The notes under the pieces: generated by a model
Told to the model about the DNA's origin: nothing
Database searches by the model: none
What the model saw: only the letters and a program-made list of their open reading frames with translations
Source of the DNA: Cyclina sinensis
Taxonomy: Eukaryota; Mollusca; Bivalvia; Venerida; Veneridae
Assembly: GCA_012932295.1 (NCBI GenBank)
Contig: JAAONU010000016.1
Span: forward strand, 31,309,290 to 31,373,289
Direction: 5' to 3'
DNA length: 64,000 nt
Part shown: positions 1 through 64,000 of the stretch, piece by piece
Position numbering within the stretch: the first letter of the stretch is position 1
Layout of the letters: every line of letters starts with the position of its first letter
Position numbers and translations under genes: made by a program

Positions 1-453
1 ACCATTTTTTTCAAATTACAATATGTAATCTATTTGGTTGTTCATTTTGTTATTTTACTTATACATTCGACACCTGTGTTTTTTTTTCAATTTCAATACT
101 TCTGCTAAGTAAAAGTGTATTATTATTATTTTTTTAAATTTTATATAGTATGTTTATTTTTCATTGGTCATTTAAAAATATAGACATTAGGTTGGAGTAA
201 TGGTCCTTGTCTACAAACCAAGATATTGAGTTTCATCTATTCATCTGTAAGCCAAAAAGACAGAACACATTGGCAAAAAGGTTATGTAAATGCCATTCAA
301 AATTGCAAAATATATCGTGTTAAATAAATTTAACGAAGTGAGGAAAAGCGATGTTCATTTCAAACTATTTCATTATTGAACTTCAAGCAAAGTAAGCGTA
401 TTTGAATTGTCTTTTGTATTTAAACTGTCGAATAGCATTTTCCTACTGAATAT
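1..453. other. A+T-rich flank, nothing recognised
   Basis: Low-complexity A+T-rich DNA left of the LTR element. I see no convincing coding frame, RNA gene or repeat boundary. Confidence 0.6.
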
Positions 454-1985
454 TGTTGCGCTCTCGGGCCTAAGGGTCGTGGTTCCAGACTGTACAGCGC
501 GATACTTGCTCCTGGGCACCTAGGATCCGTTATCCTCGTGCGCGGCTCCTGGGGTAAACTTCATATAGTCTGCTCCTCGCAAAATCCTTGGCGAAATGAT
601 GGGGCGGGGGTAATGGACTTTATGCTAGGGGTTGGACTTCAGCCTGGGCTATAGTTTACCGGCGTTACACCTTACTGACTAATATTTAAGTAATAAATGG
701 ACACACCCGAAATAACTACAACGATTCACTTTATTTTGCTCATTCTAAATAAGAAAATATGTAAATAATAAACCTAGCATCTATACACTAAAATACGCAG
801 AACGTTTATTCTCCGTTAAATTTACAGCTGGATATATTAGAACCCAGGTTACAGACGCAAGCCTTTAATCATATAAATTGATGTATCGCCAAAAAACCGT
901 GGCACTTTAAGACAACATTAACGTTTGAAAACAATTTATGAAAACGTCCCTGGGTTTATCCTAATCGATTAAATCTAGTAGTGTAAAACATCACTAAAAT
1001 ATACCTATTTTAAATCAAAAAAGAGAAAACGAAAAATAGTTTTCTTGCAGTTTCGCTACACGGTGTAATTAACCATTAAACACTTAACAAGGATAAGTAA
1101 CCAAATTCAGGCAGTTAAACTAACCTTGAAATGTTTAGAAAGAAATTCTCGAAACGGGCGCCTAACCGAAGGTTTTTTGCTGAAGTCCCCGATCGCAGCA
1201 AGATTCAGCGTATATATACTGAACGCTAGTGCGGGAAGAGCAGCATGCAGCAAAACATAACATTAATGTGGATAAAATGCTGCGCTTGTGCGAAATCGCT
1301 ACAATAATAACGCCTAACGCTGCAGTGTAGCGCAGATGCTGCACTGCGGCCAAAACGCAGCAATGATGCACTTTTGCCGCTTGGTGTTGTGCACTAGAAT
1401 AAAACAAGAATTTAAATGAAGAAGTTAATAAAGTCATAACACAATGTATTATTAACCTGATAAGGATGTTTTCGTTGACTTGTAATGTAAATCATGACAT
1501 TACGGAGATGAAATGTAGTAGAGAATACAAGCTACACTACAGTGTATAACGTTGTCCCTGGCAACGACCGGAAATAGAACACATAAATATGGCTGCCAGT
1601 TGGAAAACAACCGACAACTTAACAATTCATTCTACAAAAATAAACTGTTATACATCAAATTAAACGTGATGACTTTGCATATACGTTATAAACAATAGGA
1701 GCTTACATTCTGACTTAGATAGTTTAGGAAAAAAGTGCAAGTAAAAGGCTTTTAAAACAAACACTGGAGCTACAGATGATTGTTTACATGTTAACATCAG
1801 GGTCGGATCTTGTGAAACCATGCTGTGTTCAAGATTCCTGGCAGAGTGCATGAATAAGGCACGTTGGGCTGTAAATTTAACCAGTCCAACTGCTGACATT
1901 TATGTGTAAAGCCAAAGTAGGCTGCAAAACATATTAAAGAAGACTAGGAACAAGAAACTAGAACTTTAAACAGTGAAAGGTAACA
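454..1985 (-). repeat. 3' LTR of the Gypsy element
   Basis: Direct repeat of 9514-11037, running from TGTTGCG to GGTAACA. Since the element reads on the minus strand, this is its downstream LTR. Substitutions relative to the other copy cluster near 533-573 and 672-700. Small open frames inside it recur in the other LTR in altered form and are not convincing genes. Confidence 0.92.
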
Positions 1986-2371
1986 AAGACATTTCCTCAA
2001 CAACAAAGTTTTACATAATGGTAAACAGATACCTTAAAATGTACATTATCTGAAGGTAGACAAGAACCTTAAGCCTTATACAAATTTTCCAAGAGGTAAT
2101 AGTCTTAAACAGCTTTTAGAACACGATACAAACAGCTTTGAGACGATACTTAGAAACGCAATCCTATATACTTGTTTACACAATGCAAAAATTCTTAAGT
2201 CATAAATATTTAAGCGAATATACAGCAGAAGTAAAAACAAATGACTAGATTTATGTTAAGGAAAGACACATTACTTAATGGAATGAAGCGCCTCTTATCA
2301 TAAAATATACTATAGATATTAAAAATAACAAAATGTACAAATGAAATCTTCTTTGAACTTCTTGTTGATCT
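1986..2371 (-). other. 3' untranslated part of the Gypsy element
   Basis: Lies between the last accessory frame and the 3' LTR. No coding frame is seen. A polypurine tract is expected just before the LTR on the minus strand, but only a short weak purine run is visible there. Confidence 0.5.
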
Positions 2372-2854
2372 TCACTTCCCCGTCTTCTTGACCTTGGTGT
2401 CCTTCACAACTGAAGAGATCCTGGACGGCCTGTTTTCCTTGTTTTCCTCCAGTCTTGGTCTCTTTTCGGAGGACTCCTGGGCATCATCCCTACGATTGGC
2501 GACATACATTCGTCTCAGGACGGCATTGTTAACAGAGCGCTCGAGTTGATGGACAGAATCGGCTACCTTCCCCATGGTCTTATTCACCTCCTCGATCCTG
2601 CGTCTGTTTCTTTCGACCGCCTGAAAGATCTTGTCCAGCGCAACCCGGAGCGTCTCGTCAAGGCGGGTGATGGTCATTGATGAAGCCGTTGGTGTGAGGT
2701 CCTTTCTGTTGTGAGAGACCTTGGTCTGCGTTCCAACATCAGCCTTCTGTGGCGGCACTGGAGAGAAGCAGGTCTCACTCTCACCTCTACCCAGCAGCCG
2801 TTCCTTTATATCTTCAACCTCGGGTGTACCTGTAAAGTCAAGAGGCGTTTTCAC
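2372..2854 (-). CDS. Accessory Gypsy reading frame, predicted coiled coil with basic tail
   Basis: An open frame of 160 codons downstream of integrase. Residues about 63-115 are rich in spaced Leu, Ile and Val with charged residues between (for example ALDKIFQAVERNRRRIEEVN), as in a coiled coil. The C-terminal 45 residues are Lys/Arg/Glu/Ser-rich and look nuclear or nucleic-acid binding. I see no signal peptide or membrane segment, so it is not an envelope protein. Function unknown. Two further open segments lie just upstream on the same strand in other frames (3010-3549 and 3449-3772), and the three may be remains of one longer protein separated by indels. I chose the first ATG, but an upstream start or a spliced join is possible. 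Confidence 0.5.
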   Translation of the reverse strand: MKTPLDFTGTPEVEDIKERLLGRGESETCFSPVPPQKADVGTQTKVSHNRKDLTPTASSMTITRLDETLRVALDKIFQAVERNRRRIEEVNKTMGKVADSVHQLERSVNNAVLRRMYVANRRDDAQESSEKRPRLEENKENRPSRISSVVKDTKVKKTGK

Positions 2855-3009
2855 AGGTTCGGGAGTGCTAGGCAGCTGGATGCGGCTCCGGCATAGTGGC
2901 TGCTATGGAATCAAGCTTAGCCGGAGACGCTTGCACGGAATCTAATCCAGATGTAAAAAAGGTGTCACCAAAGGACGGAATGTAGGTGGACGTCTTGACG
3001 GCCAGATAC

Positions 3010-3549
3010 TCAAGCATAGCGGAGTGTACCTGCTGTAAGTGGAGATGTCACGTTACCCGTGCCTTGAGGCGGAATAGTAGCAAACCTGGGGACAGCAGAG
3101 GCTTGAACAGAAGTAGCAGCTGGAAGAGTCAGTGGTCGAGGAACAGATGTCAGTGGCGCAGAGGAGAAAAGTGGTGATAGCCCGACAGACGCTGAGATTC
3201 CTACATGTGATAGGGTGGTTGCACCTGCTGCAGTCAACGCTAGTAAAGCCGGGTCATACTTAGGTACCAGGTTCCTGTTGATGGGCGTTGATTTATTTAA
3301 AGGTTGACCCACCTTGTCAGCAAACAGGCTGGCGTAGACTTGCGAAGTAACCTGCAAGTTGATAAGCCCAGGGTTTATCTCCGATGCCTCCAGCTCCCCG
3401 TCCTCGCTCTGGCAATCATCCGCAACCGTCATACTTCTCCTCCCCACCTCATCCTCTGTGGCCAAACGGGTCAACTTCCTCCGACACCAGCTTCGAGTTG
3501 TGGTTCTGACCTGGAAACCTTCTTGGCTCCCCTCCCCTGGCCTGCGCAT
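3010..3549 (-). CDS. Accessory Gypsy reading frame, Ser/Thr/Pro/Ala-rich
   Basis: An open frame of 179 codons between integrase and the coiled-coil frame. The first 60 residues are charged and contain an acidic patch (near residues 44-57). The rest is Ala/Ser/Thr/Pro/Leu-rich and looks disordered, with no transmembrane span. Its start overlaps in another frame the end of the Cys/His-rich frame at 3449-3772, as expected if an indel has split one protein. I recognise no domain. It is either a middle, low-complexity part of a gag-like or regulatory third ORF, or a decayed linker. Confidence 0.4.
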   Translation of the reverse strand: MRRPGEGSQEGFQVRTTTRSWCRRKLTRLATEDEVGRRSMTVADDCQSEDGELEASEINPGLINLQVTSQVYASLFADKVGQPLNKSTPINRNLVPKYDPALLALTAAGATTLSHVGISASVGLSPLFSSAPLTSVPRPLTLPAATSVQASAVPRFATIPPQGTGNVTSPLTAGTLRYA

Positions 3550-3772
3550 CTGCCAAGTGCTTCGGCTGGATTGCGTTCTTCTCGAGTGTTCCCATTGTCA
3601 TACACCTGAAATGGCAATGGTAGCAAAAGAAAGGTGCCTGATCTAGAGCCTGGTGGTATCGGTATACGTGGAGGAACATCCTATAGCGCTCACATACGTG
3701 TACTTTCTGTTCCCTCTCACAGTGTAAGCAGGTGTAGAGCCTCCTCTTACCACGCCTTGCATCGATCGCAGC
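3449..3772 (-). CDS. Accessory Gypsy reading frame with paired Cys/His cluster
   Basis: The frame is open from 3772 to 3449, although its first ATG is only at 3679. The open part begins immediately after TTGTAG, which reads as a 3' splice acceptor on the minus strand and suggests expression from a spliced subgenomic RNA. The translation carries two Cys-x2-Cys knuckles: one near the start (TCLHCE) with following His and Cys residues, and one about 35 residues later (FFCYHC) followed by a further Cys. This looks like a compact zinc-binding module. I do not recognise the family. Splicing is inferred from one site only. Confidence 0.42.
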   Translation of the reverse strand, partial: AAIDARRGKRRLYTCLHCEREQKVHVCERYRMFLHVYRYHQALDQAPFFCYHCHFRCMTMGTLEKNAIQPKHLADAQARGGEPRRFPGQNHNSKLVSEEVDPFGHRG

Positions 3773-3976
3773 CTACAATATACAAAATTGAACCGACTCT
3801 CAGCCAGGGAATCTTACTATGATGAATACAATGATCAAAGGCTTGCGTATTCGTTTCATCTCCCTGTTTAAGGCGAAAGGTAAACTATTTCGATACCCCT
3901 CCAACTGTTACTTATTGTACATAATCCTAACCTACTTACCTTTGTTTCCTGCACTGTAAGGTAAGTCTACTTAATA

Positions 3977-5310
3977 TCACTCTAGTCTGCTGCAGTTAGC
4001 CCTGGTTGGTTTCCTAGCTAAATTCTTAACCCATCTAGGCTCCGAATTACCTGTATACAATTTGAGTTTATCATGGTGTGCGAGTCTTTTCTCCCCGCGA
4101 TTACTTATTTGTACCTTAAAGGTTAATGGCGAAAGCTTTTCTATTATAACAAAGGGACCATCAAACCTTCTTTCTAGTTTTGGGGTGACGCTCACTTTTT
4201 TCCTTCGTGTAGCAACTAAACTATGTTGCCGATATTGTATTGAGTAAACGAGGCATTCAGGTCATATATGTCCTGCTTCTCTTTGCGCTTGCCTTAAGAT
4301 AACGTCGCGCTACTTCCTGAGCTTTCAGCATACGGTCACGTATTTTCTGAACCTGCCCGCATTGGGAAATGGGGTCTTTCTTGACTACATAATCATGGAT
4401 AAAGTCTGCAGGCATTCGGACTTCTCTGCCAAAGCACATGATATTAGGCGTTAACTTTGTTGATTCATTTGGGGTGGCTCGGTACGCCCGAGCAAGGAAA
4501 CCAAGGTAATGGTCCCACTGGTCCTGTTCAACTAAGAACTCCTTTACCATTTTTATGAGACTCCTATTAAATCTCTCACATTGCCCGTTAGAAATCGGAT
4601 GCCTGGGCGTTGTCCGAGATTTCCTTATGTCAAACTATTCGCAAAGTTTCCTGCCCTCGAACGTTGCACCCAAGTCAGTATGGATTGACAGAGGACAGCC
4701 CAGCGTGCAATGAATTCATTTGCACTTTTTAATGCACACACGTCCGCCCGCTGAGATGGTACCGGGATGACTTCAACGAACTTAGTGAAATGGTCTGTCA
4801 GAACCATAATATATCTGTTGCCATTTTCTGTCAGCGGGAGTGGGCGACGGTAATCAATAGCCAAGGCGTCCCATGGAGCACCACTCGGTAAATGCCCCAT
4901 CGGAGCCATTGACTTTTTCTTGGGATCTGCATCTGCAGCACATATGTCGCACGAGCGCACGTGTAACTTTACATCTTCCCTCATTCGAAACCAGTAATAA
5001 TTTTGTAGAAGCTTATTTCTAGTCCTCTTGGTACCAAGATGTCCGGCTAAGGCGTTTCTATGGGCCTGCTTCAGTAGCTGCTTTTTCATGTCCTGTGGCA
5101 CAATAAATAAAGGTAGCTGTCGGTTCCGTTGCGTTTCGTGAAACTTCGGCATAATACGCCATTTTGTAACACCAAGTTGTCCCACAGTATCGCATAGTGC
5201 CTCGAAACTGGACTCTGTAGCTCCAACTCACAGTTTGTTGGTTTCGAACCTGTTTTCATAGCTCTCATTATAATGGCTATATCAGGGTCATCTTCTTGAC
5301 GTTTGACCAT
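3977..5310 (-). pseudogene. Gypsy integrase, frameshifted
   Basis: Integrase remains spread over several minus-strand frames. The region before the zinc finger starts near 5310. The HHCC zinc finger lies in 4625-5185 (two His in AHRNALAGH and a later CDIC). The catalytic core follows, with the first Asp in AIDY. The second Asp segment is read only after a frame change near 4707. The Glu segment comes in the frame that feeds 4257-4550, whose YRATPNESTKLTPN stretch is characteristic of Gypsy integrases. The C-terminal tail at 3977-4195 contains a GPF-type motif (KLERRFDGPFVI) of the SH3-like integrase C-terminus. At least three frame changes are needed (near 5120, near 4707 and between 4257 and 4195), so no active integrase can be made. 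Family assignment is firm. Confidence 0.88.
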
Positions 5311-5399
5311 TTCCTCAGAGGACAGCAGTTCTACCCATGGTTTTTTTCTGACGACTCCTCGTCGGAAGCCGCTCGAACCTGAAACTTGATTTCTGGGTC

Positions 5400-7157
5400 C
5401 TCTTTGTCAGCTCGAGCCTAGCTAGGATTTTCTGAAGAGGCAGACGAATCCAGTGGCCAGGACGATACCATGATCTCTGCGCGGCGTCTGCATTTATTGC
5501 ATGGGCCGCATTTTAACGGCTCACTAGTGTCGACCTCACTGCAATCACACGATCTTGGATCTTCACACCTGGACAGGGCATCGCAATGGGACTGAAGTTT
5601 ACCTGGACGGTACTGGATAGAAAAGTTGTAGGCAGCCAGTATCTCGATCTAGCGGGCAATCTTCCCGTTTGGCTCCTTAAGAATGAAGAGCCAGACCAAA
5701 GCCAGATGGTCGCTTCGCACTGTGAATTTCCGTCTTAGCAGATACTGCCGAAAGTATTGTACGAAATACACAACCGCTAGCAGCTCCTTTTCCGTTATGA
5801 AATAGTTGCGTTCGGTTTTATTCATTGATCGACTGGCATAAGCGATTACGCGCTCTCGGCTGGCTTGGACTTGCGGCAAGACTGCTCCGAGACCGAAACC
5901 GGAAGAGTGGACGTCTAACAGGAACTCTCCGCCTTCATTCAACGGGTATCCCATTATGTCAGCTCCTGTAACGTGAGCCTTCAACTTGTCAAACGCTGCT
6001 TGACACTCAGGTGTCAACACGAAGACGGCATCTTTCTTCGTCAAGTCGAGCAACGGCCTTGCAATCTTTGCGAAGTCCTTTATAAAACGCCGGTAATAGG
6101 ACCCGGTCGCTACGAACTGTTTTACCTGTTTCGCCGTCATTGGCGTAGGCCAATCAGCAATCTTCGCTATATTGGTAGGATCAGGCCGTACACCATTCCC
6201 CGACACGACGTGGCCAAGGAAAACTACTTCGGTCCGAAGGAGGTGGCATTTCTCTGGGCGTAATTTCAGGCCAGCTGCCTTTATTCTGGCCAGGACGTCC
6301 TCAATCCTGTTCATGTGCTCTTCAAAGTTGGCTCCAAACACGACAATATCGTCGACATATACTAAGCAGGTTATCTACTGTTGAAGTACAAGCTCCATTG
6401 TCCCCTGGAACGTGCTACTGCTGTTGCTCAAACCAAACGACATCCTCGTCATCTCAAAGAGGCCATACTTGCAAACAAACGCACTTTTTGGTATATCCTC
6501 CTTCTTAAGTGGAATTTGGAAATACCCTGAAGTAAGATCGAAGGAGCTAAACCATTTCATGCCTGCAACGGCGTCCAGACAATCCTGTACCCGCGGCAGA
6601 GGGAAGCCATCTGTTTTCACGAGGGCGTTGACCTTCCTATACTCTACGCAAGGACGAACTAGGCCTGACGTTTTCCTGACGAAGACGATTGGACTCGCCC
6701 AAGGCGAGGAACTCTTACGAATGACCCCCTTTTTCAAAAGGTCGTCAATAGCGGCCTTCTCCTCTTCTGCAAATGCTAGCGGCACGCACCTTGGCCTTTG
6801 TTTGATAGGTGCTGCATTTCCGGTCTCTATAGGGTGCTACGCCAGATCTGTTTGCCCCAAGTCCCACTCGTCTTTAGAGAAAGTATCGCCATACTCGCTC
6901 AAGAGGTCTGCTATTCGCACCTGTTCATCCTTACTTCGTCCAATTATTGAATTTTCGTAGAGCTCCCTTAAATGCTCAGGCACGACGTGCGCTTTTCCCT
7001 TCACCTCTCTGACCACACTAGTATGTTTCTCTTGAGTGACTCTCCTGATCCTATAGAGATTTTTGTCCTCAGATTCATGTTCTTTTTCAGCCAACACACT
7101 GGCGATCTTTCCCGCCCTCTCGGCGATGCCGATACACGCATCTTGCTTTAACGCCAC
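5400..7157 (-). pseudogene. Gypsy reverse transcriptase and RNase H, with nonsense codons
   Basis: One frame runs through the protease-RT linker (6837-7157), RT fingers and palm (6375-6785), the YVDD active-site box (about 6345-6358), the thumb and RNase H (5649-6341), and on past 5649. Three in-frame TAG codons interrupt it, at 6837-6839, 6375-6377 and 5649-5651; the middle one falls a few codons before YVDD. Good RT landmarks are the SPWASPIVFVRK segment and FSSFDLTSGYFQI. In RNase H the first catalytic Asp position reads His (in LDVHSSGFGLGAVL), so that domain would be inactive even without the stops. The later acidic residue in VRSDHLAL is kept. This is the polymerase of the element, once used for cDNA synthesis in cytoplasmic particles. 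Confidence 0.92.
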
Positions 7158-7308
7158 GTCTCCCTTAAAAAGGATTCAGTATCCGCACCTTGCAGGTAGG
7201 GCCACTGTTAACATCAACAAAAGTTGAAGCCATGACCAGACAATATCTTTCATTGAAGTTCTCACACGTCTCTATGATGTACTCGCAGCTGCTTTCCAAG
7301 TCGTCTGC

Positions 7309-7815
7309 CTATTGGCGTTCCACATACACGTCTACCACAGTCTCGGCGCCGCCGATTATTAACACATCGTCCGCAACCGTAGCCTTCCTAGCAACGTATC
7401 TCTTGCCGACTTGGTGGACAGGAACCTCCACGCCATCCAACACTAGGACCCTTTTACTCAAAAGGAGGTCAGCCGGTCCCTTCTCTCCTCCTCTGAGGAT
7501 GTCAAAACCTAAAAGCGCATCATCCTCGATGTCCGCAACCACTACCTCATGCACGATCTCATATGTACCAAGCTTCAAACTAAATTCTGCTTTACCCTTC
7601 TCTCTAAATGGTAAACCATCAGCTCCTCGAAGCTTGCCACCCTTCTTTAACTCTGGCCTTCTTGACAAGTCTATACCCTCAAATATTCTGGTTGACAACA
7701 CTGTTCTAACAGCTCCCGTATCTGCCGTAAACAGTGTTTCAACTCCCTCTACCGTGCCGTGTATGTACACCCCATCACACAATTCCTTCCTGTTGGCCTT
7801 TCCACTGCCCCTCAA
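7309..7815 (-). pseudogene. Gypsy aspartic protease
   Basis: An open frame of 168 codons in a different frame from RT. It shows the retroviral-type protease signature: the catalytic Asp-Thr-Gly in LFTADTGAVRTVLS (about residues 31-33), a GADGL flap-like segment, and DALLGFDIL as the second hydrophobic-Gly motif. Its size suits a Gypsy protease domain. It would process Gag-Pol as a dimer. The domain itself is intact, but it cannot be translated with the broken gag upstream or the interrupted RT downstream. The frame change from gag may be an original -1 slip or later damage. Confidence 0.82.
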
Positions 7816-7862
7816 TCCATCATCATTATCTCCCTTTCCTAGTCTATTGTGGCCCTCATCTC

Positions 7863-9437
7863 TTAAAGGGACCTTCTCCCGGCCACTGGGGTTGGTCCCT
7901 TGAAGTTTAAACTCGCCCCTTTTCTTGAGGGCCCCTGATTCTCGACTTCGGAAGGCTTCCGGTTCTGCTGCAATTCCCCTCCTGCCTCTGATCTTTTTTT
8001 AGGGCAATTTCGAGCATAACGTCCCATTGCGTGGCAGTAAAACCACTCGATCGCGTCATTACTTCTGCCATTTCTCTCCCTCTTAGGTACTTCATTTTCA
8101 CACTTACCGGCTCTCTCAAGCTTTTCTAGCCTCTCTAAAATTTTTGAGATAACTTCTTCTTGCTTACTGGCTGGCTGACCGTTATGCTTCACCCCCTGTC
8201 GCCGGAAAGTATTTTCTTGCTGATGCCTCGCATCGGTCCTGTCTGGTACCCGCAATACATTTCCACAGGTGTACACATCAAAACCCTCGTCACCCTGCAT
8301 AGTGCGCCGGGCATTTTTGTACCTTTTATTTTGTCCGCTACTTCTCGTTTGGATGAGGTTCACCACATGGTAGACTATCGTCTATCGTTTCCGGCATCTT
8401 GTGAAATTACACCCCAAAGCGAACCTCGTCGTCGCGTAGGCCGTCAAAGAACCTTCTGACTAGATCCTCCTCTCGCGTCCTCTTATCGCGGTAGCCGTGG
8501 GCCTTATCATATAACATTTTCCAATCCGCGGCGTACTCTTCGGCGGTTTCGCCGACTCTCTGATTTCGCCGGCTAAGTTTCGCCGCGAAAGATCGCGCCG
8601 TTTCTACAATGCAGAAGCGATTATGCTGCTCGGATACCAGGTCGCCATAATTACCAAGGACTTGATTAGGCAACTGCCCAAATAAGAATTGAGTAGCATG
8701 GCCTCCATCCGGGGAAGAAACTGATCTAGCTTTATTTCCTCGTCCCAGCTATACCTTTCAGCCACGGCTTCGAACCTTGCGATCCATATCTGCCAGTCTT
8801 CCTTGCCTTTGAACGTTGGAATTTTTGCGTTGTCTGTTGCCCTCATTCGCGCATCTCTCCTGTTAATGGTGAAAATATCTTACCGTCCGTCCGGTCTGGC
8901 ATAGCCCATAGTCGCCCTCATATTGGCTGAGTTGGCATTAAAATCTTGCCATGGTATCCTTTGCCCCACTTCACCACGGTGACTATGGTAACGGTCTGCG
9001 TTGTAGAACACATTTTGGTGAGGCAAGGCCCCTACGTCACCTTGCTCCGTACTGGACTTTAATTTAGCCCTATGCATAAGACTAGAATTTTCATGCTAGA
9101 CTGCTAAGTGTGACATGGCCCGTTTAAGGGTCTTGAGCTCTGCGACGACCTCCTTAAGGACCCCGGAGATATCACTATAGACTTGATCAGACCTGGTTAG
9201 GCCACGGACTGGCGTATCCGTCATAGACGTATTTATCGCTGCATCAGCGTGTATCGGGCTGTACTGTGCGGCGGCGTCGCCGACCTCACGCGACATGGAG
9301 GTTCCTAACATAGGCTCGATATCTGAAACTGTCTGCAAAATACAAGAACGAGATAGCCCCCTATGGCTTATAGCGTCGGCGTCCTGCCGACGAAAATAAA
9401 TCTCCCCTTCACTGTCTACCGGGGTGTGATTTTCCAT
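7863..9437 (-). pseudogene. Gypsy Gag (capsid and nucleocapsid), broken
   Basis: The likely start is the ATG at 9437, the first after the 5' LTR and primer site. The N-terminal part (9437-8880) continues past an in-frame TAG at 9096-9098 and stops at a TAA at 8880-8882. The capsid-like part follows, with the retrotransposon-gag pattern IPTFKGKEDWQIWIARFEA (frame ending 8604). It shifts frame near 8690 and continues to a TAA at 8407, then shifts again near 8375 into the nucleocapsid part (8366-7863). The single zinc knuckle is degenerate: in WFYCHAMGRYARNC the first Cys is Trp and the His is Arg. Gag would form the particle and bind the RNA; this copy cannot. Confidence 0.82.
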
Positions 9438-9487
9438 ACTGTAATACGAAGGTGTAGGTACGTTTCACTGGATCCCCGAACGTCAAG

Positions 9488-9506
9488 GGATCCCACTTCC
9501 GACACA
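9488..9506 (-). promoter_or_regulatory. Probable primer-binding site for a tRNA-Leu-like primer
   Basis: Just inside the 5' LTR, the minus strand reads TGTCGGAAGTGGGATCC. It resembles the complement of a tRNA-Leu 3' end, and leucine primers are known in mollusc Gypsy elements such as Steamer. The expected leading TGG is altered and the site is set back about 8 bases from the LTR end, so the call is tentative. Confidence 0.5.
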
Positions 9507-9513
9507 AAAAAAT

Positions 9514-11037
9514 TGTTGCGCTCTCGGGCCTAAGGGTCGTGGTTCCAGACTGTACAGCGCGATACTTGCTCCTGGGCACCTAGGATCCGTTTTTCTCGTG
9601 CGCGGCTCCTAGGGTAAACTTCCTCTTGTCTGCTCCTCGCAGAATCCTTGGCGAAATGACGGGGCGGGGGTAATGGACTTTATGCTAGGGGTTGGACTTC
9701 AGCCTGGGCTATAGTTTACCGGCGTTACACCTAAATGACTAATATTTAAGTTATTACAAGACACACCCGAAATAACTACAACGATTCACTTTATTATGCT
9801 CATTCTAAATAAGAAAATATGTAAATAATAAACTTTGCATCTATACACTAAAATACGCAGAACGTTTATTCTCCGTTAAATTTACAGCTGAGTATATTAG
9901 AACCCAGGTTACAGACGCAAGCCTTTAATCATATAAATTGATGTATCGCCAAAAAACGTGGCACTTTAAGACAACATTAACGTCTGAAAACAATTTATAA
10001 AAACGTTCCTGGGTTTATCCTAATCAATTAAATCTAATAGTAAAACATCACTAAAATATACCTATTCTAAATCAAAAAAGAGAAAACGAAAAATAGTTTT
10101 CTTGCAGTTTCGCTACACGGCGTATTTAACCATTAAATACTTAACAAGGATAAATAACCAAATTCGGGCAGTTAAACTAACCTTGAAATGTTTAGAAAGA
10201 AATTCTCGAAACGGGCGCCTAACCCGAATTTTGCTGAAGTCCCCGATCGCAGCAAGATTCAGCGTATATATACTGAACGCTAGTGCGGGAAGAGCAGCAT
10301 GCAGCAAAACATAACATTAATGTGGATAAAATGCTGCGCTTGTGCGAAATCGCTACAATAATAACGCCCAACGCTGCAGTGTAGCGCAGATGCTGCATTG
10401 CGGCCAAAATGCAGCAAATATGCACTTTTGCCGCACGGTGTTGTGCACTAGAATAAAACAAGAATTTAAATGAAGAAGTTATAAAGTCATAAAATATGTA
10501 TTATTAACCTGATAAGGATGTTTTCGTTGACTTGTAATGTAAATCATGACATTAAGGAGATGAAATGTAGTAGAGAAAACAAGCTACACTACAGTGTATT
10601 ACGTTGTCCCTGGCAACGACCGGAAATAGAACACATAAATATGGCTGCCAGTAGGAAAACAACCGACAACTTAGCAATTCATTCAACAAAAATAAACTGT
10701 TATACATCAAATTAAACGTGATGACTTTGCATATACGTTATAAACAATAGGAGCTTACATTCTGACTAGGATAGTTTAGGAAAAAAGTGCAAGTAAAAGG
10801 CTTTTAAAACAAACATTGGAGCAACAGATGATTGTTTATATGTTAACAACAGGGGCGGATCTTGTGAAACCATGCTGTGTTCAAGATTCCTGGCAGAGTG
10901 CATGAATAAGGCACGTTGGGCTGTAAATTTAACCAGTTCAACTGCTGACATTTATGTGTAAAGCCAAAGTAGGCTGCAAAACATATTAAAGAAGACTAGG
11001 AACAAGAAACTAGAACTTTAAACAGTGAAAGGTAACA
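9514..11037 (-). repeat. 5' LTR of the Gypsy element
   Basis: Direct repeat of 454-1985, from TGTTGCG to GGTAACA. It would supply the promoter for minus-strand transcription of the element. Confidence 0.92.
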
Positions 11038-11830
11038 TGTATATTTATAGAGGTCATTACAATATCATGCTGCTTCTAAGAATAACAGAAATGTTTCAAC
11101 GTCGAAATAATTGGACCTTTTCATAAATAAAAAAGATAGAAGATAGAAAACATTGTATACTACTCATTAACTGTATTTTCTCCTTAGGTCTCTGACCGTC
11201 TCTATCATTTACCTTATGCCGAAGTAAAATAAATCTGACTCCATTTTACTTAATGGACACTGACATTTCGAAAAAAGGCGGATGTTGTCGGAAGAACATA
11301 ATCACGCTCATTCGACGTGAGGCATTTTACTAGATTTTATGAGTGGTAACTTTAAAAGAAATAAGGACACATAATAGCAAACCTATTTTATTGTATCACA
11401 TATTTTTCACTATCAGCTACAGTGATTGAAATAAGCAAATAAAATGTAGAAATGTACATGGGAGATAATTTTTAGATTTTCCAGACTAACGTCATTAGAG
11501 TATTTGTAGGACAACAAATACTGTTTCCAGACCGCAGTTAAAGTGCAGAGTGATTAATTAAATTACCATTACTTTGCCAATGTCATCAATTAACTTAACA
11601 CCTTACATTACAATTTTGTCAAAGTACGTATTCAAATTACAAGTACTTTGTCACTGAAGTTTATATAATTATACATTACATTTACTGAACGTGTATTTAT
11701 TTATAGGTACTTTTTTTAATGACTAACAGATTTATTAAGCCTTAGTTTAACAGCATATGTAAAATATGAGTGCAGACGCTACCTTAGACGGAACAGATAT
11801 AATTATGACTTCATAAAAAAAACTTCTTCT
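11038..11830. other. No gene seen
   Basis: A+T-rich intergenic DNA after the LTR element. No coding frame, RNA gene or repeat unit was recognised. Confidence 0.55.
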
Positions 11831-11834
11831 CTAA

Positions 11835-12690
11835 AACCACAATGGCTAGAACTTAGATATTTGGCACGAAACATTGTCTAGTGAACCTCTACCAAGTTTT
11901 TTTAAATTATATCCCTGGGGTAAACATTTGGCCTGCCCGGGGGTCATAGAGATTCATATTATACATATAGTAAAAACGTATAAGAAAATTATCATCTGAA
12001 GCTTCAAAGGCTTGAGCTTAGATATTTGGAATGAAACATTGTGGACCTCTACAAAGATTGTTCAAATTATGGCCCTAGGGTCAAAATTGGCCCTGCCCTG
12101 GGGGTCATGGGTTCTCTTTATATACATATAAAAAAGTGATCTCTGAAACCGACAAAGCTATAGCTTAGATATTTGACATGAAACATTGTCTGGTGGACCT
12201 GTATCAAAATTGTTTGAATTAAAGCCTTGAGGCCAAAGTTGGCACTTCCCCAGGGGACTCAATGACCTACTTTTTTCTTATTTGATATGCAGTTATGAAA
12301 TTTGGACCATGTGCAAGATTTCAGAAGTAGAATTGAACTTTAATATGAACTGGCCTAGATTTTGACCTAGTGACCTACTTTCTTGTTTAATGTACAGCTA
12401 TGAAATTTGGACAATTTGCACAGTTTCAGATGTAAAACTGAACTTTGATGTTAGATGACATTAATTTTGACCCCGTGACCTACTTTTTTGTTGTTTGATG
12501 TACAGCTTGGAAATTTGGACCATGTATATATCGTAAAAATTTAAAAATATATTTTGCATGAAGTATGGTCTACTGACCAACATTGTTCAAATTCTTGTAA
12601 TAAACACTAGCTTACTCCGCTTTCACACAAATAGCAATCTGTCCTCAGGTGAGAGCTTTGGGGCCAATGGCCCCCTTGTCTTAATCTACT
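11835..12690 (+). repeat. Modular dispersed repeat, 'GGCCCTGCCC' core type
   Basis: About three diverged units of 130-170 bp. Each carries a CTTAGATATTTGG-like segment, an AACATTGT...CTCTACCAA-like segment and a G/C-rich GGCCCTGCCCNGGGGGTCA-like segment. They are followed by three units with TTGACC..GTGACCTACTTTTTTG and GAAATTTGGACCATGTG. The right end is AGGTGAGAGC...GGCCCCCTTGTC, matching the ends of 14105-15957 and 17150-18457. Confidence 0.75.
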
Positions 12691-14104
12691 TCTGAACTAT
12701 ACTTTTTACAGTTGAAATCGGCATTTGTATTAAGATTGCAGATAGAGAATGAATATTTATGGCATCAAGAGTCACTGTCTTTATAAAAGTTAAGTAGAAG
12801 TGTGCGATGTGCTCTAAAACTGGGACTTATTTGATCTTAATAAATGTTATTATCAAGAATAAAACAGGCAAACTGTTTTATTATAGTCACACGTTTTTAC
12901 TTAAGAAAAGAATACAGTCTGTAAGAATATTGTCATCAATAATTGATACTCTAACTACAATGGCATGTATATAATATTGTCGTTTATATACTTTTAGTAG
13001 GAGAAAATATATTCATTTTAACAATTAGATGTTATGGGGACGCAGCACTATATAATGGTCAGTATTTCAAGGAAAAGAAATGCAAATTTCTAGACTGTCA
13101 GTCGTTTTTGGACAACTTTGGCAAAATAACCCTCCATTTAAAAAAAAAAGGCAATAAAACATCAGTACAATGAAGTCTCTGTTATCGAAAAGCACATAAA
13201 TGTATGTTTTATTTTATAAATGTTACAACAACAACATAAACCACCACAGTCAGGACAATGTATTGACAATATGATTAAGGAACCTTCACATTTGGAACAA
13301 GTTCTCATGTGAGGGTCAAAGCGTGCAATGTGTATTTGACACGGTGTTTTATGCTCTTGCTCTTTCAGTCTTTCTCTGAGAATAGTGCCATCTATCTTTT
13401 CACTTACATGTCATTTCCAGAAAAATGTTTTTTGTCTAGTGTTTGCAATCTTACCTAATGTTTTACTGTTTTATTTTCCTATATATTTAAAACGCAATAC
13501 AGCATTTTTCAGCGAACTGTTAAGTAGGTTACTATAATCTCTTTGATCCCATATGTAAAGCTATCGAATATATTTCTTGGAGTGAAAATGACAGCAATGA
13601 ACTACATCTGTCAATTAAACAGTAATCGGCGTAAAGAAGTAGGAAATTGATCTCAAAACTATTAGGGAAAATACCGGGTATTCAACTTTAAACAGCTAAA
13701 TAGCAGTAACGGAGCATTTTGCCCTCAAATACTGTAACAGTAATTTTAAAAACTTTGATTCATTTTACTTGAATTCGAATAGTTCTGCAAGTACTAAAGC
13801 ACATGGATAATGTTTGATACGATCTAGTTAGAAAAAAGCAAAGTCGCGTAACAGCTTGACAGCTTAATAAATCAAAATATCCAGTTTAGTAAAACATTTT
13901 TACGTACACAGGTGCAAAAACAATAGTGTGTCTAAACGAAATTCAAGTTTTAATCTATTATAACGTAAATCTAGTTGTCAACATTTCTCATCTTCTGAAT
14001 ACGTACGGCTTGATCACGTTGAATCATAAAAGGTAGTCAAATTTCTGCCCTCTCAATACTAGCAGTGATTTATCTTCCAAAAGGAATGAAATCCAATTCG
14101 TTTT
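12691..14104. other. No gene seen
   Basis: A+T-rich intergenic DNA. Short open frames are not supported by motif or composition. Confidence 0.55.
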
Positions 14105-15957
14105 AGCTCACCTTAGAACAAAGTGCTCAAGGTGAGTTTTTCTGATCGGTCTTTGTCGTCGTCCGTTCGTCCGTACGTCTGTCGTCAACTTCATTCAAAC
14201 GACATCTGCTCTGAAACCACTGGGCCAAATTTAATGAAACTTGCCTTCGATGTTTGTTGCATGAAGCTCTACCAAGATTGTTCAAATGGTTTTGGACTAT
14301 TGCATTTCTGCGTCACTGGAACTAAAAATAGATTTTAACAGTTTGGTTTTTAAAAATTCTTCTCAGAAACCTCAAGGCCTGGAGTTTAGTTATTTGATAT
14401 GAAGCATCATCTAGTAGACCTCTACCAAGTTTGTTCAAATCATAGCCACTGGGTCAAAAAAGGCCCTGCCCCGGGGGTAAGTTGTTTATACAGAGTTATA
14501 TAGGAAAAAGTTTTTAAAAATCTTCACATCAGAAACCAAAAAGCATAGAGCTTAGATATTTTGTTTGTAGAATTTTCTGGAGAATCTCTACCAAGTTTGT
14601 TCAAATCATGGCCCCTGGGTTAAAAATGGCCCCGCCCCAGTGGTCACAAGTTTTACATTGAGTTATATAACAAAGAATTAAACAATCTTCTTGTCAGAAA
14701 CCACAAGCTCTATAGTTAAGATAATTAGTGTGCAGCATTGCCTACCTTTACAAAGTTTGTTCAAATCATGGCGCCTGGGTCAAAATGGTTCTGCCCTGGG
14801 GGTCAGTTGTTTTACATACAGTTATATAGGAAAAAGTTTAAAAATCTCATAATCAGAAACCAAAAGGCGTACTGCTTAGATATTTGGTATGTAGCAATGT
14901 CTAGAGGACTTCTACCAAGTTTGTTCAAATCAGGGGTCATTTGATTTTACACAAAGACTTATATAGAGAGAACTTAAAAAAGGGCTAGACCTTCAATTGT
15001 TCATTGTTATATCTCTTCCAAACCACGCCCTTCTGGTGGAGACATATTGTTTTTGCCCTGTCCATGGGTGTCTGTTCATCTGTCTGTCTGCCATACTTCA
15101 ATTCCGTTCAATAACTTGAGTACCAGTTGACCCAGAGTCTTCTAACCTTACAGGGTTAATGCCCTTAATAAGTAGAAAGAACTGGGTTAGTAGGCCAAAG
15201 GTCAGGGTCAGAGGGACCTCTAGAGTGGAAACCGCTTCCACTCAATAACACAAGAACCATTTCACCCATAACCGTCAAACTTCATAGGATGATTGTTTTT
15301 ACTAAATAAAAGAACCATAATGTTTTTGGGGTTAGTAGGTCAAAGGTCAAGGGCACAGGAACCTGCAGAGTGAAAAGTATTTCTGCTGAGTAACTGTAGT
15401 ACTATTTCTCCCAGAGCCTTCAAACATTTTAGGGTAATTGTATTGGAAGAACTCTATTGTTTTTAGGGTCCATAGGTCAAAGGTCAAGTTCACAGGGACC
15501 TCCTGTAGAGTGAAAATTTTTCTGCTCAGTAACTGGAGTATCACTTTACCCAAAGTCTTCAATCTTCATAGGATGATTGCCCTTACTCAGTAAAAGAACC
15601 CTGTCGTTTTCGGAGTCAGTAGGTCAAAATGCAGGGTCACAGGGACATGTAGACTGAAAACTCTGCTCAGTAACTGGAGTACCACTTAACCAAGAACCTT
15701 AAAACATAGGTTAATAATATTAGAAGAACCCTATTGATTTTGGGGTCCGTAGGTCAAAGGTCAAGTTCACAGGGACCTGTAAAGTAAAACTATTTCTGCT
15801 AAAATATTTGACTACCATTACACCCAGAGTCTACAAACTTATTGCAAACTTACTCAAACTTGCGAACAACGAACACCCGTAACAAACAATAATGATAATT
15901 GTAACTTGAGCAATGAGACACAGGTGAGCGATTTACGTCTATCATGGCCCTCTTGTT
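14105..15957 (+). repeat. Composite modular repeat with two different tandem cores
   Basis: The left end, AGCTCACCTTAGAACAAAGT, and the right end, CAGGTGAGC...ATGGCCCTCTTGTTG, contain the inverted segment GCTCACCT/AGGTGAGC. After a CGTCCGTTCGTCCGTACGTC stretch comes a first core (14230-14960) of about four 150-bp units of the GGCCCTGCCC type. A second core (15060-15840) has about five 140-150-bp units, each with AGGTCAAAGGTCA-like, CACAGGGACCT and CAGTAACTGGAGTACCACTT segments. No transposase is seen, so it is non-autonomous or a domesticated satellite-like repeat. Confidence 0.78.
15337..15763 (+). promoter_or_regulatory. Three perfect DR1 nuclear-receptor-type motifs in a repeat
   Basis: AGGTCA-A-AGGTCA occurs exactly at 15337-15349, 15474-15486 and 15751-15763, once per internal unit. 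Decayed versions occur near 15191 and 15621. The DR1 arrangement is the known target of RXR/HNF4/COUP-type receptors. Function here is not shown. Confidence 0.4.
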
Positions 15958-17149
15958 GAAGTTACTTGTCGAAATAATGAGACTCTGGATATATTTTGTA
16001 AAACTATACAACAAATAAAGAACAAATGTGATGACCATTCAGATATTTTACCTGCGAAAAATATACAGAAAGAAAACAAAAATTATCTATTTTGCCATTT
16101 TTTCTTAACAAATAAACACAATGTGAATTTTACATCTAAATTTACAATTTTCATATTAATATGATTAAATGTTGCGTAAACATAATTACTTATCATTCTT
16201 TGCTTTTAAGAAGCATATTTTAAGACATTTTCGATTAATTGTGTGAAATACAACGGTGTGAAACTTAAGAAAATTTAGAAGAAGAAAAATCAAAGCTACA
16301 AAAAAAACAACACGCTAACTTCAACGTACTTGTACCTTTTTGGTAAACAGTTTTCTCCTTTAAAATGCTCCATTTTATTTGATGCAGTAATCTTACTGCA
16401 GCATCTTATCTCGTTACTTTATACTGATTTGACTTTGTCCTGAAAAATGGAGCAACTGTCAACAGAATTAGATATTTCGTAGTATTAACCACAATGTTGA
16501 TTATATAGCGAGTTGTTTGCAAACATCAATTTACGGGCTGCTTCAAGCCAGACTAATAATTTGCACAGCGTGGGAAATTATTACTAAATAATTCTGTTGC
16601 TGTTTTATCAGGAATAGACATAATAACTCTAACGAGTGATCTTATCAGCATCATATCGTGCAAATTATAACGTTCGCTTGCATTTCTAGCTCGGCTGTTT
16701 TTGAAGAAAACACCGAAGTATTTTCATAGCCCTCTTGTCAGATGCGTCTGACAGTGCCTGCGTCTGCATCAGCGTCTGCGTGCAAAAACTTATACATTTT
16801 CAAATAGTTCTGCTATTACTTTACATATTCACTTCTTACTCAAACTACTTTTTTACAATGACGACCAATACAAATACCACAAGTTGCATTACTCTGCCTT
16901 CTTTATTCTTAGAATAATGACCCCTTTAGAATTTGTAAATTTCCTTGAAATCTTTTAATTGATTTGCAATATCTTAGTTATTTCTTAATATTTTTCCAGC
17001 CTTCAACAACCTCTTTATTGTGACAAGCTACTGTAGTTGGACAAGTAACATAATTCTGCAATCTTAATTTCTTGAAATTTTCCGCTTTTAACTTTCAACA
17101 ACAAGTTATTTACCTTGTTAATACTCTACAGGTCACATTTAGTGTAAGT
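15958..17149. other. No gene seen
   Basis: A+T-rich. A short remnant reading GCCCTCTTGTCAG near 16730 resembles the right end of the neighbouring modular repeats. Nothing else was recognised. Confidence 0.5.
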
Positions 17150-18457
17150 CTATCCTGATTACATTTGGAGTTAAAAACTTGGTGTCATGGGGTCAAAAAC
17201 AACGTCATCAGATCGACAATAAAATAATGTTTTTTTTTTTTCTTTTTTTTATCACTCAAGAATCCTTATTTTCTTCCATTTCATCATGAACACTTATCAA
17301 AATATTTGTCTTGATGATGTCTAGTTTAAGTTCAGAATTAAGTCAGTTTGGCTGAAAAGTAGGTTACTAGGTCAATTCATACATACCTTTTTGGCAGTCG
17401 AAAGATTGTATTTTCTTAACTATCATTCTGAAAATTTGTCAGAATGTTTGTCTTGATATATCTAGATATCATCCACACAGGTTACATGGGTCAAAAAGTA
17501 GGTCACCATGCTACAGGCCATATTTTCTATCTAAAGATGATGAACATTTGCCAGATTTTTTGTTTTGATGATATCTTAGTCTTGTTAAGAAATTGGTAAC
17601 GAGGGTCAAAAATATGTAGGGCAATATATTCGACATGATTATAATCAAAATTTGTCACAGTGATTGTCATGTTTCATAGTGGGTCAGATAGGGTCAACCT
17701 TATCATGATGAAAATTTGTCATACTATTCGTGTTGGTGATATCCAGATAAAACTCGGTCACATTAGTCAAAGAGTAGTTCATCTGGCCAGATGCTAGATA
17801 TTTTAATCGATTTTCATTGAAATTTCATGAGAATGTTGCCTTGATGGTATCTAAAATATGTTCCAATTTGGGTCACATTTAGTCAAAACAGAAGGTCACA
17901 ATTCGTGACGTTATGATGTCAATCAGATATTAATTTAAAAAAATCAGAATGTTTCTCTTGCTTATATTTAGGTCATATAAAAAGGTATGTAATTCGAAGG
18001 CAGAATATAGGTCAGCTAGCTAAAGACCCCATTGACTACCTGAAAATCCAAAACAAATTTTTAGAAAATAAAATTGTCTTGATGATACTAAGGTCATACG
18101 TGAATGTGGGTTAACATGGGGTCTAGAAAGTAGGTTACAAAACTAGAAATACATTTTCTATTCGATCCGTCAGAATGTTTGTGTTGATGATGTCTGTGGG
18201 TCACGTCGGATATAAAATAGGTCACCTGACTAGAGGCCACATTGTCTACATGATCTTAATAAAATATTGTCAGAATGGTGTTAGTCTTTATGATATCTAG
18301 GTCATGTCAAAACTGGGTCACAAAAGTAAGCCATCTATTTAGAACATAACAGAGGAATTACCCAAACTTAGTCAATTTTGTTCATTCTTACAAATTTAGT
18401 CATCATGCGAAAGAGTACTCAGGTGAGCTAAATAGGGTCATCATGGCCCGCTTGTTA
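17150..18457 (+). repeat. Modular dispersed repeat, TTGTCAGAATGTTTGTCTTGATG core
   Basis: About nine diverged units of 100-120 bp. Each combines an AATTTGTCAGAATGTTTGTC-like segment, a TTGATGATATCTAGGTCA-like segment and GGGTCAAAAAGTAGGTCAC. It ends AGGTGAGCTAAATAGGGTCA followed by CATGGCCCGCTTGTTAG, the same right terminus as the repeats at 11835 and 14105, so this is a third core behind a shared end. Confidence 0.75.
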
Positions 18458-20415
18458 GATAACTAAATTATCTAATTTTTGAAGACCTGCAGATGCCATA
18501 GTCAACATGGAGGACATGGAAATACAGTGTTCTATATTAACTACATAATAATCGTTATTTATATTCTGTTTATTTTTTTTAACATTTCATGATTTGCAGA
18601 CAAAATATAATACTCATTTCTGAATTTCTAAATTATTCCACAAGATGATCGATTCACCCAACATACGCCTGTTTCAATTCAAAGTAGTTATGGCGTTCAT
18701 ATTCAAAAACAGCTTTCAATACTCTCTCAAAAGTAACTGCAGCCGAGCGTTGTCACCCGCAGGCATTGCTTTTGTTTGAAATTAAGAAACTCATCACACT
18801 AACTATGACATATTCAAGTCACGTTTAAAATTAACAAAGGATATCAATGAACCTTGATCTGCATGAAAGGCCCTCAAAGAAGAGATGAAAGTTTTGCAGA
18901 ATACAGAGTTCGAAAATTTCTTGTAATATATCGTAAAAAATGCAGAATAACAAAATTCGAGTTGTATATGCACGGCAATAATTCTTATTCAGTCAACTGA
19001 AATGCAACTCGATGTATCACCCAATGCTTGTCTGTTTTAGTAAATTAACCGCTACTTGTTTCATAATACATGTTCTCCTTGGAGTTTTCATTTTTATTCA
19101 TCGCCCGTTAAGATTTTAAACATTTGTTGATATAAAACATTTTTCATTTATTTTTTCTTTATTTCCCGATATACTCCGTATTAAAAAGAAGCTTAAACTA
19201 TACAAAACACCCAAAGGAAGGAACGTAGGCTTTGTTACTGTAAAGTGAAAGTAGGATCGCTGCTAAAATTTAATTGGTTGACAAAAAATCGTCAAAATTT
19301 AATTGGACACTTGCCACGAAAAAGAAAGGACTCTCAGAAACGAGCGCTTAGGTTTTCTGATGTAAAACTGGTAATATGTTATTTTACCTCATTTTCCTCT
19401 GTGGCGAGCCTTACGATAATTTTGCAAATGACTCCCATACAACTATTCCCACAGAGATTGGCATTTCCCTCAAATTGAGGCCCCCCAGCTGGCCCGTTTG
19501 TAAAAAAATAAAAGGGCTCATTTTCAAAGACTCTTAAACATTTTATTCAGCTCTTTTCACCTCGTAAGAGAAACGCAGTCAACCTTTCAATTTGCAATGG
19601 TCATGCAATATTGCGTAACAACTGATAACGAGTTCGCAACTTTATAGCCGTGTATATTACACAATGTACCGTATATTCGGCGGCACGGATTATCAGAGAA
19701 TTCTCCAGACTGATCATGATATATAGTTTTCAAGCGTCTAGTAACCTTGACGTATTTAATTAAGTTGTTCAATGAGCGTCTGCTGGCCATGATCAGCTGC
19801 CTGATGATATTGTGCAAACTCCAATCGTAACAACTCGGCCTTTTCCGACAACTTCGTATAAAGACATACTGAAGTCGCCCGATGTGTTCCGAATGGTGCA
19901 AACTCCACACAGCGGTTCCATACTTTCAGTACAGTAATGAATGCCGAAAGTCATGTCACGTGATGATGGTCGAAAGTAAATAAACAAAATTTTAATACAT
20001 TTTTTAAAAAAATTTCATTACACACAGGCATGTTTAATCGATGCAGTTCCAATTGTGAATAAAACTAAACAGAGAAAAAAATAAATTCTTAAAAAAAGTT
20101 CATACATGTTTATTTAGCTGAAATCCAGCTAAGGTTAACCCGTGTCTGCAGAGATCTTTCCAAAGAATGAAGGGGAGATCACTGCGAGGAGATTGGATAA
20201 TGTGATGACGTTGTTATTTGTAATGAAAATTTATTTATTGATAAATTATTTGTTTCAGAGAACTTTATAAATATTAAATAAAAAAAGTTAAAACTTGTCA
20301 TATGATTTTTCTTTAGTTGAACATTTAAAAAAATACCAGTATATTTCTTTTAATTTCTTACACAAATTTCATTATATTTTTATGCCTAAAATGCATCAAA
20401 ATGAGCCATTTAGTC
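18458..20415. other. No gene seen; small palindrome at the left edge
   Basis: TTAGATAA and TTATCTAA (18455-18462 and 18468-18475) form a small perfect hairpin at the repeat boundary. The rest is A+T-rich with short frames but no domain that I recognise. Confidence 0.5.
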
Positions 20416-20417
20416 CA

Positions 20418-20545
20418 CTTTTTAAGAAAATTTTCTTGGAGGAGGCCGCTAACCCCCCCCCCCCCACCTACAGAAGAGGGTCACCCCCTTCCGTACCTTC
20501 CCCCAAGCCCCCCCAGTCAAAAATTTCTGGATCCGGCCCTGCTCA
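20418..20545 (-). repeat. End fragment of a dispersed repeat with poly-G/C tract
   Basis: On the minus strand it starts GAGCAGGGCCGGATCCAG and continues through G-rich runs, including 13 consecutive C on the plus strand at about 20453-20465. The GGGCCGGATCC start is a frequent repeat end in invertebrate genomes. Family not identified. Confidence 0.5.
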
Positions 20546-22020
20546 ATACTGATTAATACTTGTACAGTACCTCCAACAGAGTGACATATTTGTACACATC
20601 TCTTACATGCACATTTGAAAGACGTTACAGCAACATTCAGTAAATACAAGAAATGACCGAAATGTGAACTCGGCATATAATTGAATGATTTTACGAACGA
20701 ATGAGGATTAGTTTATATTCTGAGAAATTTAGTAATGCGTGTTCCTTCAGATTGGTAAACATTAAGATAATTTTGGTTCATAAAAACCCCATTACGATGA
20801 TAATAATAATCCATTCTTTATACGAAAGAAATATGACATGTCTATTTAGTTAAAGAGTTGTTTGCTTTTGTATTGAAAATTTGTTTGCTTTGTATACCTA
20901 TGTTATTCCAGTCATTGTCCTCTTCAAGCATTTCATGGCGAATATTAAGTTGATTGTTTATCCCATATATTTCTAAGTTACCTTTTTTGTCGGCGTGCTT
21001 GTAATTAAATTAATATTAGTCATTTGACAATAATTCTTGTTGAATATAAGTTGGTACCTTGCACAGTGTTATTCTGTTTCAATTGACATGTATCTCTTGT
21101 ACTATGTAATGTAAGTTTTTTTATAAATTAAATGAATAACTTAAGTATCATGTATTCATTATAGTAACTACAATCTAAAGTCTGACATCTTCTATAACAT
21201 TAAAGGTTCATGATTTATTTTTATTTGAAAAGTCTTTTTACTAATATATGTGTTTACAAACATTGCTTAACTCGTATTCTAAATATACAAAAGATATATT
21301 TATTACATTATATCACTTTTGTTAATACTATATTTATTCCTACAGAAGGTATTTTGTATACAGGTTAGAATAATCAGAATAATAAAATCCTTTGTATTAC
21401 AGAAACTACAATTTCAATTTTTATGATCTTCAGTGTTCTCAGTTTGACCATTGTTTATAAGCTCTAGACTCTCTTTTGAAATAAATTGGATTGAAATTTA
21501 TTTTCTGATAACGAGGCATTTCTTTGACAGTTTTTTTATTTAACAAAGAACAACTTTATAACGAAATTAGTTATTACATGTACAAACTGTATGTAGGGCA
21601 TTGTTAAACCAAATTATAATGAAAGATACTGATTAAAAATTATATTCTCGTTTATTTTTAAGCGCTTATCTTTTTTATGGGTCCGACAGATTTAGAAAAT
21701 TGTATTTTGTATGCATCTGAAACCTAATTTATATAATTAATCAGTCTACGATTCATGCTACTAGGCTAAATGACAGCATTTAATAACGCCTGTCAGTCAA
21801 AAGGTAATCGGCTGTTAGAAGAAAGTTACCAAACCAAGTGCTTCGAAAACCCTAAGTCGCCTTGTAACAAGAATTTAATATCTTTCCTTTTTAAACAGGA
21901 AGCTTTTTGTTTTTTCGTCATGATTGTTCTTGTTTATTTTTTTTTGTCTTATTCTGATAACTTTGGTATAACTTGTGTCTGACTACTACCTAAATTATTA
22001 TGTATAAGAAAAACAGTAGT
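20546..22020. other. No gene seen
   Basis: Strongly A+T-rich intergenic DNA. No convincing frames or repeats. It may include the 5' untranslated part of the LINE that follows. Confidence 0.5.
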
Positions 22021-22023
22021 TGT

Positions 22024-23829
22024 GACATACAATGTAAACGGAATTTCAAAGAAAAAGAAAAAAAACTGCAGTCTTATAGTGGATTAAAGCACTATGTGCT
22101 GATATATGTATGTTTCAAGAAATACATTATAGAAGTTAAGACAAAGAAAAATGGAAGAAAGATTGGGATATTGGCGAAATAATATGCAGCGGTAATAGTT
22201 AAAATCAAGCTGGCGTAGCGATTCTGATAAAAATAGTTAATAGATAAAAATAACATAAAAAACTGTAACAGTCTACGAAATTAACATAGGAAGATTACTA
22301 GCACTTCATATTCAAACGTTTTATTTATAAATATTTATGGTCCAAATAAAGATGATGCAATATTATTTAACACACTAGAATATCTTAAAAGGATAAATCT
22401 GACATATCCTTTTTGATGGGTGGTGATGTTAACCTTCCCTTAAATCTTGCTATAGACGACCAAGGAGAAAATCAGAATACTCACGTGAAATGTCGTACTT
22501 AAATAAAATAAAATCCTATTAGAAGAATATGATCTTAAGATGTATACAGAAACGTATGGTCCTGATAATAAAAAGTTTACTTGGTGTTCTTTTGTACGAC
22601 CAGAAATTGCTTGCAGATTTGACTGTTTATTTTTCGCAAAAATATATCAAATTCAGTAATAAAAACAGAAATCAAACTGAGCTTTAACTCTGGTCACTCA
22701 ATTGTATACAGGGAAGTCGATTTTGAACCGGTTCAAAGGGGACCAGGCATATTTAAGTTAAATAATAGTTCACTTTTATATAATTAATATAAAGAAAAAA
22801 AAATAAAAAAAGGTCAATTAAAGAAATAAGTAAAATAAATAACAGACAAGATGGGAAATAGTTAACAGCACAGTTACAAATGAATCAATAAAATATGCCA
22901 AGTACAAAAAACCACAAAAGAACAAGAGCAAAAAACTTATAAATGAAACTGAAAATTTAAAAGAGAAGTTAGCAGATCATTATAATGAGGCTCATGCCAA
23001 AATCTGGAAGATTAAAAAACAGAACTTGACGACTTATACAACAAATATATAAATAGCATTATGAAAAAAAATAAAAAGCCTATAATTTAAAATTAGATAA
23101 TTAAAAAAGAAACATTAAATGCCTTAAGATGCCTTAAACAAAAAAAACGTGGATAAAAAATTGTTAAATAAAGATGTTTATATCATTACTGATCAAAGCG
23201 AAATACTTATAGAACAAAAACAGCTCAAAAGACGGTGATCAAAGCAAAATACTAATATTACAAAAAAATCTATGAAAACATTTATCAGGCAAAACAACAA
23301 ACAGAATCTAAATATAATATTCTCGCAAATACAAATATAAAAAATAACGGAAAATGAACAAACAATCTGATAAAGGACTGATAAAAGAAGAATGTAAAAA
23401 GGCAATAAGAGAAATGAAAATTAAAAAGGTAAAAGTCGTGGGTCTGATGGTTTAAATGTAGAGTTTTTTAATATTTTGAAGTGACGTAAAAAAAGACCTA
23501 ATTGAATCTTTTATTTTTTCTTTTCAAAACAGTCCCTTATATCAACGACAGGCATAGAGTTTAATCACTGTTTTACCTAAGGCAAATGAAGATCTAACAT
23601 CATTAAATAATTGGGGACCTATTAGTTTGTTGAACGTTGGATATAAAATAATTGCAAAAGTAATAGCCAATAGAATAAAGTCAGTGCTACATATTTTAAT
23701 CGACTATAGTCAAAATGGATTCATAAAAGATGGAAACTAGGTAGGAGAAAATATCAGAATCTTGTATGATGCCATTGAACATTCCGAACAAAATCATACC
23801 ACCGTACTTTTATTCCTTGCAGATTTTAA
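22024..23829 (+). pseudogene. L1/Tx1-type LINE ORF2, first half (endonuclease and start of RT)
   Basis: Decayed but readable in shifting frames. The apurinic-type endonuclease starts TYNVNGIS near 22024, followed by a QE(I/T)H-type box near 22120 and GVAILI near 22215. The NIYGPNKDD segment lies near 22330 and FTWCSFVRPEIACRFD near 22580. Then come RGPGIFKLNNS (near 22735), GSDGLNVEF (near 23440, the KSPGSDG region) and the RT stretch LPKANEDLTSLNNWGPISLL with following KVIANRIKSVL (23570-23690). It stops abruptly at LLFLADFK (23805-23829), in the middle of the RT domain, where the TTAA transposon begins. Multiple stops show it was already decaying. The second half resumes at 40130. Confidence 0.88.
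23826..23829 (+). repeat. TTAA target-site duplication, left
   Basis: TTAA directly abuts the left terminal repeat. The partner is 40126-40129. Confidence 0.85.
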
Positions 23830-23860
23830 AGGGACTGACCCAGATCCTGGTGAATTGAAC
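23830..23860 (+). repeat. Left terminal inverted repeat of the TTAA transposon
   Basis: The first 16 bases match the right end with one mismatch; the next 15 match with a one-base gap and a few changes. Confidence 0.85.
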
Positions 23861-24088
23861 TTTTTAAAATAAAATATCATAAAAAACAAAAATAACACTG
23901 CACATTTTTTAAATTATACAAAATATTATAACTGATACATTTCTTGAGAAAGAAACTTTTCGAATAATGAAATTATAGCGCCTGTATGTTTCTATAATTT
24001 CAATCCGTTGCAACGCTTTGTATTGTAAACATTGGTCTAAATTTAGAACTACCTGATTATGTAGCGGCGATAATTTTACCACAATCGT

Positions 24089-24094
24089 CACGTG
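24089..24094. promoter_or_regulatory. CACGTG box upstream of the transposase-like gene
   Basis: A palindromic E-box 61 bases before the proposed start codon. A TTGCGCATGC motif (NRF1-like) follows near 24114-24123. A matching CACGTG lies upstream of the other gene at the opposite end. Promoter role inferred. Confidence 0.4.
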
Positions 24095-24154
24095 GTTTTC
24101 AAAAAAACGACGATTGCGCATGCTTCAACGCAGTCGAGAGTCAACACAAAAAAC

Positions 24155-27100
24155 ATGGGGAAGCCTAGGAAAACGGACAGCGAAAAAAAGAAATCAAATA
24201 AAGCCAGATACGAGCGTTACAAAAAGAGGCAAGTAAATGTAGGAGACCAAGCTGACAGATGGTCGGATCTAAGAGGAATTGTTGGTGCAGGCAGCGACAG
24301 GGATTTCGCGAAATTGTTGATAGACAGGTTAGTTGATTTTGTTGTGGGGGCTGTCTCAAAATAACGATTTGTCGACATAAACATTTTTTTAAACCATTTT
24401 TCAAGTGATTCTATCGAATGATCCTTTTCACACAATAAAGTTGCTCAAGACTAGTTTATTTTTGAAATCGTCCTGCATGAAAGGATCCGAAAGGACCCAA
24501 TTTTGCATTTGGTGGACTATACTGTCATCTGTTCATATTTCATTTAGTTGCAAGCAATCTCAAGGGATAGATATAATAAAAGCAAGATCAGTCAAGCAGT
24601 CACACTCGTGGCTTGTATCAGAATGTGCATGATAATGAACAAAAATGTTGGCAAAAGTAAAAAGATTGAAATCAAAAGAAGAGATAAAAGGCTTTACAAA
24701 TTTACAGTTGAAAAACTAGTCGAAGAAGCCTAAACTTGAACAAATTTTTGTCCATTGTGACTGATAATACACTGAACAACTTTTATAAACCGCCACCTGA
24801 TATTTTTGCAAAAAAAGCACTTGTTGATTGTGTGACTTTTCCGTCTGAAGACCCAAAAGTTAACCTTTTTCAAAATTTATGATATTTTTCTAAAGAATAT
24901 GGAGTAAAATGTTGTATTTCAACAAATGTTTTTCATAGATATTCAAATTTATCGTATTTTGCAAAAATATTAGGTGGCGGTTTATAAAAGTTGTGCAGTG
25001 TACAGTGTGTTCCCTGCTTGGAAAGTGTCTGCAAAGCTGTCATGCCTTATGAAGTGGTAAGATAACTCCCTTTTGAATGTTGTGAAATAGGGTAAATTAT
25101 GAGTCCCACAGAGGAACACAATAAATTAAAATATTGTTTCACCTATTTCAGCATCACTACTTCACTGCATTTACTTGTACATTGTATTGCTTTGCTCTTA
25201 TAGAATAAATGTTTTGAAATTTTAAAAATTGCAATTAAAAATTCAAAAAGTAGCACTAGGGTTATCTGTAGACTGTCTGCAGTTTTACCCAGACTGTAAA
25301 CAGGAAAAAAATAAGATAAAACAATTTTCACTAAAATCTATAATTTTGGTGGAACTTAATTATTACAAAGATAATCATTTGTTAATTTGTCATTTTAGTT
25401 ACCTTCAGAAGCATTCTATGTCTACATTGGTAGTGCACCCTGCGTCAGAAAGGGCAAGGGCATCATCAACCCCTAGGGAAAAGAAAGTGCCAGTTATGAC
25501 AGACCCTGGATTGTCATCTGTCACCGAAGGAAGCGAAACTTTGACAGGCACAGAAGGGGAAGCTTCAGATGTAACTTTTGTGTAAGTTTTCTCAGTAGAC
25601 ACAATTAACTTCTTTGTTCAAGACATCTATAGTTACTTCACACTTATTATCAAAACATTAAAACAATCTGCTTATAATTTGCATGGTTACAAAGCATAGT
25701 AAAATGTATATTCAAAGCAAGAGATCAGAATTTTTGTCATTGAATAAGCAAAAAACATGGAATTGGCTTTGCCTAGTCACTTAATTGAATATTTCTATTT
25801 AGCATACCATAAGTAAAGTCAAAACCTGTAATTATAAGTTATTTTGTTTTAGTGTCAGATTTCTTTTTTTTTTTTTTGGCCAAGTCTCTTTTTCACTTCA
25901 TGCAAGTAGAAGTTCTTAGCACCTGAGAAGTTTGAAAATATTTTATATAGTCAGCTGATATAGCTTTACTTAGTTGTGTTGGTTTGTTTTGTTTCAATTT
26001 GCTTTTTGTTGTGCATCATGTTTAATTTAAGTTATGATGAGGACTAATAGCAGTGTATGTTTGACTTAACAGGTGTGCAGGTACTTCAGGGTTAAAAAGA
26101 AAGAAACCGCAAGATGTAATATACCCCAAGAAAATTAAAAAGACTAAATAGTAAGTAAGCTTTGTATGTTCAGAATCAAATAACAATTTGGTGCTGAACA
26201 TTTTATACCATTCAGTTGTATTATGGCAGTCTATCTTTTTAAGCCCCTGAAGGAGGCATAAGGTTAATGACCTGTCTGTCGGTCAGACAGTGACTTTGAC
26301 CCCTGGGCGACCTTTTGTGGGTTATTCTTTGGATAATTGTAAGGGTTGTTTTTCGAATGCATGTTGAGAGCTTTTTTTTTTCAATAAAATAGTACTGTTG
26401 GACTACTATTGATGCTCTTTACTTTACTCCAGGAAGTTAATACATTGTTCATTTAAGTGCATTTGCTTAGTGCTAGTTTTGATTGCCCTGCTCACTGTAT
26501 AATACATGTAGTTATTTTACTTAGATAAGTTTCATTGTTGTTGGACGATATGCTCAACAAAATATTTTTTCTGTCTTTCATTCACTTTTTTCAAGATACA
26601 CATATGATTTACAATTGTATAAATATCAAGCCATTTAAAAAACCTACACTGTAACAATCTTATAATGTAATAAGTGAATAAATACATGGTATAAATATTA
26701 TAATTATTATTAGTTTCAATTACTTATTAAATATTGATTTCAGTTCAGCAAGTATTCAATCAACATTCAGAAAACCAAGTGCAACAAGGTATTTTTTTTA
26801 TCTCAACTTATGTTATTTGACTGCACAAGCAAGCCTCAGTGTAACACTAAGTACCTTGACACATGACGTGTAAAGTAAACTCCATGTTTCATGGTCATTT
26901 TGTTCATGTTTGCATTGTCAGGACTAGTGCATATATGTATATATTTTCGCTGTAATTCATTGAGATAGATAATAAAGCATAAGTAAGCCAGTGTTACAAT
27001 TTGGCATCAAAGTTTTGAACCATTTGTCTTTCCGTCTGTCCATTATACATCTTTTTTAACCTTGAAGTGAATTTGTAAGTTGTCTGGCACATCCTGGCCC

Positions 27101-30100
27101 TCTTGTATAAATGATTAATGTACTTTATCAACTACACTGCAGCTAATAAATGAAATTATGCTGATTTTGTAGTAAGTAACCAACATTGATATCCACAAGT
27201 CTTTTGCAGCTTTAGAACTTTTAATGATACATTTTGTATTCTTCTGATGTATAATGTAGGGTACAGATTGACATATCCAAAACTGACTTGGAGGATTTCT
27301 ATGATGTAGATTATGACCCTGATGATCCAACATACCAGCCACATGAATGGGATATATCAATTGTGTAAGTATAAAGTTTAAACAATTGTATTGTTCTGAA
27401 GGTTACATGTATCACCTTATTATTGATTGACTGTAATGACCATTTCCACAATGACACTGTCATAGAAAACACACCTTGCCTGTACAAACAATGTACTTTT
27501 ACACTTCAAAATATGATTCACTTTTGTTATTTATAATGATTATACTGTTCCTGTAAAGCATAAGTTAATAAATATATATAAATACATATTTTACAGATAT
27601 TATAAAGACAATAACATGATTTACATAGGTGTTCATCAGGATGTGAACTTTTGTCTTTCATATATAAATTTTCATTTTCTCGCTGTTATAAGTATTTTTG
27701 TATAAAATTGTTTTTAATAATAGAATACATGTGTATTTCTGATTCAATTAGCTTGTATTTTGTTAAAACATGAAGTTATGAAAGTACCTGTCTGTAGTCC
27801 TTTTGGTTAATAATGGTGTGAAAAATGTTGTATCTTATTAAATTCCTTTTTATACAGACAATCAGATGATGGCCAAGTGGAAGAGTATGATGTTGATGGG
27901 ATTGATGAGGATGTCTTCGACATAGAATCCAGACCTGAAGTGGAGGAGGAGGAGGAGGAAGTAATAGATGTTCCAACACCAAGCAGTGTAAAACATAAAA
28001 CTGAGGTAACAGAAGAAGACATGGCAGAGGAAAAGTATGTGGTGTGCAGAGAGAGCCTAGAAACTCTCTTAAGGCTTTACCCAACCAAGTTGTGTGCTGT
28101 TTGTAAGAAGAACATTACATTCCACATTAAAACGAATGGATGTACCGCCATTTCTACATGGGTATGCTGCTTTTATAGGTGTTCTTGTTTATTAAAATAT
28201 ACAGAGCTATAGTTTATCTTGCAACACAAGTGTGTGAACATTACTAAAGTCACATAATGCTTTGATTTCTTTACACTAAAAATGAACTGAATGTCCATTT
28301 AGGTTCATAGTTAAACAACATAAATGGCTCAAGTTTATATAATAAGGTATAATCGATAATGAAAGGTTATCAAATCAATATGTTTTTTTATGCAAATAAA
28401 ATAAGTTTCATGACATATGTTTAAGAAAACAGTACTTGGTAATTGGATCAGATAGTAAACAGATGTTATTCAGATTTTTTTTTAAACTTTCACAAAAATG
28501 TGGCAGTCTTACTTTAATTGTGTTTGGTTTTTTTATTCTAAAAGTGGAAATTTGATGATATGCTGGCTTGTTATATTTCAGGTTTGTGCAGATGGTCATG
28601 AAGCTTACAGGTGGTCTAGTTCACCTTTACTGCGAAATGGAGTTTACAGTGCCAATCTTCAGGCTCTATCTTCCATATTAGTCTCTGGCAACAACTTTAC
28701 AAAGCTAGCTTTGTTTGCCAAATTCCTTGGTTTGGCATTTCCTGGGTCATCATCCTTCTTCAGAGTGCAAAACAAATGTGTAGTGCCAGTTATTGACAGA
28801 TACTGGAATGTTATGAGAGACAGTGCCCTTGAGGAGCATAGGGCTGTTGACATTCTTGTTTCAGGTAATTTAGTTTTCACCCTTATCAAATTGTTTGACT
28901 TAATTCACTTCACTGAACAAAATGGCGTATGATTGCAATAAAAGAAAAAAATGCTTTCTTTTTGCGAAACCTTTGATACCATGCTATGTATTTAACAGGA
29001 ATGTTGTCTTTTATGTAATTACTTTGAAGATGATATGAAATGTTTCCTATCCATTATTTTGTAGAAACTTTTATTTTTTTCTTACAGGAATAAAACTCTT
29101 TAATTTTTATAGGTGATGGTAGAATGGATTCCCCAGGTCATTGTGCAAAGTATTGTACATATACCATAATGAATCAGGAAGACAAAAGAATACTGGCCAT
29201 GGAGGTAGTTGATAAACGTGAGACTGGGCTGAAGTCGGGCTTGATGGAAGTAAAAGGGTTTGCAAAAGCAATGGAAACTATACAGAGTGAAGGTGTGCAA
29301 GTGAAGGAAATAGTGACAGATGCCCATCCTCAGATCTCAGCCAAAATGAGTCAGTATTCAATTTATTTCAACCTTTTTCGTTGATGCTTTACAAGCATGT
29401 AGATTTATTTTTTGATATTTACAAAACACATGACATTGAAAGTATACATGAAGCATTTCTGTCTTTTTTTCTTTCATATTTCATGTTGCATTCCCATATT
29501 TGTATATGCAGCAATTTTTTACGTTTAAAGATGTAGTTATTTCCATGAAATAGAAACAAATATTTGTGTCATTATTTTTCACCTTTGTACATATCTGAAT
29601 GTATGTTAGATAACTAAAATGATGAAGTAGAATGTATTTAAAAATTTCCTTTCTACCTTTCTTTGAAATCCTGCTTTTTTTATTTTAGAGAAGTTCTATC
29701 CTAATATTAGACATAGCTATGACATGTGGCATGGTGCCAAGAATCTTGGAAAGAAGATTTGCAAGGTAAAAGTTCAGCTATATCATATAAAAAAGGTTCA
29801 TTAGCTACTGCAAATGGCTGTAAAAACCATATTAAGTGTAAAATTAACACTAGTATACTTATATTTCGATTAAGTATACATACCAGTTTATACAATATTT
29901 ATCATATAGCAGTGAACATTTAGCAGTATGTGTTTTGTTTTAAGTCAATACGACACATATTAAGGTCATATGGCAACTTTACAGCTTTATGGTGGAGAAA
30001 AACCCCAGGTTTTCTCCGGACATTATTTCAGACATAGACAGCCACCTGGGTAGAACCACTGATGTCCGCAAGCCGGCTGGATGACTTCTCACAAAGATTC

Positions 30101-32942
30101 TCGCCCGAGTAAGGTTTAAATCTACAGCGGTGAGGGGCAAGTGATTAGAAGTCACCAACTCAAACCACTCAGCTTCTGAGGCCTTTAATCCTATTTAAAT
30201 GAAATTAATCAATTTATCATTCTGTCTAGTTAAAGTTGGCAACGAGGGCTTAAAACCATGGCTGAAAGATATCACCAACCACTTCTTTTACAGTGCAGAA
30301 ACATGTAATGGAAATGTGCTTCAGATGAAGGTATCAATACACTTCTTTAATTTTACCTGTTTTGATTATAATTTCTGTAGGGAATAACTTGTTCAAAGTT
30401 GGAATAAATTAGTTATGAACATGTAATATAAAATAATCCCATTACTCACATTCAATGTCCTCTGTAATCCTAACTTTGAATCATTTGTTACTTGATAAAT
30501 ATGCTTTCAAGCCAAACTGGGGACGTGTATTCTTATACATTTATGTAAGAAAAGGTCATGATGATGTCAGGTCATTTGTTGTACCAGTGTGTTACTGTAA
30601 AGAGGGTGTCATAGGCATTATTATACCAGTTCAATAATGTTGGGAGGAACAATATTTTGGAGATGTTCAGGTTTTCAATTTGATAAATGTACCCTTATAG
30701 ATAGATGGTTTATGATTTCTATTGCAGACGAAATGGTTGTCACTTATGAATCATATTACAAACAGGCACAGTTGGGCATTGGGCCAGTGTGACCATGGTC
30801 CTATAGAAGAAGACCCTGATAAACCATGGCTTAAAAGATCAAGCAAAGTGGTGAAAGATTTGGAGAAGCAAGTGATGGAAAAGAGACTTATGAGGACATT
30901 TCCATACTATGTAACTTGCCAGTAAGTTTCCCGGACAAAAATGATTCTAGCTATCTTTTGAGTAATCTTTCTTTAATTTCATAATGCATGTTGTTTCTAA
31001 AGTGCTGACAGAATGTTATTTCTATAAGTGTAAAATGTTGTAGTTATGTTTTACTTGGATCATGCTTCCCTTGATATTGTTTTCAAAAGAACATCATGTG
31101 AGATAGTAATGTTAAACTTTTGCCTTTTGATTTCATTAAAAATCCCCAAATATATTTCTTTGATTTTTTTTATTTCAGAACAACGTCTGAATTAGAAACG
31201 TTCAACAACCACCTTCTCATGTATGCACCTAAAAGAAATGCTTTCAGGTAAGTACTCTTAACGATCTTCTTTTGTTCTTATATAGTAATATCTATATGCT
31301 TGTACCATCACATTTATTACAAGTATTGGTATAGTTTCAATCAGGAACCAAATTAAATATTCATTTTTGTTCAAAAATGAAATAATTAAAGTGAAGTTTT
31401 GTATTCCTATGTTGCAGTTATGATGTGTACAAATGTCGTTGTCAGTTGGCAGCCATAGATTATTCAAAGCACATAACTAGGAAACAACAGTTGGACAAAA
31501 ATGGGAACCCAAGGTAAGTATTGTCATTGAAATTTGCAAAGATATTGCTGTGTCTGGTGCTCTGATTACATTGAGTAATTTTCATCCGAGTAGGTGATTT
31601 TTAACTAGGTCATAAAAGTTCAATCTATATGGAATATTATTCAGTATGGAAAATCGTGTATTTTTTGGTATTTAGAAGTAGCCAAATTAGAGCCTATGAC
31701 TAGGAAGAATTGCAGCATTTGTGTTCTTCAAATAATGTGATGCAAAGCTTGAAAATTGCTTGAGCTAGACTTTTACCTACAAGCTTATCACATTACCTCC
31801 AACCCATCCATAAGATGATGTGTTTAAGAAGGATTATCGAATACAAGATTCTTGATAATCCCTATTAACCTTTAACCTTTGAATATTAAGAGTAAATCAG
31901 AGTTCTTGACTTTTTGCCACAAAAGGAGAGATTTTATGCTTATTATGAATGTAGGAATCAGTTTACTTTTTAGCTACTGACAGTGGTTTTCTTTTTAAGG
32001 CCCCCGAAGCCAGGACTGTCCGTCAGTCAGCATGTCAGTCATTCCGTCCCAAAAACTGTAACATTGGCCATAACTTTTTTAATATTTGACATATTAACTT
32101 CATATTTGGCACAATAATCATTTGGACATGACCTTTCTGTAGGTTCATTCAATTTTGACCTTGACCCCCAGATGACCTTGACCTTGAAAAAACATTAACA
32201 TTGGCCATATCTTCCTTATTAGTGAACATATTTACTTCATATTTGGACACAATAATCCTTTGGAAATGACCTTTCTGTAGGTACATATATTAGTGACCTT
32301 GACCACCAGATGACCTTGACCTTGAACATAGTTTTCTAAAAACTTTTAACATTGGGTATAATTCCATATTAGTAAACATATTTACTTTATATTTAGACAC
32401 AACATTCCTTAAGACACATACCTTCTGACCTTGACCCTAGATGACCTTGACCCCTTGATGACCTTGACCTCGAACATAGATTTTTTCCATAGGGAAGTGC
32501 TTTGCTTCGGGGGCACATGTCCGTTTACAACGACAGCTCTTGTTTGCTACTGGCATTGAAAATTATGTAAATATGTGTATACATAAGTGAAAGTTGGCGT
32601 GTATCTCTAGTTATCATTTAAATTACTTACATGTACATCATACAAATGACCTCTCTTTTCAGAAATAAGCGTGTTCATTCCAAAGCAGCCAACAATTGGT
32701 CTGTTGTGCCTGTGAAAGAACCGAAGCAGTACTCCTACATACCAGAATTGCTAGTTGAAATATGCAATGAATATAGTTTGAAAACTAAAGGAAAGACTTT
32801 AACTTCAAAAGTAAAAAGACCAGCAGGCCATCCTAAGAACATAGCAAAGACAATTGCTCCGGAATCCCCACCTCCAACAGCTGAGCTTGCAGCAAGGAAA
32901 GTCTCTAGAATTAAGGGGAAGACTACCAAGGAAAAAATGTGA
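24155..32942 (+). CDS. Transposase-like protein, 14 exons, 739 codons as modelled
   Basis: Exons joined at GT-AG sites: 24155-24327, 25399-25581, 26073-26150, 26744-26788, 27260-27364, 27858-28161, 28582-28864, 29113-29349, 29689-29765, 30235-30330, 30728-30921, 31179-31247, 31418-31513, 32663-32942. Phases agree at every junction except exon 9/10 (see separate entry). Residues 1-58 are basic with an RWSDLRG...FAKLLIDR segment. Residues 195-250 are very acidic. A Cys/His cluster (C274, C277, C290, C298, H302) precedes the core. Core candidates are the D392-G-R-x-D396-SPGH motif, TDAHPQI (D460) and YDMWH (D481), as in an RNase-H-fold transposase; E517 is a possible fourth residue. A conserved-looking LMYAPKR segment is in exon 12, and the C-terminus is Lys-rich. 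I recall similar uncharacterised multi-copy proteins in fish and invertebrates but cannot name the superfamily. Confidence 0.8.
26238..26345 (+). repeat. Fragment of the 'GCCCCCGAAG' modular repeat, in intron 3
   Basis: Starts TTTTTAAGCCCCTGAAGGAGGCATA and then GTCTGTCGGTCAGACAGTGAC, a decayed left end of the family seen at 31995 and 56913. The right end is missing. Confidence 0.5.
29765..30236 (+). other. Intron 9 junction of the transposase gene does not join in frame
   Basis: Exon 9 ends in phase 0 at TGCAAG, followed by GTAAAAG. The protein then needs GTT at 30235, giving VGNEGLKPW. The available acceptors are CTAG (30228-30229) and AAAG (30234-30235); both put a stop codon into the next few codons. 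A one-base loss at the acceptor, a non-AG acceptor or an assembly error would explain it. Confidence 0.6.
29930..30183 (-). repeat. tRNA-headed SINE in intron 9
   Basis: The minus strand starts with a tRNA-like GCTGAGTGG box-A region and continues ATCACTTGCCCCTCACCGCTGTAG, a degraded box B, CATCCAGCCGGCTTGCGGA and a 3' part containing CTCCACCATAAAGC. It is the same family as 35503-35785. Its tRNA end lies about 50 bases from exon 10. Confidence 0.75.
31993..32545 (+). repeat. 'GCCCCCGAAG...ACAGCTCTTGT' modular repeat, TGACCTTGACC core (intron 13)
   Basis: The left end is TTTAAGGCCCCCGAAGCC and the right end is CTTCGGGGGCACATGTCC...CGACAGCTCTTGT. Three internal units of roughly 130 bp carry ACATTGGCCATA, TTACTTCATATTTGG, CACAATAATCCTT and TGACCTTGACC segments. 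An inverted relative lies at 37738-38147 in the same transposon. Confidence 0.78.
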
Positions 32943-33670
32943 AATTTATTAACAGACCTTGCTTGCTAGTGGAGGTGGCTAACAGTGCTATAATTTACAG
33001 TAATGTTAAAAGTTTTCTGGTAATAACTGCCATACTACCGTTAACCTTTAAATTATTGCAGTTTAACTAATTTAGGAAGTAGGTTATGTATTGATACCTT
33101 GATAAGTGTTGCTTCTTTTAGCACTTGTTTGAAGGACTTTCCTATTAGTAACTGTTCAATAACATGACTGTTTCTTTATTCAGACATTTGAAATCTTTAT
33201 TCAGACATTTGAAATGAACTAAAAGAAAACTGTGTCAAAAAAATTAGAAAATGTAATGTATCATTTACTATTTTGACAACAAGAGCCATGTAAGTTCTCT
33301 CTCCCCCACATTGAGGCTGTAGCTCAGTTACACTCAATAACTGGAGTCTTGTAAAATTATAGGATAATTTGCCTAATTGAAAAAATTATCCCGTACTTTT
33401 TTTCTCCTGTAAGCAGGTGTGCCTTTGTCATCTTTGAGGTAAAATAGTTTTGAATTGTGTGAATTAAAATATTATGCATATGACGATATGAAGGGAGGAC
33501 TATTTACCTTTTGACTTTTCATTTTTTGAGAATTGATATAATTACTTGGACATATATTTTGAATTACTGGTGATATTGTCACTGACAGCCAGTCCACTTC
33601 AGCCTGATGTAATGGTTTTTTACACTTTACCTGGCAAGACATTATTCAAGGCCATTGGTCCATCCATTGC
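32943..33670. other. 3' side of the transposase gene, no further gene
   Basis: Non-coding A+T-rich DNA after the TGA at 32940-32942. It probably holds the 3' untranslated region; no polyadenylation signal stands out here. Confidence 0.45.
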
Positions 33671-33674
33671 CAAG

Positions 33675-33835
33675 AGTTTCTACGAATTACTTGCCCCCAA
33701 CCAATGAAGGTCAAAGTGTATAATCTTTCATGTGGAGAAGCCATCCTGATGGCTAGCGGAATAGCTAGAGTTCTGTTTTCCGCTTTCCCCGCTAAGCTAT
33801 AAGGTACCAGTATGACCTGTATATGTGGACTATCC
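33675..33835 (+). repeat. Diverged SINE relative
   Basis: GAATTACTTGCCCC, TTTCATGTGGAGAAGCCATCC and GGCTAGCGGAAT align with the body of the SINE at 35503-35785, at much lower identity. The tRNA-like head is not clear. Confidence 0.45.
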
Positions 33836-34181
33836 CCCCCCCAACACACACTCTATTGTTAAAGCGCAGGTGTATGAATCATTTGATCATATTGGCAAGG
33901 TGGTTTTTTTTTCTGTGGAGTTGGAAAGATTATAATTTGTTAGAAGTCAATCGCATTCCACCTATGAAGTATTGGAAACACTGGTTAGCATATGTAAACT
34001 GACAGTCGTATATGACTGAAATTCTGTTGAGAAACATCATTAACCCGACACAAACAATATTAAGTGAATAAACATAAAGAAAACAGTCCTGTACTTTACA
34101 TATTACTTTATTTGCAAATTTGTAGATTTAGTCAATGATACACATGTATATAGTCAAAAAATGTGATAGCAGTGTACTCTT

Positions 34182-34355
34182 TTAACCCTTTCTTAGTCAG
34201 TCTTCAATTTTCAGACATATTAAATGTCACTTTTATGGATTATAGGGTATGACAGAACAATGACCATTACAGCCTGGTCAACCGGCACGTTTTTTGTACT
34301 GGTTGACCCGACTGTCTACTGGTGGCAAAGAATTTTCAAGCATTGAAAGGGTTAA
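34182..34355. mobile_element. Small piggyBac-like MITE
   Basis: TTAACCCTTTC on the left and its exact reverse complement GAAAGGGTTAA on the right; the palindromic match extends to 14 bp (34179-34192 and 34345-34358). The internal 150 bp is non-coding. The TTAA+CCC end is typical of piggyBac-mobilised MITEs. It sits inside the 16.3-kb transposon, between its two genes. Confidence 0.72.
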
Positions 34356-34359
34356 AAGC

Positions 34360-35490
34360 CAACAGTCCAAAGCAGCCATTCACATTTGTTTAACGAAATG
34401 ACTAGTTTTGTAGTGAAGATACCTCTATTTAGCAGCACCATGCTTAAAATGTTCACTTTTATTTTTCCCCTTGTCTAGCTGCTTCTGACAGGTAACAGTA
34501 TGTGAGGGTATTCATCATGATAACAGTAAATTTTTTGGCATTATAAATATTGTCATCTAAGCAACATACCAATTGTTTTCACTATGTGCTTACACAAATG
34601 TACATGCAGTCATTTATCTCAAGATAAAATACAGGATCAGTATCATTAAAAAAATATTTTGAAAAATAATGACAAAATTTTAATGAAATTTGTCACTTTT
34701 ATTGAATAGAACTTTATTTGTAACATATAACAACAAATGAGGCATTTATAAGGATATTGGTTTGAAATTGACAAAATTACCATTACTTGAAACTTCATAG
34801 GAGATGTGCATATCCCTGGCATGTTTAAGTTAGATTTTTTCCGATTTATGGCCCTTTGGTATAAAATGCTAATAGTAAATGAGGTGCATAAATTGATATT
34901 TATGTCACCCAAATTTGCTAGAATTCAACAATACAAAATGGAAAGTTTCACTACCATATTGCAAGGTCAATCTTATGACTGTACTTCACAATGTGGATAC
35001 ATCTCATTATGTAGTATTGCAACTTGTATATTAATAAACACCTTTTTCTGTGACCAACAATTTTTTTCGGTGAGCATTACCCGGTTCTTACCGGTTTTTG
35101 TCTTTTTAATAGTCATATTTCTTTTATAGAGAAAAGTTTGAAAAAAAAAACTTTATAAGGCACAAACAACCATTATTTTTACATGTATATATATAATTAT
35201 GTTGTCCCACTTGTATTTTGTTAACCTTCATTTTTGCCTGTTTTGTACCTTTAAAAATAATGTGTCAAACTTGTAATGAACTTAAGAAATTGTTTTTATT
35301 TGTCTGTATGGAATACCTGTAAATGGTAAATTCTGGACTTTAAATTTTTGGGTTTTTCCAAGGGGGTGCAAGTATCTTTATTTTAGACCGATTGAATTTC
35401 GTGCAGCACACGAGTGCTTCTTTAATTATTCAAACAGATATAACAGTACAAGTTATTATACTGATGGATAAGTTTGGAAGACCCCATGGA
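34360..35490. other. No gene seen between the two converging genes
   Basis: A+T-rich non-coding DNA inside the transposon. No third gene was recognised. Confidence 0.5.
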
Positions 35491-35502
35491 AAAAAAACAA
35501 GG

Positions 35503-35785
35503 TGGGGCGTCTGTGGCCGAGTGGTAAGAGTTGCTCTGACTTAGAATCACTTGCCCCTCACCACTGTAGGTTCGAATATCACTCAGGGCAAGTCTTTTTC
35601 ATGTCAGGAAGCCATCCAGCTGGCTTGCGGAACGTCAGTGGTTCCACCCAGATGCTCGCCCGTGACTTAAATAATGTCTGGAGGGTCATCTGGGGTCTTC
35701 CTCCACCATTAAAGCCGGAAAGTTGCCATATGACCTTTGTATGTGCCAGTATGACGTAAAACCCAGCAAAAGCAAAACAAAGCAG
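35503..35785 (+). repeat. tRNA-headed SINE with intact promoter boxes
   Basis: The head GGGGCGTCTGTGGCCGAGTGG has a good box A (TGGCCGAGTGG), with box B GGTTCGAATAT about 50 bases on, as in tRNA-Ser/Leu-type SINEs. The body has GGAAGCCATCCAGCTGGCTTG and a conserved-looking GGGGTCTTCCTCCACCATTA; the tail is A-rich. An 8-bp direct repeat AAACAAGG (35495-35502 and 35786-35793) is the likely target duplication. It could belong to a mollusc-wide family such as RUDI/V-SINE; that name is a guess. Confidence 0.8.
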
Positions 35786-35794
35786 AAACAAGGA

Positions 35795-36375
35795 AATAAG
35801 TAAAATGTTACAAGTAGTTTTCAGTAATATTATCCTCAGATGTACAAATTGAGCTATGTTAAAAGAGAGCCACCGGCCTATTCAACATTCAAAATATTAA
35901 AGCTCTAGGCTTTGGTGTTATGTTTAAGATGATTTTTCTGTCTGTATAAAAATTTTATGCTAGGTGAGGACAATGACTTTAGTAAACTTGAAAGATGTAG
36001 CAACCTTCCTATAAATTTCAAGTGGTTCAAAGAAGATGCTGTTTAAAGAAAAAAATATACTATAGACTTGATCAATACTATTTAAATACTGTGGCAGGTA
36101 AGCTAAAATACTAATGGATAAAACATTGCACAAAATAAAATAACATCTCTGAATAGACTGGAAGTATTTAATCTTATGACTAGGTGAAAACCAAATACCA
36201 ATCAACTTAAATACATTTTAGAGTGTTATACATGTAAAATAATCCATGAAATAAATTTTGAAGGTCAATAAATAATAATGGAATTTTTTTTTTGCCTTTG
36301 GTATGTACAATGTAGGAAAGAGGATATATCAATTCTTTACTTTTTTGTACAAAAAAAAAAAACAATGTTCATCAT
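35795..36375. other. 3' flank of the ballast-like gene, no gene seen
   Basis: A+T-rich. It would contain the 3' untranslated region of the minus-strand gene. Confidence 0.45.
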
Positions 36376-39300
36376 TCACCACCCAATGCCATGCTGAACT
36401 GGAATAAAACCAGTGTAATGTCCTGATGGGCTTGGAAATTTGTCCCTTATAACCTTTACACAGCAGGCGGGAACAGTTCTCCGATCGTCTTTCTGCAGCC
36501 GCCCATAGATCCACAGCACATACTGTCTGTAGGCAGCATGCCTCATGCCTTTGTTCGTGTCTTCTATATTGGCTGCTTCTTGCACAAACACGTCGTTCCT
36601 AAAAGCTTGTTGAATATGAAGTGTGAGTGGGTCTGTAACAACCAATCCCATTTCCTAAAAAAAGGGGAAATACACTAAAATAAGATTAAATTGCAATGAT
36701 TCTAACAGAAAACATGCATCATTCATTTAAGCTGTTGGAAGCTTTTGTTAAAGTAAAGTCTCACAGTCTGTAAAACATATGTGTCTCTTTTATGGAAACT
36801 AAGAAATATACACATATAGAATTGCCTTATTCATGACTGTTACTGATAGTTTACAGTTTATACAGAATGTTTTTTAGCTCTATTGTTTATGAAGCTTGAA
36901 GCTTATAGATACACTCTCCCGAATTTGTTCCTAGAACCAACCAGTGCTGAGAAATGATTATTAGTTTCTTGCTTAAGGAAACAACAGTCGGCCCCTGATG
37001 AGGTTCAAACACGCGCGGACAGCAATCCTTCGATTACAAGTCTGACATGTTACGTCTCGGCCATGCCACCACTCTGTTCAGGGTGGACTGTACAACACTG
37101 GCAAATCAGTACTTCTGCTCTTTATTGAAGGGCTATAATTAAAAGCAAAAAATGAAACATTAAGCAAAACTACTTACTGGTCTTATACTGTTACAGAACT
37201 GTGGTGCCATCCCACAGCACACCTTGTCCTCATCTCTCTCCATCGGTGGACATTTCGTACATATACACCATGACGGATGAGGGATTGATGGTGCAGGAGA
37301 ACCTTGATCAGGCGATTTTGCTTTTTGCCTGCGGGACAATATTTCAGCGATGTCTAAAATAAGGGCGGGCTGTCTGCTTGCCACTTCTTTGAGCATGGCC
37401 TTAGACTCCTCCTCTGTTAGGCTATCTATCATTTCCTGTCAATAAAACCAAATGTCATTTATTATATAATACTACTTCTTTTATGAAAGTTGAAACATAT
37501 ACATTGAATTTACAGTATTTAACAAAACTTCTATGTCATTACTTGAAGAGGGAATCAATCAATAAGTTAATACACAAGATAACGCAAAAACTTTGCAAAA
37601 CACTTCATGTGTGTCAGTTCTGAACTAAAGGAAATCTTGTCTAAGTCTTTCCACATCAGGGCTTTTGTTACAAATGTACATTTTGAGACTTGTGCCAGGG
37701 TCCATGTGAGGGCTAATTAAAAAAGAAATATTTCTGAACAAGAGCTGTCGTTGTAAACAGACATATGCCCCCGAAGCGAAGCATTTCCCTATAGATATAA
37801 ATCTATGATCAAGGTATCCAGGGGTCAAGGTCAGAGGGTATGTGTCCGAAGGAATGTTGTGTCAAAATATGAAGTAATAATGTTTACAAATAAGAAAACT
37901 ATATATGGCCAATGTTAAAGTTTTAAGAAAATACTATGTTCTAGGTGAAGGTCATCTAGGGGTCAAGGTCACTAAGGTTTTTTTTTACATTCAGAAAGGT
38001 CATGTCCCAAGGATTATTGTGTCCAAATATGAAGTAAATATGTTGCCTAATAAAAAAAGTTATGGCTAATGTCAAAGTTTTTGGGACAAAATGACTGACA
38101 GACGGACAGTTCAAAAACTATCTGCCTCCCTTAGGGGGCATAAAAAAATATTTCTGATAAGCATATATTATTAAGCATTGTTCAATTTGTTTACATTTGC
38201 AGCTTCTTCTCTCTCTTCATGCAGTCTGACGAGGTGTTCTTCCTCATCGTCTTGAAACTGAAGTCCTCGAAACACCCTTCCACCCCTTCTTCCTCCTCTT
38301 CCCTTGCCACGCCCTCTTCCTCTACCTCTTCCCCTACCTTTACCAGAGAGCAATGGTGAATCATCATCATCGTCACTGATGGAAGCTGGAGATTCCTAAC
38401 ATTAATCAATAAAAAAATTGATTATACTAGTGGATATATATTATTTTTGTCAAAACAAAAGGGTGCCTTTTAAGAAATGTACGCTAAGCAATGTTTTCTT
38501 ATAATTTAAATGACTATAATTGCGACATCCTAGCCAAATAAAGAGCCATTGAAAAAAATAGCACAATTTACCTTTTCTTCCAAAAGAAATATATATAACT
38601 AAGACAAGTTTACATATTTTAATTGGTTCAAAAACTTTGCACCTAAGGTAATTTTGTTTGTATGTCTTGCCAATTTAAAAAAAAACAAAACTGATGGGAT
38701 TTGATAAAGAACCTACTTTTTACCCGCAAAATTTTATGAAATATAATTTCAAATATTACAGAAAAACGACCTAACAGGAAGTGTAATGTACCGTTTCAAT
38801 GTCTTCAAATTCAAGGGCAAGTCGTGCTCTTTTTCGTCTTGGACGTCTACCTGCACTAGTTTGAGGCTCCTGTAAGACAAAAGTACACATTTGTTTGATG
38901 TTACTTGTATAAACCATGGTAGATGTATGTCAACATAAACACTTTTGTCTTGCTACAGTATGAACAAAGGTGCAATTATCCTTCCCTACAAAATTAAAAA
39001 AAAAATAGCAATAAGGTACAGTGGTACACTGACATCCTTTAGAGTCGATGTGTCTTGAAATCACTTTCCCCACACCGCTGTAGGTTCGAGACTCACTAGG
39101 GGTGTCCGTGAGATTTTTTCATGTGAGGAAGCCATCAAGCTGGCTTTGCGGAGCATCCATGGTTCTACCCAGATGCCTGCCTGTGCCAGAAACAATGTCC
39201 TGAGTGGCATCTGGGGTCTTTCTCCACCATTATAGCCCAATAAAAACAAACAAAAACACTGACATCCTTCAATTGTAAAAAAATACTGTTATTAGTGTGG

Positions 39301-39872
39301 GAAGATGACCATTGAAATCTATTCCTTTAGTTGACTTGATAATAATTATGTGGCACATCAAATCACATAAATAAACCTTTTTCTTTACATAGTTTTACAA
39401 CTTATCATGATCTATTTTTCAATCTTAAGGACTGCTTTTAACAAATAAATACTATTTTATATCTCAATGTTGCAGACAGATAGGCAGCTTAGTAATAGTA
39501 CACTGCATCAGTTTGACATTCATGCCTGAAACATACAGCACTTTAGCATTTTTTTCATGGACTATGTAATAAGAACACGATTGTCAATGGTCAGACATGT
39601 CCAAGGCAGTGATGATCATGTGTATATGAAATTTAACAAATTGCGTTTAAAATGTTTTGATATGACCCCTCGCTATTGCTATCAAAACAATTGGATTATA
39701 TTCCTTTGTTTACGACTACATGGCCATATTGAATCGTGCGTTTACATTGCATTCAAATCAAATTTATATAAAGTTGATATTTAACTATAATACTATTTCA
39801 AAAACAATGTGGTAAGGAAGAAATAACATAAATACTAACGTCTTCAATATTTGACATCGATGTGTCCGCCAT
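36376..39872 (-). CDS. P2X7-ballast-like, Arg-Gly-rich nuclear-type protein (5 exons, 282 aa)
   Basis: Exons on the minus strand: 39872-39840, 38869-38792, 38395-38195, 37435-37178, 36654-36376. All introns are GT-AG and all exons are in phase 0, giving an unbroken protein. The start is the first ATG (MADTSMSNIED). Residues 16-28 are Arg/Lys-rich, like a nuclear signal. D45-D49 is an acidic run, and G55-R77 is a GRGRGRG-type box, usually RNA- or nucleic-acid-binding. Residues 160-282 match the Cys-rich intracellular 'ballast' domain known from the vertebrate P2X7 receptor: WCICTKC (C161, C163, C166), CC at 177-178, C185, HAAYRQYVLW (229-238), VPACC (251-255) and IRDKFP...GHYTGF (259-273). No membrane segments or channel part are present. 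In P2X7 this domain binds zinc and guanine nucleotides; here the role is unknown. It lies within the transposon, opposite to the transposase gene. Confidence 0.85.
36958..37078 (-). repeat. tRNA-derived SINE of a second family, in intron 4 of the ballast-like gene
   Basis: The minus strand reads GGTGGCATGGCCGAGACG with box A TGGCCGAGACG. About 55 bases later comes GTTTGAACCTC as a degraded box B, then an A/T-rich end. The body does not match the SINE family at 35503. Confidence 0.6.
37738..38147 (-). repeat. 'GCCCCCGAAG...ACAGCTCTTGT' modular repeat, inverted copy (intron 3 of ballast-like gene)
   Basis: Begins ACAAGAGCTGTCG...CATATGCCCCCGAAG and ends CTCCCTTAGGGGGCATAAAA on the plus strand. 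Internal GGTCAAGGTCA segments match those of 31993-32545 in reverse, giving an inverted pair about 5 kb apart within the transposon. Confidence 0.78.
39026..39269 (+). repeat. 5'-truncated SINE with 14-bp target-site duplication
   Basis: ACACTGACATCCTT occurs at 39026-39039 and 39256-39269. Between them is a SINE of the 35503 family that begins in the middle of the tRNA-like head (GAGTCGATGTGTCTTGAAATCAC), so box A is missing but box B GGTTCGAGACT is present. It ends with a CAATAAAAACAAACAAA tail. It lies in intron 1 of the ballast-like gene. Confidence 0.85.
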
Positions 39873-39897
39873 GTTTCTCGCAGTTTTACACTCGCAT

Positions 39898-39903
39898 CAC
39901 GTG
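39898..39903. promoter_or_regulatory. CACGTG box upstream of the ballast-like gene
   Basis: A palindromic E-box 26 bases before the start codon on the minus strand, next to a G/C-rich stretch (39904-39931). It mirrors the CACGTG at 24089 at the other end of the transposon. Promoter role inferred. Confidence 0.4.
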
Positions 39904-40095
39904 ACGCTTCGAAGGTGCGCGCTGAAGGGCATCTCCTGTTATTTTTAAACCGGGAAATACTTTCCAGTGTTGATGGGACCTGCGATCTTTTCTAATATTT
40001 TCTACATATAACACAAAGGATTCCGCGACTTTTAATTAATAATATATTGAAATGTATTTATATGATATATTCATGTTATTTTTACACACTGGTAA

Positions 40096-40125
40096 GTTTA
40101 CTTCACCATATCTGGGTCAGTCGCT
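40096..40125 (-). repeat. Right terminal inverted repeat of the TTAA transposon
   Basis: The reverse complement starts AGCGACTGACCCAGAT, matching the left end in 15 of 16 bases. Confidence 0.85.
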
Positions 40126-40129
40126 TTAA
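40126..40129 (+). repeat. TTAA target-site duplication, right
   Basis: Directly abuts the right terminal repeat; partner of 23826-23829. Confidence 0.85.
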
Positions 40130-40929
40130 ATAGCGTTTGATAGTCTCAACTATTCTTTCAATCAGGATACACTAAAAGTTTTTAATTTAATTATAGTTTT
40201 AACATTGATAAATGTATTTTACAATAAACCACAAGTTGTACATTGATCAACTGATTTCTTTCAGACTTTTTCAATGTAACCCGATGAGATAGACAAGGCT
40301 GTCCTCTATCGCCTAATATATTCATGTCAGCAATAGATTTATTATCAGTGGAAATAAGGGAAAACAAAAACAATTAAAAGGTATTGAAATTTTAGACCGG
40401 AGGTAAAAAACAGCATGTTTGCAGAATAGGTTCAAAGAAAAAATCAGCATGACGTAATATAAATTGTAGGCAAAATATGAACAAATTTATGAACATCTGA
40501 AAGTGGAATAACACTAGGAATAATTTTCCATACAGAAAATATATCGATTTAAATTACACCCCTAGACTAAATCAAATTCAAAATGACAAAAACGTGTAGA
40601 AAGCAAAACATTTAACACTCATAGGTAAAAATTCTGTATATAGATCATTAATTTTACCGAAATTAACATATTTATTCTCAGTCCTGCCAACTCCCTCAGA
40701 GCAAATGAAAAAAATGTTAACAAAAGACAGTTACAACTTTATCTGGAACTCGAAAAGGGCTAAAGTAAAAAGGAATACTATAATTCAAAATATTGAGGAT
40801 GGTGGAATAAATATGATCGACTTCCGATATACATTAACTCTATTAAATCAACCTGGAGAAACAGAATAACAAATACGAAAAAATAAAGGGAATAAAATCA
40901 AGCTGGATAAACAGAATAACAAATACAAA
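40130..40929 (+). pseudogene. L1/Tx1-type LINE ORF2, second half
   Basis: Resumes the RT broken at 23829: AFDSLNYSFNQDTLKVFN (40133-40190), then the RQGCPLSPNIFMSAIDLL block (near 40290-40345) and the C-terminal region LILPKLTYLFSVLPTPSEQM (near 40650-40710) with FIWNSKRAKVKRNTIIQ and EDGGINMIDFRYTL following. The YxDD box is not clearly preserved and frames shift, so it is a pseudogene. A short direct duplication (GAAACAGAATAACAAATAC-like, 40857-40876 and 40908-40926) lies at its end, just before the next repeat. Confidence 0.85.
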
Positions 40930-41686
40930 ACAAGAGCTGTCACTAGAAATTGACATATGCCCCCGAAATGTAGCTTTGAAATGAAACTGGTGTAAATATA
41001 TAATTGAATGTGCCTGTGGAAAAGAGATCAGACAAAAAATAGAGCAAGAACTGAATGTAAATGGTAACACGTTCTGGTTTCAATAAAATCCCACAAACGG
41101 TTTTGGAGCTGTAGCTTGGACAAGATTTTAATAAAGAAATTATAGTACAAAATGACTACGGGCCAATAACACTGCCAAAAATAATCTGAGCAGAAATTCT
41201 TGACGATATACACAAAAAAGCTTGTTGACAAACATGCCTGTGAAGTTTCAATGAAATTCTCCAAGCGGTTTTGGAGATGAACTGTGGACAAACTTCAATA
41301 TAGAAGTAAGATTTAAAAAATGACTATGTGCCAATAACTTTGGCAAAAATAAATCTAGCATAATCTCCTGACGATATGCACAACTACGCTTGGAGACAAA
41401 CATTCCTGTTAAGTTTCAATGAAATCTCTCAAGCGGTTTTGGAGATGAAGCGAGGACAAGATTTTACAGTAAAAATGACTAAGTTCCCATAACTCTGCCA
41501 AAAATAAATCGAGCGGAATCTCAAGATGATATGCACAATAAGACTTGGTGACAAACACTCCTTTTAAGTTTCAATGAAATCCCTAAAGCTGCTTTGGAGA
41601 TGAAGTTAGGACAAGATTTTACATGACGGACGGCCGGACGGACAGACAGTGCGATTACTATATGTCTCCCTTCGGGGGCATAAAAA
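40930..41686 (-). repeat. 'GCCCCCGAA...ACAGCTCTTGT' modular repeat, 'GGTTTTGGAGATGAA' core, minus copy
   Basis: On the plus strand it starts ACAAGAGCTGTCACTAG...ATGCCCCCGAAATG and ends CGGACGGACAGACAGTGCG...CTTCGGGGGCATAAAA. Four to five internal units of about 130-150 bp each carry GTTTCAATGAAAT, AAGCGGTTTTGGAGATGAA and TGACGATATGCACAA segments. It matches 56913-57917 in reverse. Confidence 0.82.
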
Positions 41687-42535
41687 TATGATGGACTTCC
41701 GAAATACATTAAAGGGGCATAAAAATAAAGGGACATGGAAAGAAATAACAAACAAACAGATTAAAAATAAAAAGATTATTTTACCCTACGCGCTCGTGAA
41801 TATATTCAATTGTATCACTTCACGATGAGATATATTCCATATCTATTCAAAACAAACAAATATCCTCTATATGTTTCTAATTTACATTTCGTGCATATTT
41901 ATGCATTTTTTTAATATTAAACCACAAGACTAGGGACGTGTTTATCCGCCATTGATTATCTCATTATTATATTCTCAGGTGACTTATTTCTAAGCAATGA
42001 ATACGTATATTATAAAAACAAATTCTAACAAATTAGTTATAAGCACTTTACCAATTTTACGTTCGAACAGAAGTAGCAATAGCACTCAGCAATTAACCCT
42101 TGTCGTAATGACTGAAATATACCACGGGTAACTGACTATCGCGATCGTTTAGGCTGATGTTGTTGAAAAGTAAATAAAACGTGCTCCGTTCTCATACGTA
42201 ACTGAAAAACAGATAAATTTGGTAAATATATAGGTCTATAATTACAATCATAATAGAAATCCTTAAGACGGAAAATACAACAATCACGTGACAAGTCTCT
42301 GGAGTTAAGTAATAAAAGGCTTTTAGTGAAAGCCTTGTTGTGTTTGTTTTGAATGACAATGTGAATCAAGCCTTAATGTGGTTAGAAGAGAAAAGTTTTT
42401 ACTGGTATTAACGAAGATTAGTTTGTGTATTTTTAAGGGTTTCGATGGCTATGTTATATTGATGATTGAAATGTACTTGATCAGAAAAATATATCAAGAA
42501 ATAATTACCTTATCGTTGCTGATATTTGTTTCGCG
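41687..42535. other. LINE scrap, then nothing recognised
   Basis: 41686-41712 (ATATGATGGACTTCCGAAAT...) repeats the LINE stretch at 40811-40838 with a few changes. The rest is A+T-rich non-coding DNA. Confidence 0.5.
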
Positions 42536-42536
42536 T

Positions 42537-42570
<34 letters not shown>
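42536..42570. repeat. (CT)n microsatellite
   Basis: CT dinucleotides, interrupted once by TTT. Confidence 0.9.
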
Positions 42571-45500
42571 GACATAGTACTGTTTCATGTACACAAAATG
42601 CAATTAAGATTTACCTAGACCTAGTATGTCAGCTCTTACTTATATTCATTTAGATTTTAAAACTGAATTTCAAATGCAGAGATAATTTTATGAATTTCAG
42701 AGATATTTAAATTAAATGGTCTTTCTTTATTTCTCTACACATTTTGACGCCAAACTTTACAAGAATCAACATTTATCGTCCAAACGATCAATATTTGATA
42801 ACGTAGATTTTCAATTTTAAAATTTAGAACTGTTGCAAACTTTATGTGCGTAGGACATTTCTGTTAAAACTTAACTTTGCATTAACGAGTTTAGTATGTC
42901 TTATGCTATTTACGAAGTAGGCTATATTTAGTGTCCCGCACTACGACGTTTTTTAAGATATGAAAACCTGTAAGCATTAATCTATTTCAGCTCTGTTTTC
43001 ATAATAATCAGTAACAAAAATTTACCTAAGCAATGTGTTAGTATTTTTTCTTATTTCAATTGATCAGTTATTGTAAATGTACTCCATTGAACCAAGGTTG
43101 CGCTGACTATTATAGACAGTGAAGTCTTCGTCTAGAAGATAAAGTCCTAAGTCCGACGAAAGATTACGCGTCTACATTGTGTATTTGACATCCTATTTTC
43201 TGCTTTTACTCTTTCTTTCTATATCAGACAATAGTTCCATCTTACTTTTAACGCTCTGATTCAGATCATGCCATTTGCAGATAATTTTCTGTCTGCGAAT
43301 GGTATGTTTCCTCGGCTTAATGCTATACTGTATAAATTCGACATAATTCAATACTTGCTTTAAATACTAAATTAGGTTACTTATCTGTCTGTGAATTTCT
43401 TTTCAAATTTATAGAAGTGTAAATGACATGACTGAACTTCATTCATCAGGTCAAATTTATTCGATGTAGAAGAGCTTTACTTTCAACCAACATGAAATTT
43501 AAGGCTAGCCGTCAAGAGGGAAGTAATTATTCAAAGGTGGGTACAACGAGGTAAAGTAACTACAATCATCTGTACGAAGTATTGGTCATTCGAAATATAA
43601 ATCTTCTATTTCCTCCTATTACAAAATGGCACGCTGTACATAAATGTCTGGCATAAATGTGTTAGAAGACACAGAGACGCAATCAAAATTTTCACTGACA
43701 GCTAAATGAACCAGGGATTCCAGTTCAGATATTCAGTTATTAATGCTTATGCAAACAATCAAATGATTTTTGCCGCGAGAAGATATTGTTGAAATATAGA
43801 ACAAGCCACTGTAGACTTTCTCAGCGGAAGTACAAACAACAGACATGTGTAATGTAATAAGTATCAGTTTATTCATTTCTTTGGCATTGTTACTCTAAAC
43901 AATATTTTTTTTTCATGGCGCTTTTGGTGAAAAAGAATTGAATCTGAATATGGACATTGTTATTATTATAATACAATAAACTTTATGATTTCCTGTTTGA
44001 AGTCGTATGTATCTCTGTCTCTGAACGTAGGTTCTAACGTGAAATGAATGTCCTCTTTAAGATCATACTATTTTTTTAAACATTTCCACAATGCGATCTG
44101 AGATAATTGTGGTAGATATCGCTGTTTAATAATTTTCCACATTCAAACTGTCTTCCATACGTCAGATTAATCGATCAGGTATTTGGTTAATGAATCCTGT
44201 TTAAACGTAACTTTGCTTTTGGATACAGTTAATAATGGAATACATTCAACATTAATTTCGGTGATATAAACTACTGTTTGTATTAAAACAGTCATGTACA
44301 TGACATCCGAAACTAAATAAGTTTTAAGGTCTGCTTGTAGCTATTAAATATTAATTATTAATAATAATTTATACCTTGTAAAATTATTTAAATATCTTTT
44401 GGCCCGAACAGTTATTTAATTTCTAGGCAATGATATTCCTCAGTGTTGACTATACTTAAAATGTCAGTGCTACCACATACGACAAAACATACGACAAAAA
44501 TAGCGAAATTTGATTAAAGACTGTGTTCCAGTCAGAGCTGATAAAAAACATTTTCAAGAAATTTATTCCGAGCCCATGCGTAATGATTGTAATTGGTGTA
44601 GCCTTATTGCAAGAAAAAATCTTGTAAAACGTTGTTATCTGAAAAAGGACTCCACTGTTTGTATGCCTATTTCGTGGTGTCTCTAAAAAGGCCTTTAACA
44701 ATGTCTTCGGCAATTACAGAAACAGCAGAACAATGTAATTGTCCATATGCCTGATGAAATAATAAAAGAAAATTACTGTCCAAGGGGTTATTTAATCAGT
44801 ATATTATTATGCTAATAATGGCGTAGTTGCTTTGACTATCTACATTTGCCGCCAACTGAGTGGTTTGTCTTCTAGTAAAGCATTACAAAATTACAATTTA
44901 TATAGCTGTTATGATTTTTCTTTCTACCTAGGACATATTTTAACTTTATTACTGTGAACGCCATGTTATTTTGAAAAAGGAAAAACAAACTTACGTCTTG
45001 AAAATCTTAAGCTAATTTATGGCTGTCAAAACTGTTGTGATAAGTTATCCTTTTTACATAAAATTGTATTCACTTCTGTCACGACATAATATATGCTGTA
45101 GTTCAAATTTTAAATACTTTCTGTATGGTTGTTTTACATACATTTATTCCGAGTAATGTATTACTAAGAATATAATCATAAAATTTCAGAAGCAATTATT
45201 TGACATAAGCTGCCGTGTTGACGCACATACTTTTGTATTTATACTTGACAGATGTTAAAACCCTTTTCTCTGTAAGCAATCTAAAAAGAAACAAATAATG
45301 CACACATGCTCCTTAGTTATGTGGCTTTTGCAATTTACCTATCTTACATATTCATGCAAGATCCGGTTACTTCACTTGTGCATGAAAAAGTGCCATGCCT
45401 AGCCAATACATGTCTGATATTTTTTAACATAATATCTTTTAAACTTGTGTGTGAAACGAAATATTTGTTTACATTTTTGACAAACGTTAAAAGGGTTCCA

Positions 45501-46106
45501 TTGATTAAAAGAAATGACAGAATTCTGCGTGTTATTTCATATTTTTTCTGTATCTTTGGTTTATACTAATAGCTTGCTAATTTGGAATTCTAAATTTTCT
45601 GGTAAACTTGGATGATGAAAATGTAAATAATGGAAAGCCATCAGTAAACTAAAAATGGTCGTGACATATCATGATATTTGTTTTTACGGAAATTATGCCT
45701 TGCGGAATAAGATTTTTGTTTTGATGGCTTTGTATAGCAATCAAGAATGTGATAGTGAAATTAGCACAAAAGCTGGTAATGTGTGCATATGACACTCGTC
45801 AAGAGGACGAAGCATGAAGACAAAGGGCAATAATGTAAGTAAAACATAACTGTGAGAATTAACCATCTGCTCATCAAACCGCACATTAAGATCATTGATC
45901 CTCTTAAAAGAATTTGTCAAACAGCTTCTTACATCTATACATAAAAAGAGCATTTTTACATTATTCACAATGGAAATTCTTTCCTGTGTGACCATACATG
46001 CACGTAGAAGGTTATTTATCTCAGGAAGTGTAAAGAATACAAAGAATTATAATGCTCTTATAGATAGGCACAGCGTTCGGACATGAGCAACGCTCTATGC
46101 ATATTA

Positions 46107-46110
<4 letters not shown>
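42571..46110. other. No gene seen
   Basis: About 3.5 kb of A+T-rich DNA. Open frames are short and show no recognisable domain or splice-linked pattern. Confidence 0.5.

Positions 46111-46138
<28 letters not shown>
46111..46138. repeat. (TG)14 microsatellite
   Basis: Fourteen uninterrupted TG units. Confidence 0.95.
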
Positions 46139-48031
46139 GTGGGGGTATAAAAATTCATACAAAAAAAAATGAAATGTTCGACACACACGGCTGTAGTATA
46201 ACATCGAATACAGCAAATACTAATAGTTATGCATTTCTTTACGAACATCTACACATTTCTCCTATTTATCTGTGAAAAACTAGGTACTTGCATAAAATGA
46301 TTAATGCAAAGTTCTACACCAACAATTCTTCGATGCGCAGTCAGGCGTTCGGACAATGCTTTATAATGTACCTATTGGAACATAGGTTTTATAAAAACAG
46401 TATGTTTGTGTACTGTATTCATGAATATTAAAATTCTGCCTTATCTTAAAAACAAAAAGGACTTCTTAGATAATAATATAATCAATCTTAATGAAACAGA
46501 AATTATAAAAACGCTTCATTTAAATAGAATAAGAATGTCTTCGTATTTTTGTTAAATCTAGCTCTAAATGAAGAAAGTTCTTGGCCTTTTGTTGATACTA
46601 TAATTTGTAACATAAAACTTAAACTGTCCTTGCTAATAACTTAACATTTGACAGTAATAAGTAACAAAACTGGGAGAAGAAGGTATGTATGTAACAAAAG
46701 GGGGATTTAGAATTCCACTAAATTGACAAATATTGAAAGCGATACGAATTTTATCATCGCCATAATTTCAAGTTGTACTTTTTGTTTGACAGTGTTTCTG
46801 ATTTCTGTAGAATTACAATGCATTTACTCTGTGGTTCAGTATAATTTGAACAGCTTAATACAATGAAAGATGATTATTTTAATCAACCAAAACATTAATT
46901 TACTTGACATTCAGCTTGTAAACCCTTTGGAAAGTCTTTATGCCTTGCCATTCTTGAAGATAATTCTTGCAATTACTTTGGACGTAATTACTTGATGTGC
47001 TGTGAATGGCAATAGACAGCAGCTTATATAAATTATATCCTCCCAAAATGGCAAAACGACAACTCTCTAAGTATGTGAAAGTTTATAGTATTGCTTAATA
47101 CTAAGTTTACCTGTATTAGTCAGAATATTGTACTGACATCGGGTAATAATTTATTCATAGCAATCACATGTACATGTTTCTAAAGAAAATGAAATGCTCT
47201 TGATTTTAGGGTATGAATGATTACCAATAATATATGCCAACAGATATCTGGAAAAAGAATTGATAAATTATACCATTTAGAAAACTTAGCAAGGTCAGAA
47301 TGTAGTTAATATCATTTCTTATATCGAAACGGTGCTGTCATATTTAGAGAAAATGTACACCCGCTGACGTTAAGAAAAATGTACATTCTAATCCTGACAG
47401 CAAATAAGTGGTCGTTAGCCGTTCTACACGCATTCATAGAATATATACACTCGAAACTTATCAGATCGAAGTTCGTATTCACCACTGTAAAATGCTATGT
47501 TTTTAACAACTGTTGTGCAGACATACCATATACTGCTGTTGTTTGACTTTGTGAAATACATTCCAGTAACGATACATTCGCGTGTTTGTCTTCATTTAGA
47601 AAAAAAATATTTTGTTTTCTTTTCTATATCTGTGTTAAATGAGAGATTGAAATAAATATTCAAAGTAAATAACAGCGTGCGTGCCAAATTATGATACAGT
47701 AATGGTAGTTTTAATGATTACACTTAATGTTAGTCTATTTTTCATTATTTGCACCGTGTTTTGTCAAGAATAAATACATGTTTCCTTATTTCGCTTCTTC
47801 TATAGAGATTGTCATGTGGTCTGTGCTTGTACTAATGAAGGGTTGCAGCGTACTTGCTCATTAAGTTGTCAGACTTCTGAGTGACACTCGTAATAATCTA
47901 GGATGAGTCACTGTCATATCACACAATCATTACAGGATACACAGATCATTGTGTGCACAGTAATTGAAGGATTACGAGAATCTCAATGTCTTAACAAGAA
48001 AAGAATTCTATTTTTACTATTTATATTTATT
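46139..48031. other. No gene seen
   Basis: A+T-rich intergenic DNA. No coding or repeat structure was recognised. Confidence 0.5.
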
Positions 48032-48043
48032 CCCCCCCCCCCC
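48032..48043. repeat. Poly-C tract of 12
   Basis: Twelve consecutive C followed by ACCC. Isolated homopolymer. Confidence 0.9.
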
Positions 48044-50817
48044 ACCCGCACACAAATAACCCTTAAAATTATGTAAAGACTACTATAACGTTTAATTTAA
48101 AAAAGTATGAAAAAAGGAGTCCACAGTCCAAAATATAAACTATACTATCCGTTCAGTGAGTTAAAATAGTCAATACTTAAAAAAGACGTTATGACAAATG
48201 TAATCTGTTCATTCGCTGTTTATTTATTACTTTTTAAGAAATAACATTTTTAAACTACAGTCTTTGTTTTCAGATGTGATCCTATCTATCAACAAAGTGT
48301 CAAGGAATTTTGGTTTTAGTTCAACATAAATACAAATGCCTACAGGAGACAGTCCACACTTGCATATTGGAACACTTAAATGTAAATCGCGTTTTGAATT
48401 AATGGAATGTTATTTTGAGCACCACTGACTAAATCATGCTGTCATGTGTTAAGTCTTCTCGAATGATTGCTGATATTTTCCTGTCTTTAAGATCGGCTTT
48501 TTGTCTATATCACTATATATTTGCATTACTATGAAAATTTCATACAAATTATGACGTGATTCATTGAAGTTTAAGCTACGCTCAAAACACCCATCATTAA
48601 CTATTGATATATTCTCATGTGCGGAATGCTTCCTCGGCATGCATATATAGCCTTTAGTCAACAAACTAAGCTAGTTAAAGGTATACATCAAGTTTACATA
48701 GCTTATCGAGAAGCCCCCCTTCGCTTCACTCAAAATTAATTCAGAAAATTTGATATATGGCCAATCACTTAAAGAAAATGTGATATGTTATAGATAAACG
48801 TTGGCAATACAATACCATCATTTCTGGTTTTCTTCATTTATTCAGCTATTTTGATGAGATAGAATTTCAAATCACCATGCTCAGATTCAAATTCTATTTC
48901 TACAAAGAATACGACTGAGAAATATTATGACGTCATTGGCGACCGAGGTCTGAGAGAAGAATCTTGGGTATTCATGAAGGTATATCAAAACATTTATTCT
49001 CCATTTTTCCCCTTTTAAGATAATTTTGAGTATATATTATATACTTTCGATGTCTTCCAAACCCATTTTTAGACAAATATATGTTAATTAGTAATTTTGA
49101 TAAGATAGAAATGCTGCTTTTTTATTTTGTCTAGGTGTTATACATATAGAAAAATGTTCATTTTATGTATTTTGAAAATAAATATGCCACGTCATACTCA
49201 GCCTCTTTTGTGCTAGCAACTCAAACTGGGTTGTTTACAAGTCTTCATGGTCACATTCAAGCAAATGAAAATAACATTTCTGTCTTATTATTATTCAGTA
49301 TAATCTAAATGTATTTCTTATACATATAAGCAGGACTAAATTGATACTTTTCTGACATCATTCGTATTGTACAAAAGTAATGTAATGCTAGGAAAAGTAA
49401 ATGTTAAAATGTATCTTGAAATGGAATATAGCTTGCATGTTTGAAGACGTTATAAACTTGAACGTATTTCGTCAGATTCACTGACATGCAAATGATTGTC
49501 CTTACAAACAACTTTAGTTTATTTTCGTTTAACATTACCAAAATATATAATCACAAGCAAATGCACCACTGTATAAAAATTGCTTTTAAAAGTATTTAAG
49601 ATAAACACGGCATTTCTATTTAATATGCCGTGGACTGTATCACTTGATTGATGCGTAGTGCCTTACCTATTATGTTATATTAGGCCATAACTAACTTGTT
49701 TTACTTCATCTAGAGATTTTATTATCAGTCGAACAAACGTTTTACTATGTAACTGGTACGTTAAACTAGAAAATATATTTAATATATCTCTTTGTATTCT
49801 TACTTTACTTTTTATATTGCTCACAACTGTGATTATAAGCAGACATGCACCACCTGACTACGAATTTCAAAAGAAATATATCATACCGGAGCATGAAATT
49901 CGTGTAAGATTTGATGAAAGTGTTATTGGTAGTATTTTTGGAACTTATTATAAAGTAACGATATCTCTAAGCATTGAATGTAAACAATCTTCCAGATAGA
50001 AAAGCAAGTCAAATTCAGAATCTCATTTTACAAACATATGCGTGACATGCCAAGCCTTACATGCAAACAAACTTTTAGAGAAGAAACTCAATTTTAAAGT
50101 TCAGAATCATATTATGCAAACGCAAGCACGCCATGCATCTAGACAAAAATAAATTAAAGTCGGGTCTTGCTGTTTATAAATCAGAAATAGTTGATATTTT
50201 GTTTGCAGATATAGTACACTGTGAACACTCCGTGAGTTGAAGATAAGAAGCTTAGATATTTGCAGATGCGTGCAGAAAGTTAAATTGTAAAAGAAACTCT
50301 TTAGCATTAATTATGTTTGTTAAAGGATAATTAATAGCATATGCCATTCGATTTGCTGTCTGAAATGAAAATTTGAAAACAAACAATTCACAAACACTTG
50401 TCATCGATAACGAATGACCATTGGATAGTTATTCCCTTCTAACAGTTTATGTTTTTTCTCTAAACAGTAGCAAAAGTATGTTTCTGTCAATACTGTTTAT
50501 TTCATAAAATTATAAATATTACAACATTGATCAGATCCGAATAACTTTAGTGTTTACTTTGATATATATATAGACCCATACAGAACTGAATTCCGCCAAA
50601 AGGTTTATTTATTTCCTTTCAATAAAGTCTGTTTAGGGTATTTTAGAAAACAAATACCACAAACGAAGCTTATGTTGCCTATGTTTAAGTAAATATCAAG
50701 ACACCTAACCCAAATAAATAAAACCAGTCTGAACACCGCATGAAATGCTACATGCACAATAATCACATCGGTAAACACTTCGATACAACTACCTTGTATG
50801 CCATTCATGTTAGTCAT
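48044..50817. other. No gene; possible diverged dispersed repeat near 48900-49010
   Basis: GACCGAGGTCTGAGAGAAGAA followed by TCTTGGGTATTCATGAAG and AAACATTTATTCT (48940-49000) has a looser counterpart at 51110-51175 (GACCGAATTCTGAG...GCTTGGGTGCTCGTGAAG...AAACATTTCTCT). Nothing else was recognised. Confidence 0.4.
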
Positions 50818-50993
50818 TTAATCCTTACCATGCTAAATATCTAAAATGTCCATCTCCATTCATTGTTTATGGGGATGCTGACTGAAAATTTACTGACTGA
50901 ATGACTATAATCAGACTGCACGGATGTGCAGGCTAAACTTGGTCTGCACTGGTCGCAAAGGCAGTCAGTCGCCTCCATCAGGGATCGGGTTAA
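50818..50993. mobile_element. Small piggyBac-like MITE, second family
   Basis: TTAATCCTTACCATGC on the left and GATCGGGTTAA on the right give TTAA-flanked, partly complementary ends. The inside holds CTGCACGGATGTGCAGGC and TTGGTCTGCACTGGTCGCAA, an internal sequence that I associate with a common bivalve MITE. It is unrelated in sequence to 34182-34355. Confidence 0.65.
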
Positions 50994-52045
50994 GAAAGAC
51001 ATCAAACTGATATATTTATATTTATTTTCAAAACATTCAAGTCATAATTAATTTTAATGAAACATTCGTTTTCTTACAAACAGAAAGATACAGAGAAATC
51101 ATAAAGTCAAGGTTGACCGAATTCTGAGATAAACGTAGCTTGGGTGCTCGTGAAGAGTTATCTAAACATTTCTCTAACATTTTCTCAAAATTTCAAGGCT
51201 TTTTGTTATAGATATGGACTACATTAGATATCATTTCTACTTTTATGCAGACAAATTGTGCACATTTTGGATAAGATTTATATGCAATCATCATTCTGTC
51301 TGACACAGACGGACAAAATATTCATTTAAACATTTTATCTCGTCGAAATTTCTTTGTGCTTACGAATATTGAATTGCCTTCTTTACTTGTATCTATGATC
51401 ACAAAGTATATAAAATTTGTAAAGTTTAGCTTAACTTGTCTAAAACTACACAATTATTCAATTAATAAATTTTAAAATCAGTTTCTCAGTATCATATTCA
51501 CATTGTTGAAAACTTAAGTTATAATACTTGAAGTAAATGATTTAACATGAATTTACACCATGTCTTTTAAATTCATTATACGTCCAGCTAACCTGCTTGA
51601 AGAAATGTATACTCTTGTGCTATACAAATCATGACCCAAAAAAACAATCCTTCCAAAACTCGTCGGAAAGCGTGAAGATTAAGTATTAAAACCTCTTCAT
51701 CAATCCTTTAGCGTGACAATTAATGATCACCATATGTAACGAATTTTACTCAGGTGCTAGATTTATGTCTCAAGGAGTGCTTTGAGAAGCTCTTAAAGTG
51801 TCTTTTGTTGCAAAAGTAACGTCTGTAATCCTAGGGCGGGCAATATCTCAACATTTTATTTCGTTTGTGTTGAGGAGAGTGTATTTGTAGGAGAAACGCC
51901 AAAGTGCAAGCTAAAAGCTTTTTATTCACCGATATTTCATGCACCAAGGTAACCGTGCAGAACTTTTTTTTTCTAAAGTTTTGTTTTAATTACATATTGA
52001 TAACGTATACACAGACAGTAAGAATACTGTTACAGCTCGTCTCTT
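50994..52045. other. No gene seen
   Basis: A+T-rich DNA containing the looser member of the repeat pair near 51110-51175. Confidence 0.5.
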
Positions 52046-53000
52046 TAGCATAATAGAGTGTATGTACTTTAAACTATTAACGTAGCATAATAGAGTGTAT
52101 GTACTTAAAATATTAACGTAGCATAGTGTAACAGAGTGTATGTACCTTAAACCATTAACGAAGCATAAAAGAGTGTATGTACTTTAAACTATTAACGTAG
52201 CATAACAGAGTGTATGTACCTTAAACCATTAACGTAGCATAATAGAGTGTATGTACTTTAAACTATTAACGTAGCATAATAGAGTGTATGTACCTTAAAA
52301 TTAACAACGTATCATTATAGAGTGTTTGTACTTTAAACTATTAACGTAGCATAATAAAGTGTTTGTACTTTAAACTATTAACGTAGCATAATAGAGTGTA
52401 TTAAGTACTTTAAACTATTAACGTAGCATAATAGAGTGTTTGTACTTTAAACTATTAACGTAACATAATAGAGTGTATTATGTACTTTAAACTATTAACG
52501 TAGCATAATAGAGTGTATGTACTTTAAACTATTAACGTAGCATAATAGTGTGTATGTACCTTACACTATTAACGTAGCATAATAGAGGGTATGTACTTTA
52601 AACTATTAATGTAACATAACAGAGTGTATGTACTTTAAACTATTAACATAGCGTAACAGAGTGTATGTACTTTAAACTATTAACGTAGCATAATGGAGTG
52701 TATGTACTTTAAAGTATAAACGTAGCACAATAGAGTGTATGCACTTTTACCTATTAACATAGCATAACAGAGTGTATGTACTTTCAACTATTGACGTAAT
52801 ATTGAGTGTATGTACCTTAAACCATTTACATAGCATAATAGAATGTATGTACTTTAAACTATTAACATAGCTTAACAGAGTGTATGAACTTTAAACTATT
52901 AACATAGCATAACAGAGTGTATGTACTTTAGACTATTTACGTAGCATAATAGAGTGTATGTACTGTAAACTATTAACATAGCATGATAGTGTATTTACTT
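52046..53000 (+). repeat. 37-bp minisatellite, about 25 copies
   Basis: The unit joins CGTAGCATAATAGAGTGTAT to GTACTTTAAACTATTAA. Copies differ by point changes (TACTTTAAA/TACCTTAAA, CGTAGC/CATAGC). Two copies carry a 3-4-base insertion giving GTGTATTAAGTACTTT or GTGTATTATGTACTTT (near 52399 and 52477). The array decays at its right edge. Confidence 0.93.
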
Positions 53001-54527
53001 TTCTACGAACCATTTTCTGTTGTTTTGTCAGTTCTGTTTGTTCAATAATAAAAGGGATTTGAAATAAAAGTTTTATTTTTCTCTACGACAAAAAGCCTTT
53101 CAGTTCACAATTTTAGTGACATAAGTGTAATTTGTTTTTGTATTGATAATTGAAAGCTACGAAAGAAGTCTGAGCCACTTAGGTCTTTACACGTCGAAGT
53201 GTATTTTAAAGGCCACCTTAATGTAAAATCCAGACTTTCACTGTTAATAATTCACTGGAGCATATTTTTTTTTCATTCGAAAAAGAGGCGATAAAGATTG
53301 ATACAAAGATAATATTGTCTAGAGAAAAAAAAGATTATTAGAAGTCATGGTTCTTCAAAATATGTGTTTTGTTTACATTAAGATAGGCTTACACAAATTA
53401 AGCAAAAGCATACACATTTAACGTAAATAATGATATTACTTGTCTAAGGAAGAAATAATTTGATTTGAAATCAAGGACAAAATTCCTCACAACATCTCTA
53501 TGATCCGCCACATAATGCTGAATTCTTTTGTCGGTAAATAAATACTGCTTTGACACCAGAAATATTTTTTTGGTACTTTTTATAACAGTCGTACGCAAAA
53601 GCTGCTAACAGGGAAGATATAAGCATTAACTTACATCTTGTCATGTAGTGTCTTTATTCTTTTTTGTGAAAGGCTGTAGTTGAATATGTTGGGATGGAGA
53701 CTCTTGAGAACGTTTATTTAGAAGGAGCTTTGGGATCGTAAATGTTTAGAAAATTGAAAATATACTTAAAGAAGCCTGTCTTGTGAAGAATATAAATACA
53801 TAGTTATGGATGAGAAGCAATCATGCCATGAGAATTTCAGAAAGAAAACGCTATTCAATGGTTTCGAAATGCCGAAACTGGGGATGATTCGCGGTAAAAC
53901 ATATTTTATGACAAAATCTTTTAAAAATCAAATCTTTACCTGCTTTTGAAACAAAATTTTAAAACAGACATCTGATTAAGGACCAACTGTTCAAATCTTG
54001 TTCCATTTACTATATTCAGATAAAAATTATAATTTATTTTTCAAGTTTTAGGAAACCAAAGCTGCTGTTTTCCCTAAAAATTCAAAAACCGCTTAAAATA
54101 ATACTAAAACTGCAGTCGTTGGACACCTTCAGCTTGAGGTTGGCATCTGCTGTTATTGCTAAATTTATCCAAACATAGTTATAAGTGATAATTTAGTTGT
54201 GCGCTTAAGAAGTTTCCCAGTAAACCGAAACAATTGATTTAATGCCTGTCAACTCAGCATGCCTTCAGACGCATTTTATTTTGTAAAAAATGTGAATAAG
54301 GGTGTTTATCAACAGCAATATTTGACATTTAAGAAGCAAAATCATAAATTTAACAGTGGATCGTGAAGTAAGCCGCAGCATGCACATAGAAATATTATTA
54401 CAGAAACTTTATGTTAATAATCTTCACTATATTGTGTAAAAGGAAACTGGTGAGAAAAAAGTGTTACTATATGTAAACGAACTTTCAATTTCTGAGATGT
54501 GTATGAACTTGGTAGCTGAAAAAAACA
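53001..54527. other. No gene seen
   Basis: A+T-rich. No supported features. Confidence 0.5.
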
Positions 54528-54551
54528 AGAGAGAGAGAGAGAGAGAGAGAG
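54528..54551. repeat. (AG)12 microsatellite
   Basis: Twelve AG units. Open frames crossing it on both strands are artefacts of the repeat. Confidence 0.92.
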
Positions 54552-56009
54552 GTCTTACGACCAAAGCCTCCGGTAGCTGTATTTTTGAAACTGTTGAAAA
54601 AACATCAATAAATCTACTTCTCTTACGTTCTGGACTTTTAAAGCTGTATGAGCTGTGATCTGACATTTGTTTTCAAATCTCAAAGAAAATGTTAGCTAAA
54701 CAATCACTGAGATTAAAATGGATGAATTCATATTCAATCATCCTGGCAAGAAGTGAAAACAAACAAAACATATTCTTTTAACTGAAAAGGAATATTTATC
54801 ATTTGAAAGCTAGAGCCATGACCATTACAACATTGCAAATTTAAGTATTCAAGACTTCATTAACTTAATGGCCAATTATACGCAACTGAAATACCAAGTT
54901 TCATTGTTTTTAACTTTCAACTTTTGAAATATCTAAATTTGACCAACCACCATTTTGCAGTATCGTAGTAGGCAAACTTACAATATTACTTACAGTTACA
55001 CTAGCTTCCGTAGTAGCAAATTGCCACTTGAGTTGTGTATATCAAATTTCTTTTGTGTCATGTTGCGTTTTAGGGCGCTTTGGTTTCAGTCACTCCTTTA
55101 ACTGGTACTCACACTTGGTTACATATATTCAGTACTTATGATCTTTCCTGATTTTATTCCCAGTTCTGTTCAGTATTTTATGCTATTTTCATAGGGAAAA
55201 ACAACACTTATTAAATTCTAATACTTCGTAAGAGTAATTTTAAGTACTGTTTTAAACAAATGTCTGAAATTCTGATTTATACGTAGTAGTTACTACGTAA
55301 AACTGCCATTTTCTGTTCATTCGTGTCAGGATGGCTTTTATCTTTCAGCTTCAAGATATCCCTATCCCTGTTTAATCAACCAAAGTCTTACCTCCACCAG
55401 GAGAAACTCAGAGGAGAGTTTCAACAAATTCCATTCTGACCAGGTTGCTTGTAATTGTCGTCTTTACTGATGAAAAGGTTTGTTCAGTGATACGCTGTTC
55501 ATGATCTGAATTCTAATTGAAAACAACTATCGAAGAAAAAGCACAATGGTCTTGCAAGGTTTCTTTAACTTGATACCTTGTCTACTTAACAAAAATCAGT
55601 ACATGTTTTATGTATTTTCTGCCAAGGCCATTCAAAATTTGATTAAAAAGAAAATGAATTATCTTTTCCGAAATACGTGGGCGAGGGTATAGAGCAAATT
55701 AAAGAGCTAATTCGATTTCGCTCTATAAAATTTTAATCATGAAGTTTTATGATCGGTGTTCTAGGTAACTGCATAAAATCCAAGAGTGCCTTCAGACATT
55801 TGCAAGTTGCATATTGATGAGAGAAATGCTTCGGCATCTCAGTGCAGATAATATTGCTACATTTCACGTTTTGTCTTTCTCGCAACGAATGGCCCGCACG
55901 GAACAATTAAGTTAGACTTAAAATTGAAACGAGTGTTCTTATACTGGAGTGTCTAAAAACATTCTTCAAACTGGTGTATTTTAACATTGAGAAGTAGCTG
56001 GCTTATAAA
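54552..56009. other. No gene seen
   Basis: A+T-rich. No supported features. Confidence 0.5.
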
Positions 56010-56366
56010 CTATTTTAACATGATTCATTTTATTGTTAAGGTGAAATATCATTTTTCGTACTCACGACAGACTTCCCGTCATGATAATTCTACATCCAAA
56101 AATATTGTTTACGTTAATGTCAAAAAAAATTAGAAACTATTTTAACATAATTAATTTTATTTTTCGTACTCACGACAGACTTCCCGTCATGATAATTCTA
56201 CATCCAAAAATATTTTTTACGTTAATGTCAAAAAAAAATTAGAAACTATTTTAACATAATTAATTTTATTGTTACGGTGAAAACATCATGTTTCGTACCC
56301 ACTACAGACTTCCCGTCATGACAATTCTACATCCAAAAATATTGTTAACGTTAATGTCAAAAAAAA
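56010..56366 (+). repeat. Three-copy tandem repeat, 110-128-bp unit
   Basis: Copies start at 56010, 56137 and 56246, each with CTATTTTAACAT, CGACAGACTTCCCGTCATGA (one change in copy 3) and ACATCCAAAAATATT. The middle copy lacks the GTTAAGGTGAAATATCA part present in the other two. Confidence 0.92.
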
Positions 56367-56912
56367 CTTCTTAGTTGATATAATTTTAAATATATCTTTT
56401 TGTTGCTTCTTGCTACACCAACGATTTCTCTGTACTGTACATTTAAGTGAACGATTCTGAATATAAAATAAAAAGAAAATTTTACTCTAGGATTTTTTTA
56501 AAAAAAATAAAAAGATTTTTAAAAGTTCTTATGATCTAGTAAACCTTGTATACTTTTATTACTGATAAAATATGTTTATTTGAAGTTTTTCGTTACTCTG
56601 ATCCGCAAAATTTTACAAGCTATGTTTTTCAGTTTGTGTTTCGAATATTCAATTTGGATATCTGGATTCTGTCTCAAAATTTTACAACCAACTTTTCAAA
56701 CCTTAAATATGATTATATCTGAAATAAAGTTTCTGCAGACAGTTTTTGCAAGGACGGAAAAACACAACAATACTGATAGAAAAACATGTAATCCTATCTC
56801 TGTAAAAATGCCGGTTTGAATGAAATTTTGTGGATCTTTTTCTTTTTGCGAATAAATAGAAATAGTGTTTAGTTTAGTATGGATCCCAAAAAAGATGGAC
56901 AACAGTTACTGT
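56367..56912. other. No gene seen
   Basis: A+T-rich. No supported features. Confidence 0.5.
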
Positions 56913-57917
56913 TTTTTATGCCCCCGAAGGAAGGCATATAGTAATTGCACTGTCCGTCCGTCCGGTAAAATCTTATCCTTATTCATCTCCAAAACCGCCT
57001 GAGGGATTTCACCAAGCCTAGTTGTGCATATCGTCAGGCGATTTCGCTCGATTTATTTCTGGCAGAGTTATGGATCATTTTTTGTTACTCTAACTTCTAT
57101 ATCAAAGTCTTGTCCACACTTCATCTCCAAAACCGATTGGAGGATTTCATTGAAACTTCACAGGAATGTTTGTCACCAAGCCTAGTGTGCATATCGTCAG
57201 GAGTTTCTGCTCGGATTAATTTTTGGCAGAGTTATGGGCACTTACTTTTTACTGTAACTTCTATATTAAAGTCTTCTCCACACTTAATCTCCAAAACCTA
57301 TTGGAGGATTTCATTGAAAATTCACAGGAATGTTTGTCACTGAGCCGTGTTGTGCATATCGTCAGGAGTTTCTGGTAAGATCATTTTTTGGCAGAGTTAT
57401 TGGCACTTAGTCATTTTTTTCTCTAACTTCTTTATTAAAATCTTGTCCACGCTTCATCTCCAAAACCACTGAAGGATTTCATTGAAACTACACAGGAATG
57501 TTTGTCACCAAACCTAGCTGTGCATATCATCAGAATTATTTTTGGCAGTGTTATGGTCCCTTAGACATTTTTACTGAAACTTCTTTATTAAAATCTTGTC
57601 CAAGCTACATCTCGAAAACTTCTAGAGGGATTTTATTATATACAAAACATCAGTAGGGGTTAGGAATAAAACAATATTGATCGTATTCAAGGCCAAACTC
57701 CCAGCTTTCTATTTCAATGAATAATTATGCCTTCAACCTTCATATAAGAATCTGAAGCAGAAAAACTTTACTTTACCATTTACCTTCAGTTTGTGCTCTA
57801 TTTTTTGTCTGGTCTCTTTGCCACAGGCATATTCAACATTCAATTATATATTTACACCAGTTTCATTTGAAAGCTACATTTCGGGGGCATATGTCAATTA
57901 CCAGTGACAGCTCTTGT
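56913..57917 (+). repeat. 'GCCCCCGAA...ACAGCTCTTGT' modular repeat, 'CATCTCCAAAACC' core, plus copy
   Basis: Starts TTTTTATGCCCCCGAAGGAA...CTGTCCGTCCGTCCGG and ends TTTCGGGGGCATATGTC...AGTGACAGCTCTTGT. Five internal units (CATCTCCAAAACC-like at about 56985, 57122, 57288, 57457 and 57606) with TTTGGCAGAGTTATGG and GTGCATATCGTCAGGAG. It is the inverted partner of 40930-41686, including the unique segment just inside the right end. Confidence 0.85.
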
Positions 57918-60767
57918 TTTTCTTAAAACAAGATTTTCTTTGCATATAAACAAAAGTCTTTTTGAAAAACAAATTGAACATACTTGAAAAAGTGCAAAAA
58001 AATAAAAATAAGGTAAAAACTATAATCTGAAAATAGAGGGTTAATATGCTAAGACTATTTGTTTTATTCAAAAATTAACGCATTCATTGTTAATGGGCCA
58101 TCGAGAATTTTCGGGCGTTTTATGAGTTAATTTTGAATATCAACAACTAACAGAAGAAATGAAGAATTGAAAACGATAAATACCTTCATCGCTGCGAAAC
58201 ATTACAATGTTCACTTAAAATAATGATAAAATAGACCATTTTCATTTCTTGGCCAGCAAACTAAAGAAAGAAAAAAATATGGCAAGTCACCAAAAGGCAA
58301 TAGAAAAGGAAATTAATTTTCATCTTGGAAAAGTAAAATCTTGTTTTCAGAGCAAATATTAAACTAATTTTGTTTCTTTCTGTATGCCCTTGAGCTTGAC
58401 ATTATTATCATCAGCCTGTGTAAACATATTAGTTCATGACTTAGGTTTTTCTCTAGGAGATTTTGGGAATATGATACGAGAATTTCGTCTGAAATCAAGC
58501 GTTTTTGCAACTAAGTTCTTGACCAGTAGTCTTGTTTAGTAAACAATACATTCTAAACTGCAAAAATACATCTGTGTGAGAAACAGCAAACATTTTTGTC
58601 GATGAACATGTTTCCATCTTCACTACAGACGAAGGCTTTTATTTGTTGCACTGTGTTACAGCAATTGTCTTGTAAGGATTACCGTTGCAATAGGGAATAA
58701 TCACAAGTTATTCAATTTCGCAGAAATAAAAAGCAAGACAAAACAGGGTATTAATAGGCTGAATACTAAGCTGAGAGCAATTTTTTACCGAATAAAATGT
58801 AATGAGCCATTTGTCTTTTAAATTTGTAATAAAACTGAAAGTCTGTCTTCAAATTTCCGTAATAGGATATTTCACAGATCATAAATATTCATTTGAATGG
58901 CGTAATTTCATTGAAACTAATGACAGGTGACGAAAACGGAATTTCTTGATAAGATTTTCTTCGTTAAGTAGGATAAACCTGACTTGGTTTAAATTCATCA
59001 AGTTAAGACAACAATAATTTCAATAAAGAAATATTTATTGCAGATTTGATACTTAAATGGCATTCGGTTTTAGAATATAAATGACAATTGATTCAGCTCT
59101 GTCTCCAGGGAACACAGAGTTGTTCAGTGATAATGCAAATTGCTAGATTTTTACTGCATGGTTAAGAAACCCTTGCAGAAATTCTATTCTATCTCTTTTC
59201 TCGAAAACTGTCGCTCATTGAGTATGTAGACAAATTAAATCCTTGACATTAAATCACACTAAAGTTAAATATGAAAAATGGTATTAAAATTTTATTCAGA
59301 ATAGTGAAAAATATTTGCTCAAGTATAATAATTTGAGAATTAAAGTAGTGGATGTTTGAATTTCGAATAAAAACAATGGATGGTGTTTCCACGCAAAGTA
59401 CTTCAGTACTCATTCATCAGCAATCCTTTACATTTTAGAACGGTTGTAAAGTTTTAATGAACTCTCACACTGGTCTGAGTAAATTTTATAATTCTTTCTT
59501 TTATTTTGTAACAGTTACTGATATAATCAAACTGTTTTAAAACTCTTTTCTTATTATCTTGTAATCATTTGTACAATGAATCCTAAATCTGCGAATAAGT
59601 AATAAATACATAGCAATAATTTAGTCGACAAAATGTTTTACTTAGTGCAAAGCTGAAACTTGTTTCCTTTTTGTTTTTCTTCTGTATCTATGCAATGGCT
59701 TTTATATTAAACTATTGTGCACAGTACATGCAAAGAACTTTGTAGGACAGCGTTATTGATAAGCTGAAGACTGAGTTCCCTTCTTAGGTCGTTTCCCAAA
59801 TTAAAAATTCGAAGAATCCTCTTTCTTCAGTTCAATAAATAAAAAAAAAACACTTTTACACAGTATCAAAAACACCCGCAATTCTCGGAATGAAGACATC
59901 ACCATAATTGTGTTTAATGACCTATGCCCAGCTCTAGAGGCAATTATAATTCTGGGAAAATTTTTGTCGATAATTTGACGAAAGACGTGAGAAAATTTGT
60001 TTCGAACATTATTAGATTAGGGAAACGATAAAGAAGTACCTTAGCCACATTTTCTGTTTTAGCACAAGTTAAAGAAAGTACATAAAAATATTGCAAAAGA
60101 ACAACATGAAATGTGTTCAGTACTACAGAAATGACTTGAATGTCTTATCTTAAGATTTTCAAGATGTAAGAAAAACAGATTAAAAAAGCAAACATAGAAT
60201 AGTGTCGTGACTTAGTGAAATATACTTTGAAACATAAAATCAAATAATGATGGAAATTCAGTATTTCTCTTGATCCAACATAGTTGGTCAAGTAAAATAA
60301 CCGATTTTGTCCAATCCTGTGTTACCTATTCATTTATAATATTCATACAATAACAAAAGTAACTCCATCTGTATACCAACATATAGCCAAAAAAAACAAC
60401 CGAACCGACAGTAGCAAAGATGTACATTACCATAAAGTGTTTAATTTTAGCAAAATAAAGCAGAAATATTAAAAAGATATTAGGAGTCTTTCTTGCAATG
60501 ACCTATTTGGGTGTCACTACGACGAGAGCAAGCATATGGCTGATAACAGCACAAGCCACAACTTGACCAACACGCAACTTTACAGGTAGATATTGCTCCA
60601 GTATGTTTTACTTCTGGCAGACAAAAACGTTCAAGAATATTTCAAACAGATGGAGAAATCAGGTCAAGAAACTGTGAGATCAGTATCTCTCTCCAAAGGC
60701 CAGTGTTTAGAGCGTTATTATACAAAAACTGATCTCTCTATTCCTAAATACTAAACAATGAGTATGG
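57918..60767. other. No gene seen
   Basis: A+T-rich intergenic DNA with no recognisable domain or repeat. Confidence 0.5.
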
Positions 60768-60860
60768 CATCAAATCTTAACTATCAGCACTTTATGGGCA
60801 TTCAATCTTAACTATCAGCACTTTATGGGCATCAAATCTTAACTATCAGCACTTTATGGG
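60768..60860 (+). repeat. Three-copy 31-bp tandem repeat
   Basis: Exact 31-bp spacing at 60768, 60799 and 60830. The unit contains CTTAACTATCAGCACTTTAT. Copies 1 and 3 are identical; copy 2 differs at one position near its start. Confidence 0.95.
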
Positions 60861-63800
60861 AAAAAAGGTAAAGTAAAAGAAAGAGCTGGGTTTTGCTGTA
60901 AAGATTGGTCTGTGGAGTAAATAAAATGCCTTTTAAGCAAAAGATTGTGCCTTGAAGGCATCAACATGATCCGTTTTTATCACTAAAAATACTCACGATC
61001 TTTGTGTCTTTATCATTTGATAGAAAGTGTTTCAGTTTTAGGTAAACAGAGATTTTAAAATTTCAAGGAAGTCACCTTTCAGTTCTGTAATTTATGCAAA
61101 AGAAAAATTCGTTTTGTTCCTCGACATTGTGAGATAAACAGTACTGTACTTAAATTCTCCACGTACAATGTTTTAAAATTCTGTAATCAATTTCTGTTGG
61201 AGGTTGTCTAATAATGGTGGTGACGGAATTCAATATATTTAAATTTGACTTGAAAAATAATGAAAAAATGCAAACTACAAGGTTCATAGAATGATACGAT
61301 TATATTGCAGTGCACTTTTATCTATCTCCAGAATATTGGTGATGAAATTAATATAAACGTTATAATATTTTTCTTACTTTAGATATAATTTTAAATGTCA
61401 TTATCATCTCATTAACATCAACAAATCATTTAAACCCATCCATTGTGCAAATTTTAGAAGAGGTCGACAATTTATGTCTACTAATATCTGCACATTTACT
61501 TAACATAAGCGAGTTTGTGAGTAATAGCTGACACTATTCATATACGAATGTGTAAAAAACAATTAATTAGAAAGAATTAACCTTCGTCAAATTGTCTTAC
61601 TTTGCTTACAAAGCAAGTTGACAACTTATTCGCTTTCTCTCAATTTAGCCTTGGGTGCTTGGCATTTTATATTCATCGTTTTATGCAAATACACAAAATA
61701 TGAAATTAGGTTTTGGTTTCCAGAAGTGCTTTTGGAAGTTAATGAATTGTTACATGGTGTGAACATAGCGTCTGCTAGAATAAACTTAAAGTAGACGAAT
61801 TCTAGAAAATCGTTTTCTTGAAAATAATGAATGTTATAGCGTCACTGGGAAAATGGAAGTTATTAAGGAGAAAATTTGTGAGACATGTTTAGAGTAAAAC
61901 GCATGATTTATCCCCAGAGTTCTGCTGACATTTGTTTTGCTGAAATAAAAATGAAATTATAAAAATAACTGCAATTTATACTGAACATATGATCCATATA
62001 AATATTTCGCATCAGATTGTGAAAGTAAATATCCTCAAAATTGAGTTGTTAAATAAAAGTCTGAATATGAACTTCAATACATAAATCTTCATGAGGTATT
62101 TTCATCTGTCAAAAAATATTTCATTTCTATTTTTGAAGTGACATTATAAGACAGAAATTTTGTATAAGATCGAAAATTAGGCAAAATAAGGAACAGTACA
62201 GTTGGCATGAGTTTGTTTTGACCAGGGATACTGTAGATACAAACCATTTATACAAATGATTAATTTAATTCAATAATTTGAAAATGAAAGCCTATGGTGA
62301 ATTTCAAAATAAAGGATGCAAAGACCCTGATTTTTTGCATGCCTTAATCGTTGCTTTCAGATGACCTGTGAGGCATTAACATATACCTTAACGAGTTTTT
62401 TTATACCTTTGTCACACATGTTTTTATCTCCCTTTCAAACCAATGAAACGGTTATTTTGTGAACTATTAAGGAATATGTATCTGTTAGTTAGTTACTAGG
62501 TCTTAGTAGAAATACAAATTTATAATATTGATCACTTTAATACCAGCAATTAATAACACGATTTTTCGAACTAGGTACAAGAAATAAATTTTCATATAAT
62601 TCGAGACTGCTTTTGTCAAGATTTTATGTTTTCAACAGTTCAATATTGCAACCAAGCTTGCAAGAACTGATGAAGAACCTTAGTCGAGCTGATATATAAG
62701 CGTATTGACCAGTGAGAATTAACGCTTTTTGAGTATAATGACTATAATGACATACTTTCCAGATGCTTCTTTTCTTGCTTTTTCAATTTTCTTAGACATT
62801 GTCTCAATCTCACGAAAGGAAGATCAGACATTACAATTAAACAAGTAATGCAATATAAAATGACCTGCTTGTCAATATATCAGACACATAAGGACAAAAA
62901 TTAGCTTAAACGAATCCAACCATAAACATGCGTTTGCTGTTTCAGTTTAAACATAGCAGATACTTATTTATGAGACTAGGCGAGAGCTAAATATGTTTAC
63001 TTTAGGAAGACGATGCACCGGAAGTGAGGCGCTTCTCCTTCCGACTTCCTACGCGGTCACTTTACTTCGAGACAAATTAATTGTAAACACTTATCTACTG
63101 CTTCAGGACACGTAAACAAAGTTTCTGTCTTAGGTTATCAATAGTAAATACCACTTAATTTGTTTTTAGTCCACTGACCCATTTTGACCATTTTTGTTAT
63201 TAGTTGGTCAAGTTTCTGTATTTAGTACAAAAAATCTAGATTTTTGACCATCTAGATCACCTTAACATTTGAAATCCTAGCATTTTATACTGTTTCTACT
63301 TTCGGTGTTGTTCAAATAAAAAAACAGATTTGTTAGTACTGAAGTAAGAACGTTTCTGAAATTTCCAGATAGTAAAGTTGATTAAAGACAGAAACACACT
63401 TTGTATACAATTTATAAAATTATACAATTTAGAACTAACAACAATTGCTCGATACTTTATTTTCGGCACATACGGAAACCCGAAGTTGCAGAATTAAGAA
63501 CCTTGTACAATCAAAAGTAGATTGGGTTTTAAATGTAAACGTGTGCAATAGGTGAACGAAAGTCTTAGAAACTTTGTTTAAAGAATACTTTTGTGACGCT
63601 TCTGTAGTTACAACGGCAATAAAAATTTAGACTATGAAATAAGCGCTTTCCTTCAAACTTTTTGACAGCTTTGACGAACTATCAGTAGAGTGGTTTTATT
63701 ATTTTCTTATCGGAATGTGCGGTGATCTACATTATTTACAGCCTGATTTTAGGTCTGTAAGTTTTAACATTCATATCTTATAGTTACGAGGAAAGTTGGT

Positions 63801-64000
63801 AGGGTAGACATGCAAACAAAGCTAAATATAGCTTCTGTAGATTCTGGCAAAGTGATCTTGTAAAAAAAAGAGCAAAACATTGTGTTGATATTGTTCTTCT
63901 GAAATAAGCTTGGCTCAGTGTCAGACTTCCAAACTACCTAGCTCTTTAACTCTTACAAATTTGCAAGTACTTTATGTGAACGTATCAAGACATGTTCACA
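60861..64000. other. No gene seen; one promoter-like G/C patch
   Basis: A+T-rich to the end of the window. A local G/C-rich stretch at 63010-63060 has CCGGAAGTG (ETS-type) and CTACGCGGTCAC, and stands out from its surroundings. No exon was recognised beside it. Confidence 0.4.

What the first reader, a model, noticed from the sequence alone, without database searches (positions are those of the whole stretch)
23830..40125. A 16.3-kb TTAA transposon carrying a transposase-like gene plus a P2X7-ballast-like gene
Near-identical terminal inverted repeats, TTAA on both flanks, and insertion between adjacent codons of a LINE RT define the element. Inside are exactly two multi-exon genes. The second encodes a stand-alone domain known from the cytoplasmic tail of the P2X7 receptor. 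Ballast-only proteins are known in invertebrates, but their linkage to a transposon is, to my knowledge, not described. If copies recur, this is a two-component transposon system, and it would explain why P2X7-like fragments are numerous in some animal genomes.
Basis: partly seen in the sequence, partly recalled or inferred. Interest (0 to 1): 0.9.

Follow-up and report, generated by a model that had tools for sequence, protein, structure and literature searches.

The report
Two-gene Kolobok transposon with P2X7-tail protein
A 16.3-kb jumping DNA element in what is likely a bivalve genome carries a transposase gene facing a gene for a protein domain otherwise known from the tail of the P2X7 receptor; this pairing recurs in the genome and likely belongs to a transposon group published in 2022, so it is a well-supported new example rather than a new kind.

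Summary
The element spans 23830-40125, with imperfect terminal inverted repeats, TTAA on both sides, and two convergent multi-exon genes. A paralogous locus on the same chromosome holds the empty site with one TTAA. One gene encodes a DDE transposase; the other matches Pfam P2RX7_C at 8.9e-26.
Kojima & Bao 2022 (PMC9587614) describe Kolobok "Kol0" transposons that encode a DDD/E transposase plus KolX, a ballast-fold protein, and derive P2X7's tail from KolX.
Of 59 ballast loci, 31 have a transposase locus within 20 kb (0.13 expected), 24 of them convergent. A sister family with other ends forms a head-to-tail trimer of 16.6-kb units sharing single TTAAs.
Added here: amino-acid change is about as restrained in KolX as in the transposase (dN 0.175 and 0.167, synonymous sites saturated), and the two genes co-diverge. 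This copy's transposase is likely damaged at exon 10. New member of a known kind; interest moderate.

The parts
23830..40125 (+). Two-gene DNA transposon, 16,296 bp
   Evidence: Ends, TTAA and empty site:
23826..23829 (.). Left TTAA target-site duplication
40126..40129 (.). Right TTAA target-site duplication
23830..23862 (+). Left terminal inverted repeat (33 nt, imperfect; AGGGACTGACCCAGAT...)
   Evidence: alignment
40094..40125 (-). Right terminal inverted repeat (32 nt; AGCGACTGACCCAGAT...)
   Evidence: the same end with a different flank lies at C1:33506690
24155..32942 (+). Transposase gene, 14 exons (24155-24327, 25399-25581, 26073-26150, 26744-26788, 27260-27364, 27858-28161, 28582-28864, 29113-29349, 29689-29765, 30230-30330 (start uncertain), 30728-30921, 31179-31247, 31418-31513, 32663-32942)
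   Evidence: Splice sites and frame; relatives (54 proteins, best 72% identity in Dreissena polymorpha); catalytic columns
30230..30330 (+). Exon 10 of the transposase: wrong frame from the AG ending at 30229, net 4 nt fewer than the C18 sister before the conserved Asn-Glu; frame kept only if the inner AG at 30245-30246 is used, which drops conserved residues; likely damaged
36376..39872 (-). KolX-like ballast gene, 5 exons (39840-39872, 38792-38869, 38195-38395, 37178-37435, 36376-36654), 282 aa, open frame
   Evidence: P2RX7_C 8.9e-26; P2X7 chains, best 6.5e-13
36376..37435 (-). Exons 4-5 of that gene: the ballast domain with seven conserved cysteines (C161, C163, C166, C177, C178, C185, C254)
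38195..38395 (-). Exon 3: acidic run then RG-rich basic tail (SGKGRGRGRGRGRGKGRGGRRGGR)
23591..23825 (+). Left part of the decayed LINE reverse transcriptase that received the insertion (resumes at 40130)
29937..30173 (-). Dispersed repeat inside the element (other copies 35516-35762 and 39041-39237 on +)
32033..32544 (+). Second dispersed repeat (inverted copy 37737-38100)

Best explanation
This is one copy of a two-gene DNA transposon, a DDE transposase facing a KolX-type P2X7-ballast protein, likely a bivalve member of the published Kol0 lineage of Kolobok, which likely moves by cut-and-paste into TTAA sites. Shown: ends, TTAA on both sides, an empty paralogous site, both genes, recurrence of the convergent pair, end-to-end sister copies, restrained amino-acid change in both proteins, and their co-divergence. 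Inferred: the transposase pairs and cuts the AG...CT ends with its predicted RNase H-fold D396/D460/E599 site and joins them to TTAA. Inferred: KolX is an obligate partner in the nucleus, with its RG-rich tail holding nucleic acid and its zinc-bound, perhaps guanine-nucleotide-binding ballast holding or regulating the transposase complex, much as RAG2 serves RAG1 in the convergent two-gene RAG-like transposons. The window copy has an open KolX frame but a likely damaged transposase, so it could now likely move only with help from a sister copy.
Against: 28 of 59 ballast loci have no transposase match within 20 kb, and 20 of 49 transposase loci no ballast match within 20 kb; some may be decayed or below the search's reach (119 of 194 transposase candidates were scored), but free-standing copies are not excluded. 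The C1 copy holds the ballast gene without a transposase in the 20 kb read. Co-divergence among six non-redundant loci alone is weaker (Spearman 0.70, Mantel p 0.058). With synonymous sites saturated no dN/dS ratio can be given for the C18 pair. No Kol0 reference sequence was held, so lineage placement by tree was not done. The KolX role is untested: two of the five GDP-contact residues named for rat P2X7 (R574, K583) are V256 and S265 here. The Foldseek E-value of the ballast model to P2X7 is only 1.6e-3 and the model is of middling confidence (mean pLDDT 69.8). The fish linkage rests on names and contig lengths, not coordinates.
Confidence: 0.88

Rival explanations
1. KolX is not a transposition partner but a self-serving passenger: a captured host-facing protein (for example one that dampens silencing or times expression), carried between the ends and kept because it benefits the element indirectly.
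For: No call shows that KolX touches the transposase or the ends; the published P2X7 ballast holds zinc and a guanine nucleotide. Many ballast loci lack a detected transposase (28 of 59).
Against: The pairing appears in gobies too and across two deep clades in this genome, with correlated divergence.
Confidence: 0.35
2. piggyBac-type element with TTAA targets that picked up a ballast gene (the 2022 paper notes a few piggyBac families with a KolX-like protein).
For: TTAA duplication; the published remark.
Against: Termini are AG...CT, the Kolobok 5'-RR/YY-3' kind; the transposase has the DxxH motif between the second D and E and an ISCth4/Hermes/P-like core in a relative's model; no piggyBac profile was reported; the ballast keeps all seven cysteines, which the piggyBac versions mostly lack.
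Confidence: 0.03
3. KolobokP or another composite Kolobok lineage.
For: KolobokP is rich in bivalves and also has two genes on opposite strands.
Against: No direct repeat of 30 nt or more joins the two ends; the second gene is a ballast protein, not a His-Me nuclease.
Confidence: 0.03
4. Two unrelated host genes happen to lie between chance inverted repeats.
For: None seen.
Against: Only pair of its quality among 116,510 TTAA pairs, empty site, recurrence of linked pairs.
Confidence: 0.01

Closest known systems
Kolobok superfamily, Kol0 lineage with KolX (Kojima & Bao 2022, PMC9587614; type Kolobok-1_XT)
   Same: DDD/E transposase plus a ballast-fold KolX protein; TTAA duplications; 5'-RR...YY-3' termini; DxxH signature.
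   Different: Found here in what is likely a bivalve (the passage read names vertebrates, annelids, cnidarians and sponges as examples); 16 kb with 14 + 5 exons; a sister family forms TTAA-sharing tandem arrays, which I did not see described for Kol0 in the parts read. No direct sequence comparison with Kolobok-1_XT was possible.
Xenopus XKol Kolobok elements (PMC6004289, passages only)
   Same: TTAA, AG-type termini, full-length copies up to 13.9 kb.
   Different: The paper's main text does not contain the terms KolX or P2X; its passages name H2CH and AVPTIF domains in XKol transposases, while Pfam gave no N-terminal domain here.
KolobokP (PMC9587614)
   Same: Superfamily; two genes on opposite strands; common in bivalves; tandem multimers.
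   Different: KolobokP has long terminal direct repeats and a His-Me nuclease; its multimers typically share a whole terminal repeat, those of the C14 sister here only a TTAA.
P2X7 receptor ballast domain and Nanor (PMC7016195, passages only)
   Same: Sequence and predicted fold of the ballast; seven cysteines; R546, H547, R578 kept (R228, H229, R260).
   Different: Stand-alone protein without a channel part, with an RG-rich tail; R574 and K583 not kept.
RAG-like transposons (PMC7204232, passages only)
   Same: Works-like comparison: transposase and partner in convergent genes between TIRs.
   Different: 5-bp duplications, RAG1L/RAG2L proteins; no homology claimed.

Membership tests
[quoted passage not shown]
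   TTAA at 23826-23829 and 40126-40129, single TTAA in the empty site
Kolobok superfamily | Termini 5'-RR ... YY-3' | tested here: met
   AG...CT; AG...CT also in the C14 sister
Kolobok superfamily | DDD/E transposase with C/DxxH between second D and last E | tested here: met
   D396, D460, D481-x-x-H484, E599; invariant or nearly so in the 38 relatives aligned; RNase H-type model of a relative
Kolobok superfamily | Zinc finger between DxxH and the last E | tested here: inconclusive
   Conserved C549-x-H551; the full set of ligands was not worked out
Kolobok, Kol0 lineage | Encodes KolX with the cytoplasmic ballast fold | tested here: met
   P2RX7_C 8.9e-26, P2X7 chains, seven cysteines, fold of a relative
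Kolobok, Kol0 lineage | Transposase groups with Kol0 references in a tree | not tested
   No Kol0 reference sequences or the paper's supplements were available; goby relatives with a likely linked ballast gene are consistent
KolobokP | Long terminal direct repeats of about 450 or 660 bp | tested here: not met
   (repeats of 30 nt or more): no direct repeat between the two ends
KolobokP | His-Me finger nuclease as second protein | tested here: not met
   The second gene is P2RX7_C
piggyBac | Termini unlike 5'-RR | tested here: not met
   Termini are AG...CT; the contrast with piggyBac is stated in PMC9587614
P2X7 receptor | P2X channel domain joined to the ballast | tested here: not met
   The 282-aa protein matches only P2RX7_C at E <= 1; my gene model starts at an ATG in exon 1

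The most novel reading that the evidence does not exclude
The P2X7 tail descends from an obligate transposase partner: KolX is a required subunit of a two-protein Kolobok transposition machine, and Kol0 elements also multiply as head-to-tail arrays whose units share one TTAA, a second way of propagating (by end-to-end targeting or a circle carrying a TTAA spacer) without the long repeats that KolobokP uses.
Probability: 0.3. Interest if true: 0.72.

Novelty: new member of a known kind. Interest (0 to 1): 0.42.

Why it matters
It gives an anatomically complete, genome-wide case for a claim that the one paper found treats in two short sections: that the P2X7 ballast is at home in a transposon. 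The new numbers (linkage 31 of 59 against 0.13 expected; similar restraint on both proteins; co-divergence; an empty site; near-identical sister units) move "KolX is encoded there" towards "KolX is likely kept there by selection", which makes its role directly testable by a two-plasmid transposition assay. It also warns that some "P2X purinoceptor 7-like" annotations in invertebrates are likely transposon genes.

Tried and rejected

Rows left out: alignment A1 used 38 of 54 transposase relatives; A4 used 16 of 20 ballast relatives (four short or intron-read ones dropped); A2 used the window protein plus 3 of 4 hits. For the small-element check 8 of 18 inward pairs were fetched, from the 100 places listed of 4,468. 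An ungapped comparison of the two trimer junctions gave 668 of 690 equal bases, lower than the 99.8-99.9% of the transposase stretches; an indel may shift it, not checked. On checking this report I found an inner AG that keeps exon 10 in frame, and weakened "frameshifted" to "damaged"; I also corrected the count of LINE copies and the account of TTAA beside the small elements. The odds did not need to change.
Full report
1. Observation. The window holds a 16,296-bp element at 23830-40125. Its first bases AGGGACTGACCCAGAT pair with AGCGACTGACCCAGAT read inward from 40125, and TTAA lies outside both ends. Out of 116,510 pairs of TTAA sites 0.5-20 kb apart in the window, it is the only one with at least 14 of 16 inner bases matching.

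2. Empty site. Joining the flanks over one TTAA gives a 499-nt stretch that is present, uninterrupted and 98% identical, at C8:30895487-30895985, 0.44 Mb away on the same chromosome. The similarity runs at 94-95% to both ends of the fetched piece, so it is a paralogous duplicate of the locus without the element. The flanking DNA is a decayed LINE reverse transcriptase. Fourteen further places cover at least 480 of the 499 nt at 76-85% identity. Five of them were read, and all five have TTTGAAAAGGCG where the window and its paralogue have TTTTAAATAGCG: the TTAA target likely came from decay of the LINE.

3. Genes. On +, 14 exons give a 740-residue protein if exon 10 is started two bases in; on -, 5 exons give a 282-residue protein. 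The two genes converge. Six other ORFs of 90 aa or more inside the element have no Pfam match. The transposase has 54 relatives at E <= 0.001, in bivalves, lancelets, fish, sea urchins and a coral (Dreissena 72%, Ruditapes 60%). D396, D460, DxxH at 481-484, C549-x-H551 and E599 fall on conserved columns. A model of the full-length Ruditapes relative has an RNase H-type core with best solved matches ISCth4 and P element (Foldseek) and Hermes and ISCth4 (VIA-align). Pfam gives the window protein only weak MULE and ISL3 matches below cut-off, and 2 of 8 scanned transposase relatives pass the Mutator model's cut-off.

5. This copy. From the AG ending at 30229, exon 10 reads in the wrong frame. Against the C18 sister it has a net four nucleotides fewer before the conserved Asn-Glu. 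Only one AG between 30060 and 30300, at 30245-30246, would keep the conserved frame without a stop, at the cost of conserved residues. The copy's transposase is therefore likely damaged: frameshifted, or shortened in its core if that inner acceptor is used. The ballast frame is open throughout.

6. Recurrence. The genome (903 Mb, 154 contigs; unnamed) has 94 exon matches to the ballast protein and 120 to the transposase core (for the latter 119 of 194 candidates were scored). They cluster into 59 and 49 loci. Of the 59 ballast loci, 31 lie within 20 kb of a transposase locus, against 0.13 expected for independent placement. Of the 31, 24 are convergent, 6 same-strand and 1 divergent; 5 of these last 7 lie in the C11 and C18 arrays, 2 on C12. 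28 ballast loci and 20 transposase loci have no such partner match. Counts are lower bounds and array units are not independent.

7. Mobility. At C1:33506690 the right 5.07 kb of the element recurs at 99% behind a different flank joined at TTAA, then breaks off into other DNA; no transposase was seen in the 20 kb read. A sister family (52% in transposase exon 8, 46% in ballast exon 5) forms a head-to-tail trimer on C14. TTAA stands at 4791607, 4808206, 4824806 and 4841413, so units are 16.60 kb and neighbours share one TTAA, with other DNA outside both outer TTAAs. Its three transposase loci are 99.8-99.9% alike over 3.26 kb, so the array is likely young. The ends are AGTCCCATT..., different from the window's. 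The exact left-end pattern occurs at nine places: three on C14, four on C11, two on C18.

8. Selection and co-descent. Against the C18 sister, dN is 0.175 in the ballast gene (176 codons, exons 4-5) and 0.167 in the transposase (236 codons, exons 7, 8 and 11), with synonymous sites saturated for both. Across 11 linked loci both genes split into the same two groups (window, C18, C9; and C2/C16/C14a, C5/C7, C11/C14b), Spearman 0.78, Mantel p 0.0006; with six non-redundant loci it is 0.70, p 0.058. I take this to mean that KolX is needed for the element's success (inference).

9. What is known. A bivalve transposon survey lists 43 Kolobok consensus elements and says Kolobok, with Zator and Academ, is almost only in bivalves among the molluscs studied (PMC10294476, passages). 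KolX occurs as a word in one paper of the library.

10. Membership and mechanism. The Kolobok features tested are met, apart from one inconclusive zinc-finger row; a tree with Kol0 references could not be made. Most likely mechanism: cut-and-paste into TTAA by the transposase, with KolX as partner; the analogy to RAG1/RAG2 elements, whose genes also converge (PMC7204232, passages), is one of working, not of descent. The step from "kept by selection" to "partner subunit" is inference.

11. A side line: small elements. The end type of the C18 sister, TTAAAGNGAYTGACTCACA, occurs 4,468 times in the genome (control 0). Among the first 100 listed, 19 neighbours lie closer than 2 kb (about 1 expected), 18 of them facing inward, and 17 of those 18 span 390-458 bp. 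TTAA and the 15-base ends are part of the search pattern, so their presence in the 8 fetched copies is by construction; independent are the constant length (425-441 bp), the shared inner sequence and the differing flanks. They look like short non-autonomous elements moved by a relative of this transposase (inference).

Noticed in passing
G000:C14:4791607-4841416 (L069, L070, L072, L073): Head-to-tail trimer of a complete 16.6-kb two-gene sister element whose units share a single TTAA; how such arrays form is open.
   Followed up: partly
Genome-wide; examples L081-L088: A family of small elements (425-441 bp in the 8 read) with ends TTAA-AGCGACTGACTCACA, thousands of end matches, and a tRNA-like box (GGTTCGAATCC; label recalled) inside some copies.
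   Followed up: partly
window 2372-9464, - strand: Remains of an LTR-retrotransposon-like gag-pol (RVT_1, RNase H, Integrase_H2C2 matches), split over several frames; described only.
   Followed up: no
window 24768-25002: Two 46-nt inverted arms, 96% complementary, inside intron 1 of the transposase gene, a possible small inserted element.
   Followed up: no
G000:C8:30895487 (L075) and window 22082-23830/40125-41911: A 94-95% duplicate of the locus 0.44 Mb away without the element; it offers a way to date the insertion.
   Followed up: partly
window 41077-41621 and 57009-57637: Related repeat blocks in the window's right part.
   Followed up: no
G000:C11:47.91-47.99 Mb and C18:6.00-6.05 Mb: Further arrays of the C14-type element (99.3-99.6% and about 97% alike to it over the stretches compared), with other spacing and some inverted units.
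   Followed up: partly
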